64,000 nucleotides of DNA from Aegicerativicinus sediminis. GTDB lineage: Bacteria; Bacteroidota; Bacteroidia; Flavobacteriales; Flavobacteriaceae. A program made the position numbers and the translations under genes. Where the stretch lies: the NCBI RefSeq assembly GCF_015476115.1, contig NZ_CP064295.1, positions 1,854,001 through 1,918,000 on the forward strand, read 5' to 3'. This document shows, piece after piece, positions 1 through 64,000 of the stretch; positions within the stretch are counted from its first letter, which is position 1, and every line of letters starts with the position of its first letter. The notes under the pieces are model-generated. The model saw only the letters and a program-made list of their open reading frames with translations, was not told the DNA's origin and did not search any database.

Positions 1-1128
1 GAAATTTGATTTTGTACCAATCCGAACAATATCTTCAATAGTTTGTATGGTATCATTTTTAACATAATCTCTAAGAAATGTTTCAAGGTGAGACCCGAAT
101 TCATCACACCACAAATTCTCTTTTAATTGAAAGAAATTGGGAATGCTTACAGAATCAATAATTATAGCGCCCATGAGATTCATATCCTGTATTGCTTTGT
201 CAAAAAGATCCAAAATATCAGAATCAGGATTACCGATTTCACGTAGAATACCAATCCTAGCTCCCCTTAGCCCATCTTCTTCCAGGAATTGACTATAGTT
301 CGGAGGTATTTTATTATTTGAATTTTCGGTCAAAGGATCCTCACCATCATTTCCGGCAATAATTTCTAAAACTAGCGTTGCATCTTCAACAGTTCTGCAC
401 ATCGGACCTGCCATATCGTTAGACAGATTACATGGAATAATTCCTGATCTACTAACTAATCCCATAGTTGGTCTGATTCCTACAATTGAAGCGTGAGAAG
501 AGGGGCCTCTTATTGAGTTGCCCGTGTCTGTCCCCAAACCTATAACCCCAAAATTAGCAGCAATGGAAGCACCTGTTCCGCCGCTTGAACCCCCTGGTGA
601 AAATTCAATATTGTACGGATTGAAGGTATCCCCATTTGTTGAGCTAAACGATCCCCATGGAGTAAACGCCCACTCAGCCATGTTCGATTTGGCTAAAATT
701 ATAGCTCCGGCTTCCACCAATTTTGAAATAATGAAAGCATCATTTTCAGGTGTGAAATTTTGAAGTGCAAGTGCTCCGGCAGTTGTTCTAAGACCTTTTG
801 TATTGATATTATCTTTAACAATCACCGGGATTCCATGAAGTGGACGAAGAACGTTGTTACGTTGAAATTCGTCATCAAGTTCCTCAGCGATTGTCAATGC
901 CTCAGGGTTTATTGCAGTAATGGAATTAATATTTGAATCAAGACTTTCAATTCTTTCTAGATAAGCCTTAACCAACTGTTGACTATTATATTTCCCCTCC
1001 AGAAATGCTTTATGAATATGCTTAATAGTTAGTTCATTCAAGTCTATTGGAGTTGGTTCTTGATTTTTTTGACACCCCAATATTCCAGATAATACAATGG
1101 CAAAGATTATTAAACAGTGATTTTTCAT
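1..1128 (-). CDS. amidase-signature family hydrolase, lipoprotein, C-terminus cut by window edge
   Basis: The frame is open from an ATG at 1128 to the left edge, giving 376 codons without a stop. Residues 1-19 form a lipoprotein signal ending in ILGC (Cys19), so the enzyme should be envelope-anchored. The amidase-signature Ser-cisSer-Lys triad is visible: Lys105 in IPVIVKDN, the Gly/Ser-rich SPGGSSGGTGAS stretch with Ser181/182, and the nucleophile Ser205 in DTGNSIRGP. That last motif has Asn where most members have Gly. Such enzymes hydrolyse amide bonds; the substrate cannot be read from sequence. The start codon lies about 20 bp after the GTT end of the structured repeat at 1147-1329, the same spacing as the cassette genes on the right, so this gene may be a cassette too (inference). 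Confidence 0.88.
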   Translation of the reverse strand, partial: MKNHCLIIFAIVLSGILGCQKNQEPTPIDLNELTIKHIHKAFLEGKYNSQQLVKAYLERIESLDSNINSITAINPEALTIAEELDDEFQRNNVLRPLHGIPVIVKDNINTKGLRTTAGALALQNFTPENDAFIISKLVEAGAIILAKSNMAEWAFTPWGSFSSTNGDTFNPYNIEFSPGGSSGGTGASIAANFGVIGLGTDTGNSIRGPSSHASIVGIRPTMGLVSRSGIIPCNLSNDMAGPMCRTVEDATLVLEIIAGNDGEDPLTENSNNKIPPNYSQFLEEDGLRGARIGILREIGNPDSDILDLFDKAIQDMNLMGAIIIDSVSIPNFFQLKENLWCDEFGSHLETFLRDYVKNDTIQTIEDIVRIGTKSNF

Positions 1129-1146
1129 GGTGGTTTTATTGGCTAT

Positions 1147-1329
1147 AACGCGTCGGCTAAGTGTAGTACGGGGTTTTGAAAGCGAAAGTTTTCAAACCGT
1201 ACGAAACGAGCCAAGGCTTTGATTTAAGGTTTTAAATTAGTGAATTAAACCGTCAAATCTAAGATTTGGCGGGGATAGTGGTTAAAAATACCGTCTAATA
1301 CGGATGCCGTATTACATTTAGCCAATGTT
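1147..1329 (-). repeat. attC-like structured repeat, site 1
   Basis: This 183 bp element begins AAC on the plus strand and ends GTT. Its outer arms, 1155-1171 and 1307-1323, pair over 17 bp with two G/T wobbles. The arms are separated from the terminal AAC by 5 bases (GCGTC) and from the terminal GTT by 3 bases (AAT). Inside lie smaller hairpins, including 1250-1259 with 1263-1272 (10 bp, one mismatch, 3 nt loop). It is nearly identical to the repeat at 1876-2060, differing mainly in the central loop. It separates the amidase from the next gene, and both are transcribed leftwards. Confidence 0.75.
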
Positions 1330-1343
1330 GTGTGTAGTGTTTT

Positions 1344-1853
1344 TTATTCAGGTTCATATAGTTTTATTGGATAATCTTTAATAAAATTCCATTCAGGGTC
1401 ATTTCGGTAATTCAATTCGAGATTTTTGTCCGAATGTTTATCTTTTAACTCATGGAATTTTTTAAAAAAGAATTTTGAATCAACTATGTAGTACCAATAG
1501 TTTCGTGCTCCGCCATAAGTTTCCACTAAAAAAATAATTCCGCCTTTTTTTGGATCAAAAAGATTTACAGCTTCTCCGTCAAAATCAATCAAAGATTCAT
1601 TGTATTCTGCTGTTGGTAATCCGTTATCTTTTACACTTTCAAATTCGTGCGTAATGCAAATCAGTTTAGGGTATTTTGATCTATACTGCCAAATGTTCTT
1701 ATAATTCGGAAGTCTCAAGTATAGTGGAAGTCCTTCATGTTCAGTTTTGGTTGTTAACCATTCCATTTCTTTGGTCGTTTTAGTTTGGCTGAAAGAAACG
1801 ATTGTAAAAGTCAGAAATAGTAAAGTCAAATAATTTCTAAGTTTCTTATTCAT
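1344..1853 (-). CDS. exported protein of unknown function (DUF695-like), in a cassette-like unit
   Basis: A 169-residue protein is predicted from the ATG at 1853, which gives a clean signal peptide (MNKKL, hydrophobic core, cleavage near FSQ). The frame stays open upstream to 1943, but that extension would translate the structured repeat at 1876-2060, so I reject it. The C-terminal half carries a GGARNYWYYI stretch followed by a short helix, which weakly recalls the DUF695 fold; I do not assign a function. The start lies about 25 bp after the unit's right end and the stop about 15 bp before its left end. This tight packing is typical of gene cassettes. Confidence 0.72.
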   Translation of the reverse strand: MNKKLRNYLTLLFLTFTIVSFSQTKTTKEMEWLTTKTEHEGLPLYLRLPNYKNIWQYRSKYPKLICITHEFESVKDNGLPTAEYNESLIDFDGEAVNLFDPKKGGIIFLVETYGGARNYWYYIVDSKFFFKKFHELKDKHSDKNLELNYRNDPEWNFIKDYPIKLYEPE

Positions 1854-1875
1854 TTCGATTTTCGGCATTACACAC

Positions 1876-2060
1876 AACGCGTCGGCTAAGTGTAGTGCGG
1901 GGTTTTGAAAGCGTAAGTTTTCAACCCGTACGCAACGAGCCAAGGCTTTGGTTTAAGGTTTTAAATTAAAAAAATAAACCGTCAAATCTAAGATTTGGCG
2001 GGGATATTGGTTAAACTGGTTATCCTTTGTTGCAACGCCGTATTACATTTAGCCAATGTT
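1876..2060 (-). repeat. attC-like structured repeat, site 2
   Basis: This 185 bp element matches site 1 (1147-1329) through both arms and most of its interior. Arms 1884-1900 and 2038-2054 pair. The AAC side again has a 5-base spacer (GCGTC) and the GTT side a 3-base spacer (AAT). The central loop near 2005-2037 differs from site 1, as expected where only secondary structure is selected. Outside the repeat, the left neighbour ends in TACACACAAC and the right neighbour begins GTTGGCAATA. Each of these matches, in inverted form, the far end of its own gene unit. Confidence 0.75.
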
Positions 2061-2088
2061 GGCAATAGTTTTTTTATTTATGCATCAA

Positions 2089-2385
2089 TTAAATATCCAA
2101 TGTTATTGCAACGTATAAAAAAGCAAATAAAAATAGTATGGTCAGAATAGTGTTCCCTATTATTCCAATCAGAGTCAATTTCTTTTTTTCCTTGAACTCT
2201 TTATATCCAACAAAAATTCCTCCAATACTTATTCCAAATATTAAAATTCCAACTAAAGCATAATAAATATTCTCAGCATTTGTAAGTCCTAATTCAGTCC
2301 AAAATTCATTTGCAACAAGCATTAGGATAATCAAGATTACATTAATCAGCAGTAGAATATTTGTGGTGCTTTTAGTCATTTTCAT
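2089..2385 (-). CDS. small membrane protein of unknown function, in a cassette-like unit
   Basis: A 98-residue protein is predicted from the ATG at 2385 (MKMTKS). A TTG further out at 2397 lies inside the GTTG end of the unit and is unlikely to be the start. Three hydrophobic stretches, roughly residues 9-28, 40-60 and 72-94, suggest an inner-membrane protein; a short basic segment (KEFKEKKK) precedes the last. I recognise no family. It is the only gene between sites 2 and 3, so the whole unit is only about 340 bp plus its repeat. Confidence 0.65.
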   Translation of the reverse strand: MKMTKSTTNILLLINVILIILMLVANEFWTELGLTNAENIYYALVGILIFGISIGGIFVGYKEFKEKKKLTLIGIIGNTILTILFLFAFLYVAITLDI

Positions 2386-2395
2386 AATTATTGCC

Positions 2396-2519
2396 AACGG
2401 TTAAGGCTATGCCCCGTTGACGGGTTTATATAGGCATAGCGTTTCATTAAAGATAGGCATTTTTAGGATTGAGTGTGTGAAGCTTACTATAAGGGAGGCC
2501 CTGGGGTATAGCCATTGTT
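2396..2519 (-). repeat. attC-like structured repeat, site 3 (different sequence, same architecture)
   Basis: This 124 bp element shares the layout of sites 1 and 2 but little of their sequence. It has AAC at 2396-2398, a 6-base spacer, arm 2405-2415 (GGCTATGCCCC), arm 2503-2513 (GGGGTATAGCC), a 3-base spacer ATT, then GTT at 2517-2519. The arms pair over 11 bp with one wobble. A competing inner pairing is possible: GCTATGCC near 2406 can also pair with GGCATAGC near 2440. It lies between the 2089-2385 gene and the DUF6090 pair. Confidence 0.68.
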
Positions 2520-2528
2520 GTGCTTTCG

Positions 2529-3317
2529 TTATTTTTTTAATTCATCTTCTATTAAATCCAAAATCTCCAAGATTCTAAGACGCAAAGCTTCAGATTGCAG
2601 ATTTGCACCTTTATTATTCGCAATGGATATTGAAATCATAGACTCCAATTTTTTACTTGTCAATATTTCATTTAGAGTTGCACCTAGGCTGGAAGTTCCA
2701 ATTTCTTCTTTGTATTCATTTATATTTTTATTTAATAGCCAATAATGGTCAATGTCGTTAATAAAACTATTATAGATATCTCTACCCAATCCCAAATCTG
2801 ATATAATTGGATCAAATTGCTCATTCACTACTTTAGTCCAGACCACTTCGATTTCTATCACTCCAACTACATCCGAAGACCAGTTGGATAGTAGACGTTT
2901 CAATTCTTCATTTCGAATTAATCTTAAATTTTCAGAACTGGTTAAATCATTTTGTATAGGATCGAATGTCGGATCATTTCGCACCATAGCTAAGTCTTGT
3001 ATTATACTATCCCGAACAATTCCAACAGGATTGTCAAAAGCCCTTAGCAATCTGAATGCCGAAGTAAGGATCTTTTCCCTAGTCTCCATTTTCTGTTCCA
3101 ATTGTGAAAGGTTAGATTGATAGTCTTCTTGAAGTTGCTTTAGGATTACTTGCTCCTTTATTCTATCTTTTCTTTCCTCATTCCAATTATTGATTTGTAG
3201 TGCAATCAAAATTCCAATAACAACAAGTAGTATTTCTCCGAGAGCATATTTAAAATACTTTCCAGTATTACCTTCTGAAAGCAGTTGCTGACGAATGCGT
3301 CGAAAGAACTTAATCAT
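2529..3317 (-). CDS. DUF6090 family membrane-anchored protein
   Basis: A 262-residue protein. The N-terminus MIKFFRRIRQ leads into an amphipathic segment and one strongly hydrophobic helix (about residues 26-45, ending ALQINNWNEERK), the signature start of the flavobacterial DUF6090 family. The remainder is a long, charged, mostly helical soluble domain. The function is unknown. Its start overlaps the end of the upstream paralogue by 8 nt, so the two are co-transcribed and probably translationally coupled. Both sit in one unit bounded by sites 3 and 4. Paralogous pairs of this family may form hetero-oligomers (inference). Confidence 0.8.
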   Translation of the reverse strand: MIKFFRRIRQQLLSEGNTGKYFKYALGEILLVVIGILIALQINNWNEERKDRIKEQVILKQLQEDYQSNLSQLEQKMETREKILTSAFRLLRAFDNPVGIVRDSIIQDLAMVRNDPTFDPIQNDLTSSENLRLIRNEELKRLLSNWSSDVVGVIEIEVVWTKVVNEQFDPIISDLGLGRDIYNSFINDIDHYWLLNKNINEYKEEIGTSSLGATLNEILTSKKLESMISISIANNKGANLQSEALRLRILEILDLIEDELKK

Positions 3318-4080
3318 GCTTTTTTAAAATTAAAAGAATTTCATCTACCAAATCCGCCATTTTTTGCTGACTCCTCAATCGGTTCAATTCTAATACCATT
3401 CTATCTGCTCCAAGATTAAATATTGAATGGTCAGCCTGTAGTTTCATTACATCTTCTTTCGACATAATATCTTTATTTATCGAATCAGTTAAAATATTTA
3501 AGCCCAATACATTTCTCATAATATTTGACTTCAATTTAAATCCATAGGGAGCAAATTTATTGTTTAAGGCATCTAGTAGATTCATACTTTCTTCTTGATC
3601 TTCAAAACCGATATCCAGTTCAGCATGAAATTCTGCCAATTTTTGCTTTAAGTCAGTATTGGTTAACAGATCAATATTACCTGTACTGATCATGGATTGG
3701 TAAGTTTTGGTAACGGGCTCAGGTCTTTCCCAAGCCCAAAACCCATCGAGCATTAAGTATGGTAAAGAGTCCTTTATGGTCATTAATTGTTTATTTTCAT
3801 AACCTATTATTAATCGTCTTGAAGATTTAATATGCCTCTGCTGTTTATTAATGGTTTCCTGGAGCCTTGTTTCGGTTTCCCGGAAATCACTCAATAAAGC
3901 TATTTCCAATTCTTTTTCTTTGAGCCTGCTTTTCCTATTTTCATTCCAATTATTAATCTGTAGCGCAATTAAAATACCAATAACCACAAGCACAATTTCT
4001 CCGATTGCGTATATGAGATACTTGCTGAATTTATTTTCAGAAAGTAGTTTTTGTCTAATTTTTCTAAAGAACTTTATCAT
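3310..4080 (-). CDS. DUF6090 family membrane-anchored protein, paralogue of the next gene
   Basis: A 256-residue protein is predicted from the ATG at 4080, chosen because MIKFFRKIRQ aligns exactly with the paralogue's MIKFFRRIRQ. A second in-frame ATG at 4098 would add MINHKP and is also possible. Starts still further out would read through the structured repeat. Architecture matches the neighbour: one transmembrane helix ending ALQINNWNENRK, then a helical domain with no catalytic motif that I recognise. It is the first of two genes in the largest unit of the array, about 1.6 kb. Confidence 0.8.
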   Translation of the reverse strand: MIKFFRKIRQKLLSENKFSKYLIYAIGEIVLVVIGILIALQINNWNENRKSRLKEKELEIALLSDFRETETRLQETINKQQRHIKSSRRLIIGYENKQLMTIKDSLPYLMLDGFWAWERPEPVTKTYQSMISTGNIDLLTNTDLKQKLAEFHAELDIGFEDQEESMNLLDALNNKFAPYGFKLKSNIMRNVLGLNILTDSINKDIMSKEDVMKLQADHSIFNLGADRMVLELNRLRSQQKMADLVDEILLILKKHD

Positions 4081-4108
4081 TGGTTTATGGTTAATCATAA
4101 TAAAGCAC

Positions 4109-4227
4109 AACGGTTTGTATAACGCAGCGTTGCGTTGGTTGAAACTAAGATAGTAAAATGAGGGAACTTTGGTTGGCGAGTGGATTACTATTAGGAAGCC
4201 ATGAAGCAATGGGCGTTATACCGTGTT
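4109..4227 (-). repeat. attC-like structured repeat, site 4
   Basis: This 119 bp element has AAC at 4109-4111, a 5-base spacer GGTTT, arm 4117-4125 (GTATAACGC), arm 4213-4221 (GCGTTATAC), a 3-base spacer CGT, then GTT at 4225-4227. The 9-bp arms are perfectly complementary. A nested inverted repeat AACGC-A-GCGTT follows the left arm. From 4109 to about 4174 it closely matches the incomplete site at 4783-4855. The downstream end of the 4216-4521 gene runs into this repeat, and its stop codon lies within the right arm. Confidence 0.72.
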
Positions 4228-4521
4228 GGTAGTAGTTTTTATTTTTAATTCGGTTTTCTTTGTCAATAATTTATAAATTCCATTTCCAATTATTCCACCA
4301 ACTAATAATGATACAATGAAATTCAAAATATTCGGTTCTGGATGTCCATTACTTGCTGGTCCAGCACTATAAAATAAACTCAAAAATGAATTCATCTCGT
4401 GAGTGTGATAATAGCAAATGTCTGGAATTAGTAATTCATATAACACAGTAAAACTGGTCAGAACTATTCCAATTCCGCAAATTGAAATCAAAGTCCATTT
4501 TAAAGTTTTACTTTCTTTCAT
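4216..4521 (-). CDS. small membrane protein of unknown function, stop codon inside the repeat
   Basis: A 101-residue protein with two hydrophobic segments, about residues 9-30 and 67-85, and a Cys/His-containing loop (ICYYHTHEMNS) between them. I recognise no family. The last codons (TTTNTV, then TAA) cross the CAAC end of the unit and terminate within the right arm of site 4, so the recombination-like site supplies the C-terminus and stop. It overlaps the upstream gene by 14 nt and is presumably co-expressed with it. Confidence 0.66.
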   Translation of the reverse strand: MKESKTLKWTLISICGIGIVLTSFTVLYELLIPDICYYHTHEMNSFLSLFYSAGPASNGHPEPNILNFIVSLLVGGIIGNGIYKLLTKKTELKIKTTTNTV

Positions 4522-4759
4522 TTATTTTTTTCTCGAAAAATGGTTTTGTCAGGTTTCTTAAAACGATGTAAATAATAATGAAACTTGAAACGATTAAAAG
4601 TCCGTTAAAGCTAAATTTCTCGTCTTTCATTCCTCCGAGAAAATAAAGTAATGTCCTAATTCCGACTAAAATGGAAAGCAAAATCATAATTCCGTAAAAG
4701 AAATTGATAGTTTTCCATAAATATTCAAACATTATTTGCTTGACGTATTTGTCTAGCAT
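4508..4759 (-). CDS. small membrane protein of unknown function
   Basis: An 83-residue protein with two predicted transmembrane helices, about residues 17-40 and 53-68, ending in a lysine-rich tail. I recognise no family. The start at 4759 lies about 25 bp after the GTTGGCAGTAAT end of the unit (4785 to 4774); an internal Met at 4732 is an alternative. It forms a two-gene unit with the 4216-4521 gene. Pairs of small membrane proteins like this can be toxin/immunity or transporter-like, but nothing here decides. Confidence 0.62.
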   Translation of the reverse strand: MLDKYVKQIMFEYLWKTINFFYGIMILLSILVGIRTLLYFLGGMKDEKFSFNGLLIVSSFIIIYIVLRNLTKPFFEKKINERK

Positions 4760-4782
4760 TTAGGTTTTCTCAAATTACTGCC

Positions 4783-4855
4783 AACGGTTTGTATAACGTA
4801 GCGTTGCATTGGTTGAAACTAAGATAGTAAAATGGGGGAACTTTGGTTGGCTAGG
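4783..4855 (-). repeat. incomplete attC-like repeat, site 5 (left half only)
   Basis: AAC at 4783-4785, spacer GGTTT, then GTATAACGTAGCGTTGC and a stretch matching site 4 to about 4851. After that only weak similarity remains, and the expected right arm (GCGTTATAC-like) and terminal GTT are absent before ssb. This looks like the eroded outer boundary of the array. Confidence 0.62.
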
Positions 4856-5022
4856 AAATTATCAACAAGGAATCTTCAATTTAAAGCCGACAACAAACGA
4901 CAACAAACGAATGTAAATGCTTAAAAACCGAATAAGGCTTTCAACCCGTTACATCTTTGTACCGTTGAATGAGCCGATGGCCTTCAATAGTATCAATTGT
5001 TTAACGATAACATTTTAAAATT
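4856..5022. other. boundary region between the repeat array and ssb
   Basis: No gene is visible. It contains a perfect 10-bp tandem duplication, CAACAAACGA at 4891-4900 and 4901-4910. The duplicated unit begins CAAC, as do the ends of the cassette-like units. An ssb promoter should lie here; a loose TACATCTTTG at about 4949-4958 is the only candidate -7 element I saw. Confidence 0.4.
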
Positions 5023-5355
5023 ATGAACACGCTAAGAAACAAAGTACAGTTGATTGGAAACTTAGGAAACGATCCTGAAATCATTAACCTAGAATCTGGT
5101 AAGATACTTGCCAAATTCTCAATCGCCACAAACGAAACCTATAAAAATGCAAAAGGTGAGCGTATAACAGATACCCAATGGCATAATGTGGTTGCTTGGG
5201 GCAAAACCGCAAACCTTGTACAGCAATACCTCACCAAGGGTAAGGAAGTGGCCATAGAAGGTAAACTAACCAACCGCAGTTTTGAGACTAAGGAAGGGGA
5301 GAAGCGCTATATCACAGAGGTAGTTTGTAACGAACTGTTGATGATGGGTAAATAA
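5023..5355 (+). CDS. ssb: single-stranded DNA-binding protein, short form
   Basis: A 110-residue OB-fold SSB. The N-terminus (NKVQLIGNLGNDPE), the IATNE strand and the TQWHNVVAWGKTA segment are diagnostic of the family. It binds ssDNA in replication, repair and recombination. It ends at NELLMMGK immediately after the OB fold, without the linker and acidic DDxPF-type tip that recruits partner proteins in housekeeping SSBs. It may therefore be an accessory SSB rather than the main one, though short SSBs are also found in some Bacteroidota chromosomes. It is monocistronic, followed by a strong terminator, and sits at the edge of the repeat array. Confidence 0.9.
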   Translation: MNTLRNKVQLIGNLGNDPEIINLESGKILAKFSIATNETYKNAKGERITDTQWHNVVAWGKTANLVQQYLTKGKEVAIEGKLTNRSFETKEGEKRYITEVVCNELLMMGK

Positions 5356-5381
5356 GAAAAAAAATAATCACCCATAACCAA

Positions 5382-5414
5382 GGAAAAGCCCATAGTTTTG
5401 CTATGGGCTTTTCC
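5382..5414 (+). terminator. intrinsic terminator after ssb
   Basis: A perfect 14-bp stem (GGAAAAGCCCATAG, 5 nt loop, CTATGGGCTTTTCC) is followed by ATTTTTATT. It can also serve the convergent CHRD gene in the other direction. Confidence 0.88.
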
Positions 5415-5478
5415 ATTTTTATTAAAACTCCTTCTTAAGGAAAAATCTAGTTAATTGTGATCTTTAAATTAATTAAAA

Positions 5479-6009
5479 TTAAAGTTGACCTCTTAATTCT
5501 CCACCTGGAATAGCGATTGTATGAACATTCACATAAATCATCCCATCCCTAATTTGGGTGGCGAGGTCAGAAATAGTCATTCCCGCTAAAACGCCTCTTA
5601 AATTGTCAGCGGTTATCATGCCCTCTGCAAGCACACCATTAAATACTCCATCCGGAGAGCCTGCGTACAGACCGGCAACAACACCACCATTGGATCCAGC
5701 TTCGGCCCAATGAAAATGCGAAGCTACCGGATTATCCAGGTTAGCCACAATTAATTTGTAGTAAACATATGATTCGTCCGGACTTATTTTAACTATAACT
5801 TGGCCTGTGGCTTGGGAGTCATTTGCAGGCACCTCATTTGATCCACTTAAGTGGGTTGTAAAATTAAATTTCATTCCCTTTTTCGCGTCTATTGTATTTT
5901 CAGCTGAAAATAAGGCACTTTCAGTTTGGTCAATCGGCTCGTTAGAACAGCCAAATAGGATCATAAGAAATCCTACAACCATCAACGGTAATACTAATTT
6001 GTTTTTCAT
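5479..6009 (-). CDS. CHRD-domain lipoprotein
   Basis: A 176-residue protein. The signal ends in the lipobox LFGC (Cys21). Residues 47-176 form one CHRD domain: the SGSNEVPANDSQATGQ opening, the ASHFHWAEAG His-containing strand, and the closing NVHTIAIPGGELRGQL. The domain was named from chordin; its bacterial role is unknown beyond an extracellular beta-sheet fold. The gene is monocistronic and convergent with ssb across the terminator. The 217 bp upstream holds no gene. Confidence 0.85.
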   Translation of the reverse strand: MKNKLVLPLMVVGFLMILFGCSNEPIDQTESALFSAENTIDAKKGMKFNFTTHLSGSNEVPANDSQATGQVIVKISPDESYVYYKLIVANLDNPVASHFHWAEAGSNGGVVAGLYAGSPDGVFNGVLAEGMITADNLRGVLAGMTISDLATQIRDGMIYVNVHTIAIPGGELRGQL

Positions 6010-6226
6010 AAAAATTGGATTAATTAATAACTTTTAAGTTGAAAATGAACTACATATGTGTTCATTCAACTTTTCATACATAAAACAATCTAAGTGAGCT
6101 AAATCCTGAAAATTTCGATGAACTACCTGTATCCTCGTGCATTTACAACCAATCTCCTTTAAAAAGGTAACTACTTGCTAAGAGACAATCCTAAATAAAT
6201 CAAATCCAGTTAAATACACATATATT
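6010..6226. other. intergenic region without visible gene
   Basis: AT-rich. It contains an imperfect inverted repeat, AAGTTGAAAATGAAC near 6032 with GTTCATTCAACTTTTC near 6059, which could be an operator or hairpin in the CHRD leader. Nothing else was recognised. Confidence 0.35.
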
Positions 6227-6766
6227 CTAGCCTTTATTAAGTAGAATAAATTGAAAATTGATTTCTACATCATTCGCTATTTTATTGGCTACAATTTTTG
6301 GAATAGTGATGTTGAAATCTTCTGGTTTAAGATTAAAGAGGCCTTGCATTGAAAACCCTCCATCCTTCTTCACTAAATCCACCGCAACACCTTCAATAGA
6401 TTTGGTAACCCCGTGGAATTCAATGTCTCCTTCCAAACGATAATTGCCTGATGCATTTTCCGAAGTCCAATCAACTATTTTTCCTTTGAATGAAGCTTTT
6501 GGATACTTGTTCGATTCTGCATAATTTTCATTGAAATGCTCTTCCATGAGAGCATTTTTGAAACGAAATCCTTTCACCAATACCAAAGCCGCCATTTCTC
6601 CCGTATCGGTATCTAAAATGGCGGTGGCAGTTGTGGAAGTGGCAGCAACTTCCTCAAAGGAAGGCACTGAAGCTTCAAAGCTAACGGTCCCACTTCGCGT
6701 AACATACTTTTGTGCAAAAAGGCATTGACCTATTAATAAGCTTAAAACAAAAACAAGATGTTTCAT
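6227..6766 (-). CDS. YceI family periplasmic protein
   Basis: A 179-residue protein. Signal peptide cleavage is expected after LFAQ (residue 19). The rest fits the YceI lipocalin-like beta-barrel: the opening SGTVSFEASVP, the FKNALMEEHFNENYAESNKYPKA segment and the late DIEFHGVTKS strand. YceI proteins bind long isoprenoid or amphiphilic lipids; in Bacteroidota they are often encoded with cytochromes. It is the last gene of a tight five-gene run (6227-8991; gaps of 1-11 nt) encoding a cytochrome, an outer-membrane barrel, a cupredoxin and an OB-fold protein, so a role in envelope electron transfer is plausible (inference). Confidence 0.88.
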   Translation of the reverse strand: MKHLVFVLSLLIGQCLFAQKYVTRSGTVSFEASVPSFEEVAATSTTATAILDTDTGEMAALVLVKGFRFKNALMEEHFNENYAESNKYPKASFKGKIVDWTSENASGNYRLEGDIEFHGVTKSIEGVAVDLVKKDGGFSMQGLFNLKPEDFNITIPKIVANKIANDVEINFQFILLNKG

Positions 6767-6769
6767 ACA

Positions 6770-7141
6770 TTATTCAATAAAACCACCATCTCTCCAGGCC
6801 TCAATTCTATCCCTAGAGGTTTGTGGCAACTGCGCTCCGTTAAATGGCATGGCATAACCTGCCTGAGTGCTATTTATTCGCTGTATTAGTTGGTTGTTTT
6901 CTACTGCGCTTTTTACTTGAGAATAGGTGGTCAAGGATACACTGGCACCATTGTTAGGGGTGCTTCCATGACAAGATACACAATTACTGCTCATTATAGG
7001 GGCAATATGAGTATTGTAAGTAATGGTCGTACTCCCAGGATCATTCCCGTTTCCTCCTGGGTCCGTAACATCATCCTCACTGTCACTAGAGCATGATAGA
7101 ATTAATAGGGATGTAAAAACTAAAAGAGATAACTTTTTCAT
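6770..7141 (-). CDS. monoheme c-type cytochrome lipoprotein
   Basis: A 123-residue protein. The signal ends at LILSCSS (Cys17, lipobox). A Gly/Asp-rich linker follows, then a single heme-binding CVSCH at about residues 55-59. A Met (YAMPFNG), about residue 96, is the likely sixth heme ligand. The fold is a short class-I-like cytochrome c, similar to the heme domains attached to surface proteins in Bacteroidota. It lies 3 nt upstream of yceI and in one operon with the cupredoxin gene, suggesting electron exchange between the two (inference). Confidence 0.86.
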   Translation of the reverse strand: MKKLSLLVFTSLLILSCSSDSEDDVTDPGGNGNDPGSTTITYNTHIAPIMSSNCVSCHGSTPNNGASVSLTTYSQVKSAVENNQLIQRINSTQAGYAMPFNGAQLPQTSRDRIEAWRDGGFIE

Positions 7142-7152
7142 AGCATTAAATT

Positions 7153-8004
7153 TTAAAAGGTTCTACTTAGATTAAAACCAAAATATATTATGCCTTCACC
7201 CCAGTCTCCCGAGGCTTGGCTTAAAAAATAATTGGTGTTCATAGGTTGTGCATTGGTAAAATGCATTTGGAAAACGTGTCCACCTGTTTCCAGGTCTAAT
7301 CCGATGGAAAAAGGATTTTTAAATGGTGATGAATCGGCACGGTTAAGATGCCAGCCATAATCCATATTCAAGGAAAAGCGTCTTCCCAATTTATAGCGTC
7401 CACCCACACCCAAGGCAAACTGTGAATTATCCTGTTCATTATTGGAAACATAATTGTCATGGAAATATGTGGGGATTATTTCCAAGGAAAGCTTATCGGT
7501 CATTTTTCGTGAAATAAGCAATTGTGTGGCATAACTTACCCGATGTTTAAATTCTAATCCGGGTAAATTATCTGTGTCATAATCCGTATTTATCATCAAA
7601 GAATTGTAACCGACGATGGTAACAGGAAATCCGTTTACTTTTTGACTTATAAGTCGATATTTTAAGGCACCCTCATAAATTTTTTGGTAAGAACTTCTAG
7701 ATACACTCACATTCAGCCATTCGGTTACTCCATAAACAAAATTTAAGCGTGTAACAGCATCGTCTAATCCAAAAAAGCTGTCGAATCCTCGATCGATACT
7801 TCCGAATCTGTGTGAAACAATAAAGGTTAATTCTTTGTGGGCTACCAGTTTAGTAGATTCAAAATTTACAATTTTAAGGCCTTTGAAAACCGCTATTACA
7901 TCCGTATCTGTTTCATCGGTATCAATTTCGTTTAAGAGGTCATCTTGAGCGTTGATAAAAAGAGGTACTAAAACTAAAAGAAAGAGAAATAGTAAATGTT
8001 TCAT
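7153..8004 (-). CDS. DUF5777 family outer-membrane beta-barrel protein
   Basis: A 283-residue protein with a signal peptide to about residue 19 (FINAQ) and then alternating amphipathic strands ending in the aromatic GFNLSRTF typical of an outer-membrane barrel C-terminus. The LTFIVSHRFGSIDRGFDSFFGLDDA block is characteristic of DUF5777. The family is repeatedly encoded beside YceI and c-type cytochrome genes. Its function is unknown; a channel or a scaffold for the exported redox proteins are possibilities. It is spaced 11 nt from the cytochrome gene and 1 nt from the cupredoxin gene. Confidence 0.82.
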   Translation of the reverse strand: MKHLLFLFLLVLVPLFINAQDDLLNEIDTDETDTDVIAVFKGLKIVNFESTKLVAHKELTFIVSHRFGSIDRGFDSFFGLDDAVTRLNFVYGVTEWLNVSVSRSSYQKIYEGALKYRLISQKVNGFPVTIVGYNSLMINTDYDTDNLPGLEFKHRVSYATQLLISRKMTDKLSLEIIPTYFHDNYVSNNEQDNSQFALGVGGRYKLGRRFSLNMDYGWHLNRADSSPFKNPFSIGLDLETGGHVFQMHFTNAQPMNTNYFLSQASGDWGEGIIYFGFNLSRTF

Positions 8005-8005
8005 A

Positions 8006-8593
8006 TTACTGTTTTATAAAGCGTTTGGTTTGGGTTAGATTGCCAGATTGGGCCTTTATAAAGTACAGCCCCTGCTGCCATTTAGAAATGTCAATGAGGA
8101 CATCATCTTCGACTAGTTCAAAACTAACCTGCATACGTTGTCCCATCACATTAAAACTCGTTAATGTTATATCTGTTAAGGTAGTTGGGAATTTAAGGGT
8201 TAAGAATTCGCGGGCAGGATTTTTTACAACCGTAAAGCCTATTAGGGCATTGTCATCAACACTTAATGCATTAGAAACAGTTATCACACCGTCCATACCA
8301 GGGTGAAATTCACATTCATAAGGATTTGCACCTTCCAAATTAAATGTTTTTGAATATTTAGAACCTTCACCTGTAAGGCTACCACTGTCGAAGGTTTCGG
8401 TAGATCCTGATTTATTGGTAACGGTATGGGGAAAGGTGTCATCCCAAATCCATTCTACTGTATCGCCAGTTTCAATGTCTAGACTGGCATCTTCGTCGTT
8501 AATGCCAATTTTCCATAATATTTGATAGGTAGTTTGGGCAGATATGATTTGTAGGGGGACTAAGAATAATAGAGCTAATACTAACTGTTTCAT
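8006..8593 (-). CDS. plastocyanin-like cupredoxin with T9SS C-terminal sorting domain
   Basis: A 195-residue protein. A signal peptide (to ISAQ, residue 20) is followed by a cupredoxin domain (about residues 22-107). The type I copper ligands are visible: His in FPHTV, then CEFHPGM, which provides Cys, His and Met. A short linker leads to a type A T9SS sorting domain (about 115-195), with the GFTVVKNPAREFLTLKFP opening and the GLYFIKAQSGN...KRFIKQ ending. The protein should be exported through the outer membrane and attached to the cell surface, giving a surface copper electron carrier. It lies in the YceI-cytochrome-DUF5777 operon. Confidence 0.88.
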   Translation of the reverse strand: MKQLVLALLFLVPLQIISAQTTYQILWKIGINDEDASLDIETGDTVEWIWDDTFPHTVTNKSGSTETFDSGSLTGEGSKYSKTFNLEGANPYECEFHPGMDGVITVSNALSVDDNALIGFTVVKNPAREFLTLKFPTTLTDITLTSFNVMGQRMQVSFELVEDDVLIDISKWQQGLYFIKAQSGNLTQTKRFIKQ

Positions 8594-8595
8594 TG

Positions 8596-8991
8596 CTAAA
8601 GGTCTTTATTGGTTATAACTGTACATTGGTCTAATTTTAATTCTCCAAGTAGGTCGTCAAAGCCAATTAATCTGCCTTTTATAGTTATACTAGTTCCTTT
8701 AGTAGTTTTAGATATTGATGGAGTCTGGTCAAATTCGCAGTAAATGTTGTTTTCAATTACTAAGGACTTTTCCTGTATGCCGGTTAATTCTCCCTGAATT
8801 TGAATGGTGTTATTGAGATATTTAAGTTCATTTTCTTTGGAATTGTTTTGAAATTCCTTAATCAGTTTTTCTGCCTCTATACTTAGGCTTGGTTTCTCCT
8901 CTGATATATTCCTGTGGTCTTGGTTGATATATAGATAGCCCAATACACCCAAAACACAAATGCTGATTATTAAGAGGATTAATTTTTTCAT
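8596..8991 (-). CDS. membrane-anchored OB-fold (tRNA_anti-like) protein
   Basis: A 131-residue protein. One N-terminal transmembrane anchor (residues 3-22) precedes a charged linker, then an OB-like domain (about 48-130) with the IQIQGELTGIQEKSLVIEN and ITIKGRLIGFDDLLGELKLDQC strands characteristic of the tRNA_anti-like family. Such domains occur in small envelope proteins of Bacteroidota, with no known nucleic-acid role. It is the first gene of the five-gene redox operon, and its leader (9018-9091) carries strong secondary structure. Confidence 0.78.
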   Translation of the reverse strand: MKKLILLIISICVLGVLGYLYINQDHRNISEEKPSLSIEAEKLIKEFQNNSKENELKYLNNTIQIQGELTGIQEKSLVIENNIYCEFDQTPSISKTTKGTSITIKGRLIGFDDLLGELKLDQCTVITNKDL

Positions 8992-9017
8992 TTTTTTTGA
9001 TGATTCTTTTGGTTTAA

Positions 9018-9091
9018 CTGCCCCAGTTATACTGGGGCAGCACCAACCAAATGCGGTCTTAGCCTTTTTGGGTGCTAGGGTGTAGACCGCA
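9018..9091 (-). promoter_or_regulatory. structured leader element with two hairpins and a possible pseudoknot
   Basis: Stem 1 pairs 9052-9059 with 9084-9091 (TGCGGTCT/AGACCGCA). Stem 2 pairs 9018-9027 with 9031-9040 (CTGCCCCAGT/ACTGGGGCAG, 3 nt loop). In addition, GGTGC at 9071-9075 in the loop of stem 1 is complementary to GCACC at 9040-9044, between the stems, which would make an interlocked fold. There is no T-run after stem 2 on the minus strand, so a simple terminator is unlikely. It lies between the lipoprotein stop at 9124 and the start of the redox operon at 8991. Confidence 0.55.
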
Positions 9092-9123
9092 AACTATTTC
9101 TCTTTTTCATATTTATTTTCACC

Positions 9124-9594
9124 CTAAGCTTTGCTAAATGTTAATAGGTCTATATCGCCGCTTCCACTGCTATCATCTTCTAGATCTATTCTCGAGTTGG
9201 AGAAATTCATAACATGCCAATCATCTATTAGGTCATCAAAATCATGATCTTCGGGCACATTAAATGACAAATTAAAGTGCATATGGTCTTGTGAGTCATC
9301 ATCCTCAGATGTAATGCTCCACGTACCATTAATTGTTACGTCTCCTTTTTGCGCGATAACATTTCCATTACTGTTAAACTGGAAAATATACCCGCTATAA
9401 TCTGAAGTTTCATTCTGGCCAGAATCTATGTAGTTGGAAATAATCCAGTTGCTACCAATAGTATTTTGTACCAGTTGTTCATTTAGTGTGTTGTCATTAT
9501 TACTGTCATCGCTGGAGCAGTTTATAAGACAAACACTTAAAAGAATGCCTAGGCACGGATATATTACCCACCTTTTAATTGCATTCGCTTTCAT
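9124..9594 (-). CDS. acidic lipoprotein with lipocalin-like domain
   Basis: A 156-residue protein is predicted from the ATG at 9594 (MKANAIKRW), which gives a proper lipoprotein signal with lipobox LINC. The longer frame from 9657 lies inside the upstream gene and is not preferred. The mature part holds a WIISNYIDSG...GYIFQFNSNGNV...GTWSI pattern, typical of lipocalin-like Bacteroidota lipoproteins, and is rich in Asp/Ser. The same pattern occurs at the C-terminus of the adjacent upstream gene, with which it overlaps by 20 nt. The function is unknown; the protein is presumably at the cell surface or in the periplasm. Confidence 0.76.
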   Translation of the reverse strand: MKANAIKRWVIYPCLGILLSVCLINCSSDDSNNDNTLNEQLVQNTIGSNWIISNYIDSGQNETSDYSGYIFQFNSNGNVIAQKGDVTINGTWSITSEDDDSQDHMHFNLSFNVPEDHDFDDLIDDWHVMNFSNSRIDLEDDSSGSGDIDLLTFSKA

Positions 9595-10627
9595 ATCGCA
9601 TACGGTCGTTTTCTCCTTTACGGAAATTAATTTTTGTTTCTCCATAACTATTTTCAATTTTATGTAGTCTCCAGTTATTATTACAATAAGGCATTTCGGG
9701 GATATTTATAGTTACTATTAAGTCATTGTCTTGACCAGATGTTTCGAAGGTTCCATAATACAATTCGCCATCATAATCTACAGTTATTTTGCCGTCCCTC
9801 GAGAATTGAAAGCTATACCCCTCATAATAATCATCATAATCATAATCGTAACGTTCCAGTTTATCAACCTCCCAATAATCACATTGGGTTAGGATATCTA
9901 GTAGGTTATCTGGTGTACAACCGTAACAATCATCATCCCGAAAATCGAGGTCGTCATCTTCATTGCAAAAATCTTCATAAGCTGCCAGGGTAGATTGTAA
10001 TTCTTGAATGTTATTAACGGTTAGGGTTTCTTCGTCGGAGGTTTTTAAAACCAAGGGAAATTGGATAGATACAACATCTGCCGGTGTAAGGGAAGACAGA
10101 AAATCGAACATGTCGTTGTCCGTAAAAATGTTATAGGTGTCTATGCTTTCTGTTGCAATATTGAAAGATAAAAATGTAACCGGATAGACAAAATCGATAC
10201 ATTCAATGTCGTCATCACTACCATCTTGTGGGCAGCTTTCTATATAATCTTCTAATTGGTCCTCATTTACTATAGTCACTATATTAAAATCTGAGGTTAA
10301 AACCTGAAATGGATAAATTAAGTCGTAGTCATCATCGTTCTTCTCATCCAACAAGTCCTCCAATAAGTCAAGATCTTCCAAAGAGTTAATGACAATGGTC
10401 TCATCATCAATCTCAACTTCAACTGGAAAAATCACCGTGAGGCAACTTGCCTTGTCAATAATATTATCTCTAGAACCATCTAATAAGCTAGTATTTTCCA
10501 TTAAGATGGCGGCTGTAGAACTTGCCACCAACTGTTCTTCTTCAGATGGGGCATAAAAGTCGATGCTCTCCTTTCTACAGGAAACAACTAGGGTTAGAAT
10601 CAAAACGAAAATTAATAGGCGTTTCAT
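9575..10627 (-). CDS. large acidic lipoprotein with C-terminal lipocalin-like domain
   Basis: A 350-residue protein is predicted from the ATG at 10627 (MKRLLIFVLI), with lipobox VVSC. Residues ~45-235 contain three similar blocks. Each begins with a CLTVIFPVEV-, IDFVYPVTFL- or VSIQFPLVLK-type strand and continues with an Asn/Glu-rich 'edL..L' helix, so internal duplication is likely. The last ~100 residues repeat the lipocalin-like pattern of the downstream gene (GYSFQFSRDGKITV...YGTFETSG). The protein is very acidic, with long Asp runs. The function is unknown. It is transcribed divergently from the ECF sigma gene across about 136 bp and may belong to its regulon (inference). Confidence 0.78.
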   Translation of the reverse strand: MKRLLIFVLILTLVVSCRKESIDFYAPSEEEQLVASSTAAILMENTSLLDGSRDNIIDKASCLTVIFPVEVEIDDETIVINSLEDLDLLEDLLDEKNDDDYDLIYPFQVLTSDFNIVTIVNEDQLEDYIESCPQDGSDDDIECIDFVYPVTFLSFNIATESIDTYNIFTDNDMFDFLSSLTPADVVSIQFPLVLKTSDEETLTVNNIQELQSTLAAYEDFCNEDDDLDFRDDDCYGCTPDNLLDILTQCDYWEVDKLERYDYDYDDYYEGYSFQFSRDGKITVDYDGELYYGTFETSGQDNDLIVTINIPEMPYCNNNWRLHKIENSYGETKINFRKGENDRMRYESECN

Positions 10628-10763
10628 AAAGACTACTTTGCTTTCTTTATAATTAAACAACTGACCGCTTCCAAATCCTGAAAATTTGTAAATTTTTTTT
10701 TCATCATTATACTAATTGGGCTTATTCAGATAATTTTTACATTTAACCAACTAACTAATTTTT

Positions 10764-11285
10764 GTGGCGAAGAAGGAGGAATCACATATTTGCGAGGAAC
10801 AACGGTTTAGGTCTCTTTATGAGCAGCATGCCAAGCCTCTCCATGATTTTTTATACTACAAGTTCGGGGAGGAAGTACATGCAAAAGATAAGGTGCAAGA
10901 CGCCTTTGTTACTTTGTGGAACAATTGTAAAAAGGTAAGTCTAGCCAAAGCTAAATCGTATCTTTTTACGGTTGCCAATAATTTTGCCTTGAATGATATG
11001 AAGCATAAAAAGGTTGTTTTAAAATATAAGAACATAAAACCTCAATCGGTAACACATCAGAATCCACAATTTTTATTGGAGGAAAAACAATATTTAGATC
11101 GTTACCAAAAAGCTCTTGCCATGCTAGGGGAGGAACAGCGGGTCGCCTTTATGTTAAATAAGGTTGAGGGGAAATCCCACCAAGAGATAGCTGATCTTTT
11201 GGGGGTTACTAAAAAGGTAGTTGAGTATAGAATTTATAGTGCTTTAAAACAACTAAAATTAAATTTAGATGATTTTTCGGTTTAA
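10764..11285 (+). CDS. ECF RNA polymerase sigma factor, FecI-like
   Basis: A 173-residue sigma-70 factor with region 2 (about residues 13-80: RSLYEQHAKPLHDFLYYKFG, DKVQDAFVTLW) and region 4 (about 115-170: QRVAFMLNKVEGKSHQEIADLLG, then a helix-turn-helix ending YRIYSALKQLK). The start is GTG at 10764; no in-frame ATG lies nearby. It is followed by a FecR anti-sigma gene and an STN-domain TonB receptor, the standard arrangement for cell-surface signalling. In that scheme ligand binding at the receptor releases this factor to transcribe the receptor and nearby genes. Confidence 0.9.
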   Translation: MAKKEESHICEEQRFRSLYEQHAKPLHDFLYYKFGEEVHAKDKVQDAFVTLWNNCKKVSLAKAKSYLFTVANNFALNDMKHKKVVLKYKNIKPQSVTHQNPQFLLEEKQYLDRYQKALAMLGEEQRVAFMLNKVEGKSHQEIADLLGVTKKVVEYRIYSALKQLKLNLDDFSV

Positions 11286-11333
11286 TTTTCAGGAGAATGG
11301 GTTTCACGATTGTTATATTGTAAAGAATTGAAC

Positions 11334-12227
11334 ATGACCGAGGAGGAATTGGTGAAAAAATGGCTAGCTCAAGAGCTATCCGAAGAAGAGCAGCAACGCT
11401 TCGACGCTTTAAAAGATTCGGAAGATTTTAAGCGTATAGTAAGTGCTGCCCAAAATTTTGCAAAACCAACTTCTGAAACCCCTTATACTTTCAAAGAGTT
11501 TAAGGATAAAGCTTCAGTGCAACGTCCAAAAACCAATTTGTGGTATCTTAGAATTGCTAGTATTTTGGTGCTGGCATTCTCCATTTATATGTTGTGGTTT
11601 TACCCTTCCAGTATTGTAAAGGAGGCTAAATTTGCAGAGAATGAAAGTTTTTCGCTTCCAGATAATTCCGAGGTGGTTTTAAATGCAGGCAGTAGGCTAA
11701 CTTTTAATGAGGATGCTTGGCCAGATCAAAGAATTTTAGAATTAGATGGTGAGGCGTATTTCTCCGTCACTTCTGGAAAGACGTTTAGTGTGCAAACCAA
11801 GATGGGTACTATAACCGTTGTAGGGACCCAGTTTAATGTTGCAATCAGAAATTCGTTTTTGGAAGTTACCTGTTACGAAGGCAAGGTAAGGGTTGAATTT
11901 GACGAATTTTCTAAAATTTTGAATCCAGGTGAAAGGGTAGTTAAATTGTTTGATGAGGTACGCTTGCAAACTGTGGACGATATTTCACCGGATTGGCGTG
12001 ATGGTATGAGTAAGTTTGATAATGTTCCATTTTATATAGTTTGTGATGAGTTAGAGCGTCAATTTAATGTGGATTTACAGTTAGAAGATATAGATGAATC
12101 AAGAAAATTTAATGGGGCTTTCCCGAATAACAATTTGGAGAATGCCTTATCAGCAATAACCAAACCAATGAATTTAGGTTTTACAATTAGGTCCAACCGG
12201 GTTGTAATCCATGCCGAACACAATTAA
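11334..12227 (+). CDS. FecR family anti-sigma factor
   Basis: A 297-residue protein is predicted from the ATG at 11334 (MTEEELVKKWL); a longer TTG-started frame from 11310 is less likely. An N-terminal cytoplasmic helical domain is followed by one transmembrane helix (about residues 73-92, LRIASILVLAFSIYMLWFY), then a periplasmic FecR domain (ESFSLPDNSEVVLNAGSRLTF, GEAYFSV, GTQFNV) and a C-terminal DUF4974-like/STN-type segment. It should hold the sigma factor inactive and pass on the signal from the TonB receptor that follows, whose start overlaps it by 17 nt. Confidence 0.9.
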   Translation: MTEEELVKKWLAQELSEEEQQRFDALKDSEDFKRIVSAAQNFAKPTSETPYTFKEFKDKASVQRPKTNLWYLRIASILVLAFSIYMLWFYPSSIVKEAKFAENESFSLPDNSEVVLNAGSRLTFNEDAWPDQRILELDGEAYFSVTSGKTFSVQTKMGTITVVGTQFNVAIRNSFLEVTCYEGKVRVEFDEFSKILNPGERVVKLFDEVRLQTVDDISPDWRDGMSKFDNVPFYIVCDELERQFNVDLQLEDIDESRKFNGAFPNNNLENALSAITKPMNLGFTIRSNRVVIHAEHN

Positions 12228-14718
12228 AAAAAATGTCATACTTGGGTGCCTTTTGTATGCTCTGAGCCTTTTTGGTCAGCAGCCTGATATCTCCATGCCC
12301 TTAATTGATATTATTGATTCCTTAGAACAACGTTTCCAAGTAAAATGCAATTATGCCCCTGATATTGTTGAGGATGTCATTGTGTTTAATTTTCCAGCAA
12401 ATGCTAGTTTAGATACATCTCTTGCCTTTTTAAATAATCATACAAACTTAGGATTTGAAAAAACTAATGATCGATTAGTGATAATAACTCCACCGAAGCA
12501 AGTTGCGATTTGTGGTTATTTGAAGGATGCAGAAACTGGCAAATACCTGTTTAATACAGAATTTATTGCGGGTAAGACGGTGGTAAGATCTGATGAAACT
12601 GGTTTTTTCAAAGAAGTCTTTGCCGATTTAGCAGAACCGTTGAGCCTTGAAGTATATGGTTACAAATCTCAAACAATTAATCAACTCAATGTTGCGGGGG
12701 GTTGCCAGATTTTTATTTTGGAATCTCAACCGGAACAGCTATCAGAAATAATTATCACCAACTACCTAACAAAAGGAATAGACAAGCTAAATGATGGGTC
12801 CTTTAGTATCAATACCAATGAATTTAGCATACTGCCGGGACTAGTTGAATCAGATGTGCTGCATACAGTGCAAATGTTTCCAGGAATTTTCAGTATCAAC
12901 GAAACAGTTTCAGAAATTAGTATTCGAGGAGGCACAAGCGACCAAAATTTAATCCTTTGGGATGGTATAAAAATGTATCAAACCGGACATTTCTTTGGGC
13001 TAATTTCAATGTTTAATCCCCAAATGACACAAAAGGTAAGTCTTATAAAAAATGGGTCGAGCCCGGCTCTTGGTGATGGTACATCTGGCACAATCTCTTT
13101 AGAAACAGAAGATGTGGTTAACAATGTTTTTAAAGCCAGCTTTGGGCTAAATCTTTTAAACGCAAGTATGTTTATGGACATGCCATTGGGCGAAAAATCA
13201 TCCTTGCAATTAGCGGCGCGTAAAGGGTTAAGCAAATGGTTTGAAACACCAACCTTTAACCGATATTTTGATAGGATCTCTCAAAACACAGAGGTGGAAC
13301 GTAACTCACAAAATTCAATTTCAAAGGATAAAAATTTTGATTTTTATGACACCAGCCTACGTTATCTGTATCAGATTAGTCCGAAGGATGTGTTTAGGGT
13401 AAATTTTATCCTCACTTATAACGACCTGAGTTTTCAGGAGGGAATTTTGGAAGAAGGACAGTTTAATTCATTAGATAGCAACCTTAGCCAAAATAGTATT
13501 GCTGGTGGTATTACCTATGAGCGTAAATGGAACTCGAAATTTTCAACAGAATTACAGGTTTATGAGACCGATTATTTGCTTGAAGGTACCAATGCAAACG
13601 TTTTTAACAATCAGAGTTTATTTCAAACAAACAAGGTGTCGGAAACGGGTGCGCAGATTTCCTTTTTATATAAATTTTCAAATACTATTGCCCTTAATGG
13701 GGGATACAAGTTTTCGGAAACTGGTATTACGAATGGTAATATTGTCGATAATCCACCTTACCGTTTATCGGTGACAGAGGTTGTTAGGGAACATGCTGGG
13801 TTCTCACAAATAAATATAAAATCAATAAATGCAAACCGTTCTTTAAAGGCTGGTGCTAGATTAAGTTATATTCCAAAATTCGAGAAGACGTTTTTGGAAC
13901 CCCGGATATCATTCTCCCAACGATTACTTCCCGGTATAACAATGGAGTTGCTAGGAGAATTGAAACACCAAACAACCTCTCAATTAATCAATTACCGAAC
14001 AGATTTTTTAGGAATTGAAAAACGGCGCTGGTTTTTGGCGGATGAAGAAATGATACCAGTTATTAGAAGTCAACAAATATCCCTAGGCTTCTATTATGAA
14101 AAGCAACAATGGTTGCTGAGTGCAGAAGGGTATTATAAAAAATTAAAAGGTTTAACCTCCCAAAGCCAGGCGTTTCAAAATCAGTATGAATTAATACAGA
14201 CGCATGGATCTAACACTGTGTATGGTTTGGATGTGTTGGTTCAGAAAAAATTTGAAAATATTGAATTTTGGTTGAGCTACGGACTAATGGATAATAATTA
14301 TTTGTTTAAGGACATTGCCGAAGACGCTTTTCCTAGTAATTATGACATAACTCATAATAGTTCGTTTGGCAGTGCCCTTAACTTGGGTAATTTACAGCTT
14401 TCAATGGGCTTGCATTGGCGAACCGGAAAGCCCATAACCTTACCGTTAGATGGGAATGAAGTTATTGAGGACACGGTTAATTTTGGACAAGTAAATGCCT
14501 ATAGGTTGGAAGATTATTTCCGTGTAGATGCCTCAGCAATTTATAATCTAGGTTTAAAAAGTGGAAGCGATCTAATTTTTGGTATATCACTTTGGAATAT
14601 GTTCAATACTGGTAACGTCTTAGATGATTTTTATCGTATTGAAGAAAACCAAGTTAAAGCATCGTACCAAAATGGCCTGCAATTTACTCCTAATGCCCTT
14701 ATCCGTTGGGAACTTTAA
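12211..14718 (+). CDS. TonB-dependent outer-membrane receptor with STN signalling domain
   Basis: An 835-residue protein. After the signal peptide (to FGQ), an STN domain (about residues 30-90: IIDSLEQRFQVKCNYAP) contacts the FecR periplasmic domain. A carboxypeptidase-regulatory-like module follows (about 95-165), then the plug (about 170-290; SISIRGGTSDQNLILWDGI-type segment) and a beta-barrel to residue 835. The protein is a transducer-type importer. The ligand is unknown: no SusD partner is encoded, so a glycan SusCD role is unlikely and a siderophore, peptide or other ligand is more plausible (inference). It ends 4 nt inside the convergent MG2-like gene. Confidence 0.88.
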   Translation: MPNTIKKNVILGCLLYALSLFGQQPDISMPLIDIIDSLEQRFQVKCNYAPDIVEDVIVFNFPANASLDTSLAFLNNHTNLGFEKTNDRLVIITPPKQVAICGYLKDAETGKYLFNTEFIAGKTVVRSDETGFFKEVFADLAEPLSLEVYGYKSQTINQLNVAGGCQIFILESQPEQLSEIIITNYLTKGIDKLNDGSFSINTNEFSILPGLVESDVLHTVQMFPGIFSINETVSEISIRGGTSDQNLILWDGIKMYQTGHFFGLISMFNPQMTQKVSLIKNGSSPALGDGTSGTISLETEDVVNNVFKASFGLNLLNASMFMDMPLGEKSSLQLAARKGLSKWFETPTFNRYFDRISQNTEVERNSQNSISKDKNFDFYDTSLRYLYQISPKDVFRVNFILTYNDLSFQEGILEEGQFNSLDSNLSQNSIAGGITYERKWNSKFSTELQVYETDYLLEGTNANVFNNQSLFQTNKVSETGAQISFLYKFSNTIALNGGYKFSETGITNGNIVDNPPYRLSVTEVVREHAGFSQINIKSINANRSLKAGARLSYIPKFEKTFLEPRISFSQRLLPGITMELLGELKHQTTSQLINYRTDFLGIEKRRWFLADEEMIPVIRSQQISLGFYYEKQQWLLSAEGYYKKLKGLTSQSQAFQNQYELIQTHGSNTVYGLDVLVQKKFENIEFWLSYGLMDNNYLFKDIAEDAFPSNYDITHNSSFGSALNLGNLQLSMGLHWRTGKPITLPLDGNEVIEDTVNFGQVNAYRLEDYFRVDASAIYNLGLKSGSDLIFGISLWNMFNTGNVLDDFYRIEENQVKASYQNGLQFTPNALIRWEL

Positions 14719-17144
14719 TTGAGGCTTATAACTTTCTCCTCTGAAATAAAAGATCCATTGTCGCTTACACCTTCAATAAATAATTTTACGGAATCGAAAT
14801 TGTGGTTTTCAAATTGAATTTCTACTACACCATCTTCATTAATTCCCAGAATAGGAAACCAACCAATTACTCCATAATCTTGGAAAAAGGAGTTGGAGTA
14901 AGAAGTGTATTTTGGGGTGTAAAACTTTTCTGGCTTGCTAAAGGTTAATGGGTAATCCTTCATCAAAACCGTTTGTTGGGTCTTAGTGTATGAGGCCGCA
15001 TTAGGGTCAGTAAAAATTTGTATGGTGCCCCCAGCTCCTCTAAAACCCTCGCCAAACCCAGATCTATTTAAAACAACATAATCAACAATTCGCATGTCAA
15101 AATTTAGTAAAATAGAGGTGTCGAATAGTTGCATTCCGTCAAGGAAGACGATAGGGTCAGCTCTCAAATTTATGCTCGATGTACCTCGTCTTAAATCATA
15201 AATTTTTAATTCTCCGTTCAGGTCGTAAACCCTATACCCTCGAGTTCTCAAATAACTAGCTATATCATAAAATCGTTTTCTCATATTATCATCAAATAGG
15301 TCAACATTCCCGAATACTATTTCATCTTTAATTTTTTCCCTGCGCATTTTCTCTCTTTGTACCGTAAGAGTTACCTCGTCTAATTGTTCTATGTGATCCC
15401 ATGAGGATTTTAAAATTTCACTTTGATTTGCCGTAGGTTCATTTTGATCACTTACAATGTTTTGATTTTTTGCTTCCAATACCTTCTGTTGTAGTTCATA
15501 ATCAACGAATTTTGAAGGGGTAAACTGAAGGTAAACGGAAGGTGTCTTAGGTTTGCCCTTTTTAGTTAACTTAGAAATTTTCATTTTCTCATTTCCAAAT
15601 GGGAAAAGAGCTTGCAATTTAATTTTTGGATCTCCCTGTGGCTTTAATACTTCAAATTGATTAACCTTGCTAGGATGTATCAAATAATCGGCATCCATGT
15701 CATCATTTAATGTGCCGTTAACTGTAATTCCATTTTCGAAGGGAAATAGAATTTTGGGAGGATTGTTGAAAAGGTCATTCCAATTATAAGAACTCCATCC
15801 CTGGGTCATTAATAACATATCCATTTCATACTTTTTGGCAGCATTAATCTCTTTAAAATAATAAGGGGCATTTTCTACAGGTGCTTTAAGAAATGGAGTT
15901 AAAAAAGCTTTAGAAATAATGTTTTGATTTTGCCTATACGCCTTTGTTTCAATAGGTAAAACCGAAATACTTAAATTATGTGGTTCTTTGCCCTTAAAAT
16001 CATTTATTGTTAATTTAATATTTATGGAATCATTTAAAAATTTTTGACCTAGCAGCTCACTATCTGCCATATCTACACCTTCGTAATTAAAATAAAGACG
16101 TTCTAAAATGGGTCGGTTTTGATCATCAAAAAATGTAAGAATATTGATTCCAGTATATAAATCCTTTGTTTCAAGATATTTCATCAATTGCAGTTCATCC
16201 TTAAAGCTGAAATTTATTGTTTTTCCGGAGCTACCGTTGTGTATTAAGAGGTAATAAGGCTTATCTGCTACTCGGGGTAGTGTTGAGTTGTTTGTCTGAA
16301 TTGCAACTGCAATCCCACCTTTTAATTGAGACAACATTAAGTTAAATCCGATATGGTCCGCAGCTGGTAGGTTGATGCTGTATTGGTTTTCTTTGTGATT
16401 AGTTTTCAAAACATATTTTTCTCCTGGTAAAGGATGTATCATGCACTTTGCAATACCGAATTGGTTTGTGCTAAAGGAGGTGAGGTATTCTCCGGTTACA
16501 GTTTCTATAGTTCCTTGTAAATTTGCAACCCCTAACCCCTTTGAATCCTTTGCAATTATTCCTAAGGAATTGTTGGCTTCTAAAAGAAGATGTCCTCCTT
16601 CAGGAAGCACTTGTATGTCTATATGTGTATTGGTTTGCGGAACTTCTTCTGTTTGGGGAAATGGATCAATAACATGAAAATATTGCTTATAAGCATTGGG
16701 CTCATTGAAGTTTCTTTGGTAATTGGTATATGCAGTTAAAGTGTACTTGCCTTTGGGAAGTTCTTCATTAATCAAAAAGTTGTCATAAACCAAACCGTTG
16801 TACATAGCTAACAATTTTTCTTTAACAATTTCCCCCTTCTCATTTGTAATTTTAAGATAAATATTTCGTGTTTCTTTGGAGAGTAATTTGGTTCTTTTTT
16901 CCAGACAATAGATGGTAAATCCGGCAGTTTCCCCAGTAGTGAAATGTGTTTTGTTAAGGTGAACATAAACCAACTCCCTTGGTAATTTGGTGTAGGCTGT
17001 ATAATTGTTTAATAAACCGTCTTGGTTGCTTTTAGTTTCTTGACCAAATACTAATGTTACAGCAATTAACATATATGCAGTAACAATTGATTTGCTTAGA
17101 GCCCCTGTAGTATTTATCCTTAATGAATTTTTTAAACTCTCCAT
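14715..17144 (-). CDS. MG2-like exported protein with TonB-plug-like C-terminal domain (paralogue 1)
   Basis: An 809-residue exported protein (signal to about residue 35). Residues ~55-160 resemble the macroglobulin MG2 domain (LPRELVYVHLNKTHFTTGETAGF, YTLTAYTNYQRNF). The middle is predicted beta-sandwich. Residues ~620-720 resemble a receptor plug (SYLRTRGYRVYDLNGE, IVFLDGMQ, GGTIQIFTDP). The last ~80 residues form a conserved cap ending SDNGSFISEEKVISLN. No beta-barrel is present, so it is not a transporter by itself. It is about 800 residues long like its neighbour at 17247-19664, with the same domain order. It converges on the FecIR-linked receptor gene, hinting at a shared system (inference). 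Confidence 0.75.
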   Translation of the reverse strand: MESLKNSLRINTTGALSKSIVTAYMLIAVTLVFGQETKSNQDGLLNNYTAYTKLPRELVYVHLNKTHFTTGETAGFTIYCLEKRTKLLSKETRNIYLKITNEKGEIVKEKLLAMYNGLVYDNFLINEELPKGKYTLTAYTNYQRNFNEPNAYKQYFHVIDPFPQTEEVPQTNTHIDIQVLPEGGHLLLEANNSLGIIAKDSKGLGVANLQGTIETVTGEYLTSFSTNQFGIAKCMIHPLPGEKYVLKTNHKENQYSINLPAADHIGFNLMLSQLKGGIAVAIQTNNSTLPRVADKPYYLLIHNGSSGKTINFSFKDELQLMKYLETKDLYTGINILTFFDDQNRPILERLYFNYEGVDMADSELLGQKFLNDSINIKLTINDFKGKEPHNLSISVLPIETKAYRQNQNIISKAFLTPFLKAPVENAPYYFKEINAAKKYEMDMLLMTQGWSSYNWNDLFNNPPKILFPFENGITVNGTLNDDMDADYLIHPSKVNQFEVLKPQGDPKIKLQALFPFGNEKMKISKLTKKGKPKTPSVYLQFTPSKFVDYELQQKVLEAKNQNIVSDQNEPTANQSEILKSSWDHIEQLDEVTLTVQREKMRREKIKDEIVFGNVDLFDDNMRKRFYDIASYLRTRGYRVYDLNGELKIYDLRRGTSSINLRADPIVFLDGMQLFDTSILLNFDMRIVDYVVLNRSGFGEGFRGAGGTIQIFTDPNAASYTKTQQTVLMKDYPLTFSKPEKFYTPKYTSYSNSFFQDYGVIGWFPILGINEDGVVEIQFENHNFDSVKLFIEGVSDNGSFISEEKVISLN

Positions 17145-17246
17145 AGCTTTTGGTTTTATTTGAAAGAACTTATATGCGATGTGCGTAACCCCTTTGTTTT
17201 TAAAATAATAAAAGATTACATAATATCACAGAGTTCTATGTTTTTA

Positions 17247-19664
17247 TTAATTTATGACTATTGTTTTCTCCTCAGAAATAAAGGATCCATTCTCACTTAC
17301 CCCTTCAATAAAAAGTTTAAATGATTTATAGTCATGGTCTTCAATTCTAAATTCTACCATCCCTCTTTTATTAGCTTTAAGGAGGGGTAACCATTCTATT
17401 ACACCATATTCCTTAAAAAAAGAATTTGTATAGAACGTATATTTTGGAGCATAGAATTTGTTAGGCCTACTAAATGTTAATGGATATTCTTGAGATAGCA
17501 CCGTGGGTGATGAATAATTGAATGGAACTTTAGGATCCGTATATATTTTAATACTGCCTCCATAATCTAATTGGCTGCCACCCAGACCAGAATCATTAAA
17601 TACGATATAGTCTATGTTTGCCATCGTTATGGAGTATAATAATTCATTATTCATCAACGGCATATCGTCTATATATATCTGGGGTGGTCTGTTATTATTA
17701 AAACTATTTGGTCCCCTTCGTCCAAATATTTGAAAGGTTCCCATTTCATTAACCACCTGATAACCTTTAGTTCTTAAATAACTTGCTAAATCCATAAACC
17801 TGTTTCTGGTTTGTTCATTAAAAACATCAACCTTGCCCATGAGGTTGTCATTTTCTAAATCTCGTTTTCTCCTTGTTTCCAAGTTAACCGTTAAGGTAAC
17901 TTCATCCAATTGTTCTATTTCAGTCCAAGACGTTTCAACAATTTGAGAGAAATTATAGTCTATGACCAATTCTTCAGATTTTGGTTTCATAATTGGTTGA
18001 TTATGTTTAAAATCTAAAAATTTGGATGGAAAGAATTGTAAATATAAACTTGGCTTTTTTAGTTTTCCTTTTTTATTCAATTCAGAAATTGATATCAATT
18101 CATTTTCAAAAGGGAATAGTCCGTCCAAAGTAAATTTATTTTGGTCCTTTGGGTCAATTATTTCCATTGAATTGGCCAAGCTGGCATAAACCATGTATTC
18201 GTGTCCTACCTCGCCATTTATAGTGGCGCTAACACCTATGCCATTTTCAAAGGGATAAAGTATTTTAGGTGGGTTATTGAAAATGTCGTGCCAATTATAA
18301 GAGCTCCATCCTTGGGTAAGCAATAGCATGTCTAACTCATATTCTTTAGCAATAGTCACATCACGGAAATAGTATGATGCATTTTCTATAGGGCTTTTTA
18401 GGTATGGAGAAAGGAAGCTTTTTGATAAGATATTTTGCTGTTGAACGTTAGCCCTAGTTTCTGTAGGCAAAACCGATATGCTTATATTGTGCAGGTCAGA
18501 TTGTGAAAAATTTTCAATTGGTAACTTTACGCTTAAGTATTCTAAGGTAGAATCTTTTTCTTTCTTGATTCTCGCATCACCTGAATTTTTAATAGCCAAC
18601 CCCTCCATATTAAAAATAAGGCGCTCTAATAATGGATTGTCCTGGTCATCAAAAAAGGTGAAGATATTTATTCCTGGAAATAAATCTGATTTGCCAATAA
18701 ATTTTATAACCTCCGTACTGTCTTCAAACTGAATATGAATCGCTTTGATTGTTGAGCCATCATGAAAAATGAGCTTGAATTTTTCATTCTTAACCGTTGG
18801 AAAGGTTTTAGAGTTTGTTTTAATTGAAACGGCTATTTTATCCTTTAAATGGGAAAAACTAAAATTTACACCTTGCAAATCTGCAATTGGTAAAAGAACT
18901 GAATGGTTCTGTCCTCGATAAGTTACCCTGGCATAATATTTATTGCCATTATTTACAAAAAGCCAAGTTTTGGCAATGCCGAATTTGTTGGTAGTAAACG
19001 TAGATAATATCGTGCCGTCTGACCTTTCAATAACTCCGCTGAGGTTAGGTATACCATATCCATCTTCAGATTTTATAATTATTCCTATGGAATTATTAAC
19101 TCCATTTAACAAATGTCCACCTTCTGCTAAAACTTGTAAGTCTATGCTATCATCAACTTTTTGTGAATACTCTGGTGCTGTGCTCGGGTCAACCACGAAA
19201 AAATGCTGTGAATAAGAATTTGGCTCCTTAAAATTCCTTTGGTAATTAGTATAGGTAGTTATTGTATATGTGCCATGAGGAAGAAGTTCGTCAACGTAAA
19301 AACTATCGAATGAAATTCCATTGACCATTACTAATAATTTTTCCTTAACAATTAATCCTTTTTCATCGGTAATACGGCAATAGATGTTCCTGGTATCTTT
19401 TAATGGTTTTTTGCTGCTCTTATCAATGCTATAAATTGTGAAACCAACCGTTTCGCCTGTTAAGTAATGAGTCTTGTTAAGGTGGACATATAGAATTTCC
19501 CGCGGGAGCTCAACATAACGGGAATATTTTGCAATTAAGCTATCTTTTATGGGGACATTGTCTTGTGGAAATAACTTATAACTGCCAAATAAAAAAATTA
19601 AAATAACGAGGATGTTGCCCAAGTCTTTATTCAGGGAGCAATAAAGTTTATTGCAATTGGTCAT
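17247..19664 (-). CDS. MG2-like exported protein with TonB-plug-like C-terminal domain (paralogue 2)
   Basis: An 805-residue paralogue of the downstream gene, with the same opening (LPREILYVHLNKTHYLTGETVGF), the same MLLLTQGWSSYNWHD segment and the same ending (SENGSFISEEKTIVIN). It is exported (hydrophobic N-terminus about residues 15-33). The plug-like part is present (SYLRTKGYQVVNEMG, YGGSIKIYTDP). The 102 bp gap to its paralogue shows no clear terminator, so the two may be co-transcribed. Tandem duplication followed by divergence is the simplest history. The biochemical role of this family is not known to me. Confidence 0.75.
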   Translation of the reverse strand: MTNCNKLYCSLNKDLGNILVILIFLFGSYKLFPQDNVPIKDSLIAKYSRYVELPREILYVHLNKTHYLTGETVGFTIYSIDKSSKKPLKDTRNIYCRITDEKGLIVKEKLLVMVNGISFDSFYVDELLPHGTYTITTYTNYQRNFKEPNSYSQHFFVVDPSTAPEYSQKVDDSIDLQVLAEGGHLLNGVNNSIGIIIKSEDGYGIPNLSGVIERSDGTILSTFTTNKFGIAKTWLFVNNGNKYYARVTYRGQNHSVLLPIADLQGVNFSFSHLKDKIAVSIKTNSKTFPTVKNEKFKLIFHDGSTIKAIHIQFEDSTEVIKFIGKSDLFPGINIFTFFDDQDNPLLERLIFNMEGLAIKNSGDARIKKEKDSTLEYLSVKLPIENFSQSDLHNISISVLPTETRANVQQQNILSKSFLSPYLKSPIENASYYFRDVTIAKEYELDMLLLTQGWSSYNWHDIFNNPPKILYPFENGIGVSATINGEVGHEYMVYASLANSMEIIDPKDQNKFTLDGLFPFENELISISELNKKGKLKKPSLYLQFFPSKFLDFKHNQPIMKPKSEELVIDYNFSQIVETSWTEIEQLDEVTLTVNLETRRKRDLENDNLMGKVDVFNEQTRNRFMDLASYLRTKGYQVVNEMGTFQIFGRRGPNSFNNNRPPQIYIDDMPLMNNELLYSITMANIDYIVFNDSGLGGSQLDYGGSIKIYTDPKVPFNYSSPTVLSQEYPLTFSRPNKFYAPKYTFYTNSFFKEYGVIEWLPLLKANKRGMVEFRIEDHDYKSFKLFIEGVSENGSFISEEKTIVIN

Positions 19665-19877
19665 TTATAAAAGGTTGGTTTAGTTGTTCTAATATCGTGA
19701 AATAATGTAATTTTTCATTTCGCAACCTTAAAAAAACCTCAAGCATCGTGCCGCTTTAATAAATTCTTCACATTTTTTTTCTTAAATATTAGGGAATCAT
19801 TAATTTTTAATGGAGGAATTAACCATGTTAATTAGCTTTCTTAATTTTAGCAGTTCAAGAATTAAAATTCAAAAATT
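19665..19877. other. divergent intergenic region upstream of ppc
   Basis: 213 bp between two divergent genes. It must hold both promoters, but I see no well-matched TTG-N19-21-TAnnTTTG element in either direction. No small gene was recognised. Confidence 0.3.
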
Positions 19878-22433
19878 TTGCAACCAAAATTAGCCCGTTT
19901 CAAACAGAACGTTTTAGCAAAGTATCAGATATATAATAGCATCTTTATGACGCTCCCTTTTGATACGATTACTAAAACAGGTGCATTACTTCCATTATTC
20001 CATGAAACCTGTAAAAAGGGCTATGAGGCTGGTGATGATCCAACAACAATTGTAAATACCTTTTTCAAAAAATACCAAGGCAGAAGAAACTGGCAAAGCC
20101 AGATTAACCTATTGTTTAGGTTCATTCAATATATAGAACGTCAGGTTGTTTTATTTGATGCTATAGAAGATGCGGCGTTTCCCGTGGTTAATAATATGGA
20201 GGGTATTGGTACACTAAGAAGTTTAAAAGAGGCTGCCGCCGCAGAAGATAAACTTGAATTGCTAAAAAAGTATCTGGAAGAATTTAAAGTTCGTATTGTG
20301 TTAACTGCACACCCTACACAATTTTATCCAGGAAGCGTTTTAGGTATTATTACCGATTTGGCTGAGGCTATTAAAGCGAATGATTTGTTAACCATCAATG
20401 ATTTGTTGGCACAATTAGGCAAAACACCCTTCTTTAAACATGAAAAGCCTACACCTTACGATGAAGCAGTAAGTCTTATTTGGTATTTAGAAAATGTATT
20501 TTATTATTCTTTCGGAAATGTCTATGACTACATTTCCAAAAATATCTTCGATTCAAAAAACATTGATAACGATATAATTAATATTGGTTTTTGGCCGGGC
20601 GGTGACAGAGATGGGAACCCCTTTGTTACACCTGAAATTACGTTGCAAGTTGCCAAACGTTTGAAAGAAACTATCCTAAAAAATTATTATCGCGATATTA
20701 GGAAACTTAAGCGAAGGTTAACGTTTAAAGGGGTTACAGACCAAATTACCCGATTAGAACACAAAATTTATAATAGAACCGTAACAATAGACGAGCTTAA
20801 AACGGAATTAAATCTTATTCGTAAAACTCTTGAAAAAGATTATTACAGCTTGTTCATCGATGAGGTGGATAGTTTCATTAACAAGGTGCATATTTTCGGG
20901 CTTCATTTTGCTACCCTAGATATTCGCCAGGATAGCCGTGCACACGACAAGGTATTTACTACCATGGTTCAAAGGTTGATTGATAAGGGTTCCAATATAT
21001 TTCCAAAAAATTATTTTGAGCTAACAGAAAAGCAACAGGTTAAAATACTGTCAGGTATTTCGGGACAAATAGATATCGGTCTTTTTGATGATGATGACGT
21101 TTTAAAAACCTTGCAGACCATGCGAGCTATTAAAACAATTCAAGAGACTAATGGAGAAAGGGCAGCAAATCGCTATATCATTAGCAACAACCAAACTACA
21201 TTAAATGTAATGCAGCTTTGGGCCATGTTAAAATTGGTGGCTTTTCACGACAAATTAACCGTGGATATCGGGCCTTTATTTGAAACAATTACCGATTTGG
21301 AAAATGCTCCAAAGGTAATGGAAGAACTGTATACCAATAAGTACTACAAAGCGCACCTAGCATCTAGAGGCAATAAACAGACCATAATGTTGGGCTTCTC
21401 AGATGGTACGAAAGATGGTGGGTATCTAATGGCAAACTGGGGAATTTTTAAAGCTAAAGAGAGACTTACCGAGGTTTCAAGGAAACATGGAATAACCGTC
21501 ATATTTTTTGACGGTCGAGGAGGACCGCCTGCTAGAGGAGGTGGTAAAACTCACCAGTTTTATGCGTCTTTAGGCCCCACTATTGAGGATAAGGAAGTTC
21601 AGCTTACAATTCAAGGACAAACCATTAGTTCTAATTTTGGAACACTAGAATCCTCTCAATATAACTTAGAACAGTTAATAAGTTCCGGTATTTTGAACCG
21701 TCTGAACGAGACCAATATGGGCATGCGCTCTAAAAATGTAAAAATCATTGAGGATCTAGCGCAAAGAAGTTACAAGGCCTATTCGGATTTTAAGAGTCAT
21801 CCAAAATTCTTGCCTTATTTAGAGCGTATGAGTACCTTAAAATATTATGCTAAAACTAATATTGGAAGCCGTCCATCTAAACGTGGCAAGTCTGATCAAT
21901 TAGTGTTTTCAGATTTAAGGGCAATCCCATTCGTTGGTTCTTGGAGCCAATTAAAGCAAAATGTACCAGGATTCTATGGTGTAGGTACCGCATTGAAGCA
22001 TTATGAAGATGAAGGGAAGTTTGATAAAGTTCAAAAGCTTTATCAGACATCAAATTTCTTTAAAACTCTTGTTGAAAATAGTATGATGTCCCTGTCTAAA
22101 TCGTTCTTCGATTTAACAAAGTATATGGCTGAGGACGAAGAATTTGGAGAGTTTTGGAATCTTATTCACGATGAATATCAACTTACGAAGAGGCTGTTAT
22201 TGAAAGTTACGGGTTACAAAACCCTAATGGAAGAAGAGCCGGCAGGGAAAGCTTCTATTGATATTAGGGAATCTATCGTATTACCCTTATTGACAATCCA
22301 ACAATTTGCATTAAAACATATTCAAGAAATGCGAAAATCGGGAGAATTTGATGCCGAAGAAATGGAAGTGTTTGAAAAGTTGGTGACACGTTCTTTATAT
22401 GGAAATATTAACGCTAGTAGGAATTCAGCCTAA
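19878..22433 (+). CDS. ppc: phosphoenolpyruvate carboxylase
   Basis: An 851-residue PEPC. It makes oxaloacetate from phosphoenolpyruvate and bicarbonate, an anaplerotic feed to the TCA cycle. Catalytic signatures are present: LTAHPTQ (His about residue 145), WPGGDRDGNPFVT, and the mobile loop FDGRGGPPARGGGKTH. The start is a TTG at 19878, chosen because the N-terminal KLARFKQNVLAKYQIYNS block resembles related enzymes as I recall them; the first in-frame ATG (19947) would remove it, and a stop lies just upstream. The C-terminus ends NASRNSA, differing from the QNTG end of the proteobacterial type, as I would expect for the Bacteroidota form. Confidence 0.93.
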   Translation: MQPKLARFKQNVLAKYQIYNSIFMTLPFDTITKTGALLPLFHETCKKGYEAGDDPTTIVNTFFKKYQGRRNWQSQINLLFRFIQYIERQVVLFDAIEDAAFPVVNNMEGIGTLRSLKEAAAAEDKLELLKKYLEEFKVRIVLTAHPTQFYPGSVLGIITDLAEAIKANDLLTINDLLAQLGKTPFFKHEKPTPYDEAVSLIWYLENVFYYSFGNVYDYISKNIFDSKNIDNDIINIGFWPGGDRDGNPFVTPEITLQVAKRLKETILKNYYRDIRKLKRRLTFKGVTDQITRLEHKIYNRTVTIDELKTELNLIRKTLEKDYYSLFIDEVDSFINKVHIFGLHFATLDIRQDSRAHDKVFTTMVQRLIDKGSNIFPKNYFELTEKQQVKILSGISGQIDIGLFDDDDVLKTLQTMRAIKTIQETNGERAANRYIISNNQTTLNVMQLWAMLKLVAFHDKLTVDIGPLFETITDLENAPKVMEELYTNKYYKAHLASRGNKQTIMLGFSDGTKDGGYLMANWGIFKAKERLTEVSRKHGITVIFFDGRGGPPARGGGKTHQFYASLGPTIEDKEVQLTIQGQTISSNFGTLESSQYNLEQLISSGILNRLNETNMGMRSKNVKIIEDLAQRSYKAYSDFKSHPKFLPYLERMSTLKYYAKTNIGSRPSKRGKSDQLVFSDLRAIPFVGSWSQLKQNVPGFYGVGTALKHYEDEGKFDKVQKLYQTSNFFKTLVENSMMSLSKSFFDLTKYMAEDEEFGEFWNLIHDEYQLTKRLLLKVTGYKTLMEEEPAGKASIDIRESIVLPLLTIQQFALKHIQEMRKSGEFDAEEMEVFEKLVTRSLYGNINASRNSA

Positions 22434-23324
22434 TTAAAGCTCGAAACGGTAAAGCAGTTCCAATTTAAAAAATAGACTACCTCGGATATCGGGGTTAAGC
22501 TGGGTTCGATCATCTCCTATTGACCAAGCCAGGAAATACAGGTCGATTTTGTCATTTATATCGTAAACCTCATTGCGGTTAACTGCATACCCAATTTTTG
22601 CTTTTGCAAAAATGTGTTCATCAGGGGTTCTCATTTTTAAATAACCGGCAAACTCCATTCTGCGTTGCTCAGTATACAATTCGTCATCAACAATCCCATG
22701 TAATCTGAAAGTACGCTGCATGCCGTAATAATCGATTCCTAAAGTGAAGTGTTCCAATCGCCAATTGATATCCGCAGAAATGGGCAAGGAAACATCGGCT
22801 TCGAAAAACTCTTTGTCGTCTATATAGTAAAATCCCCATATAGGTGTAGTGGTTACGCCAAAAGCCTCTTCCGAAAGATATAAGCCATAACGATAAAAAT
22901 GTCGTCGACTTAGGTAATTTTTAAATATAGCAAACCCTCCCAAGTAGAAATCATCACTCGAGAATTCTTCATAATCTGAGGCAATTTTGGGAAGTACTAC
23001 AAATACACCCGACCAATCCGCGCTCAGCTTTGTGGAATAGCCTAACGTTAGGGTAGTGCTATATAGATTGGCAGGACGGCTATTGGGAAATAATTGTGTT
23101 TTATAATAAAAGAAACTTGTGCCAAATAAAAATGCCTGATCTTGGTTAAGTTCAACCGGTATAAGTGCATTGAAATCTAATGAATTAACTGTTGTAGAAT
23201 TATCTGATCCTTTGAAAGAGGAAGAAAAATTATGGATTAGGCCAAGTTTAAACAGGTCAACATAATCCTGCGCCAATAACATGGATGGCAGGCTGAGGGA
23301 CGCCAGTAAAAGCCATTTTAACAT
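22434..23324 (-). CDS. DUF6268-like outer-membrane beta-barrel protein
   Basis: A 296-residue protein. The signal peptide ends near LLAQ (residue 19). The remainder consists of amphipathic beta-strands with frequent aromatic girdles and a final LLYRFEL, typical of outer-membrane barrels. The pattern resembles DUF6268 proteins, which have no known function. It is convergent with ppc (adjacent, 0 nt apart) and follows metG on the same strand, with a 45 bp gap between the two genes. Confidence 0.72.
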   Translation of the reverse strand: MLKWLLLASLSLPSMLLAQDYVDLFKLGLIHNFSSSFKGSDNSTTVNSLDFNALIPVELNQDQAFLFGTSFFYYKTQLFPNSRPANLYSTTLTLGYSTKLSADWSGVFVVLPKIASDYEEFSSDDFYLGGFAIFKNYLSRRHFYRYGLYLSEEAFGVTTTPIWGFYYIDDKEFFEADVSLPISADINWRLEHFTLGIDYYGMQRTFRLHGIVDDELYTEQRRMEFAGYLKMRTPDEHIFAKAKIGYAVNRNEVYDINDKIDLYFLAWSIGDDRTQLNPDIRGSLFFKLELLYRFEL

Positions 23325-23369
23325 GGAAAGGTTAGTTTCTTATGTTAAATATAGCTTTTAATTTTTATA

Positions 23370-25430
23370 TCAGCTGATTTTCAAACCATTTGTAGACAAG
23401 TCACCATCAGGATTTACAAAGACCAAATCGCCATTGGCAGTTTCGGTCATTAAAATCATGCCTTGACTTTCAACACCTCGAAGTGCCCTAGGCGCCAAAT
23501 TAACCAAAACCGTAACTTTTTTACCAATAATGTCTTCTGGTTTGTAATGCTCTGCGATTCCGGAAACTATTGTTCTGGTATCAATACCTGTATCTACTTT
23601 GAGGACTAACAATTTTTTAGCCTTAGGTATCTTTTCAGCTTCAACAATGGTGCCAACCCTCATGTCTAACTTTGCAAAATCCTCATATTGAATCAACTCT
23701 TTTTGAGGTTCAACATTTGAAGAGATATTTTCATTTGCTAATTTGGTAGCTTCCAATTTTTTAAGTTGTTTTTCAATGGTAGAATCCTCAATTTTTGAAA
23801 ACAGCAGCTCGCCTTTTCCTATGTTATGGCCTGAGGCTAAAAGGTTGTTATTGGAACTTACCGTATCCCAACTAAGATTTAAGTCTTTTAGGTTTAAAAG
23901 TCCATGAAGTTTACAACTTGTAAAAGGCAAAAACGGTTCCGATAAAATTGCTAATCCTGCCGCAATCTGCAGAGCAATATTCATAACTGTTTCTACTCTT
24001 TTTGGATCTTCCTTGATTACTTTCCAAGGCTCTTCATCGGCCAAATATTTATTGCCCAATCTGGCCAAGTTCATTAATTCTTGACTTGCTTCCCTAAATC
24101 TATAGCGCTCAACTGTATTTCCTATAACACTCGGGTAAGCGTTTAAGGCCAACAAGGTTTCTTCATCAATCGTTGTTAACTCATGTCTTCCAGGTATAAT
24201 ACCGTCATAATACTTATTGGTTAGTACTACCACTCGGTTAATGAAATTCCCTAAAATGGCTACCAATTCATTGTTGTTGCGGGCTTGAAAGTCATTCCAA
24301 GTAAAGTCATTGTCTTTTGTTTCTGGAGCATTGGCAGTTAGGGTATATCTTAATACATCTTGTTGCCCAGGAAATTCTTCTAAATATTCATGTAGCCAAA
24401 CGGCCCAGTTTTTTGATGTAGATAGTTTGTTCCCTTCTAAGTTTAGAAATTCGTTGGCCGGAACATTGTCAGGAAGTATATAACTTCCTTCAGCTTTCAA
24501 CATAGCAGGAAATATGATGCAGTGGAATACAATGTTGTCTTTCCCAATGAAATGAACCAATTTTGTTGATTCGTCTTTCCAGTAAGGCTCCCAATCTATA
24601 CCCTCTTTTTCTGCCCATTCTTTGGTTGAACTTATATAACCAATAGGAGCATCGAACCATACATACAAAACTTTACCTTCTGCACCTGGAAGAGGAACTG
24701 GGATACCCCAATCTAAATCGCGGGTAACGGCTCTTGGCCTTAACCCATCATCTACCCAAGATTTTACCTGACCATATACGTTTGGTTTCCAATCATTTTT
24801 ATGTCCTTCCAAAATCCACTCTTTTAGGAAGGAGTCATATTGGTCTAAGGGTAAAAACCAATGCTTGGTTTCTTTTAAAGTAGGTGTGTTTCCAGTAATT
24901 GCAGATTTAGGATTTATTAAATCTGTGGCATTATGGCTAGTGCCACAGCTTTCGCATTGGTCGCCATAACTATCAGGATTTCCACATTTAGGGCACGTGC
25001 CAATTACAAAGCGGTCGGCTAAAAACTGACTAGCTTCCTCATCATATAATTGTTCCGTACTTTGTTCAACAAACTTGCCTTTGTCATAAAGGGTCTTGAA
25101 AAATTCGGATGCCGTTTTATGATGGATAGGGGCGGATGTCCTTGAATAATTATTGAAGGAGATTCCAAAATCTTCAAACGATTTTTTAATAATGGCATGG
25201 TATTTATCTACTATTGCCTGTGGGGTTACTCCCTCCTTACGTGCTTTTATAGTTATTGGGACCCCATGCTCATCGCTGCCACAAATAAATGCAACATCCT
25301 TTCCAATTGCCCGTAAATAACGTGCATAGATATCTGCAGGCACATAGACACCGGCCAAATGACCTATATGTATGGGTCCGTTTGTGTATGGCAATGCAGC
25401 GGTGATAGTATATCGTTGAAAATCTTTCAT
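23370..25430 (-). CDS. metG: methionyl-tRNA synthetase
   Basis: A 686-residue class I aminoacyl-tRNA synthetase charging tRNA-Met. The HIGH motif is HIGH at residues 21-24. The zinc-binding [17 protein letters not shown] knuckle lies at about 145-160, the KMSKS-type loop reads KLSTSKN (about 337-343), and the WFDAPIGY segment is present. Residues ~580-686 form the C-terminal tRNA-binding EMAP/Trbp111-like OB domain ([29 protein letters not shown]), which mediates dimerisation. Length and order match the bacterial long form. Confidence 0.97.
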
Positions 25431-25515
25431 TATTCAGGCTTCCTTTAAGAGCCACAAAAGTACGCAAAACACTAGCTTTCCTGAAAAAAAATGTACATTT
25501 ACAAAAACCCAATTC

Positions 25516-26547
25516 ATGTTATTCATTTCCAGAAAAAACCTTCTTTTACTTCATTTATTTATAGCCGCCATATCGTGTTTGCCAGCGCAACCTAATGTAT
25601 CGGCAAGTATCGAAAAAATACCCGCTTCATTAATAAGCCCACCTTATCTTAAGCCAGGGGATACTGTTGCTATAGTTTCTCCTTCTGGGGTTTTAAAGAA
25701 TCGAGAGGAACATATTGCAAGAGGAATTGCCTTAATGGAAAGTTGGGGTCTTAATGTTGTACTAGGAAAGAATTTATATAAAACCGATAATCATTTTGCG
25801 GGAACGGATGAGGAGCGTGCAGCGGATATGCAGTGGGCCTTAGACAACCCATCAATAAAAGCTATTTGGAGTTCCAGAGGAGGTTATGGTACGGTTAGAA
25901 TATTAGATAAACTAGATTATACGGAGTTCAAAAAACATCCCAAATGGGTGATAGGGTATTCTGATATTACTGCCTTGCATTTAGATATTCATAATCTTGG
26001 ATATCAAACAATACATGCAATGATGGGTACTAGTTTAGGGGAGGATCAAGAAGACATGGAGGAAACCATTTCAACTTTCAAAAAGACCCTTCTTGGCGAA
26101 AAATTAGAGTATCATTTAGACGGTTCAGATTATAACCGTACTGGTATGTCGGAGGGAGAATTGATAGGTGGTAATTTAACGCTTCTGCATACCATGTTAG
26201 GGTCACGTAGTAGTATTAATGCCGATGATAAAATTCTGTTTATTGAAGATGTTGGGGAATACAAATATCATATAGATCGCATGTTGCAAAGCTTGAAACG
26301 TGCTGGTTATTTTGATCATTGCAAAGGTGTTATCGTTGGCGACTTTTCCAATATGCGAAAAAACACAACTGAATGGGGCAGTTCAATAGAGCAATTAATC
26401 TTGGATGCACTCAAAGATTATGATTTTCCAATTGCATTTAATATGCCGTCTGGGCACGAGGATGATAACCGTGCTTTATATTTTGGTCGCCTCATAAAAC
26501 TGAAGGTAACTAAAGACGAAACAGTTATAGAATTTGCTAAAAGATAA
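25516..26547 (+). CDS. LD-carboxypeptidase / MccF-like S66 family serine peptidase, lipoprotein
   Basis: A 343-residue protein. The signal ends in lipobox AISC (Cys21 or adjacent), so it is probably lipid-anchored. Peptidase family S66 signatures are present: PGDTVAIVSPSG, the substrate loop SSRGGYGTVRI, the nucleophile Ser in GYSDITALH, the catalytic Glu in LFIEDVGEY and the His in SGHEDDNRALYFG. Such enzymes cut the L-D bond of recycled muropeptides or related peptides. It is transcribed divergently from metG. Confidence 0.9.
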   Translation: MLFISRKNLLLLHLFIAAISCLPAQPNVSASIEKIPASLISPPYLKPGDTVAIVSPSGVLKNREEHIARGIALMESWGLNVVLGKNLYKTDNHFAGTDEERAADMQWALDNPSIKAIWSSRGGYGTVRILDKLDYTEFKKHPKWVIGYSDITALHLDIHNLGYQTIHAMMGTSLGEDQEDMEETISTFKKTLLGEKLEYHLDGSDYNRTGMSEGELIGGNLTLLHTMLGSRSSINADDKILFIEDVGEYKYHIDRMLQSLKRAGYFDHCKGVIVGDFSNMRKNTTEWGSSIEQLILDALKDYDFPIAFNMPSGHEDDNRALYFGRLIKLKVTKDETVIEFAKR

Positions 26548-26559
26548 TGCCTAAATAAA

Positions 26560-28470
26560 TTAGAGGGTCTCCTTCAACCACTTAAAAAATTCGTGTTGCC
26601 AAACCAAAGAATTTTGTGGGCTTGTCACCCAATGATTTTCTTCTGGAAGATAAAGCAACTTACTTTTTATTCCTCTTAATTGCGCCGCTTGAAACGCCTC
26701 TAAACCTTGCTCAATCGACACTCTGTAATCTTTTCCTCCTTGGATAATAAATATTGGAGTATCCCAGTTGTTTACAAGGTTGATTGGGTTGAATTCATTA
26801 TAAGACTTTTGTGCTGCAACATTTGTTTTATCCCAATAATTTCCGCCGAAATCATGATTTACAAAAAATAATTCCTCAGTAGTTCCATACATGCTTTGCA
26901 TGTTGAATATACCATCGTGTGCAATAAAAGTTTTAAAACGATTATTGTGAATTCCTGCTAAATAGAAAACAGAATAACCACCATAGCTTGCTCCAACAGC
27001 TCCAAGTCGTGTTTTGTCAACATAAGGCTCTTTGGCCACATCATCTATGGCAGAAAGATAATCCCTTATGTTTTGTCCTCCCCAATCTTTGCTTATTTGC
27101 TCATTCCATTCTACTCCATGACCGGGCATTCCTCTCCGGTTTGGAGCCACCACTATATAACCTTGGGATGCCATTAATTGAAAATTCCACCTGTAAGAAT
27201 AAAATTGTGAAAGTGCCGATTGTGGACCACCTTGGCAATACAATAGGGTCGGATATTTCTTGGAAGAGTCAAAATTTGGGGGCAATATAACCCATACCAA
27301 CATTTGTTTTCCATCCGTGGTTGCCACCATACGTTTTTCCACCTTTGGTAAGTCTACACTGTCATATAAATCCTTATTTACATTGGTTAACTGAGTAAAC
27401 TTTTTAGTTTTTAAGTCGAAAGAATAAAGGTCATTCGCATGGTTCATATCAGATCTAGTGACTAACAATTTAGATCCTACTTCGGCTATGATGCTATTAA
27501 CATCAAACCAACCTTCAGATAGTTGTGAAACAACGGCTGCAATTCGCTTTTTCCCAGGATAATTTACCTCAAACAATTGCTTCGTTCCGCCAACGGGAGC
27601 AACGAAATATAGGGATTGACCATTTTTATTCCATTTAAAACTATTTACTGTTCCATCCCAATTTGCTGTGAGGTTTTGCTTTACCCCATTTTCCAATACC
27701 ACAAGGTCATTTTTATCCGCCTCGTAACCATCCTTTTCCATTTGTAACCAAGCCAAAGCACCCTGACTGGAAATCTCAGGATTGGTATCGTATCCCTTAT
27801 TTGCCTCCGTTACATTGGTTGTGGTCTTAGTAGCTAGATCATATTGGTAGATATCCGTATTTGTGCTTTTTGCATAGTCTGTGCCTCTTAATTTTTTACT
27901 GACATAGTAAATACTATTGCCGTCAGCAGACCATATATAGTCTTCGTCTCCACCGAAAGGACGTTGAGGTGTATAATAAGGTTCGTTAGGCATTAAATCG
28001 ATTCCCTCATCATCTTCACTGTCTGCATTTTTATAGAAAACATGGTCATATTGTCCGTCATTCCAACTATCCCAATGGCGGTTATCTAATTCGGTAAAGA
28101 TGTAGGCATCAGATTTTGAAAGTTCAGGATACACATTGGTGCTACGAGTATTTTCCAATAACACTGCTTTGTGAAATAATATTTTGCTGCCATCTGGAGA
28201 AATATTCTTATCTACCGTCTTAACATCCTCTTTGTTAATTTCAATTGCATTTCCGCCATCGACAGGCAGTTTGAAAAATTTAGAATCGAAATTATTTTCT
28301 TCAACATTTGGTATGCTAATTCTGTAAAATATGGTTGAATTGTCTTCAGACAAGCCAAGAACGCTTAACCGTTTCACCTGCCATAGCTTTTCAGGTGTCA
28401 TTACATTCTGTGATGAAGAGAAGAAATTAATCGCAAAAATTAAGACCGTAAATAGAAATATCTTTTTCAT
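26560..28470 (-). CDS. exported S9 family prolyl-oligopeptidase-type peptidase
   Basis: A 636-residue protein with a signal peptide to about residue 20. Residues ~30-370 form a beta-propeller of WD40-like/PD40 repeats (YIWSADGNSIYYVS, FKWNKNGQSLYFVAP). Residues ~385-636 form an alpha/beta hydrolase. The triad is Ser495 (GASYGGYS), Asp581 (GGKDYRV) and His613 (ENHWV). Such enzymes release dipeptides or cleave oligopeptides in the periplasm or at the surface. It is preceded by a -7-type element at 28493-28500. Confidence 0.93.
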   Translation of the reverse strand: MKKIFLFTVLIFAINFFSSSQNVMTPEKLWQVKRLSVLGLSEDNSTIFYRISIPNVEENNFDSKFFKLPVDGGNAIEINKEDVKTVDKNISPDGSKILFHKAVLLENTRSTNVYPELSKSDAYIFTELDNRHWDSWNDGQYDHVFYKNADSEDDEGIDLMPNEPYYTPQRPFGGDEDYIWSADGNSIYYVSKKLRGTDYAKSTNTDIYQYDLATKTTTNVTEANKGYDTNPEISSQGALAWLQMEKDGYEADKNDLVVLENGVKQNLTANWDGTVNSFKWNKNGQSLYFVAPVGGTKQLFEVNYPGKKRIAAVVSQLSEGWFDVNSIIAEVGSKLLVTRSDMNHANDLYSFDLKTKKFTQLTNVNKDLYDSVDLPKVEKRMVATTDGKQMLVWVILPPNFDSSKKYPTLLYCQGGPQSALSQFYSYRWNFQLMASQGYIVVAPNRRGMPGHGVEWNEQISKDWGGQNIRDYLSAIDDVAKEPYVDKTRLGAVGASYGGYSVFYLAGIHNNRFKTFIAHDGIFNMQSMYGTTEELFFVNHDFGGNYWDKTNVAAQKSYNEFNPINLVNNWDTPIFIIQGGKDYRVSIEQGLEAFQAAQLRGIKSKLLYLPEENHWVTSPQNSLVWQHEFFKWLKETL

Positions 28471-28492
28471 TTTATAAATTCAAGAAATTATT

Positions 28493-28500
28493 CAAAGATA
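28493..28500 (-). promoter_or_regulatory. promoter -7 element for the S9 peptidase
   Basis: On the minus strand this reads TATCTTTG, an exact TAnnTTTG Bacteroidota -7 box, 22 bp before the ATG. No well-placed -33 TTG was found. Confidence 0.5.
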
Positions 28501-28555
28501 CCACTAGAAGGAATCATTATTTAGTATTCAGCTCAATATTTTGTAAAATTATACA

Positions 28556-28915
28556 ATGGCCAATCATAACGAATTAGGGAAAAAGGGCGAACAGATGGCA
28601 GTGGACTTTCTAATTGCTAATGGATTTCAAATAATTGAACGTAATTATAGATTCGACAAAGCAGAGTTGGACATTATTGCAAAAAAGGGAAATACCTTGG
28701 CGGCAGTTGAAGTAAAAACGAGATCTTCAAAAGATTTTGGTAACCCACAAGATTTTTTGAAGCCTAAACAAATTCAAAGATTAGTAAAAGCAATTAATGA
28801 GTATGTTGTTGAAAATGAGCTTAATGTTGAGGTAAGATTTGATATAATTGCCATATCTAAAGACGTCCATGGTTTTAATATTGAACATATTCCTAATGCA
28901 TTCTATCATTTTTAG
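28556..28915 (+). CDS. YraN/UPF0102 family nuclease-fold protein
   Basis: A 119-residue protein with the compact PD-(D/E)XK-like UPF0102 fold: GKKGEQMAVDFLIANGFQIIERNYR, AELDIIAKKGNTLAAVEVKTR (with D and E..K in the catalytic positions), and a C-terminal FDIIAI strand. The family is widespread, small and often near RNase HII or DNA processing genes; its in vivo role is not settled. It is divergent from the S9 peptidase gene and does not appear to be in an operon. Confidence 0.9.
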   Translation: MANHNELGKKGEQMAVDFLIANGFQIIERNYRFDKAELDIIAKKGNTLAAVEVKTRSSKDFGNPQDFLKPKQIQRLVKAINEYVVENELNVEVRFDIIAISKDVHGFNIEHIPNAFYHF

Positions 28916-29033
28916 AGCCATTCATCGATATTAATAAGAATTTTCTTAAAATTTTACCCGACTCATCGAAAAAATATGTTTCCGGGGCCTCAAAGTGGTA
29001 TCTTTATTTCACCAAATCCCAAATCTTAATACC

Positions 29034-29681
29034 ATGAGAAAAACTACTTTTAGGTTAGGAATTTTTTTATCAGTTTTATTTATAAGCTGTTCCACCGAAC
29101 CTTACGATGCACAATTAGAACAGGCTTTATCTTCTAACAATGATGCCTTCATTTCTGCAAATATGGCAATGTCCATTGCAGAGCTAACTGAAGAAGATGC
29201 TTGTTTTACTACAGAATTAATTGCTGGGCAGCATTATACGGCTGGCGATATTACCATTTATGTTGAAGATGGAAACTTAATTATAGTCTATTCAACCAAT
29301 GAAGATTGGACGCTTGGAACAACGCACTTGCAGGTGGGGAACTGCGAGGGATCATGGGTGCCGTTAACTAAAGCTGGAAATCCGAAAGTTGGAAGATTCG
29401 ATTATAAGGAGCCTTACTCCGCCGATGAGCATGAAGTTATTTATGTTATTCCTTTAGAAGATATCGATTCTGACGGTGAATTTTGCTTTGCAGCCCATGC
29501 CGAAGTTCAGGGGCCTACTGGAGGTGAAACCGCCTGGGGAAAAGGAGATGAATTTGAAGGAAGAAGCTGGGCGATGTATTTTAAAACCGACCTTACAGAA
29601 TGTATAGAGAACGACGATCCTTCAGACAATCCCGATGATGATTCGGGTGATGGAGATGATGGGTCTGGTGGTCCTATATAA
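29034..29681 (+). CDS. lipoprotein of unknown function with Asp/Gly-rich tail
   Basis: A 215-residue protein is predicted from the ATG at 29034 (MRKTTFRLG), which gives a lipobox FISC with Cys19. The longer frame from 28995 lacks a signal. The middle (about residues 70-190) looks like a beta-sandwich with paired Cys (NCEGSW, FCFAAH) and an EGRSWAMYF strand. The end is a low-complexity Asp/Ser/Gly run. I do not recognise the family. It is monocistronic and followed by the shared terminator at 29701-29722. Confidence 0.75.
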   Translation: MRKTTFRLGIFLSVLFISCSTEPYDAQLEQALSSNNDAFISANMAMSIAELTEEDACFTTELIAGQHYTAGDITIYVEDGNLIIVYSTNEDWTLGTTHLQVGNCEGSWVPLTKAGNPKVGRFDYKEPYSADEHEVIYVIPLEDIDSDGEFCFAAHAEVQGPTGGETAWGKGDEFEGRSWAMYFKTDLTECIENDDPSDNPDDDSGDGDDGSGGPI

Positions 29682-29700
29682 ATTGTGTTTGTTAAATAGT

Positions 29701-29722
29701 AAGATGGGCTTCGGCCCATCTT
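29701..29722. terminator. bidirectional intrinsic terminator
   Basis: A perfect 9-bp stem (AAGATGGGC/GCCCATCTT) closed by a TTCG tetraloop and followed by TAATTTTT lies between the lipoprotein gene and the convergent nadD. Confidence 0.88.
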
Positions 29723-30303
29723 TAATTTTTATAAAAATTCATTTCATCTATATATCGCCAAACAGATTCGGGCAACATAGGACGTATATTTTTGCCTTCC
29801 TTAATTGCCTTTCTTATAAAGGTTGAAGATAATTCAATAATTGGAGCATCAATGGCATGAACCTTTTCATTAGAAATTAAATCATTCTCTATAGGCATTT
29901 CATTTACTCTTGGATAAACATAAAGATCATGAGTTTCTAAAATAAGATCGTAATTTTTCCATTTGTGGAAACCCTTTAAGTTGTCCTCTCCCATTATTAA
30001 ACAAAAGTTATAATAAGGGAATTTCTCCTTAAGGTAAGTTAGCGTATTGATGGTGTAATTTGGTTCAGGTAAATTAAATTCTATATCACTTGGGCGCAAC
30101 TTCGGGTAAGGTTCTGTAGCTTGGTATACCATTTCAAGACGATGGTAATTATCCAATAATGATGACTTTTTCTTAAACGGACTTAACGGGGTAACCACCA
30201 ACCAAACTTGGTCTAGATCACTAAATTCAGCCATATAATTAGCAATAATCAAATGACCAACATGAATTGGATTAAATGTTCCAAAAAAGAGTCCGACTTT
30301 CAC
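29722..30303 (-). CDS. nadD: nicotinate-nucleotide adenylyltransferase
   Basis: A 193-residue nucleotidyltransferase of the NAD pathway, converting nicotinate mononucleotide and ATP to deamido-NAD. The N-terminal GTFNPIHVGH holds the (H/T)xGH motif at residues 14-17, and the C-terminal STFIRKAIKEG supplies the ISSTxIR-type ATP motif. The IMGEDNLKGFHKWKN segment matches the substrate-specific loop. It is the last gene of yicC-gmk-nadD, 10 nt after gmk. Confidence 0.95.
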   Translation of the reverse strand: MKVGLFFGTFNPIHVGHLIIANYMAEFSDLDQVWLVVTPLSPFKKKSSLLDNYHRLEMVYQATEPYPKLRPSDIEFNLPEPNYTINTLTYLKEKFPYYNFCLIMGEDNLKGFHKWKNYDLILETHDLYVYPRVNEMPIENDLISNEKVHAIDAPIIELSSTFIRKAIKEGKNIRPMLPESVWRYIDEMNFYKN

Positions 30304-30313
30304 TTTAATTGTA

Positions 30314-30910
30314 TTAACAGTCCTTTTCGTTCTTGACGGATGTTCCTAAAAAGTCTTTTACTAACTTGTATGCTTCTTTTAGAGCGGTTTCTAAATCGTT
30401 GTTTTCAATTATAAAATCGAACTGGGGCGCAGTAGCTAACTCTATTGATGCTTTGGCAACACGCATATTTATCTTGTCCTCACTTTCAGTTTTGCGTTTT
30501 TTCAATCGAATTTTCAATTCCTCAATACTGGGCGGTTTCACAAACACAGCCAAAGTTCGATCTGGATAAATGTGTTTGATATCAAGGCCTCCTACGACAT
30601 CAATATCAAAGATTACATGCCTGCCTTTCGACCAAATGCGTTCTACTTCCTTTTTAAGGGTGCCATAAAAGTTATCTCTATAGACTTCTTCCCACTCCAG
30701 AAATTCTTCATTCTTAATTTTTTGTTTGAATTCCTTGATGTCTAAGAAATAATAGTCTTTACCATCCACCTCATCTGGTCTTTTCTGGCGAGAAGTTGCG
30801 GAAATTGAAAATTCAAGATTTAAATCTTTTTGGGAAAGCAGGTGGCGAACAATGGTTGTTTTGCCCGATCCTGAAGGTGCAGAAAAGACGATTAATTTGC
30901 CTTCAATCAT
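30314..30910 (-). CDS. gmk: guanylate kinase
   Basis: A 198-residue enzyme phosphorylating GMP to GDP. The P-loop APSGSGKT spans residues 11-18; the GMP-binding SATSRQKRPDEVDGKDYYF and GTLKKEVE segments follow, then FDIDVVGG. Length and order are typical. The yicC stop codon overlaps its start at 30910, indicating translational coupling. Confidence 0.96.
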   Translation of the reverse strand: MIEGKLIVFSAPSGSGKTTIVRHLLSQKDLNLEFSISATSRQKRPDEVDGKDYYFLDIKEFKQKIKNEEFLEWEEVYRDNFYGTLKKEVERIWSKGRHVIFDIDVVGGLDIKHIYPDRTLAVFVKPPSIEELKIRLKKRKTESEDKINMRVAKASIELATAPQFDFIIENNDLETALKEAYKLVKDFLGTSVKNEKDC

Positions 30911-31767
30911 TAAAGTACGTTTAAAAGTTGTTCCTTAATTTTTTCAAGTTCATCTTTCATTTGTACAACCAATTTCTGCATTGGGGCATGATTAGATTTT
31001 GAACCGATGGTGTTGATTTCCCTACCCATTTCTTGGCCGATAAACCCAAGTTTTTTACCATTGGAATCAGCTGATTTTAAAGCTGAAAGAAAGTAGTTTA
31101 AATGGTTTTCTAAACGGACAATTTCTTCAGTGATATCGTATTTTTCAATGTAATAAATCAGTTCTTGCTCAAAACGGTTTTCATCCACCTTTTCTTTAAG
31201 ATCAGCAACACCCTTTTCTAAACGAGACCTTACTATTTGAACCCGTTCGGGGTCCATGACTTTTATTTTTTCTAGGATATCTTTAATAGTTTCAACCCTG
31301 TTTTTAAAATCAGCTTCCAAAACTTTGCCTTCATCTAATCGGTATTTTTGGATGGCCTCTAGAGTTTTTGCTATTTCATTTGAAAGCATTTTCCATTCTT
31401 CCTCATCTATTTCGTCCCTCTCTGTAGTAACTGCATCAGGCAATCGAATAGCCATTTTTAACAGTTCAATTTCATCTCCATCCACAACCTTTTTAAGCTG
31501 TTTAATGTATTCCTTAACCACAACAGCATTTATAGTTGATGAAGTATCCTCCCCGGTTATCTCGGTATAGATAAAAAGATCCACCTTGCCGCGTTCGAGC
31601 TTGTCGGCTAACATTTTGCGGATTTCTAATTCTTTTTGTCTGAACTGTGGGGCAATCCTAGAATTTATATCAAGGTTTTTACTGTTCAAAGATTTTATTT
31701 CTATGGAAATCTTTTTTGTGGGCAGTTGTAAGATAGTTTTACCGTAACCCGTCATTGATGCAATCAT
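30910..31767 (-). CDS. yicC: YicC/YloC family endoribonuclease
   Basis: A 285-residue protein with the conserved N-terminus MIASMTGYGK, an internal KSLNSKNLDI strand and the C-terminal GKKLGFIGQEMGREINTIGSKSNH block that defines the YicC family (DUF1732 part). Members are endoribonucleases acting on small RNAs and mRNA. The yicC-gmk pairing seen here is common in bacteria. A TACCTTTG -7 box lies on the minus strand at 31790-31797, 22 bp before the start. Confidence 0.93.
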   Translation of the reverse strand: MIASMTGYGKTILQLPTKKISIEIKSLNSKNLDINSRIAPQFRQKELEIRKMLADKLERGKVDLFIYTEITGEDTSSTINAVVVKEYIKQLKKVVDGDEIELLKMAIRLPDAVTTERDEIDEEEWKMLSNEIAKTLEAIQKYRLDEGKVLEADFKNRVETIKDILEKIKVMDPERVQIVRSRLEKGVADLKEKVDENRFEQELIYYIEKYDITEEIVRLENHLNYFLSALKSADSNGKKLGFIGQEMGREINTIGSKSNHAPMQKLVVQMKDELEKIKEQLLNVL

Positions 31768-31819
31768 ACAGCGTTGTTGGAATGAAGCGCAAAGGTAAGT
31801 AAATATTCACTAAGCCCGA

Positions 31820-31850
31820 TTGATGCTAGTATCGGATTCTTTTATCTTTG
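31820..31850 (+). promoter_or_regulatory. Bacteroidota-type promoter for the thioesterase gene
   Basis: TTG at 31820-31822, a 20 bp spacer, then TATCTTTG at 31843-31850: an exact fit to TTG-N19-21-TAnnTTTG, 22 bp before the ATG. Confidence 0.75.
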
Positions 31851-31872
31851 AAATTCTGAAAAGGTTTTAATT

Positions 31873-32355
31873 ATGTTTTTGAAAGATTTTGAAGTTAGGT
31901 GGAATGATCTCGATGCCAACGCTCACCTAGGCAATGTTTCCTATGTTAATTTTATGAGTCATACGCGTATGGCGTGGTTTAAAAAATATGGGTTGACGTT
32001 GGATGGCATGATAAAAAATAAATTGGGACCTATTATATTTTTTGAACATATTTATTATTTCAGGGAGATTTTAATGGATAACCCAATTAAGGTGTCTGGG
32101 GAACTAAGGGGCTTGAGTGAGGATGGAATGTTGTTTTCGTTCGACCATAATTTTTATCATGCTGAAACAGGTAAAAATTTGGCACATGGAGAGATGATGG
32201 GAGGTTGGATAGACCCTGAACTTCGAAAATTAAAACCATTGCCCGAGCCCTTCTTGGAAGAAATTTTGAACGCGGAAAGGTCAAAAGATTTCAAGCAACT
32301 TACTTTAAAGGATACTCGAAGATTTGGGGTCCACCCCTCAGATTTGCATACTTAA
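31873..32355 (+). CDS. acyl-CoA thioesterase, hotdog fold
   Basis: A 160-residue hotdog-fold protein of the 4HBT / FatM-YbgC-like group. The catalytic-site segment VRWNDLDANAHLGNVSYVNF, with its Asp, and the long helix TRMAWFKKYG are clear. These enzymes hydrolyse acyl-CoA or acyl-ACP thioesters. It is monocistronic, with its own promoter at 31820-31850, and overlaps the convergent transporter gene by 4 nt. Confidence 0.87.
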   Translation: MFLKDFEVRWNDLDANAHLGNVSYVNFMSHTRMAWFKKYGLTLDGMIKNKLGPIIFFEHIYYFREILMDNPIKVSGELRGLSEDGMLFSFDHNFYHAETGKNLAHGEMMGGWIDPELRKLKPLPEPFLEEILNAERSKDFKQLTLKDTRRFGVHPSDLHT

Positions 32356-33233
32356 TGTGGTGGTTTACTTACCAAGAAAACACCTAAAAATATTAGCATT
32401 GTTGCTAGAACCTTAATAACATCTAAAGTGTCGCTGCCCATGGCAATGGCAAATGCACCGGCAATTACTGGTTGGGTGTAGACAAAAATACTTACCGTAG
32501 ATGCTCTTAATTTAGTTAGGGCCAAAGGGTTTAGAAGGTAGGTAAGAAAGGTGGTCCCCACAATTACGAATCCAACTGCAAACCAAATATATCCATTGAA
32601 GGATCCCCAATTTACATCGGTCAATTCGCTATATCCAAAGGGTACAACCATAAAAGATCCCATTAAAAATAACCATTTTATGAAGGTATAAGGATGGTAT
32701 CTATTTATTAATTTTTTAATGATAATTAAATAATAACTATAAGAAGCCGCATTTATAAATATTAAGAAGTTTCCGAGAGGAATATTATCCCCAGCTTGGG
32801 AAGGTTTGCCATAAATAGAGAGGATTAAAGCCCCGATAAAGCCCAAGACAACACCAGCTACACGAACCTTCGTTAATCGCTCATTTAGCATAAATGCTGA
32901 TAGTACAAGTACAACTATAGGTACAATGGTCATTATTACAGATCCATGTATAGGAGTAGTATACTGCAGCCCTTTAAAAAAGCAAAGCATGTTAATTGCA
33001 ACTCCAAAAATCGCGGCCCACAACACTATTTTAAAATCCTTTGGAGCCAACTTTTCGGAGGGCCTTATAAGCTCTAGTATCCAAAAGAGAATGCATGCAC
33101 CAACGGCTCGCAAAATAATAAAGCCAAAAGGCCCAATATACCCTTGATCGATTACGTCATTAGCGAAGGTATAATTGAGTCCGTAAATGATTTGGACAAT
33201 AATTGCGGCAATTATGGCCCCAGTTCTACTCAT
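32352..33233 (-). CDS. EamA/DMT family transporter
   Basis: A 293-residue integral membrane protein with ten predicted helices in two EamA repeats (about residues 5-138 and 150-290). Repeat 1 contains the typical LQYTTPIHGSVIMTIVPIVVLVLSAFMLNERLT, and repeat 2 the matching LRASTVSIFVYTQPVIAGAFAIAMG. It is probably an exporter of metabolites such as amino acids; the substrate is not determinable. Its start overlaps the end of the ArsC-like gene by 8 nt. Confidence 0.92.
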   Translation of the reverse strand: MSRTGAIIAAIIVQIIYGLNYTFANDVIDQGYIGPFGFIILRAVGACILFWILELIRPSEKLAPKDFKIVLWAAIFGVAINMLCFFKGLQYTTPIHGSVIMTIVPIVVLVLSAFMLNERLTKVRVAGVVLGFIGALILSIYGKPSQAGDNIPLGNFLIFINAASYSYYLIIIKKLINRYHPYTFIKWLFLMGSFMVVPFGYSELTDVNWGSFNGYIWFAVGFVIVGTTFLTYLLNPLALTKLRASTVSIFVYTQPVIAGAFAIAMGSDTLDVIKVLATMLIFLGVFLVSKPPH

Positions 33234-33579
33234 GCAGAGCTTTTTTGGCTTCGGCTACAACCTCCTTTTGGTTACCAATGAAAATCTTGTCATCCAATAC
33301 CAAAACAGGACGTTTCAAAACTGTGTAATGGTCTAGAAGATAATATTTGTAGTCAGTTTCAGTTAGATTTTTTTCCTTTAGATTCAAGGTCTTGTAGAGT
33401 GTAGACCTGCGACTAAATAGTGCTTCATAGCTTCCCGAAAGAGATTTTAATTCTTCAATTTGATTTTCAGTTAATGGTTCTGATTTAATGTTTTGAAGAG
33501 AAACACTTTCTGGTGCATTCCACTCTTTTAAAATCCTAATGCAAGTACTACAGCTTTTTAAATAAAAAATCTTTCTCAT
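33226..33579 (-). CDS. ArsC/Spx-like thioredoxin-fold protein
   Basis: A 117-residue protein of the arsenate reductase/Spx superfamily: a thioredoxin-like N-terminus with Cys10-Ser-Thr-Cys13, the RSTLYKTL segment and the KRPVLVLDDKIFIGNQ strand. Whether it reduces arsenate or acts as an Spx-like regulator cannot be decided, but the RP-V-cisPro region is ArsC-like. No arsenic resistance genes are nearby, so a general thiol role is as likely. Confidence 0.85.
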   Translation of the reverse strand: MRKIFYLKSCSTCIRILKEWNAPESVSLQNIKSEPLTENQIEELKSLSGSYEALFSRRSTLYKTLNLKEKNLTETDYKYYLLDHYTVLKRPVLVLDDKIFIGNQKEVVAEAKKALHE

Positions 33580-33648
33580 AATTTCCTTGTGAACTGCAAA
33601 GAAAAGGCATTATCTAGGGAAATTGCCTACATTTAAAAAAAATTATAA

Positions 33649-34104
33649 ATGGATTTTATTTTTGATGTTTGCTATAAAAACCGTGCTCTTTTGGAACGGT
33701 TTTTAAATGATTTATCAATAACCCAACTCAACCAAATACCTGAGGGATTTAATAACAACATCATTTGGAATGTTGCACACGTTATTGCAACCCAACAAAT
33801 ATTGGTTTATGAGAAATCGCAACTATCAACCACCATACCCAATGAGATAATTCTAAATTTTAAGAAAGGTACCAAGCCAAAAGAATTCATAGATTCAAAT
33901 AAAATTGAAGAGATTAAATCAATGCTATTTATGCCAATAGATCAAACAATCAATGATTTGAAAAATGGAAAATTCAAATTATATGATTCCTATACAGTAT
34001 CAACAGGAAGCACTTTAACAAATGTGAAAGATGCACTTCAGTTCAATAATTTTCATGAGGGCATCCATTTAGGTTCTATTCTAGCAATCCGCAAACTAGT
34101 GTAA
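33649..34104 (+). CDS. DinB superfamily protein
   Basis: A 151-residue four-helix-bundle protein. Candidate metal ligands are His in WNVAHVIATQQ, about residue 46, and the HEGIHLGSI pair near the C-terminus, which matches the DinB/YfiT histidine triad. Members act as thiol-dependent S-transferases or DNA-damage-linked proteins; the substrate is unknown. It is followed directly (1 nt gap) by the antiporter gene. Confidence 0.86.
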   Translation: MDFIFDVCYKNRALLERFLNDLSITQLNQIPEGFNNNIIWNVAHVIATQQILVYEKSQLSTTIPNEIILNFKKGTKPKEFIDSNKIEEIKSMLFMPIDQTINDLKNGKFKLYDSYTVSTGSTLTNVKDALQFNNFHEGIHLGSILAIRKLV

Positions 34105-34105
34105 T

Positions 34106-35398
34106 ATGGATTATTTTGGTATCATTTCGGTTTTAATAGTGTTGTCAGCCATTTTTGGATATGTTAACGCCAAGTTTTTAAAACTCCCAACGACAATAGG
34201 TTTAATGCTGATAACCATCGTTTTTACGTTATTGATTGTCATTTTATCCATATTTGATGATTCGTTATTACTGCGTGAGAAGGAGCTCATTTCGGGTATA
34301 GATTTTAAAACAGTTTTATTGGATATTATGTTAAGTTTCTTGCTGTTTGCAGGTGCGCTACATACAAATTTCGATCAACTTCGTGTACAGCGATGGCCTG
34401 TACTGGTATTCGCCACGCTCGGAGTTTTGATTTCAACATTCTTAGTTGGGATTTTCACCTATTATCTGCTAATGATTCTTGGTATGGAGGTAGCGTTTAT
34501 TTACTGCCTGCTGTTCGGGGCTTTAATTTCACCAACAGATCCGATATCTGTATTAGGTATACTTAAGAAAGCCAATGCTCCTAAGAAATTAGAAACAAAA
34601 ATTGTTGGTGAGTCTCTATTTAATGATGGGGTAGGAGTGGTTGTTTTCCTTACCATTTTTTCAGTTGCAAGTTCTGCCGCTGGATCAGCAGATGGAGGGG
34701 TTGAAGTTTCAGATATTGCACTACTTTTTGTGCAGGAAGTTTTTGGGGGCTTGATCCTTGGATTAATATTGGGCTACATTACTTATTTCCTTATGAAGTC
34801 TATTGATGATTATGAGGTTGAGGTAATTATAACCATCGCTACCGTTATGGGTGGTACGCTTTTAGCTCATGAACTGCATTTATCAGCCCCTCTCGCAATG
34901 GTGGCGGCTGGTCTTATGGTTGGGCACGACACGGTTAGGGAATCTGCTATGTCTGAAATGGTGGAAACCTATGTAGACAAATTTTGGGAGCTTATAGACG
35001 TACTGTTAAACACCCTGCTATTTGTTCTTATAGGTATGGAAATGCTAATCCTCACTTTTGATTTCAATTATATATTGGCAGGATTAATTAGTGTCCCGTT
35101 AACATTGGCTGCTCGATTTTTGTCCCTATGGATGCCTATTAAATTCTTTGCAAAGCGACTAAATTTTGTACCAAAAACTAACCTTATAATGACCTGGGGA
35201 GGATTGCGAGGAGGTATTTCCATAGCCTTGGCATTAAGCCTATCTAATGAAATGCACAGAGATTTGTTTTTAGTAATTACCTATATAATTGTGGTATTTT
35301 CAATAATTGGGCAAGGTTTGACAGTTGGGCCAATCGTAAAAAAGTTAACGCAGAATTATGTTGACGAGGATGAACCAAATGGTTTGTCTCATCATTGA
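34106..35398 (+). CDS. cation:proton antiporter, CPA1/NhaP type
   Basis: A 430-residue membrane protein with 11-13 helices of the Na+/H+ exchanger fold. The key ion-binding motifs are FGALISPTDPISVLGIL (Asp about residue 145) and ESLFNDGVGVVVF (the ND motif), followed by the TWGGLRGGISIALALSL helix with its conserved Arg. It should exchange Na+ (or K+) for protons, which suits a marine host. It probably shares a transcript with the DinB gene. Confidence 0.93.
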   Translation: MDYFGIISVLIVLSAIFGYVNAKFLKLPTTIGLMLITIVFTLLIVILSIFDDSLLLREKELISGIDFKTVLLDIMLSFLLFAGALHTNFDQLRVQRWPVLVFATLGVLISTFLVGIFTYYLLMILGMEVAFIYCLLFGALISPTDPISVLGILKKANAPKKLETKIVGESLFNDGVGVVVFLTIFSVASSAAGSADGGVEVSDIALLFVQEVFGGLILGLILGYITYFLMKSIDDYEVEVIITIATVMGGTLLAHELHLSAPLAMVAAGLMVGHDTVRESAMSEMVETYVDKFWELIDVLLNTLLFVLIGMEMLILTFDFNYILAGLISVPLTLAARFLSLWMPIKFFAKRLNFVPKTNLIMTWGGLRGGISIALALSLSNEMHRDLFLVITYIIVVFSIIGQGLTVGPIVKKLTQNYVDEDEPNGLSHH

Positions 35399-36114
35399 AC
35401 ATTCAAATACTCTGATATTTCATTAAAAGGAATTTCAAATTCAGTAATGCCCAAATGGTAGGCTGAGGCTTCATAGGTATTGTAAAGAAATATAACACCT
35501 TCATCCGAATACCCGATATTTTCAGGAAGATGAAAATCCTCGCCAAAAAAATAATCTTTCAAATCACTTTTAATGGTTTTTTTCTGGATCGCATCTAAAA
35601 AGTACTGTTTTACAATCTTTTCTAAGCCATCATTTGCTATTAACAAATCTTCTTTTTGGTAAACAGATCCGTCTATAGGATTAAAATTCAATATATTAAT
35701 AACGGTATTGCCGTGGGCACCACCAGTATCGACATAGGAATTTATTCCAATACTTAATACCTCTGGAGATCGATAGGTTTCTTCGGCATCAATAAAAGCC
35801 TCCCACCTTTGGTTAGTGTCATTGAAGTCTTTTTTAAATTGATCAAAGCTCATTTTAAACAATTTTGCAGCTTCTTCTACGGAAACATTTTTCAAAGTAT
35901 CCATCGGATTCATGGAATTAGCAATAACATTTTGCAATTCAGAATTTATGGCATTTGCTCGGTCGGAATCTCCTATGTAAAAAGGATAGTTTACTTCAAT
36001 GGTGACACTTTCATTTATTTCTACAGATTTCTCTTCAAATTGCAGTGGTTCCTCAGGTTCGCTACAACCAAAACCTAGGGTTAGAAGAAGCAAAAATTTT
36101 ACAAACTTTTTCAT
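35392..36114 (-). CDS. DUF3298/DUF4163-domain lipoprotein
   Basis: A 240-residue lipoprotein (lipobox GFGC, Cys17). Residues ~25-120 fit the DUF4163 (PdaC-like) region and ~130-235 the DUF3298 region with its typical GGAHGNTVINILNF and LIANDGLEKIVKQYF segments. Related domains occur at the ends of some peptidoglycan/polysaccharide deacetylases and anti-sigma factors, but no catalytic domain is attached here. It converges on the antiporter gene, overlapping it by 7 nt. Confidence 0.86.
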   Translation of the reverse strand: MKKFVKFLLLLTLGFGCSEPEEPLQFEEKSVEINESVTIEVNYPFYIGDSDRANAINSELQNVIANSMNPMDTLKNVSVEEAAKLFKMSFDQFKKDFNDTNQRWEAFIDAEETYRSPEVLSIGINSYVDTGGAHGNTVINILNFNPIDGSVYQKEDLLIANDGLEKIVKQYFLDAIQKKTIKSDLKDYFFGEDFHLPENIGYSDEGVIFLYNTYEASAYHLGITEFEIPFNEISEYLNVQ

Positions 36115-36160
36115 TTAAGGAGGTACTTTGAATTGATATATAAAGGTACGGTTTGTTCTT

Positions 36161-36191
36161 TTGAAAAGAATGAAATTAAGTACTAGTTTTG
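36161..36191 (+). promoter_or_regulatory. Bacteroidota-type promoter for metB
   Basis: TTG at 36161-36163, a 20 bp spacer, then TAGTTTTG at 36184-36191: an exact fit to TTG-N19-21-TAnnTTTG, 34 bp before the ATG. Confidence 0.75.
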
Positions 36192-36225
36192 TAGAAATTC
36201 AATTGCGTTTTACAAAACATTCTTT

Positions 36226-37365
36226 ATGAAATTTAATACCAAAACAATACACGGCGGGCAAGGACATGATAAAGCTTATGGTGCGGTTATGCCTCCAATT
36301 TATCAGACCTCCACTTATGCGCAATCAACTCCCGGAGGACATAAAGGTTTTGAATATTCTAGAACGCATAATCCCACGCGCCAAGCTTTGGAGAAATCTT
36401 TCGCCAGTATTGAAAATGGAAACTATGGGTTGGCTTTTGCCTCTGGCTTGGCTGCTATTGATGCCGTTTTGAAACTGCTTAACCCAGGTGATGAAGTTAT
36501 TTCCACAAATGATTTATACGGAGGCAGCTACCGATTGTTTACTAAGGTTTATGAAAAATTTGGAATAAAATTTCATTTCATAGGCATGGAGAATGCAGGA
36601 AATATTGAACAGTATATTACTGCTAAGACCAAGTTGATATGGGTTGAAACTCCGACTAACCCAATGATGAATATTATCGATATCAAAGCATGTAGTGATA
36701 TTGCCAAGAAGCATTCTGTTTTGTTGGCAGTCGATAATACATTTGCTACGCCATACCTTCAACAGCCGTTAGATTTAGGTGCAGATATTGTTATGCATTC
36801 AGCAACTAAATATTTAGGTGGGCATAGTGATGTTATAATGGGAGCTTTAGTTGTGAATGATAAAGACTTAGCGGAACGTTTGTCTTTTATACAAAACGCT
36901 AGTGGAGCCGTGCCGGGACCGCAAGATAGCTTTTTGGTATTGCGGGGTATTAAAACATTGCATGTTAGGATGCAACGTCATTGCGAGAATGGAGAAGTTA
37001 TTGCCAATTATTTAAACGGCCATCCAAAAATTGAAAAAGTTTATTGGCCAGGTTTTACCTCCCATCCAAATCACAATATAGCCAAAACCCAGATGAAGGA
37101 TTTTGGAGGAATGGTTTCCTTTGTAACCAAGGGAAATAATTACGATGAAGCCATTAAAATTGTAGAAAAATTAAAAGTGTTTACCCTAGCAGAATCTCTT
37201 GGAGGCGTTGAATCTTTGGCTGGTCATCCCGCTAGTATGACACATGCAAGTATACCAAAAGAGGAACGGGAGAAAACTGGCGTAGTGGATTCTCTTATTC
37301 GTTTAAGTGTAGGTATTGAAGATGTGGATGATTTAATTTCAGACTTAAAACAGGCAATCGGTTAA
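36226..37365 (+). CDS. metB: cystathionine gamma-synthase / trans-sulfuration PLP enzyme
   Basis: A 379-residue Cys/Met-metabolism PLP enzyme. The opening FNTKTIHGGQGHDKAYGAVMPPIYQTSTY, the EYSRTHNPTRQALE phosphate/substrate loop, and the PLP lysine in HSATKYLGGHSD (about residue 198) are clear, as is the ESLGGVESLAGHPASMTHASIP block. It probably forms cystathionine from activated homoserine and cysteine; cystathionine gamma-lyase is the main alternative, since sequence motifs do not fully separate the two. It is monocistronic with its own promoter. Confidence 0.9.
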   Translation: MKFNTKTIHGGQGHDKAYGAVMPPIYQTSTYAQSTPGGHKGFEYSRTHNPTRQALEKSFASIENGNYGLAFASGLAAIDAVLKLLNPGDEVISTNDLYGGSYRLFTKVYEKFGIKFHFIGMENAGNIEQYITAKTKLIWVETPTNPMMNIIDIKACSDIAKKHSVLLAVDNTFATPYLQQPLDLGADIVMHSATKYLGGHSDVIMGALVVNDKDLAERLSFIQNASGAVPGPQDSFLVLRGIKTLHVRMQRHCENGEVIANYLNGHPKIEKVYWPGFTSHPNHNIAKTQMKDFGGMVSFVTKGNNYDEAIKIVEKLKVFTLAESLGGVESLAGHPASMTHASIPKEEREKTGVVDSLIRLSVGIEDVDDLISDLKQAIG

Positions 37366-38162
37366 TCGAGATAGTAGATGTAACCAAAATTAAGCCAGAT
37401 CAGCCAATCATTAAATTTATTATAACTCAGTTTGTGGTTGAAACCATCGATCCAATCACTAAAATAATATTGCCATCTTAGGTCGAGCATAAGGTCAGAA
37501 AGCACTGTTAGTTTATATCTTACACCAACACTGGCAACAACTGACCATGCATTCTGGGATCCCAAACGTATTGGGTATTCATCACCTGGATCCCACCAAT
37601 GAGAATATATATTATCTGGATTATAGATATCTAAATCACCATAATCTGTCCAGCCTTGAGGACTACTATTGGTATAATGTGCACCCAAACTAACAAATGG
37701 AGCAAATTTGTACATCATCGCCTGAAAGGCTCTAATACTTCTGGGGAAATATTCTAATTGCATACCAACATCGAAATTCTCGGCAACACCGTGATGATCC
37801 CTCAATTTTTGTGCATTTGGGCCGGTTCGGCTTGGACTAACAAATTTGCCGATGTGATCGAGTGGTGTGTAATTCCATGAAATTTCAGACCTTACCTTAA
37901 AATGGTCGTTCCAGTAGGTGTCTGTAGAGTAACAATTACAATCCGCGCGATAGGCAAAATTTATATAGTGTATAATGCCAATACCTATACCTGAGTTGCC
38001 CAAGTTGGTAGGTTCGTTATTGCGTTGACCAAAATCTGAACGAAATTCTACTGGACCAATAATTGCTCCAATTTCATGTGAAAACCCTAATTGAGAGTAC
38101 CCTCTTGAAAAAACAGAAACGGCAATAATAAGCAGGGCTAATGGTTTCAGTTTAAACCGCAT
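37362..38162 (-). CDS. THC0290_0291-like outer-membrane protein of unknown function
   Basis: A 266-residue exported protein (signal to about residue 23, RGYSQ) with alternating beta-strands and an aromatic C-terminus (NFGYIYYLD), so probably an outer-membrane barrel. The GFSHEIGAIIGPVEFRSDFGQR...GIGIGIIHYINF opening is the hallmark of a flavobacterial family I recall as THC0290_0291. The function is unknown. It overlaps the end of metB by 4 nt and has its own promoter at 38194-38224. Confidence 0.75.
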   Translation of the reverse strand: MRFKLKPLALLIIAVSVFSRGYSQLGFSHEIGAIIGPVEFRSDFGQRNNEPTNLGNSGIGIGIIHYINFAYRADCNCYSTDTYWNDHFKVRSEISWNYTPLDHIGKFVSPSRTGPNAQKLRDHHGVAENFDVGMQLEYFPRSIRAFQAMMYKFAPFVSLGAHYTNSSPQGWTDYGDLDIYNPDNIYSHWWDPGDEYPIRLGSQNAWSVVASVGVRYKLTVLSDLMLDLRWQYYFSDWIDGFNHKLSYNKFNDWLIWLNFGYIYYLD

Positions 38163-38193
38163 AAGGCGTCATTTAGTTGAGGGCTGTTATCAA

Positions 38194-38224
38194 CAAATAT
38201 ATAAAAACTACCTCAGTCACCAAA
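38194..38224 (-). promoter_or_regulatory. Bacteroidota-type promoter for the THC0290_0291-like gene
   Basis: On the minus strand: TTTG (38224-38221), a 19 bp spacer, then TATATTTG (38201-38194), 31 bp before the ATG. Confidence 0.72.
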
Positions 38225-38313
38225 TTATTGTAATTCAGTACTTCTTGCCGATTTAACAATCTTCATTTTCGGAATTATCATTTAATTGCTAATGTTTTGT
38301 GAATTTGAAAAAT

Positions 38314-38347
38314 TTGTGCGTTATAATTTAAAGATAATGTATCTTTG
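38314..38347 (+). promoter_or_regulatory. probable promoter of gdhA
   Basis: TATCTTTG at 38340-38347 is an exact -7 box, 39 bp before the ATG. The nearest TTG (38314-38316) is 23 bp upstream, slightly more than usual. Confidence 0.55.
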
Positions 38348-38386
38348 CACCCTGAATTTTACTTCAGATTATTAAATTATCAGATA

Positions 38387-39730
38387 ATGAAAAAAAGCAT
38401 TGATGCATTCATGGAACTTGTAAAGGAACGAAATGGCAATGAGCCTGAGTTTTTACAAGCCGTTGAGGAGGTTGCTGAGAACCTTATTCCTTACATTGTT
38501 CAGCACGATATCTATTATGGTAAAAACATTCTTTTAAGAATGGTTGAACCGGAACGTGTGATTACTTTTAGAGTTTGTTGGGTGGACGATGAAGGCGAGA
38601 TACAAGTTAATCGTGGGTATAGAATTCAGATGAATTCTGCAATTGGCCCATATAAGGGGGGATTGAGATTCCACCCTTCTGTAAACATGAGTATTCTTAA
38701 ATTCTTAGCTTTTGAGCAGGTATTTAAGAACAGTCTTACTACACTGCCAATGGGTGGTGGAAAAGGTGGTAGCGATTTCGATCCGAAAGGTAAGAGTGAT
38801 AACGAGATTATGCGTTTTTGCCACGCCTTTATGTCTGAATTGTTTAGACACATTGGTCCACAAACTGACGTTCCTGCGGGAGATATAGGTGTTGGTGCTA
38901 GGGAAATTGGTTTCCTATTTGGTATGTACAAAAAACTGAGAAATGAGTTTTCTGGAGTATTAACTGGTAAGGGGCTATCTTGGGGTGGATCTTTGATAAG
39001 ACCTGAAGCCACGGGCTATGGTACGGTGTATTTCGCCCAAAGTATGCTTAACACTAAAGGTGAAGACGTTAAAGGAAAAACTGTTGTTATTTCAGGTTCT
39101 GGTAATGTTGCACAATATGCAGCAGAAAAAGTATTGCATTTAGGAGGTAAAGTATTAACCCTTTCAGATTCATCTGGTTACATCTTAGACGAAGATGGCA
39201 TAAATGAAGAGAAGCTGGCCTTTGTAATGGAACTTAAGAATGTGAAACGTGGCAGAATTAGCGAATACGTTGATAAGTATCCATCTGCAAAATTTGTTAA
39301 GGGTAAAACACCATGGGAAGTTGCTTGTGCTATTGCCTTACCATGTGCAACCCAAAATGAATTACACGGTGACGATGCCAAAACCCTACTTAAAAATGGT
39401 TGTATTTGTGTGAGTGAAGGAGCCAACATGCCTTCCACCAAGGAAGCCATTGAAGAGTTTCACAAGGCAAAAATTTTGTTTGCCCCTGGTAAAGCATCCA
39501 ATGCTGGTGGAGTTGCAACTTCAGGTTTAGAAATGACGCAGAATTCTTTGCGTTATAACTGGACTAGGGAAGAAGTAGATAATAAACTAAAAGACATAAT
39601 GGCTAATATTCATGATGCCTGTACCCAATACGGGAAAGAGGAAGATGGCTATATTAATTATGTTAAAGGTGCTAATATTGCTGGTTTTGTGAAAGTCGCT
39701 GATGCAATGCTTGCTCAGGGAATCGTTTAG
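38387..39730 (+). CDS. gdhA: NADP-type glutamate dehydrogenase
   Basis: A 447-residue hexameric-type GDH linking ammonium assimilation to 2-oxoglutarate. The ATG at 38387 (MKKSIDAF) is chosen because the longer frame begins within the promoter box. The catalytic lysine region PMGGGKGGSDFDPKGKS (Lys about residue 126) and the dinucleotide-binding VVISGSGNVAQYAAEK are present, with the ASNAGGVATSGLEMTQNS block near the end. Length fits the bacterial 50 kDa class. A strong terminator follows. Confidence 0.95.
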   Translation: MKKSIDAFMELVKERNGNEPEFLQAVEEVAENLIPYIVQHDIYYGKNILLRMVEPERVITFRVCWVDDEGEIQVNRGYRIQMNSAIGPYKGGLRFHPSVNMSILKFLAFEQVFKNSLTTLPMGGGKGGSDFDPKGKSDNEIMRFCHAFMSELFRHIGPQTDVPAGDIGVGAREIGFLFGMYKKLRNEFSGVLTGKGLSWGGSLIRPEATGYGTVYFAQSMLNTKGEDVKGKTVVISGSGNVAQYAAEKVLHLGGKVLTLSDSSGYILDEDGINEEKLAFVMELKNVKRGRISEYVDKYPSAKFVKGKTPWEVACAIALPCATQNELHGDDAKTLLKNGCICVSEGANMPSTKEAIEEFHKAKILFAPGKASNAGGVATSGLEMTQNSLRYNWTREEVDNKLKDIMANIHDACTQYGKEEDGYINYVKGANIAGFVKVADAMLAQGIV

Positions 39731-39749
39731 AAACCAACTTTAAAATTTG

Positions 39750-39779
39750 AACCCTTCAAGAAATTGAAGGGTTTTTTTA
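39750..39779 (+). terminator. intrinsic terminator after gdhA
   Basis: A 9-bp perfect stem (AACCCTTCA/TGAAGGGTT, loop AGAAAT) is followed by a run of T. Confidence 0.92.
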
Positions 39780-39816
39780 TTCAATAATTATTGCCATTTT
39801 TTTTCGTTCTTATCAA

Positions 39817-39824
39817 TATATTTG
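39817..39824 (+). promoter_or_regulatory. -7 element of the porZ-recO run
   Basis: TATATTTG, an exact TAnnTTTG match, lies 17 bp before the ATG. A TTG at 39791-39793 is 23 bp upstream. Confidence 0.5.
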
Positions 39825-39841
39825 GAAAGTAAAGTCCTGGT

Positions 39842-42217
39842 ATGCTTAGATATTTCTTAGCGATTTTCTTCATTTTTATTTCTTGGTATAATTTTTCCCA
39901 GAATTATTCAGATTTGTGGAAAGGTTATTTTTCTTATTATCAGGTTTCTGAGGTAATCAAGGGGGATGATTTGGTTTATGCCGCCGCTGAGAATGCTGTT
40001 TTTAGGTATAATACTGTTACCGAGGAAATTCAGACCATTACAACTATTGAAGGTCTATCAGGTATGGATATAACAACGATCCATTACAGTGAGAATTATG
40101 ATTTACTCATGGTAGGTTATGAAAATGGCCTGATTGAAATTGTTTTTGAAAGTGATGAAGACGTGCTTTCTGTTGTTGATATTGTAGAAAAACTTTCTGT
40201 TTCTCCAACTCTTAAATCGATCAATCACTTTTATGAGTATGAAGGTTTGGTCTATATTTCAACAGATTATGGTATTTCAGTTTACGATTTAGAACGACTT
40301 GAATTCGGGGATTCGTACTTCATAGGTTTTGGAGGTTCCTATGCCCCAGTGAATGAAACTACAGTCTATAACGATGTAATATATGCCGCTTGTGGTGAAG
40401 GAAATGCCATAAAATATGCTCCTGTCACAAATCCAAACTTAATTGATTATAATCAGTGGACCACCATAGGGAGTGGATCTTATACCAATATTCAAAGTAA
40501 TGCTAGTGGGCTTTATGTGCTAAACAATACGAGTTTATATAGAATTTCAGGCAATAGTTTAGGCTCTATATATTCTATGCCTCAGACTCCTTTAGATTTT
40601 AAGTTGGTAGAGAATAATGCAAGTATTACGACCCAAAATTACTCCTTGGTTTTTGATCTTAATTTTAATCAAATTTCGATTGTTGATTCTTTTAATCCCT
40701 ATAATACCCGATTTACATCTTCAATTGTTTTAGGTGATGATATTTTTGTCGGTACTCTGGGTTATGGAGTCCTTAAGTATGGGATTTCAAACAATAAGGA
40801 AGTTTTGGAAATTAGGCCAGATGGACCTTTGAGAAATGATGCTTTTAAAATACAAACCAATCCGAATGAAATTTGGATAACTTATGGAGATTATACTATC
40901 TCTTACAACCCCTCGCCAATACGAAGTTATGGTATAAGTCATTTTAAAGATGATACTTGGACCAATATACCATTTGAAGAACTTCTCGGGGCATATAATC
41001 TCAACGAGGTAGCAATAAGTCCATTTGTTGCAAATGAAGTTTTTATCAGTTCCTTCCATGGAGGTATTTTAAAGCTTAATGATGAAGAGGCAACAACATT
41101 TTATACACCAGATAATAGTGGTCTCGAATCATTGGTTGTGCCATCCGATCCTAATGTGGTAAGTGTTCGAGTTAGTGATTTAGAATTTGATCAGCAAGGA
41201 CTTCTTTGGTCGATAAGCAGCCGAATTGACAATGCCTTAAAATCTTTTGATACGCAAACGGGGCAATGGCGTTCTTATAGTTTTGAAGACATAATATCCG
41301 ATCCGCTAAATGGGGAATTAGGATTTAGTGATTTGGTTATAGATCGGTCTCAAACAAAATGGATAGGAGGTTATTTTTCGGGAGTGATTGGAGTAAGGAC
41401 CGAGTCTGGCGGTTATCAAATTAAGAGGGTAAATTCAGAGTCTTCAAATTTACCTTCAACGGTGGTAAAGGCTTTAGAAATTGATAATAGTGGTCAGCTA
41501 TGGATAGGTACAACTTTCGGACTCCGTGTTCTATACAATACCAACGGATTTTTTGAAGATCCTAATGTAGAATTTCGTGAAATTGTTTTTGAGGATGATG
41601 GTATTGCTAAGGAGCTGTTGGAAGGTCAATATATTACAGACATTAAGGTGGATGGGTCTAATAGTAAGTGGATAGGGACCACCGATTCTGGACTTTTCTA
41701 TGTTTCGCCAGATGGTCAGAAGACCATTTATCATTTTACTACAACAAATTCACCCTTACCCTCGAATTTCATTACGGATATTAGTTTAGATTCTGCGAAT
41801 GGTACAGTTGTTATTGCAACCGATAGGGGGATGGTGTCTTTTTTGTCTGGTGGCTCTAATCCAAGTTCTACATTAGAAGAAGCCTTTGTATATCCTAATC
41901 CGGTTAGACCTGAATATGATATTTTAGGCAAGGAAGATCTCAATGATATTAATAATGGTATTAAGATTAAGGGTCTCACCGAAAATGTTAACGTAAAAAT
42001 TACAGATATAGAAGGTAATTTGGTGGCCGAATGCCAATCACGGGTGAATACAAGAACTTCTAGTGCCAACTACAACTTTGCCATTGATGGAGGTACAGCA
42101 ATTTGGAATGGCAGGAATCTGGCAAACAATATTGTTGCTACAGGTGTTTATCTGATTATGATTTCCGATCTTGACTCTTTTGAAACCAAGGTTCTCAAGC
42201 TATTGGTAGTAAGGTAA
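39842..42217 (+). CDS. porZ: PorZ-type T9SS beta-propeller protein
   Basis: A 791-residue protein. A signal peptide (to FSQ, about residue 20) precedes two beta-propeller domains with repeated blades (SVSPTLKSINHFYEYEGLVYISTDYGISVYDL, IDNSGQLWIGTTFGLRVLYN, VDGSNSKWIGTTDSGLFYV). A C-terminal type A sorting domain follows (about 695-791, FVYPNPVRPEYD to FETKVLKLLVVR). In Bacteroidota, PorZ belongs to the surface attachment complex of the type IX secretion system, delivering anionic LPS. Its position next to recO, 9 nt apart, matches the conserved gene order in flavobacteria. Confidence 0.85.
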   Translation: MLRYFLAIFFIFISWYNFSQNYSDLWKGYFSYYQVSEVIKGDDLVYAAAENAVFRYNTVTEEIQTITTIEGLSGMDITTIHYSENYDLLMVGYENGLIEIVFESDEDVLSVVDIVEKLSVSPTLKSINHFYEYEGLVYISTDYGISVYDLERLEFGDSYFIGFGGSYAPVNETTVYNDVIYAACGEGNAIKYAPVTNPNLIDYNQWTTIGSGSYTNIQSNASGLYVLNNTSLYRISGNSLGSIYSMPQTPLDFKLVENNASITTQNYSLVFDLNFNQISIVDSFNPYNTRFTSSIVLGDDIFVGTLGYGVLKYGISNNKEVLEIRPDGPLRNDAFKIQTNPNEIWITYGDYTISYNPSPIRSYGISHFKDDTWTNIPFEELLGAYNLNEVAISPFVANEVFISSFHGGILKLNDEEATTFYTPDNSGLESLVVPSDPNVVSVRVSDLEFDQQGLLWSISSRIDNALKSFDTQTGQWRSYSFEDIISDPLNGELGFSDLVIDRSQTKWIGGYFSGVIGVRTESGGYQIKRVNSESSNLPSTVVKALEIDNSGQLWIGTTFGLRVLYNTNGFFEDPNVEFREIVFEDDGIAKELLEGQYITDIKVDGSNSKWIGTTDSGLFYVSPDGQKTIYHFTTTNSPLPSNFITDISLDSANGTVVIATDRGMVSFLSGGSNPSSTLEEAFVYPNPVRPEYDILGKEDLNDINNGIKIKGLTENVNVKITDIEGNLVAECQSRVNTRTSSANYNFAIDGGTAIWNGRNLANNIVATGVYLIMISDLDSFETKVLKLLVVR

Positions 42218-42226
42218 TCCTCAAAA

Positions 42227-42952
42227 ATGTATAATTCTACAAAAGCAATTGTTCTTTCCAAAGTCAAATATGGTGACAATGATCTTATTGTTAAATGTTA
42301 TACAGAAACAGATGGTTTAGTAAGCTATTTTTTAAGGGGAGTTTTAAACTCTAAAGCTAAAAGGAAACAATTGGCCTATTATCAGCTTTTGGGAATTTTG
42401 GAGATTATTGAGTACTCAAAAGCGAATTCTGAACTTAAATTTATTAGAGAGGTAAAGCCCTTAGGGCATTTTCATTCGCTTCATTCTAATGTTATTAAGG
42501 GTTCGGTAGTGATGTTTTTGGCAGAAATGCTATCCTCAGTTTTAAGGGAAGAGGAACAGAACAGCCAATTATTCCAATATCTAGAAACCTCTATAAATTG
42601 GTTAGAGCAGGAGGACCACTTTTCAAATTTTCATCTTTTATTTCTTTTGAATCTTACCAAGTTTTTAGGGTTTTATCCAGAAACGACAAACATAGGGGAC
42701 GCCACATCATTTGATTTGGAAACAGGTAGATTTGTTATTAAATCTAATTCAAGGTATGTCATAGAAGGGGAAAATTTTCACATTTTGAAAGCCTTGTTAG
42801 GCATAAATTTTGATGTATTAAATGATATTAAAATTAACGCCAACCAAAGACAATCATTCCTGAAAATGCTTTTATTATACTACCAATTACACTTGGGGAA
42901 TTTCAGAAATCCAAGATCTTTGGAAATTTTCAATCAAGTTTTTCATACTTAA
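42227..42952 (+). CDS. recO: DNA repair protein RecO
   Basis: A 241-residue RecO, which loads RecA with RecR in gap repair. It has the N-terminal OB fold (TKAIVLSKVKYGDNDLIVKCYTETDGLVSYFLRGV), a helical C-terminal domain and the LNLTKFLGFYPE segment. The Cys zinc cluster of some RecO proteins is absent, as is common in Bacteroidota. Its stop codon shares one base with the start of the receptor gene. Confidence 0.93.
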   Translation: MYNSTKAIVLSKVKYGDNDLIVKCYTETDGLVSYFLRGVLNSKAKRKQLAYYQLLGILEIIEYSKANSELKFIREVKPLGHFHSLHSNVIKGSVVMFLAEMLSSVLREEEQNSQLFQYLETSINWLEQEDHFSNFHLLFLLNLTKFLGFYPETTNIGDATSFDLETGRFVIKSNSRYVIEGENFHILKALLGINFDVLNDIKINANQRQSFLKMLLLYYQLHLGNFRNPRSLEIFNQVFHT

Positions 42953-45363
42953 TGTTCCAAAAATTATCTCTCCTCTTATTTATATTCTTTAGCTGTATTG
43001 TAAACGCACAAGAGGCCTTGGTTTTGGACCATGCAACTAAAGAATCTCTTCCGGGCATTGCTGTATTTAATGCAGAAGGCACAATTATGTTGATGACCGA
43101 TTTAGATGGGAAAGTGAATATTGACCAATTTGGTAATGATGAGGTTATATATTTCAAGAGTAATCGCTATTACCAAAACTCTTTTAGAAAATCGATTTTA
43201 ATTCAAAGAGGTAACATTGTTTATTTAGATGCTATTATCGAAGGGCTCCAAGAAGTGGTTGTTTCTGCTTCAAAATTTCAACAAGACAAAAGTGATGTTC
43301 CTCAAAAAATTAGTAGCATTAATCAATCTTCAATTAAATTCGCAAATCCACAAACGAGTGCAGATTTGCTTGAGGGTTCTGGAAGCGTGTACGTCCAAAA
43401 AAGCCAACTAGGAGGGGGGAGCCCAATGATTCGAGGTTTTTCAACGAATAGATTACTTATGACGGTAGATGGGGTAAGGATGAACAATGCCATTTTTAGA
43501 GGAGGTAATATCCAAAATGTTATCTCCATTGATCCATTTTCAATAGAACAAACTGAGGTAGTTTTGGGTGCAGGCTCTGTTGTTTACGGTAGCGATGCCA
43601 TAGGCGGGGTAATGAGTTTTTATTCATTAAAACCCAGGATTTCTAACAGTGATTCATTGTTAATCGATAGCCATGCAGCATTGAGATATGCCACAGCGAA
43701 TAGAGAGAAAACAGGAAATTTTTACATTGGTTTTGGGCTAAAAAAGTGGGCTTTTGCCACAAATATTACATTTTCAGATTTTGATGATATGAAAATGGGG
43801 AAGCACGGTCCAAAAGAATACCTTCGACCGGAGTATGTACTTCGGGAAAATGGTGAAGACATCATTGTGCCTAATTCAGATCCAAGGGTCCAGAAACCGA
43901 CTGGTTATGATCAAACCAATCTGATGCAAAAGATAAGGTATGTTCCAAAGGAGAATGTTTTTTTTGATTTAGGCTTATTTTATACCACGACCTCAGATTA
44001 TTCTAGATATGATAGATTAATAAGATATAGAGGAGAACAGTTGAGATCTGCGGAATGGTATTATGGTCCCCAGAGATGGTTTATGGCCAACCTCCAAATG
44101 ACAAAGCTAAGTAGCTCCTCAAGCTTTTTTGATAAACTGCAGACAACTCTAGCTTACCAATATTTTCAGGAAAGCAGATATGATAGGGACTTTGGTTCGG
44201 AATTAATGAATGAACGTATGGAAGCTGTTGACGCTTTTTCATTTAATATAGATTTTGATAAGTCTTTGACGCCAAGAACAGAATTAAATTATGGTATGGA
44301 GTACGTATATAATAAGATTCATTCAGATGGTGCTATTATAAACATTTCGGATAATAGATATGAAAACACTGTGTCCAGATATCCGGATGGCTCGAGTTGG
44401 CAGTCTGCCGCTGTTTATGGGACCTTGAAATATAAACCTTCAAGTCATTTTGTTTTTCAGACCGGAGCCCGATATAATTACATCAGTTTAAAATCAGATT
44501 TTAGCTATAACAATCAATTCTTGAATTTGCCTTTTGATGAAGCCTCCGTTGATGCAGGTGCACTTACCGGTTCTGCAGGTATTAATTGGTTGCCAGTAGA
44601 TTTATTGAGTTTTAGATTGAATTTTTCGACTGCCTTTAGAGCTCCTAACATTGATGATATTGGAAAGGTTTTTGATTCTGAACCAGGTTCTGTTGTAGTG
44701 CCAAATAAAGATTTAAAACCCGAATACGCTTATGGTGCTGATTTTGGTATGATGTTGAATTTAAACAAACTCACTTTTGATGGTTCCCTGTTTTACACTT
44801 ACTTAGATAACGCCTTGGTAAGACGAGATTATTCACTTAATGGACAGAACCAAATTGAATATGATGGCGAACTAAGCGATGTACAGGCTGTCCAAAATTC
44901 TGCCTATGCAAAAGTTTATGGCGTAGAACTGGGCCTTCAATATCAATTTAATGAAGATTTAAAATTACGATCCCAATACAATATTATAAATGGGCATGAA
45001 AACGATGAGGGAGAGGAAGTACCCGTAAGGCATGCCGCTCCAGATTTTGGCAATACGCACTTAATTTGGAAGAAGGAGAAATTAACTTTAGACGCGTTTG
45101 CTATTTATAATGCTAAACTAACAAATTCAGAAATGACTCCATCAGAGTTAAGTAAAGATTACATTTATGCAAAGGACCAAAATGGAGACCCCTATGCGCC
45201 ATCTTGGTTAACCTTGAACCTAAGATCTGAATACCAGCTTTCCGACTCAGCAACCGTAAATGTTAGTTTAGAAAACATTACCAATCAACGATATAAAACC
45301 TATTCATCGGGTATTGCTTCAGCAGGGAGAAATTTGGTAATGTCGCTGAGATACGTTTTTTAA
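42952..45363 (+). CDS. TonB-dependent receptor
   Basis: An 803-residue outer-membrane transporter. A signal peptide (to VNAQ) is followed by a carboxypeptidase-regulatory-like N-terminal domain (about 20-90), the plug (about 100-225; GGGSPMIRGFSTNRLLMTVDGVRMNN, GSVVYGSDAIGGV) and the barrel, ending in the aromatic LVMSLRYVF. The plug resembles heme/siderophore receptors such as HmuR-type proteins; the ligand is unconfirmed. It is translationally coupled to recO (stop/start share a base), an odd partner for an importer, so probably just read-through of a conserved run. Confidence 0.88.
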   Translation: MFQKLSLLLFIFFSCIVNAQEALVLDHATKESLPGIAVFNAEGTIMLMTDLDGKVNIDQFGNDEVIYFKSNRYYQNSFRKSILIQRGNIVYLDAIIEGLQEVVVSASKFQQDKSDVPQKISSINQSSIKFANPQTSADLLEGSGSVYVQKSQLGGGSPMIRGFSTNRLLMTVDGVRMNNAIFRGGNIQNVISIDPFSIEQTEVVLGAGSVVYGSDAIGGVMSFYSLKPRISNSDSLLIDSHAALRYATANREKTGNFYIGFGLKKWAFATNITFSDFDDMKMGKHGPKEYLRPEYVLRENGEDIIVPNSDPRVQKPTGYDQTNLMQKIRYVPKENVFFDLGLFYTTTSDYSRYDRLIRYRGEQLRSAEWYYGPQRWFMANLQMTKLSSSSSFFDKLQTTLAYQYFQESRYDRDFGSELMNERMEAVDAFSFNIDFDKSLTPRTELNYGMEYVYNKIHSDGAIINISDNRYENTVSRYPDGSSWQSAAVYGTLKYKPSSHFVFQTGARYNYISLKSDFSYNNQFLNLPFDEASVDAGALTGSAGINWLPVDLLSFRLNFSTAFRAPNIDDIGKVFDSEPGSVVVPNKDLKPEYAYGADFGMMLNLNKLTFDGSLFYTYLDNALVRRDYSLNGQNQIEYDGELSDVQAVQNSAYAKVYGVELGLQYQFNEDLKLRSQYNIINGHENDEGEEVPVRHAAPDFGNTHLIWKKEKLTLDAFAIYNAKLTNSEMTPSELSKDYIYAKDQNGDPYAPSWLTLNLRSEYQLSDSATVNVSLENITNQRYKTYSSGIASAGRNLVMSLRYVF

Positions 45364-48300
45364 TAACTCAACAATACCCTTTTTAAAATAGTGGAGCCAT
45401 TCAATAAGCTTATTTTAAACACATAAATTCCAGTTTCTGTCGAAGTTTTGAGTTGAATTGCATTTTGATTTGCTTTCTTTTCAAGAATTGTTCTGCCCAA
45501 TAAATCGGTCATTACAATATTGGAAATAGTTTCTTTATCGGTGCCTATTTCAATCCAATTATGGTTTAATTTATGAATGTAAATTGAATTTTCATTGGCT
45601 TGCACTTCTTCATTGTTAAGCAAATTGTTTGCGAACACGATTGAAAATCTGTCATTGAAATTCCCTTTTTCAGAAGTAAAGTAATAATCGCTTTGGGTTA
45701 AATCGTGGATAATTCCTTTTAAATTATCCTTTAAGATGACGGGATGAGAGGATAAAAAGGTACCCTTAAGTTCAGTTAGAGACAATTTGAAAATTGTAGG
45801 ATCGGTTATATAGGTTGAAAAGCCAATTGCAATTTCAGAATCTTCGTTTAGGGAATTTAATCCTCTACCTTGTATGGCCAATGGAGTTGTATCCTCTTTT
45901 GCGAATGTATAAATATTACCATAAGTTATTTTTTTACGTGGAAAGTCGTAGTAAATAGGATCCAATTTTTCTGTGGCGCCATTTAAGAATGATACTAAAA
46001 TTTGGCTAAAAACTTTGCTCTCGGTAGTAAGGTCTAATCTTAAAAATTCTTTTTCATCACTTCGCGTTCGGAAGAATTTTGAATTAGCACTTCCCTCAAC
46101 TGAACGCATTTCATTATTAAATATTACGGTTCCTTGTGCGATATTTCCGTTTAATGAATTAACAAACCCATTATTTGAATAGGTGATGAAAAATCCTTGG
46201 CAAGAAGGGATAAACATATCTGGTATAATTCCATCCCCACCAGCCAAAGCTCCAGATCCGTTTATAATAGCATAGTCACTATCGGTAAAATTTAATGCTT
46301 GATTGCCATTTGCAGTTGATGAAGGTGCCGTGTTTTGGGACCATAAATAAATGGCACCATCTAGAGTTCCAGAATTGACATCCAAAAATTTAAGGGCATC
46401 AACTGCGGAGGGGTATGGATTTCCTATAAAGTTCCAATTATCATCAGCTAATTCGCTATCATTTCTATATACAGGAATATTATAATTGCCATTATTCAAA
46501 ATTCCATTAAAGGTATATTTCAGTTGAATTGGAAGTGTAGACCCAGGAAGACTTCCAAAAGTTTGAGGATTTTGTGTGGCGGCGTAACCAACGCCTGGTT
46601 GCATCACTGTTTCTGCAGAGACTTTAATCCAATCGTTACCATCGTCATCTATACCATCTTGTCCTGGCGAATAGGTATTGTTATTATTAGTTTCGGCTAG
46701 AGCGTCAAGATAGTTTTCTCCCTTCAGAATATATCTTCTATTTGGGTTTGCTTCAGCCAAACCTTGACCTACAGTTTCATTAGACATTGGGGAACTCCAA
46801 TAGGTATATTCGTACCAGTTATTGGCTGGGGCAGTTACCTTTTCAACCGTAATTTTCCCTGTGCCTATTAAATTGGTTGTGGCCTTGCCGTTATTCTGAA
46901 GTACGCTTCCCCCTGTTCTAACAATTATTTCACCATAATTGTTGAGGTCTGAGCCATAAATCCAAATATTATTTTCTACTTCAATGTGCTTGGTGTTTTC
47001 AATAAAAAGTGAGTTCCCATCCTTTACAACTAATTGACAGGCAGAGAAACTACCTTCTACAGTGCTATTGTAGTCGCTATCTATTATCGCAATTGATTCA
47101 AGATTTGGTTGCCCTTTGCTCCAATTTGTTCCATCCCAAATGGTCGCTTTAGAATTTATCCTAACAGCATTGGATATCTTATAGCAAGTCATGTCCTCCT
47201 CCATTACCTGTACATAATATTGGTATCCATTTTTTAGGTAGCTGTGACCAATTATTAATTCAGAAGTTTGTTGTCCCGAATAATCTATATCGCTAGAATC
47301 AATCGATTCCCAAACCGAGGCGTTGGTAGCCAGAACAAACCATTGATAATTCAATGCATTGCCTCCTGTAAAGCCTTCTTCGGTTTCAACAGATAGGATT
47401 TGATTTAGCTCACAACTATTTTCATCTAATGAAGGTTGAGAACTTATTGTTGGAGGAACACCGCTGGAATAATCATGAATTCCGATATTCGAATAATCGT
47501 TGTTAGAGCAAGAGGCTGGTTTAGAACCCATCCAATCTATAATTAACCAATCTAATGGATTGAATGAATTCGAAGGCAGTGGATTGGCAGTACTAAATCG
47601 CCTAAAATTAAATCCACTGTCCCCACTAATTGTTGTGGGCAAGGAATCCATCCAACTATTATCTCCCTGTACACCAAAGGCATCTATTAATGTTCCAGCA
47701 TTATAAAGCCCTATAAAATCATGGCCAAAATCGGTTTTATTGATTCCTTCCAAAACTGTGCTCGATTGGTCGGCCAATTCGCCTTTACCACCCAATATCG
47801 AATTGCAATTTTTGTTTTGTGCTAGAGGGCTGTCAATGCCAGCGCTCAAAACAAATACATCACCTGGTTGAATAAGGCCATTTAATGGTTGTTCGTCAAA
47901 GTTTGAATTTCCATTGAAAAAAATTCTAATACTATAGGTGCTTAAATTAATAGCAAATTCTGTAGGATTGTAAATTTCAATATAGCTTAGCCCGCCATAT
48001 GTTGCATCGGTAACTTCACTAATAAATAATTCTGAAAGAAAGGTGTTTCCCTCACAACCACTTCTATGTTCCTCTAGCACTTCAAACACAAAACTCGTTA
48101 CACATCCTTTATTGTCCGTAATTATTAAGGTGCTAGTAACGGCACTATCTGGAATGGCCAGTTCCATTGAAGTGTTGTTAATATAAGTTGGGACGATTTC
48201 TATGTTACCTATTTTTGCTGTTGCACCAATTAAATTGGTTCCAACAACATTAACCACCGTTCCAACGGGTCCAGAAGTTGGTGAAATTGTATTACTGGAT

Positions 48301-50120
48301 TCATAACATAATCCTGTTCCACCAACCGTAAATTTGTATGGGTTTTCATCTGAATCGTTATTGGAAATCGAAACTGTAGCTGTCCTTGGGCCAATTGAGG
48401 AAGGAGAAAAGGTAATTTCAAAATTTGTGATTTCACCAGGTGCTATTACAGAATCAGGATTTAAGGTAACCGCAAAATCCCCTGAATTCTGCCCAGTTAT
48501 ATTAATGTTGTTTATTGTAAGATCTGCTCCGCCTAAGTTTTGAATTCTGTATGATTTGGTTTGGGATGAGCCAACAAATTGACCAGCAAATAAGGTATTG
48601 TCTAATCCGCTTGGAGTTGTATCACCGTTTGGTATATCTGGAAATGCACCCAAATTACCCTCCACATTTATTTCCGGAGTCGTAGGGGCACATTGTGAGG
48701 TTAAGGAATTTAACCCAGGAGAGCCACCATAGCGAACCTCTTGCCAGTTGTAAGAGGTTATTGAATTGTTTAGATTTATATCAATAACATGGAGTGAACT
48801 ACCATTGCCGTCGGCTCCATTTTGAGGATTATAAGTAACCTCATCAACGTTAGTGAGATTGTCGTTGGCAACCAAAGAAATTGTTTTTCCTGTTGAATTT
48901 GTAAGTCTATCTGTGCCAGTTGGGTTGCCATAGGTAGGAGTAAACGGACAATCGATATTAAATTCTGTACCTCCTCCGTCGCCAATGTTCAATGTAATGC
49001 AACTTTCGTTTGAAATAATGGAATTTGCGGGAAAGGTGAACGTTAATACATTATTGATTTTAACCTGGTAGCCGCTTATGTTAAAATCTAATAAAGTAGG
49101 ATTGCATATCTCTATCCACTCATCATCGAAAGAACCTGTTGTGTTATACATTAATTCTGTGATGACCAAATTTGCCAAAGGATTGTAAACCCTGCCTTCC
49201 AAAGGGACATTTATATTTACTCCATTACTTGATAAACCGATAGTTTCTGTGTAAGTATTTGGTGGAAGTCCCGATTTTAATCGAATATAAATGGTCCTTT
49301 TACTAACCTTGTTTGCTATTGGTGAAAAGCTCAGATTCTGAGTAAAATTGGTATTCGGATCTAAAGAAATTTCAAAATTAGTTGGAGCATTTATTACTAA
49401 ATCTGTTGTTAGTGCAAAACCCTCAATAGTTAAATTTTGAGCATTGGAAGGTCCAGAATTTTCAAAATAAGAAAAGCCTATCAATTGGTTTGGTAAAGCG
49501 ATAATGGTAGGATTCATTATAGTACAAGCTTGTGGAGCCGTACCCATGCCGGTTAAATTAATAGAAGGAGTACTTGAAATGGTTGTAAACCGTTCGCTTG
49601 GATCTAACCACCCATCTGGATCTCCGACGCACAAACCATTTTTTATTGCAATATTTTGATCGGCCGTCTTAACACCTGATCCCTGCCAATAATTTCCGGG
49701 ATCCATGCCACAGGTCCCGAATTGGTCCTGTAAAACTCCTCCTAAATAAATTTCTATGGCATCATTGCCATTAAAAGTAAAGTTGTAAAAATGGGCACTA
49801 CTTAAATCAGTCCCATTCGTAGTTGCATAATTGATAACATCGTTAGTGCCAAAAACCATTACTTCATTTTGATAAAGGATACCATTGTCAATTGAAATTA
49901 TTTGTTGGCAAGGTCCACCATTAAGACCTCGATAAATTTCAAGTTTATTTGTGGGGCTAAAGGCAATATAAGAATTAGACACATTGAAAAGTTCAATACC
50001 TTTTGGGGTAGTGCCAGTTTCAGTATCGATATATTGACTAATAATTATTTTTGATTGAGGGAAACCAGATGTTACAGAAATGAGGAACAACAGGAGGCTG
50101 AGGGGAAGGAACCTGTTCAT
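45360..50120 (-). CDS. giant multidomain T9SS-exported protein with lamin-tail domains
   Basis: A 1586-residue protein with a signal peptide to about residue 23. Domains in order: a lamin-tail-like (LTD) domain (~25-190), a beta-sandwich, a second LTD (~325-480; ITELMYNTTGSFDDEWIEI), a choice-of-anchor-D-type domain (~490-600), an IPT/TIG domain (~610-680), a third LTD (~695-880; LFISEVTDATYGGLSYIEIYNP), a long beta-helical/adhesive region, and a C-terminal sorting domain (~1510-1586, NENSIYIHKLNH to STILKRVLLSY). It should be secreted and anchored on the surface, perhaps as an adhesin or matrix protein. No catalytic domain was seen. Confidence 0.82.
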   Translation of the reverse strand: MNRFLPLSLLLFLISVTSGFPQSKIIISQYIDTETGTTPKGIELFNVSNSYIAFSPTNKLEIYRGLNGGPCQQIISIDNGILYQNEVMVFGTNDVINYATTNGTDLSSAHFYNFTFNGNDAIEIYLGGVLQDQFGTCGMDPGNYWQGSGVKTADQNIAIKNGLCVGDPDGWLDPSERFTTISSTPSINLTGMGTAPQACTIMNPTIIALPNQLIGFSYFENSGPSNAQNLTIEGFALTTDLVINAPTNFEISLDPNTNFTQNLSFSPIANKVSKRTIYIRLKSGLPPNTYTETIGLSSNGVNINVPLEGRVYNPLANLVITELMYNTTGSFDDEWIEICNPTLLDFNISGYQVKINNVLTFTFPANSIISNESCITLNIGDGGGTEFNIDCPFTPTYGNPTGTDRLTNSTGKTISLVANDNLTNVDEVTYNPQNGADGNGSSLHVIDINLNNSITSYNWQEVRYGGSPGLNSLTSQCAPTTPEINVEGNLGAFPDIPNGDTTPSGLDNTLFAGQFVGSSQTKSYRIQNLGGADLTINNINITGQNSGDFAVTLNPDSVIAPGEITNFEITFSPSSIGPRTATVSISNNDSDENPYKFTVGGTGLCYESSNTISPTSGPVGTVVNVVGTNLIGATAKIGNIEIVPTYINNTSMELAIPDSAVTSTLIITDNKGCVTSFVFEVLEEHRSGCEGNTFLSELFISEVTDATYGGLSYIEIYNPTEFAINLSTYSIRIFFNGNSNFDEQPLNGLIQPGDVFVLSAGIDSPLAQNKNCNSILGGKGELADQSSTVLEGINKTDFGHDFIGLYNAGTLIDAFGVQGDNSWMDSLPTTISGDSGFNFRRFSTANPLPSNSFNPLDWLIIDWMGSKPASCSNNDYSNIGIHDYSSGVPPTISSQPSLDENSCELNQILSVETEEGFTGGNALNYQWFVLATNASVWESIDSSDIDYSGQQTSELIIGHSYLKNGYQYYVQVMEEDMTCYKISNAVRINSKATIWDGTNWSKGQPNLESIAIIDSDYNSTVEGSFSACQLVVKDGNSLFIENTKHIEVENNIWIYGSDLNNYGEIIVRTGGSVLQNNGKATTNLIGTGKITVEKVTAPANNWYEYTYWSSPMSNETVGQGLAEANPNRRYILKGENYLDALAETNNNNTYSPGQDGIDDDGNDWIKVSAETVMQPGVGYAATQNPQTFGSLPGSTLPIQLKYTFNGILNNGNYNIPVYRNDSELADDNWNFIGNPYPSAVDALKFLDVNSGTLDGAIYLWSQNTAPSSTANGNQALNFTDSDYAIINGSGALAGGDGIIPDMFIPSCQGFFITYSNNGFVNSLNGNIAQGTVIFNNEMRSVEGSANSKFFRTRSDEKEFLRLDLTTESKVFSQILVSFLNGATEKLDPIYYDFPRKKITYGNIYTFAKEDTTPLAIQGRGLNSLNEDSEIAIGFSTYITDPTIFKLSLTELKGTFLSSHPVILKDNLKGIIHDLTQSDYYFTSEKGNFNDRFSIVFANNLLNNEEVQANENSIYIHKLNHNWIEIGTDKETISNIVMTDLLGRTILEKKANQNAIQLKTSTETGIYVFKISLLNGSTILKRVLLSY

Positions 50121-50221
50121 ATAATGATACGATGCATTTTTAATTATTAACTGCTAATGTAATTATTGTCAGTGATTTATATTAATTTATTTATCAACAA
50201 AAATCTTTGTTTCTTTGCCTC

Positions 50222-50701
50222 ATGATTCAAGTGAAAACCTATACTGTCGAGGAGGCAAAAAGGAAAATGGAGCACTATTGTGCTTACCAAGAACGGTGTC
50301 ATAAAGAAGTACGAGAAAAGTTGATAAAAATGAGGATGATACCAAATGTCATCGATCTTATTATTACCCATTTAATCAATGAGAACTACCTGAATGAACA
50401 ACGTTTTGCCAACACATATGTACTGGGAAAGTTCAGAATTAAAAAATGGGGAAAATTCCGGCTTGCTCAAGAACTGAAAAAGAGGGAACTTTCCAAATAT
50501 ACTATAAATAAAGCGTTGTCCAATATTTCTGAAAAGGAGTACTTCGAAACGTTTGATGAATTAGCAGAAAAAAAATTCAATTCACTTAGATCAACTAACA
50601 AGCCAACCGATAGGAAAAAATTGGCTGATTACCTATTATATAGGGGGTGGGAACCCCAATTTGTTTATGATAAGGTAGCTGATTTATTCAGTGCAAAATG
50701 A
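50222..50701 (+). CDS. recX: regulatory protein RecX
   Basis: A 159-residue RecX, a modulator of RecA filaments, predicted from the ATG at 50222 (MIQVKTYT); the longer frame from 50207 uses a TTG. The three-helix repeats are seen: EAKRKMEHYCAYQERCHKEVREKL, NYLNEQRFANTYVLGKFRIKKWGKFRLAQELKKR, and the closing LLYRGWEPQFVYDKV. It is not linked to recA here. Confidence 0.93.
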   Translation: MIQVKTYTVEEAKRKMEHYCAYQERCHKEVREKLIKMRMIPNVIDLIITHLINENYLNEQRFANTYVLGKFRIKKWGKFRLAQELKKRELSKYTINKALSNISEKEYFETFDELAEKKFNSLRSTNKPTDRKKLADYLLYRGWEPQFVYDKVADLFSAK

Positions 50702-50705
50702 TTTT

Positions 50706-51575
50706 TTAAGAAGCCATTTTTTGTATTGTCTTAGCAGTTCTTTCTAAGGCTTCATTATTTTTCCAATCTATCCATTTTTGACCTTTCCATCTGCGCATAA
50801 GGTTGTCGTAGTGTCTCATGACCATTATATTGTAGGCCGCCTTAGCTAGATTTTGAGGTTTTCTTGGAATAGATCTTAAGCTTAGAGAAAAGCCCGGTGT
50901 TATATATTTCATATAATGCCAATAACCTTCAGGCATATATAGAACATCGCCGTGTTCAAGATGGGTTATAAAACCTTTGGTTTTCTTAAGGGCTGGCCAT
51001 TTTTCAAAATCGGGATTTGAAAAATCTATATCCTCACGTACAATTAATGAATGAGGGATTTTATACATGTATGGGGTTTGCTTTTGATCAAATAAAATGC
51101 ACTTTTTTTGACCTTCAAAATGAAAATGGAAAATATTGGCAAGATCGATGTCGTAATGCATAAAGGTATAAGAATCTCTGCCTCCAAAAAATAACATGGG
51201 TAGTCCTTTCAGAAATTTGATGCCCATATCAGGGTATTCAAAATCTTGCTTCAATATTGGTACCTCCCTTAAGATGTTCCAAAGGAAAATTCTATATCGA
51301 GTGGGTTCCCTTTTAAGTAAATCGATATAGTCAGACATTTTCATAGTGGTATGAGGTTGGTTAAAACCATCTTCATGGGAAACAGGACGATCATCATAAA
51401 GCGGGACTTTTTTGTCTCCGGCAACTTCCTTAAAATAATCGAAATTCCATTTAGATTTTGCTGGCCACCCATTGCTAAAGTTTTCAATTACCAATGGTTT
51501 TTGAGGCTTATAATAATTGTCTATAAAGTCCTGTTTGGAAATTGTTTTAACTCTATCAATATCGCTTAATATCAT
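50706..51575 (-). CDS. cupin_8/JmjC-like domain protein
   Basis: A 289-residue double-stranded beta-helix protein of the cupin-8 (JmjC-like) group. The metal site is likely His/Asp in TFMHYDIDLANIFHFHFEG and the later His in GDVLYMPEGYWHYMKYITPG. Such proteins are Fe(II)/2-oxoglutarate hydroxylases acting on proteins or small molecules; the substrate is unknown. It lies next to recX without overlap. Confidence 0.87.
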   Translation of the reverse strand: MILSDIDRVKTISKQDFIDNYYKPQKPLVIENFSNGWPAKSKWNFDYFKEVAGDKKVPLYDDRPVSHEDGFNQPHTTMKMSDYIDLLKREPTRYRIFLWNILREVPILKQDFEYPDMGIKFLKGLPMLFFGGRDSYTFMHYDIDLANIFHFHFEGQKKCILFDQKQTPYMYKIPHSLIVREDIDFSNPDFEKWPALKKTKGFITHLEHGDVLYMPEGYWHYMKYITPGFSLSLRSIPRKPQNLAKAAYNIMVMRHYDNLMRRWKGQKWIDWKNNEALERTAKTIQKMAS

Positions 51576-51637
51576 AATTGAATCTTTACATTAAATTACA
51601 AAAGCGGATAAATATACTATTTATGAAAATAATGGTT

Positions 51638-53461
51638 TTAATTGAGCGTATATCGGGCACTTAAAATAACGTTGCCTTTCGGCATCGGTACAAGGTTCGT
51701 TTCTGAATACACTTCATTAAATAGGTTGTTTCCAATAAGTGAAAACTCAAAGCCTTTAACCGAAGCTGTAACTGAAGCATCGACCACTGTATAAGGATCT
51801 CCTACTGTTCGTTTGGCATGTTTTATTATTATACTTTGTCTTAAAAATGGCAAGAATTGGGTTCTAAAGGTAGTGGTGAATTGGTGTTTCAAAGAATTAA
51901 TGCTATATCTTGAAAAAGCGATATTTAGATCAGCAATTTCATCTTCAATATATGTATAGCCTAGCTCCAAGTTTTGTCTAAAATTATTTATTTTAAAACT
52001 GTAGTCTCCCGATAATTCAAGGCCCTTTGTATTTAAGGATCTTATATTAGTTGCCATCCACAGATCATCCTCATTTTCTTTTACATAATCTATGATGTTA
52101 TCACTATCTCGATTAAAAAACGCTGCATTTAAAAGCAAATTACCTGATGTAAATCTTATTCCTAATTCTTCTGCAATAGCGTCTTCTGGATCTAAATTTT
52201 CATTACCTAAAGTGGTAGGGTCGCTGTAATATAAATCTGTGTATGTTGGTATACGATAAGTGTAACCAACATTCGCATACAGGCGCCAATTCTCAGATAA
52301 TTTGTATCCCAAATCAATTCCTGGGAATACATGAAAATCGAAATCTGAAAAATAAGTGGCGGCAATACCAGGAATAATATCCAGTGTGTTATCGAATAAT
52401 TCAAATCGGTGTTCTAGAAAAAGTGTCCCCATAAATCGTTCCCTATTTCCTAGATTGTTGCTCGATAAGTAGATTTGGGCTAGATCAACTCCAAAACCTG
52501 TCGTCCCCAAACTGTTTTGATTTGAAGCATTGAGGTCTGCCCCAATTTTATTGCTAATGTGAAGGTTTCTATAAATTGAAGGATCTTGCCTTACAAAAAC
52601 GTATTCGTCCTGGTTACGTCTCCAATAAACCCTAGGTGACCAAGTCCATTTATCGCTTTTAAAGGTAGTCCCAAGCCCTACTAAACTTGCTTGGGTTTCT
52701 TCATATTGATCTCGGGCAGATGGTGATGCATAAAATCCGTTTGCACCAAATTTTCGCTCAGATAATGTTGCCAATAGTTGTATTGGTTGGCGGTCAGTAT
52801 TAAAGGTGCTTTTCAGAAAGTAATTCTGATTGTCAAAATCCGTATTAAACCGATAACCATTAGAAGTATTTCTCGAATAATGGACGATATGATTTGATGA
52901 ATTTAGGTGAGTCTGTGCAGTAATTTCAGTATTTAATTGGTCATAAGAACCTGAACTTAACTGTAAACTAACGGAACTTTTAGAGGTCTTTTTGGTAATT
53001 ATATTTACCGCACCTGTAAAAGCATTCTGTCCATACACTCTAGCAGCAGGTCCCTTTATAATTTCAATACGCTCAATTACATCTATGGGAAGCCCTAAGT
53101 TTAGAGTATGATGCCCCGTTTGGGGGTCTTCAACCTTAAAACCGTCTATAAGTAGGAGGGTTTGGTCAAATCCGCCTCCTCTAATATAAAGGTCCGCTTG
53201 CATTCCTGCCAAACCCCTTCTTCTAATATCTATACCTGCAAATTGTTGTAGAACCTCTGCAACTGAAATGGCAGCACTGTTTTTAATATCTTCAGAAGAA
53301 ATAATGGTAATTGTTCTTGAATTTTCTTTGAATGGTAGGTCAATACGAGTGGAGGAAATTACAATCGAATCTAAGTTTTGGGGTTCAATTTGTTGGGCTT
53401 CCGCCTTGTTAACAGTTAAATACCATCCGATTAAGGCGTATATTCCTATTTTTATCTTCAT
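51638..53461 (-). CDS. BtuB-like TonB-dependent receptor downstream of hypABC
   Basis: A 607-residue receptor with a signal peptide to about residue 22. The plug (about 30-155) includes SVAEVLQQFAGIDIRRRGLAGMQADLYIRGG and the ARVYGQNAFTGAVNI end; a short barrel follows, ending in GNVILSARYTLN. Length and plug resemble BtuB, which imports cobalamin. It lies 62 bp after hypC on the same strand. A TACCTTTG box (minus strand, 53481-53488) suggests its own promoter. Because nickel is needed by the hydrogenase, nickel-chelate import is a good hypothesis, but cobalamin or another metal complex is possible. Confidence 0.84.
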   Translation of the reverse strand: MKIKIGIYALIGWYLTVNKAEAQQIEPQNLDSIVISSTRIDLPFKENSRTITIISSEDIKNSAAISVAEVLQQFAGIDIRRRGLAGMQADLYIRGGGFDQTLLLIDGFKVEDPQTGHHTLNLGLPIDVIERIEIIKGPAARVYGQNAFTGAVNIITKKTSKSSVSLQLSSGSYDQLNTEITAQTHLNSSNHIVHYSRNTSNGYRFNTDFDNQNYFLKSTFNTDRQPIQLLATLSERKFGANGFYASPSARDQYEETQASLVGLGTTFKSDKWTWSPRVYWRRNQDEYVFVRQDPSIYRNLHISNKIGADLNASNQNSLGTTGFGVDLAQIYLSSNNLGNRERFMGTLFLEHRFELFDNTLDIIPGIAATYFSDFDFHVFPGIDLGYKLSENWRLYANVGYTYRIPTYTDLYYSDPTTLGNENLDPEDAIAEELGIRFTSGNLLLNAAFFNRDSDNIIDYVKENEDDLWMATNIRSLNTKGLELSGDYSFKINNFRQNLELGYTYIEDEIADLNIAFSRYSINSLKHQFTTTFRTQFLPFLRQSIIIKHAKRTVGDPYTVVDASVTASVKGFEFSLIGNNLFNEVYSETNLVPMPKGNVILSARYTLN

Positions 53462-53523
53462 ACCATTGAGAAATAAGGCTCAAAGGTAGAATTATTTTGA
53501 ACAATTATGAATAAGAATGATTT

Positions 53524-53781
53524 CTATGACTCGGTATGGCTTAACTCGTCGAGCTCTCCTAGTTGTTTTAGAAGATCAAAAGTTTTTTTGGCCTCCTCTT
53601 CATCAACGATACTAATGGCAGCCCCAACATGAACCATAACATAATCATTTAATTTAGCTTCTGGAACCAATGTTAAGTTCACTTTTTTCAAAACACCATC
53701 AAAAGAAACTTTTCCAATTCGGAATTGATCATCTAGTTTTTCGGTTATCTCAATTAATTTTCCCGGAATAGATAAGCACAT
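53524..53781 (-). CDS. hypC: hydrogenase maturation chaperone HypC
   Basis: An 85-residue HypC. The N-terminal Cys in MCLSIPGK is the residue that holds the Fe(CN)2CO unit and contacts the hydrogenase large subunit; DYVMVHVGAAISIVDEEEA is the conserved strand. It is the last of hypA-hypB-hypC, 7 nt after hypB. Confidence 0.96.
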   Translation of the reverse strand: MCLSIPGKLIEITEKLDDQFRIGKVSFDGVLKKVNLTLVPEAKLNDYVMVHVGAAISIVDEEEAKKTFDLLKQLGELDELSHTES

Positions 53782-53788
53782 AATTGTT

Positions 53789-54670
53789 TTAATTTAGGTT
53801 TTCTTTTATCCAATTGTACCAAGATTCAGTGCCATCGCCTGTCGTAGCAGAAACCTCAAAGAATTTTAATTTTGGATTAACCTGTAATGCATACATCTTT
53901 AGTTTTTCCATATCAAAATTAAGATACGGAATAAGATCAATTTTGTTTATTAAACAAATGTGAGCAGAATAGAACATATCCGGGTATTTAATAGGTTTGT
54001 CTTCACCTTCAGTTGTACTAATAATAACCACCCGTTTGTTTTCCCCTAAATCGAACATGGACGGACAAACAAGATTGCCAACATTTTCTATCATTAAAAC
54101 GGAATCGTCCTTCATGTTTAATTGCTTGACCGCATCAAAAATCATGTCACTTTCCAAATGGCAACCTTTGCCAGTATTGATCTGTATAACAGGGACGTTT
54201 AAAGCATCTATTCTATTTGCATCATTAAATGTTTGTTGATCCCCCTCAATTACATAAAAAGGGATTTCATTTTTTAAATCTTGAAGTGTTCTTTCTAACA
54301 ATGTAGTTTTTCCACTTCCAGGAGAACTTACTAGATTTAACGCAAATATATTTTTAGCCTCAAAATATCCTCGATTTTTGGCAGCTTGTAATTGATTGTT
54401 TTGTAAAATATCCTGTTCAATATCAATTACCTTACTTTTTACCTCATGATGATGTGTATGGTGGTGGCCATGATTGTGATGTTCATGCTCGTGGTTATGA
54501 CTATGGTGGTGGTGATCATGATCATGATGATGGTGTCCATGGATATGATCATGGTCTTGACCGTGATTCCTATGATGATGATCAGAATGAAAATGATGAT
54601 GATGTTCAGAATTAGGTTTGCCTATTACAACGCCATTTTCGTTGGTTCCGCATCCGCAAGTGCCGCACAT
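53789..54670 (-). CDS. hypB: hydrogenase nickel-insertion GTPase HypB with long histidine-rich region
   Basis: A 293-residue HypB. The N-terminal MCGTCGCG is the high-affinity nickel site. Residues ~22-77 contain about 33 His, a nickel-buffering stretch. The SIMIBI GTPase domain follows (about 95-293): P-loop SSPGSGKTT, VIEGDQQT, the metal-binding GKGCHLESDM, MIENVGNLVCP and the guanine-specifying NKIDL. It hydrolyses GTP to drive nickel delivery to the large subunit with HypA. It is coupled to hypA (12 nt gap). Confidence 0.96.
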   Translation of the reverse strand: MCGTCGCGTNENGVVIGKPNSEHHHHFHSDHHHRNHGQDHDHIHGHHHHDHDHHHHSHNHEHEHHNHGHHHTHHHEVKSKVIDIEQDILQNNQLQAAKNRGYFEAKNIFALNLVSSPGSGKTTLLERTLQDLKNEIPFYVIEGDQQTFNDANRIDALNVPVIQINTGKGCHLESDMIFDAVKQLNMKDDSVLMIENVGNLVCPSMFDLGENKRVVIISTTEGEDKPIKYPDMFYSAHICLINKIDLIPYLNFDMEKLKMYALQVNPKLKFFEVSATTGDGTESWYNWIKENLN

Positions 54671-54682
54671 AATTTTAATGTT

Positions 54683-55024
54683 TTAATTAACTTCTAAAGA
54701 TTTAACTCTCAATTCTTTTCCCTGCGTAATGCCTTTTAAAGAGCTTTTGCATTTTGGGCAGGAGTCGTAAATTTTTTGGATCTCGAAATCGCAGTTGCAA
54801 TCTAAACAAATCGCTTTCCCTTGAATTAAATGAATATTTTTAATTGCAAATTCTAATATGGTATTTTTTACAGCCGCGGGCCAAACAAATTCCAAAGAAT
54901 CTAATTCAATTCCAGCGAGAGTTCCAATTTCCAAATCTATAGACTCAACGGTATTTGCATTTGCCTTTTTGGTTTCTTCTTCGGCAATTCTTACAATTCC
55001 TAATGCCACGGATAATTCATGCAC
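54683..55024 (-). CDS. hypA: hydrogenase nickel metallochaperone HypA
   Basis: A 113-residue HypA. N-terminal MHELSVA with His2 is the nickel ligand; the zinc site is two pairs, CLDCNC and CPKCKS, near residues 74 and 92. It delivers nickel together with HypB. It is the first gene of the leftward hyp operon and divergent from the hydrogenase structural genes across 142 bp. Confidence 0.95.
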   Translation of the reverse strand: MHELSVALGIVRIAEEETKKANANTVESIDLEIGTLAGIELDSLEFVWPAAVKNTILEFAIKNIHLIQGKAICLDCNCDFEIQKIYDSCPKCKSSLKGITQGKELRVKSLEVN

Positions 55025-55166
55025 AATTAATGGTCTTTAAGATGGAGTTTAAAGATAATCAGGGCTTTACGCAAATTGTATGATATAAGTCATGTTTTGT
55101 CTAATGGTGGTTACCTACATTTATTAGGCTTTGGAACTTCGATAATAACTAATCAATATTAATTAT
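55025..55166. promoter_or_regulatory. divergent promoter region between hypA and hyaA
   Basis: This 142 bp region separates the two hydrogenase operons and should carry both promoters. The best candidates are weak: TATCTTTA on the minus strand (55057-55050) and TTAGGCTTTG (55124-55133) on the plus strand. I saw no clear activator operator. Confidence 0.5.
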
Positions 55167-56297
55167 ATGGAAAATGTAAAACCAATTAAGGGTACATATT
55201 ACGATAGCATAATTAAGGAAGGTTATAGCCGTAGAGATTTCATGAAATTTACTGCCTTTATTGCTGCTTATATGGGGCTTGAATCTTCTATGATTGCGCA
55301 AGTTGCCCAAGCTTTAGAAACGACCAAGAGGTTACCCGTAATTTGGGAGCATTTTCAGGAGTGTACTTGTTGTAGTGAGTCCTTCATTCGATCTAATCAC
55401 CCAATTGTAGCCGATATAATTCTAGATAAAATTTCTCTGGATTATACTTTAACCCTAATGGCCGCATCTGGCCATCAAGCTGAAGCAGCAAAGCATGACA
55501 CAATGAAAAAACATCATGGAGAGTATATTCTCTGTGTGGAAGGTTCCGTGCCTATGGGAGCTGATGGTAATTATTGTTGTATAGGAGGAAGGTCTGCTAA
55601 AGATATTTTAGTTGAAGCAGCCGAAGGAGCGAAAGCTATTATTGCTTGGGGTAGTTGTGCCTCAAATGGTTGCGTTCAATCAGCAAAACCAAATCCTACT
55701 GATGCCACACCCATACATAAAATAATTAAAAACAAACCAATAATTCGGGTTCCTGGATGTCCACCAATAGGAGAGGTAATGGCTGGCATTATAGTTCATT
55801 TGGTAGCCTTTGGCCGTGTTCCTGAATTGGATAGGCAAGGAAGACCAAAGGCGTTTTATGCGAAACGTGTGCACGATAGTTGTTACCGCAGGCCTTATTA
55901 CGATGCAGGTTTGTTTGCTGAATCTTTTGATGACCAAAATGCTAAAAATGGTTATTGCTTGTATAAGGTTGGTTGTAAAGGCCCGGTTACTTATAACTCG
56001 TGCGGAATAATAAAATGGAATGGCGGAGTTAGTTACCCAATACAGTCTGGTCATGGTTGTATAGGATGTAGTGAAGATGGTTTCTGGGATAATGGAGATT
56101 TCTATGAGCGACTCACTGGTATTCCCGGTGTAAAGGGAGAATCCACCGCTGATCAATTTGGTAAAGTGGCAGCTGGTGTATTGGCAGGCGGTATCGCTGC
56201 ACATGCTATCGGAGCAACTATATCCAAACGGCGCCAAATAAAGGATGAAACGGAGAAAGGAAAAATAAATGAGATGAATCTAGACTCGGAAAATTAA
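55167..56297 (+). CDS. hyaA: [NiFe]-hydrogenase small subunit, oxygen-tolerant type
   Basis: A 376-residue small subunit. The Tat signal SRRDFMK spans residues 21-27. The proximal-cluster ligands are Cys66, Cys68, Cys69 (ECTCC), Cys164, Cys169 (GSCASNGC) and Cys198 (VPGCPP). With a constant offset of 49 these equal Cys17, 19, 20, 115, 120 and 149 of E. coli Hyd-1. Both extra cysteines (68 and 169) are therefore present, the mark of the [4Fe-3S] cluster of O2-tolerant membrane-bound enzymes. The medial and distal cluster ligands follow (HDSCYRR, YCLYKVGCKG, GHGCIGCSE). A C-terminal hydrophobic helix (about 331-350) anchors it. It passes electrons from the large subunit to HyaC and lies 6 nt before hyaB. 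Confidence 0.96.
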   Translation: MENVKPIKGTYYDSIIKEGYSRRDFMKFTAFIAAYMGLESSMIAQVAQALETTKRLPVIWEHFQECTCCSESFIRSNHPIVADIILDKISLDYTLTLMAASGHQAEAAKHDTMKKHHGEYILCVEGSVPMGADGNYCCIGGRSAKDILVEAAEGAKAIIAWGSCASNGCVQSAKPNPTDATPIHKIIKNKPIIRVPGCPPIGEVMAGIIVHLVAFGRVPELDRQGRPKAFYAKRVHDSCYRRPYYDAGLFAESFDDQNAKNGYCLYKVGCKGPVTYNSCGIIKWNGGVSYPIQSGHGCIGCSEDGFWDNGDFYERLTGIPGVKGESTADQFGKVAAGVLAGGIAAHAIGATISKRRQIKDETEKGKINEMNLDSEN

Positions 56298-56303
56298 GGT
56301 ATC

Positions 56304-58034
56304 ATGGCAAATAGAATCGTTGTTGACCCTGTAACTCGAATTGAGGGTCATTTAAGAATAGAAGCAGAGATAAAAGACGGAAAAATTGTAGATGCCTTTA
56401 GTTCCAGTACTATGGTTCGGGGTATTGAAAATATCGTTAAAGGAAGAGATCCAAGGAATGTTTGGGCTTTTGTACAACGAACCTGTGGTGTATGTACCAC
56501 GGTTCATGCCTTGGCATCGGTAAGGGCTGTAGAAGATTCCCTTGGTATCGTAATTCCGCCGAATGCAGAATTGGTGAGGAACATTATGGAAGGGGCTCTT
56601 TATATGCACGACCATACCGTACATTTCTACCATTTGCATGCTTTGGACTGGGTAGACGTAGTTAATGCGTTAAGTGCAGATCCTAAAAAAACGTCAGAGT
56701 TGGCTCAAAGTATATCTAGCTGGCCTAAAAGCTCACCTGGATATTTTAGCGACATTCAAAATAGGATTAAAAAATTTGTAGAAAGCGGTCAGTTAGGAAT
56801 ATTTGCTAACGGCTACTGGGGTCACCCTCAAATGAAACTTCCAGCGGAGGTTAATTTACTTGGGGTAGCACATTACCTTGAAGCTCTTGAGTGGCAAAAG
56901 GAAATTGTAAAAATCCACACCATATTTGGCGGAAAAAATCCACACCCTAATTATTTAGTTGGAGGTATGGCCTGTGCTATTAATACCGAAAACCCAGGTG
57001 GATTGACCGCTGAAAGATTGGCGATGGTAGGACAATTGCTGAAGAATGGACAAGAGTTTATTGAACAAGTTTATATACCCGATTTATTGGCAATTGCTTC
57101 ATTTTATAAAGATTGGGGAGCTATAGGCCAAGGTTTTGGTAATTATATGTCTTATGGAGATTTTCCGGTTAATGGTTATGGAGATATTTCTAGCTATAAA
57201 TTTCAACCAGGTATAATACTAAATAGAGATTTATCCAAAGTACATGAGGTTAACCATAGGAATGCTGATATTGAAGAATTTATCAATAATTCTTGGTATG
57301 ATTATGAGGAAGGCGATGCTGTTGGAAAACATCCTTGGGAAGGTCAGACTAATATCAATTACAGTGGTCCCCAACCTCCATACGATTTTTTAGATGTGGA
57401 AAGCAAATATAGTTTTATTAAAACTCCTCGATGGAAGGGTATGCCAATGGAGGTTGGTCCATTATCTAGGCTTTTGGTTGGTTATGCAAGTGGAAGTAAG
57501 GAGATTCAAGATGCTGTAAATGGAGCACTTGCACATTTAGGGATACCTGTTGATACTCTTTTCTCGACCTTAGGAAGGACTGCTGCGAGGGGTATTGAAA
57601 CACAATTGGTGGCTAACTGGACAAGAGGGTTTTACGATTCTCTGATGAACAATATTAAAAATGGTGACGAAAGAATGGCTAATACTGAACTTTGGGAGCC
57701 AGATTCATGGCCTGCAGAATCAAAAGGTGTTGGATGGATGGAAGCCCCAAGGGGGTCATTAGCCCATTGGATTAAAATAAAGGATGGTAAAACTGAAAAC
57801 TACCAACAAGTGGTTCCAACCACCTGGAATGCTTCACCAAGAGATGCTAAAGGACAGAGATCTGCCTATGAATCTGCTTTAATTGGTACTCCCGTTGCGG
57901 ATCCTGAATTGCCATTGGAGATAATTAGAACCATCCATTCATTCGACCCTTGTTTAGCGTGCGCGGTTCATTTGTATGACGAACATGGAAACCATATATC
58001 TAAGGTAAGTAATGTAGGAAGTTGTGAAATCTAA
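56304..58034 (+). CDS. hyaB: [NiFe]-hydrogenase large subunit
   Basis: A 576-residue catalytic subunit. The N-terminal RTCGVCTTVHALASVRAVE contains the first active-site Cys pair, and DPCLACAVH the second, so all four Ni/Fe ligands are present. The RIEGHLRIE and GNYMSYGDFP motifs are also typical of group 1 enzymes. About 20 residues follow the final His and should be cut off by HyaD after nickel insertion. It oxidises H2 on the periplasmic side. It lies between hyaA and hyaC with 6 and 10 nt gaps. Confidence 0.97.
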   Translation: MANRIVVDPVTRIEGHLRIEAEIKDGKIVDAFSSSTMVRGIENIVKGRDPRNVWAFVQRTCGVCTTVHALASVRAVEDSLGIVIPPNAELVRNIMEGALYMHDHTVHFYHLHALDWVDVVNALSADPKKTSELAQSISSWPKSSPGYFSDIQNRIKKFVESGQLGIFANGYWGHPQMKLPAEVNLLGVAHYLEALEWQKEIVKIHTIFGGKNPHPNYLVGGMACAINTENPGGLTAERLAMVGQLLKNGQEFIEQVYIPDLLAIASFYKDWGAIGQGFGNYMSYGDFPVNGYGDISSYKFQPGIILNRDLSKVHEVNHRNADIEEFINNSWYDYEEGDAVGKHPWEGQTNINYSGPQPPYDFLDVESKYSFIKTPRWKGMPMEVGPLSRLLVGYASGSKEIQDAVNGALAHLGIPVDTLFSTLGRTAARGIETQLVANWTRGFYDSLMNNIKNGDERMANTELWEPDSWPAESKGVGWMEAPRGSLAHWIKIKDGKTENYQQVVPTTWNASPRDAKGQRSAYESALIGTPVADPELPLEIIRTIHSFDPCLACAVHLYDEHGNHISKVSNVGSCEI

Positions 58035-58044
58035 TTGATGAATC

Positions 58045-58785
58045 ATGAAAACTAGAAATTTTAAAAGGGTTTTAGTTTGGGAGCTTCCGGTTAGGATATT
58101 TCATTGGTTAAATGTTTTGGCGCTTTTTGTATTAACCGTGACAGGTTTTTTAATTGCCGATCCGCCTGCACTTCTTTCTAATGCAGAGGCAACCAATCTT
58201 CACACTTTCGGTATTGTTAGATCTATTCATTTCATTTCGGCTTATGTCTTCTTTTTTGTAATGATATTAAGGATTTATTGGGCATTTGTGGGAAATAAAT
58301 TTGCCAATTGGAGAGCATTTTGGCCATTTACAAAAAGACATTGGGCCAATCTCAAACATGTTTTAAAGGTGGATATTATGCTATTGAATGATGAAGAGGA
58401 GAATATTAGGAATATAAGTATTGGCCATAACACAATTGCAACTTTAAGTTATATAGCCATGTTCTTTTTAGCCTTAGTAATGGTATTTACAGGTTTTGGA
58501 TTGTATGCTGGAATGTCAAGTTGGTGGTTGCCTCGATTATTTATTTGGGTGCCAGATATGTTGGGTGGTGATATACTTACCAGACAAATCCATCATATTA
58601 GTATGTGGGCATTTATCTTTTTTGCCATGGTGCATGTGTATCTGGTATTTTACCATGATTGGCTTGAGGGAAGAGGTGAGGTGTCATCTATGTTTGGGGG
58701 CTATAAATTTGTATGTGAAGATCGAATGAAAAAACCTGAAAAGGTTAAGAGCGATAAAAATAAAGCGGCAGTACCCGCTGATTAA
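58045..58785 (+). CDS. hyaC: hydrogenase diheme cytochrome b subunit
   Basis: A 246-residue four-helix cytochrome b of the Ni/Fe-hydrogenase type. Heme ligand His are visible at VRIFHWLNVLALF, in helix 2 (RSIHFISAYVFFFVM) and in the last helix (IHHISMWAFIFFAMVHVYLVFYHDWLEGRGE). It anchors the small subunit and transfers electrons to the quinone pool. It is followed by a hairpin (58803-58848) before hyaD. Confidence 0.94.
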   Translation: MKTRNFKRVLVWELPVRIFHWLNVLALFVLTVTGFLIADPPALLSNAEATNLHTFGIVRSIHFISAYVFFFVMILRIYWAFVGNKFANWRAFWPFTKRHWANLKHVLKVDIMLLNDEEENIRNISIGHNTIATLSYIAMFFLALVMVFTGFGLYAGMSSWWLPRLFIWVPDMLGGDILTRQIHHISMWAFIFFAMVHVYLVFYHDWLEGRGEVSSMFGGYKFVCEDRMKKPEKVKSDKNKAAVPAD

Positions 58786-58802
58786 TTAAGTTAGAAGAAT
58801 GT

Positions 58803-58848
58803 AAATCCATTCGGTGAATCTGACCCAAATTTTAAGCCGAATGGATTT
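58803..58848 (+). terminator. inverted repeat with T-rich tail inside the hydrogenase operon
   Basis: A perfect 12-bp stem (AAATCCATTCGG/CCGAATGGATTT) with a 22 nt loop, followed by ATTTTTAATG. It could be a partial terminator that lowers expression of the maturation genes relative to the structural genes (inference). Confidence 0.6.
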
Positions 58849-58863
58849 ATTTTTAATGAAATT

Positions 58864-59397
58864 ATGAAAGAATTAGAAGGAAGTTTAGTAGCTGTAAGTA
58901 GCGATGCCTATTATTTTGAAAATGATAAATCTAATTCGATACTCATTTTAGGAGTTGGAAATTATTTAATGGGGGATGAGGGCGTTGGCGTGCATTTGAT
59001 TCAGCATTTTTCAAAGTTTAATTTACCCGATTATATTGATATTCTTGATGGGGGTACGGGAGGTTTTTTGCTTCTAGATTGTTTTAAGGCCTATCCGTCA
59101 ATCATTTTTGTTGATGCTACTATGGATGGAAAGCCCGCAGGTACAATTTCGTTATTGCGTCCTAAATTCGCTTCCGATTTTCCTTCCGCACTGAGTGTCC
59201 ATGATGTTGGTCTTAAAGATATGATTGAGGCGGTATATCTCATGGAGGAAGTTCCCGATGTTTATCTATTCACGATTTCCATAAAAGAAATGATTCCAAT
59301 GACGGTGGAATTAAGTCCCGAAGTTGAAATGGCAATTCCAGAATTGATCGATCAAATTTTGGAGCTTTCCAAAAAACTTAAATTTCAAAAAACTTAA
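58864..59397 (+). CDS. hyaD: hydrogenase maturation endopeptidase
   Basis: A 177-residue protease of the HyaD/HoxM family that removes the C-terminal tail of the large subunit once nickel is in place. GVGNYLMGDEGVGVHL provides the Glu of the nickel-recognition site; the Asp in FVDATMDG and the His in SVHDVGLKDM complete it. It has about 26 extra residues at the N-terminus before the ILILGVGN strand, compared with the usual form. Confidence 0.92.
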   Translation: MKELEGSLVAVSSDAYYFENDKSNSILILGVGNYLMGDEGVGVHLIQHFSKFNLPDYIDILDGGTGGFLLLDCFKAYPSIIFVDATMDGKPAGTISLLRPKFASDFPSALSVHDVGLKDMIEAVYLMEEVPDVYLFTISIKEMIPMTVELSPEVEMAIPELIDQILELSKKLKFQKT

Positions 59398-59424
59398 TTT
59401 TACTCAACTGCAGGCATCCAAACC

Positions 59425-61683
59425 ATGCTTAAAACGTTTCAAATTTTAATCTCTGGACAAGTTCAGGGTGTTGGTTTTCGTCCTTATGTTTTTGCACTTG
59501 CTAAAGACAATAATCTGAAGGGTGAAGTTTCAAATAATGAAACAGGTGTGATAATTATAGTTTCCGGCACACCCGTTGATTTGGAAGCGTTTTGTAATCA
59601 ACTCACAAAAAACCCTCCTCCAGTTTCAATAATTGAACAATTCCATTCAGAGGAAATAGAATTTCAGGAATTTGAAGATTTCAGAATTATACCGTCAAAG
59701 ACCAAAAGTAATTTAAGTCTAAGATTGACCCCCGATTTTGCTATATGTGAAGCGTGTTCATTTGAAATTCAAAATGCTGAAGACAGGCGTTACCAATATG
59801 CATTTACAACCTGTGTTAATTGTGGCCCGCGTTGGTCGGTCACAAAAAAGTTTCCATTTGAAAGAGAACATACATCAATTGCAGAATTTGTAATGTGTAA
59901 AACTTGTCTAACCGAATATAAGGACCCCTCAGATAGGAGATTTCATTCGCAAACCAATACTTGTGGTGATTGTGGAATTAGTTTGCAGCTATTAGATTCA
60001 CAGGGGAAAAATTTAAACAAAAGTCAACAGCATATTTTTGAATCTATTGGCCAGTATTTGAAAGAGGGGAAGATTGTAGCTGTTAAAAACACTAGCGGAT
60101 ATCTTTTGTGTTGCAATGCAGAAAATGAAAATGCTGTTGCAAAATTGAGGAAATTAAAAAAGCGCCCTACGAAACCATTTGCATTATTATTTCCCAATTT
60201 AAAACATCTCAAAGGTGAATTTTCACTTTCCCCAAATCAGGAAGAATTCCTAAAATCTAAGGAACGACCAATTGTTATAATACCAGTTGAAAATTATTTT
60301 GGCAGAATTGCTCTCAACCAAATTGCTCCAGGCTTAAAACAATTGGGAGTTATGGTGCCCTATACAGGAATATTGGAATTGTTAGGAGAATCTATCACTT
60401 TTCCGATCGTGGCGACCAGCGGAAACATACATGGGTCCCCAATTTTGAGCGATTCGAATGACGCATTGGAAAAACTAGGTTCTGTCGCGGATTATTTTTT
60501 GCAACACGACCTACATATTGAGCATCCTCAAGATGACAGTGTTATAAAGCTTAGCTTTCAAAATAAAATTCCGATTTTATTTAGGAGATCAAGGGGATAT
60601 GCACCTAATTTTTTTACAAATGTTAAAGTTGCTGAAACTAAAATATTGGCAATGGGAGCAGATTTAAAAAATAGTTTTGCGTTTATGCCAAATGAATATG
60701 TATATGTGAGCCAATATCTGGGTAACCTAGAAAATTTTGATGTTTACCAGCGGTTTATAACGGAAATTAAATCATTTACCACAATTTTCAATCAAATTCC
60801 GGAGACTATTGTAATAGATAAACACCCAAGATATTTTAGTTGCCAATTGGGTAAAGAATTGGCAATTACCTATAATTCTAAACTCATTGAAGTACAACAT
60901 CACAAGGCTCATTTCGCTTCGGTATTGGGAGAACATAATTTATTTCAAGAAAAAGAAAAAATATTAGGGGTTGTATGGGATGGTGTTGGCTTTGGTGATG
61001 ATGGTGAGGTTTGGGGTGGTGAGTTTTTTGATTTTCAGAATGGATTTATAAATAGGATAAATCACTTTGAATATTTTGAATGGTTGGCAGGTGATAAAAT
61101 GTCTAAAGAACCTCGATTATCATTGTTTTCACTTTTAAAAAATGACGAGATTATTAAACATAAATTTTCTAACGAGGAGTTTTCAGTTTATAGGAAATTA
61201 AAGAAAATAAATAAATTGAAAACCTCGTCCGTAGGTCGTTTGTTTGATGCGGTTGCATCCTTACTTAACATTTGTGATTATAATTCATTTGAAGGCGAAG
61301 CAGCAATTTTGCTAGAGAATAACGTCTCGAATTTAAAAATGCCTGAGCCTAGAACTTATTATAAGATTGAACCTACTGAGCCCATACAAATAGGTCTAAT
61401 ATTAGATGAAATAACCAAAGATTTTGAAAGGGGTATTGAGGTTTCAGTGATTCTTTTCAATTTTATTTTCACATTAGCGACAATAATAGTTGATTTTGCA
61501 AAACAGAATGATTATACCATAGTGTGTTGTTCAGGCGGTGTATTTCAAAACACAACACTTATAGATATTCTGATCGACATAAAACCTGATGACCTCCAAT
61601 TATGTTTCAATAAACATTTGCCGCCAAATGATGAAAATATTTCATTCGGACAATTAATGTATGTTGTAAATTGTAAACTGTAG
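59425..61683 (+). CDS. hypF: carbamoyltransferase HypF
   Basis: A 752-residue HypF, which makes the thiocarbamate precursor of the cyanide ligands with HypE. Domains: acylphosphatase (about 1-90, ISGQVQGVGFRPYVFA), two zinc fingers (~107-185, with CEACSF, CVNCGPRW, CKTCLTEY, CGDCG), a YrdC-like domain (~200-390, KKRPTKPFALLFPNL) and a Kae1-like carbamoyltransferase (~405-752, HHKAHFASVLGEH, VWDGVGFGDDGEVWGGEF). All parts are intact. Confidence 0.96.
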   Translation: MLKTFQILISGQVQGVGFRPYVFALAKDNNLKGEVSNNETGVIIIVSGTPVDLEAFCNQLTKNPPPVSIIEQFHSEEIEFQEFEDFRIIPSKTKSNLSLRLTPDFAICEACSFEIQNAEDRRYQYAFTTCVNCGPRWSVTKKFPFEREHTSIAEFVMCKTCLTEYKDPSDRRFHSQTNTCGDCGISLQLLDSQGKNLNKSQQHIFESIGQYLKEGKIVAVKNTSGYLLCCNAENENAVAKLRKLKKRPTKPFALLFPNLKHLKGEFSLSPNQEEFLKSKERPIVIIPVENYFGRIALNQIAPGLKQLGVMVPYTGILELLGESITFPIVATSGNIHGSPILSDSNDALEKLGSVADYFLQHDLHIEHPQDDSVIKLSFQNKIPILFRRSRGYAPNFFTNVKVAETKILAMGADLKNSFAFMPNEYVYVSQYLGNLENFDVYQRFITEIKSFTTIFNQIPETIVIDKHPRYFSCQLGKELAITYNSKLIEVQHHKAHFASVLGEHNLFQEKEKILGVVWDGVGFGDDGEVWGGEFFDFQNGFINRINHFEYFEWLAGDKMSKEPRLSLFSLLKNDEIIKHKFSNEEFSVYRKLKKINKLKTSSVGRLFDAVASLLNICDYNSFEGEAAILLENNVSNLKMPEPRTYYKIEPTEPIQIGLILDEITKDFERGIEVSVILFNFIFTLATIIVDFAKQNDYTIVCCSGGVFQNTTLIDILIDIKPDDLQLCFNKHLPPNDENISFGQLMYVVNCKL

Positions 61684-61685
61684 GA

Positions 61686-62780
61686 ATGAAGTATTTAGAG
61701 GAATATAGAAACTTAGAGGCAACTAACCAATATTTAAGCCTAATCGCTAATAAGGTTACCAAGCCATGGAATATAATGGAGATTTGTGGTGGGCAGACAC
61801 ACAGTTTGGTGAGGAATGGTATTTTAGAGTTGTTACCGAAGCAGGTTCAGATGATCCATGGTCCGGGTTGTCCGGTTTGTGTGACTCCCGTAAGCTTAAT
61901 AGATAAAGCCATTGAATTACTGGAAAAAGGTGTAATTGTTTGTTCTTTTGGAGATATGATTCGTGTCCCTGGAACAAAAAAAAGTCTCTTAGAGGCAAAG
62001 GCGGAAGGAGCTGATCTCCGAGTGCTTTACTCTCCTTTAGAGGCAGTTGAAGTTGCCAAAGCAAACCCAAATAGAGAAGTGGTGTTTTTTGCTGTCGGAT
62101 TTGAGACGACTGCGCCTGCAAATGCAATTTCGGTATTACACGCCGAAAAGGAAGGCTTAAAGAACTATTCAATTTTGGTCTCACATGTATTAGTGCCACC
62201 TGCAATGGAAGCCATTTTGGACGATGAATTTTGTAACATTGATGCATTCCTTGGAGCCGGCCATGTATGTGCGATAATGGGTTATAAAGAATACATGCCG
62301 ATAAGTGAAAAGTATAAAATTCCCATTGTAATTACAGGGTTTGAGCCATTGGATTTGGTTCAAGGAATTTATATGGCGGTATCACAATTAGAGGCAAACG
62401 AATATACTGTAGAAAACCAATACGCTCGTGTTGTAAAAAAGGAAGGGAATATAGCAGCCAAGGAAGTAATTAGTAAAGTGTTCAGGGTAGGAGATAGGGA
62501 ATGGCGTGGAATTGGAAAAATACCCAATAGTGGCTACTTAATTTCAGAAGAATACAAGGCGTTTGATGCCGGAATAAAATTTCAAATTATTGGGAATGAT
62601 AATGTTTTACATACTAAATGTATAGCAGGAGAAATATTGAAGGGTTTAAAAAAGCCATACCAATGCCCTGCTTTTGGAAAGGAATGCAATCCAACTAATC
62701 CCTTAGGGGCTCCCATGGTGTCTTCAGAGGGCGCTTGTGCTGCCTACTATCATTTTTCAGTGGATGAAAATGTGTTATAA
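61686..62780 (+). CDS. hypD: hydrogenase maturation factor HypD
   Basis: A 364-residue HypD, an Fe-S protein on which the Fe(CN)2CO group is built with HypC. Conserved cysteines: CGGQTHSL, GPGCPVCVTP and the C-terminal CPAFGKECNPTNPLGAP...EGACAAYY cluster ligands. It lies 2 nt after hypF, and its stop overlaps the hypE start by one base. Confidence 0.96.
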   Translation: MKYLEEYRNLEATNQYLSLIANKVTKPWNIMEICGGQTHSLVRNGILELLPKQVQMIHGPGCPVCVTPVSLIDKAIELLEKGVIVCSFGDMIRVPGTKKSLLEAKAEGADLRVLYSPLEAVEVAKANPNREVVFFAVGFETTAPANAISVLHAEKEGLKNYSILVSHVLVPPAMEAILDDEFCNIDAFLGAGHVCAIMGYKEYMPISEKYKIPIVITGFEPLDLVQGIYMAVSQLEANEYTVENQYARVVKKEGNIAAKEVISKVFRVGDREWRGIGKIPNSGYLISEEYKAFDAGIKFQIIGNDNVLHTKCIAGEILKGLKKPYQCPAFGKECNPTNPLGAPMVSSEGACAAYYHFSVDENVL

Positions 62781-63793
62781 TGAGTAAAGAAGACATAATT
62801 AATCTAGGTCATGGAAGCGGGGGATCGATGACTCGAACTTTGCTTGACGATGTCATTTTTAAAACTTTCAGCAACCCCTTGCTTAACCAAAAACACGATG
62901 GTTCCATTTTGGAATTAAAAGGGAAAATTGCTATTTCAACAGATAGCTTTGTTGTTTCTCCGATTTTTTTTAGAGGAGGAAATATTGGAGAACTTGCGGT
63001 TAACGGAACTGTAAATGATGTTGCTATGTGTGGTGCCCAACCAAAATATTTGAGTTTAGCTTTTATTGTTGAAGAGGGACTTAAGATAGAAGAATTTATT
63101 GCTATTGTTAATTCAATTAAGGCCACCGCTGATCGATGTGGTGTTGAAATAGTTACTGGTGATACAAAAGTTGTGGAACGTGGTAAAGGCGATAAGATTT
63201 TTATTAATACAACTGGTGTTGGGGTAATTCATCCTAAAGCGAATATTTCTATGGAGCGAATAAAAGTTGGGGATAAAATAATAATAAATGGAAATATTGC
63301 TCAGCATGGGATGGCCATAATGTCTCAAAGAGAGGGTTTAGAGTTTGAAAGTGATATAGTTAGTGACACTGCCAATCTAAATTATATCGCAAACGAATTG
63401 CTAGATCAATTTGGAGATGACGTTCATTTGTTCAGAGATGCAACTAGAGGTGGCGTTGCTAGTGTATTGTCAGAAATTGCATTAGATACCGGCAAGGGGG
63501 TTTATATTGAAGAGAAAAATTTGCCAATAGATAAGCAGGTTTCTGCTGCATGTGAAATTTTGGGTCTAGATCCACTATATGTCGCCAACGAGGGTGTTTT
63601 CCTGGCAGTTGTAGATCAATCTGTTGCAACTGAAGTATTAAGGCAAATGCAAACTAATCAAAATGCAAAAAATTCAATGTGCATTGGAGAAATAACTCAA
63701 TCAAATTCTAAGAAGGTTGTGATGGAGAGTGTAATTGGAGGAAAACGTATCGTTACCCCTTTAATCGGAGAACAGTTGCCAAGAATCTGTTAA
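62780..63793 (+). CDS. hypE: hydrogenase maturation factor HypE
   Basis: A 337-residue PurM-like ATPase that dehydrates the HypF-made carbamoyl group on its C-terminal Cys to a thiocyanate. The C-terminus is PRIC, with Cys337 as the acceptor; GHGSGGSMTRTLLDD and FRDATRGGVASVLSE are the conserved ATP/metal-binding segments. It is the last gene of the run. It converges on the partial membrane gene, sharing bases of the stop codons. Confidence 0.97.
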   Translation: MSKEDIINLGHGSGGSMTRTLLDDVIFKTFSNPLLNQKHDGSILELKGKIAISTDSFVVSPIFFRGGNIGELAVNGTVNDVAMCGAQPKYLSLAFIVEEGLKIEEFIAIVNSIKATADRCGVEIVTGDTKVVERGKGDKIFINTTGVGVIHPKANISMERIKVGDKIIINGNIAQHGMAIMSQREGLEFESDIVSDTANLNYIANELLDQFGDDVHLFRDATRGGVASVLSEIALDTGKGVYIEEKNLPIDKQVSAACEILGLDPLYVANEGVFLAVVDQSVATEVLRQMQTNQNAKNSMCIGEITQSNSKKVVMESVIGGKRIVTPLIGEQLPRIC

Positions 63794-64000
63794 AAGGAAA
63801 AAAACCAATAAACACCTATAATAATAGCTAATAATCCGGCAGCTAATCGAATTCCATTAAAAAATGTCTCGTTTTGTGAATTGGCAGAATAACCTGAAAT
63901 ATTCCCAACGACATAGGCAAAAGTAGTCATGGCGAGCAAGGTGCCAAATGCGAAACCGAGGATATAGGTAATGGAATCAGTATATCTTGTAAAACCTAAT
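63790..64000 (-). CDS. membrane permease-like protein, N-terminus cut by window edge
   Basis: The last ~69 codons of a membrane protein are visible, in frame from 63999 to a TAA at 63792-63790. Two hydrophobic helices are seen (YILGFAFGTLLAMTTFAYVVG and IRLAAGLLAIIIGVYWFF). The pattern resembles the C-terminus of UreH/TauE-like nickel/cobalt permeases, which often accompany hyp genes, but the fragment is too short to be sure. A metal transporter for the hydrogenase is the most likely role (inference). Confidence 0.55.
   Translation of the reverse strand, partial: LGFTRYTDSITYILGFAFGTLLAMTTFAYVVGNISGYSANSQNETFFNGIRLAAGLLAIIIGVYWFFSF

Follow-up and report, generated by a model that had tools for sequence, protein, structure and literature searches.

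In this study we analysed a stretch of 64,000 nucleotides of the Aegicerativicinus sediminis genome (the window) that encodes a [NiFe] hydrogenase with six cysteines at its proximal-cluster site. We consider it likely that this enzyme, of the group 1d kind, sits at the membrane and takes up H2 for respiration; it would be activated together with the cbb3 oxidase by an FNR-like regulator as oxygen falls and would not serve primarily in fully aerated water. New here are the palindrome and the -7 plan that the hydrogenase promoter has in common with cbb3, and a flavobacterial lineage of the enzyme with four cysteines. With a 1d enzyme spread through the Flavobacteriaceae under a cbb3-like promoter plan, experimenters know which oxygen level to try, and the four-cysteine sister lineage offers a natural test of what the six-cysteine cluster is for.

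The enzyme, its gene cluster and its class

The small-subunit frame is open over 376 amino acids and has an N-terminal SRRDFMK, which we take to be a Tat motif. It matches TIGR00391 (hydA) with 483.7 bits (cut-off 179.5). Among solved structures in the PDB Cupriavidus HoxK came first (458 bits), followed by E. coli Hyd-1 (429 bits), HydA (3myr, 339 bits), and Hyd-2 and Desulfovibrio-type enzymes (270 bits or less). An earlier reading made from the sequence alone had placed a [NiFe] hydrogenase at these coordinates and had matched six of its cysteines to the ligands of E. coli Hyd-1, including both supernumerary ones; both points were borne out. In an alignment with HyaA, HoxK and HybO, C66, C68, C69, C164, C169 and C198 fall into the six-cysteine columns of HyaA and HoxK, whereas HybO has glycine in both supernumerary columns. 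The numbering is offset from HoxK by 49, so that C68 corresponds to HoxK C19 and C169 to HoxK C120, the pair described as supernumerary in PMC10583674.

Table 1. Hydrogenase genes and promoter elements in the window
Feature	Position	Strand	Basis
hypC	53524..53781	-	profile match
hypB, His-rich N-terminal stretch	53789..54670	-	profile match, sequence
hypA	54683..55024	-	profile match
FNR/Crp-type palindrome TGATATAAGTCA, divergent hypA/small-subunit promoter	55081..55092	.	class TGAYN4RTCA
putative -7 element TACATTTA, 35 bp past palindrome start	55116..55123	+	one letter off TAnnTTTG
[NiFe]-hydrogenase small subunit, six-Cys proximal-cluster site (C66,68,69,164,169,198)	55167..56297	+	alignment, TIGR00391
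[NiFe]-hydrogenase large subunit	56304..58034	+	RxCGxC and DPCxxC ligand motifs, His214
b-type cytochrome subunit (HyaC/HoxZ-like)	58045..58785	+	TIGR02125 over cut-off, conserved histidines
hydrogenase maturation protease (HyaD/HybD-like)	58864..59397	+	profile match
hypF	59425..61683	+	profile match
hypD-like	61686..62780	+	similarity to annotated hypD of L063, gene order
hypE-like	62780..63793	+	similarity to L063 annotation, gene order
nickel-permease-like gene, end only, runs past window (L032:14791-15501)	63790..64000	-	weak HMM, below cut-offs; conserved neighbour

The neighbouring genes (Table 1) complete a hydrogenase cluster. The large subunit has the motifs RTCGVCTTVH and DPCLACAVH, its His214 corresponds to HyaB His229, and the cytochrome b partner matches TIGR02125 with 160 bits (cut-off 121.5). 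The order hypCBA (minus strand), small subunit, large subunit, cytochrome b, protease, hypF, hypD, hypE is kept in 20 of the 24 six-cysteine loci of the family sample, two of the four exceptions being short contigs, and the nickel permease lies alongside in 19 of 24. Neither HoxO/Q/R/T/V-like nor HyaE/F-like proteins were found near the cluster at E 1e-6. It is very unlikely that the cluster is a dormant relic no longer used in H2 metabolism. Hydrogenase genes need not mean activity, since the marine flavobacterium Robiginitalea biformata, which has a 1l hydrogenase, is described in PMC10305171 as taking up no substantial H2 in culture, and a genus-mate (G001) has no 1d cluster. In the window, however, all genes are open and full-length, the ligands are intact and the promoter is conserved.

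Several further genes were noted around the cluster. A BtuB-like TonB receptor (51638-53461) adjoins hypC; a conserved role for it in nickel uptake was rejected, as it is absent beside the cluster in all relative loci examined (E 1e-6). Thirteen relatives (L033 at 3843-8832, L034, L038, L048, L049, L050, L053, L056, L058, L059, L071, L074 and L079) have a large-subunit-like ORF between hypB and hypA or just past hypA, which the window genome lacks. We rejected a HupK-type scaffold as its identity, because in L033, the only annotated case, it lies within a HoxFUYH-like, NAD-linked (3d-type) hydrogenase module. Genes of glycerol catabolism (glpD, glpK, sometimes an aquaporin) occur about 10 kb or less from the hydrogenase cluster in several different arrangements: in the window genome (L032:15587-18752), in L041/L075 and L077, on the Parabacteroides plasmid L063 and, as glpD only, in L099. 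In the window genome a palindrome of the promoter-box class lies between the permease and glpD.

By its phylogeny the enzyme belongs with group 1d. In a tree of both subunits the query stands on one side with HoxKG, HyaAB and three other proteobacterial six-cysteine enzymes (SH-aLRT 98), opposite the four-cysteine rows of HybC, Azospirillum, Alteromonas and Sulfobacillus. The placement was also examined on the large subunit by itself, with HybC as outgroup. The query's clade of 51 rows (support 99) includes Phaeodactylibacter and Kryptoniota rows, which are kin of HydDB 1d enzymes and not identical sequences. A 1h/1l enzyme was rejected: HofK scores 69.5 bits against 458 for HoxK, and the small subunit has six cysteines, not four. 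Together with the six cysteines, the cytochrome b and the terminal oxidases present in the genome, this placement agrees with the sequence-only reading, which had proposed an oxygen-tolerant [NiFe] hydrogenase in a flavobacterium and a comparison with groups 1d, 1h and 1l. Our sequence analysis thus supports a membrane-bound H2-uptake hydrogenase of the O2-tolerant, group 1d-like type.

The window genome is a single contig of 4.09 Mb. PF00374 finds one gene there, the large subunit itself, and no second [NiFe] large subunit. Two COX1 genes lie over the cut-off, one of them the fused ccoNO of the cbb3 type, and no RuBisCO was found (controls were positive in 5 of 14). Since there are one [NiFe] large subunit, two haem-copper oxidases and no RuBisCO, the host looks like a heterotroph that lacks a Calvin cycle but can draw on H2 as an additional electron source.

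The promoter plan and its candidate regulator

Class II activators of the FNR/Crp type have sites centred near -41. Such a place is predicted for the palindrome of the divergent promoter, together with the transcription start, because a -7-like element follows 35 bp on. The -7 box of flavobacteria is TAnnTTTG (PMC9723704). A first regular expression, TTGA-N6-TCAA, matched none of 75 promoters (0.65 when shuffled). Of the flavobacterial six-cysteine loci, 31 of 40 have the class TGAYN4RTCA before the small subunit (null mean 0.75, highest of 200 runs 3); so do 6 of 10 four-cysteine loci (null 0.26, highest 2) and, among the remaining loci, 24 of 56 (null 1.4, maximum 5). This search covered up to 330 bp upstream of the twin-arginine codons, used first-order Markov nulls, and included the 106 of 110 loci with enough upstream DNA, a few of which repeat one genome. 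The box is absent from 9 of the 40 flavobacterial six-cysteine promoters and 4 of the 10 four-cysteine promoters, which counts against a shared low-oxygen switch.

Because the short core was defined on these same promoters, the count partly measures its own selection. As the box had first been seen there, it was tested at other promoters, and the cbb3 test and the -7 spacing are more independent evidence. Within 1.6-1.7 kb upstream of cbb3 the box was found in 22 of 23 six-cysteine genomes (null 2.4, highest of 300 runs 8) and in 5 of 6 four-cysteine genomes (null 0.6, but highest of 300 also 5). Only G181 and G371 have no cbb3 box, and neither of them has the hydrogenase box. Upstream of an aa3-like COX1 it occurred in 2 of the 10 genomes taken (null 1.4) and before the permease in only 6 of 33 (null 0.6); it was not found before hypF (0/41), hypD (0/38), the protease (0/41) or cytochrome b (0/42). 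The spacing is likewise common to both promoters. Among 41 chosen flavobacterial and kindred loci, 34 have the hydrogenase box, and TAnnTTT lies at +33 to +37 from its start in 25 of them (null 1.8), at exactly 35 in 23; for cbb3 the figures are 21 of 27 promoters (null 1.1) and 18. Over the whole window genome there are 44 matches to ATGAYN4RTCAT and 17 to the reversed pattern. Its boxes at L180:1982, 3923 and 6406 precede a universal-stress-protein-like gene, a P-type ATPase gene (ccoI-like by its place) and ccoNO, and since the first two accompany ccoNO they suggest a wider low-oxygen regulon in this genome.

A candidate for the regulator lies nearby. An FNR-like gene is found 0.4 kb from the ccoI-like gene that precedes ccoNO, and 17 of 20 relatives have a homologue (44-62% identical) upstream of their cbb3 genes. 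The other three count against this candidate: two show no homologue in the region examined, and the third has a distant match (31%) that lacks the cysteines. All 17 homologues have cysteines at FNR positions 20, 23 and 122 and at their own position 61. FNR position 29, the third FNR cysteine, is Asn in 16 of them and Ser in one; in the window genome it is Asn. The best NCBI family of the protein is Fnr, below its cut-off (99.5 against 228 bits). Judging from these residues, the protein may plausibly sense oxygen through an Fe-S cluster one of whose ligands has shifted. G371 has neither the regulator nor the box at either promoter; G199 lacks the regulator, yet both of its boxes are present.

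It is rather unlikely that the palindrome is instead bound by a Crp-like or nitrogen-oxide-sensing family member, with carbon, NO or nitrate and not oxygen as the signal for the hydrogenase. The sites of Crp, FNR and DNR are alike, the window genome has three Crp-type proteins over the Pfam cut-off, and carbon sensing has been predicted for a Flavobacteriales Crp/FNR homologue (PMC8510549). However, in the window genome boxes lie ahead of both ccoNO and the P-type ATPase gene that comes before ccoNO, and in 17 of the 20 relatives the neighbour of cbb3 is an FNR-like gene whose cysteines are conserved.

Because the promoter plan is common to the high-affinity cbb3 oxidase, usually found near the FNR-like regulator, the hydrogenase is probably induced at low oxygen. 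In Flavobacterium psychrophilum cbb3 is strongly induced under O2 limitation (PMC9723704). In the mechanism that we propose, the FNR-like regulator would bind the palindrome near -41 and activate the hydrogenase genes, together with cbb3, as oxygen falls. The exported enzyme would split H2, for example from fermenting neighbours, and the electrons would pass through a [4Fe-3S]-type relay to cytochrome b, quinone and cbb3, so that H2 oxidation might supplement heterotrophic growth. The six-cysteine site would keep the enzyme working where H2 and some O2 occur together, in a micro-oxic or fluctuating zone, guarding it against swings in O2. This mechanism fits with group 1d genes and transcripts being highest in hypoxic seawater (PMC10305171). 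In the literature searched we found no paper that connects a hydrogenase of flavobacteria with FNR and cbb3.

Distribution, aerobic life and the four-cysteine lineage

A small-subunit match of some kind was found in 47 of 397 Flavobacteriaceae genomes and a relative at 60% identity or more in 30 of 397, the window genome included. A scan of named genomes confirmed at least 593 relatives; the best 80 of these are mostly Bacteroidota by title, with Maribacter, Flagellimonas and Allomuricauda foremost and Yeosuana and Robiginitalea marina near the top. Such named hosts of related enzymes (Maribacter, Yeosuana, Robiginitalea, Flagellimonas) make a marine origin of the window genome's host likely. 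Published records point the same way as these counts: the Bacteroidetes member Phaeodactylibacter xiamenensis is listed as 1d in HydDB (PMC5037454), the CFB group held only six-cysteine enzymes in a 2015 survey with a set of 177 enzymes (PMC4486115), and hydrogen-using Flavobacteriaceae MAGs have been described (PMC8443593). Consumption of H2 by marine bacteria is now known (PMC10305171), and parts of that paper discuss Bacteroidota for 1l and 2a enzymes. Hence, by its sequence and relatives, the enzyme adds nothing unusual to a class already known and frequent in the family, and the idea that it would be unexpected in marine flavobacteria is not supported. A Parabacteroides distasonis plasmid of 57.7 kb (L063, NZ_OY725764.1) carries a complete six-cysteine hydrogenase cluster, which is why the enzyme may move between strains. 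L105, labelled Comamonas, is probably a mis-binned contig: its large subunit is almost the same as the one in L099, whose title reads Bacteroidetes bacterium.

Could the enzyme oxidise H2 in air, either constitutively or when the cell starves, and so provide extra energy in oxic seawater? We regard this as unlikely. It would agree with the six-cysteine site and with the second, aa3-like COX1 in all 24 six-cysteine genomes of the family sample, classed by frame length and E-value only. However, the promoter plan is common to cbb3, the box at the aa3-like COX1 hardly exceeds its null, and group 1d abundance and expression peak in hypoxic waters according to PMC10305171. All six cysteines are, moreover, encoded on the P. 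distasonis plasmid and in Dysgonomonas and Tannerella rows. Parabacteroides, Dysgonomonas and Tannerella are gut anaerobes. Six cysteines alone therefore do not imply aerobic H2 oxidation, as had been argued from the sequence at first; as far as sequences tell, they are the mark of a tolerant enzyme, not of an aerobic habit. With box and spacing pointing to low-oxygen expression, that claim should be replaced by the testable hypothesis of H2 oxidation at low oxygen.

The six-cysteine site is not found in all flavobacteria. The 116 small-subunit rows, which include the query twice and retain near-duplicates, split into 103 with CCCCCC and 13 with CGCCGC; there are no intermediates. The 13 comprise HybO, the enzyme of the genus-mate and 11 rows from flavobacteria, of which L057 and L106 come from one genome. 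The 80 named loci are biased at position 68, where one of two search patterns admitted only C or G; the 30 loci of the family sample are free of this bias and again show two states, 24 with six cysteines and 6 with four. In the large-subunit tree (109 rows, three short ones dropped), made from a subunit that lacks the trait itself, the four-cysteine rows for which there is a large subunit, 10 in number, group as a single clade (SH-aLRT 100) nested within the six-cysteine Bacteroidota. Other residues changed as well: W161F is found in 11 of 11 four-cysteine rows and A165S and H296Y in 10 of 11, whereas W161, A165 and H296 are kept in 102 of 102 six-cysteine rows. Forcing all six-cysteine enzymes into one clade cost 3.9 log-likelihood units (AU p 0.384) with 67 rows, the large subunit and one distant outgroup, and 40 units (AU p 0.066) with both subunits, four outgroups and 60 rows, which held 47 of the 102 six-cysteine and 9 of the 11 four-cysteine rows; when the longest outgroup was removed (59 rows) the cost was 29 units (AU p 0.094). 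Glycine at both extra cysteines in this one lineage is thus probably a natural reversal, the direction of which is not formally proven. Four-cysteine enzymes within a six-cysteine group have a precedent in four Firmicutes enzymes (PMC4486115). A narrow literature search on the proximal cluster gave no titles on the four-cysteine flavobacterial group.

The aa3-like COX1, classed by frame length and by eye from E-values in genomes of which several are incomplete, is found in 2 of the 6 four-cysteine family genomes, against 24 of 24 with six cysteines. A strong link between losing the extra cysteines and losing this oxidase was nevertheless rejected: it is absent in 3 of 13 further six-cysteine genomes, and of five further four-cysteine genomes two have it, one (G371, a repeat) lacks it and two hold fragments only. 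A more far-reaching reading, to which we give slightly less than an even chance, joins these strands. In it the Bacteroidota FNR-like regulator, with four conserved cysteines in a rearranged setting (its own C12, C15, C61 and C114), would be a class II activator switching the six-cysteine hydrogenase and cbb3 as one low-oxygen H2-respiration unit, and one flavobacterial lineage would since have undone the O2-tolerant cluster (C68G, C169G, W161F and other pocket changes), and would thereby mirror in nature the C19G/C120G variant made in the laboratory.

Comparison with known systems

The group 1d membrane-bound hydrogenase of Cupriavidus necator (HoxKGZ) shares the six-cysteine proximal cluster, the large-subunit ligands, the cytochrome b and the protease, and its HoxK is from 56% (alignment) to 60% identical, the latter over 86% of the protein. 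Unlike it, the flavobacterial cluster has no HoxOQRTV-like genes nearby, its hypCBA genes are divergent and its promoter bears an FNR/Crp-type box. Escherichia coli Hyd-1 (HyaABC) has the same six cysteines position by position, but identity is 52% and hyaE/hyaF-like genes were not found near the flavobacterial cluster. The 1l/1h-type enzymes of flavobacteria (Robiginitalea biformata and the genus-mate G001) are likewise of the H2-uptake type, but separate: the G001 small subunit is nearest to HofK, has four cysteines and is 40% identical to the query over a part and 26% overall. In G001 (L002:1099-2256; L051) this HofK-like small subunit is followed by several ORFs of about 100 amino acids with hydrophobic starts. 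From the Bacteroidota group 1d enzymes we saw no essential difference: the query falls into a clade with a Phaeodactylibacter row, the genus of the HydDB entry P. xiamenensis, and the cluster order is the same in close kin; relatives occur in Maribacter, Yeosuana and Robiginitalea marina.
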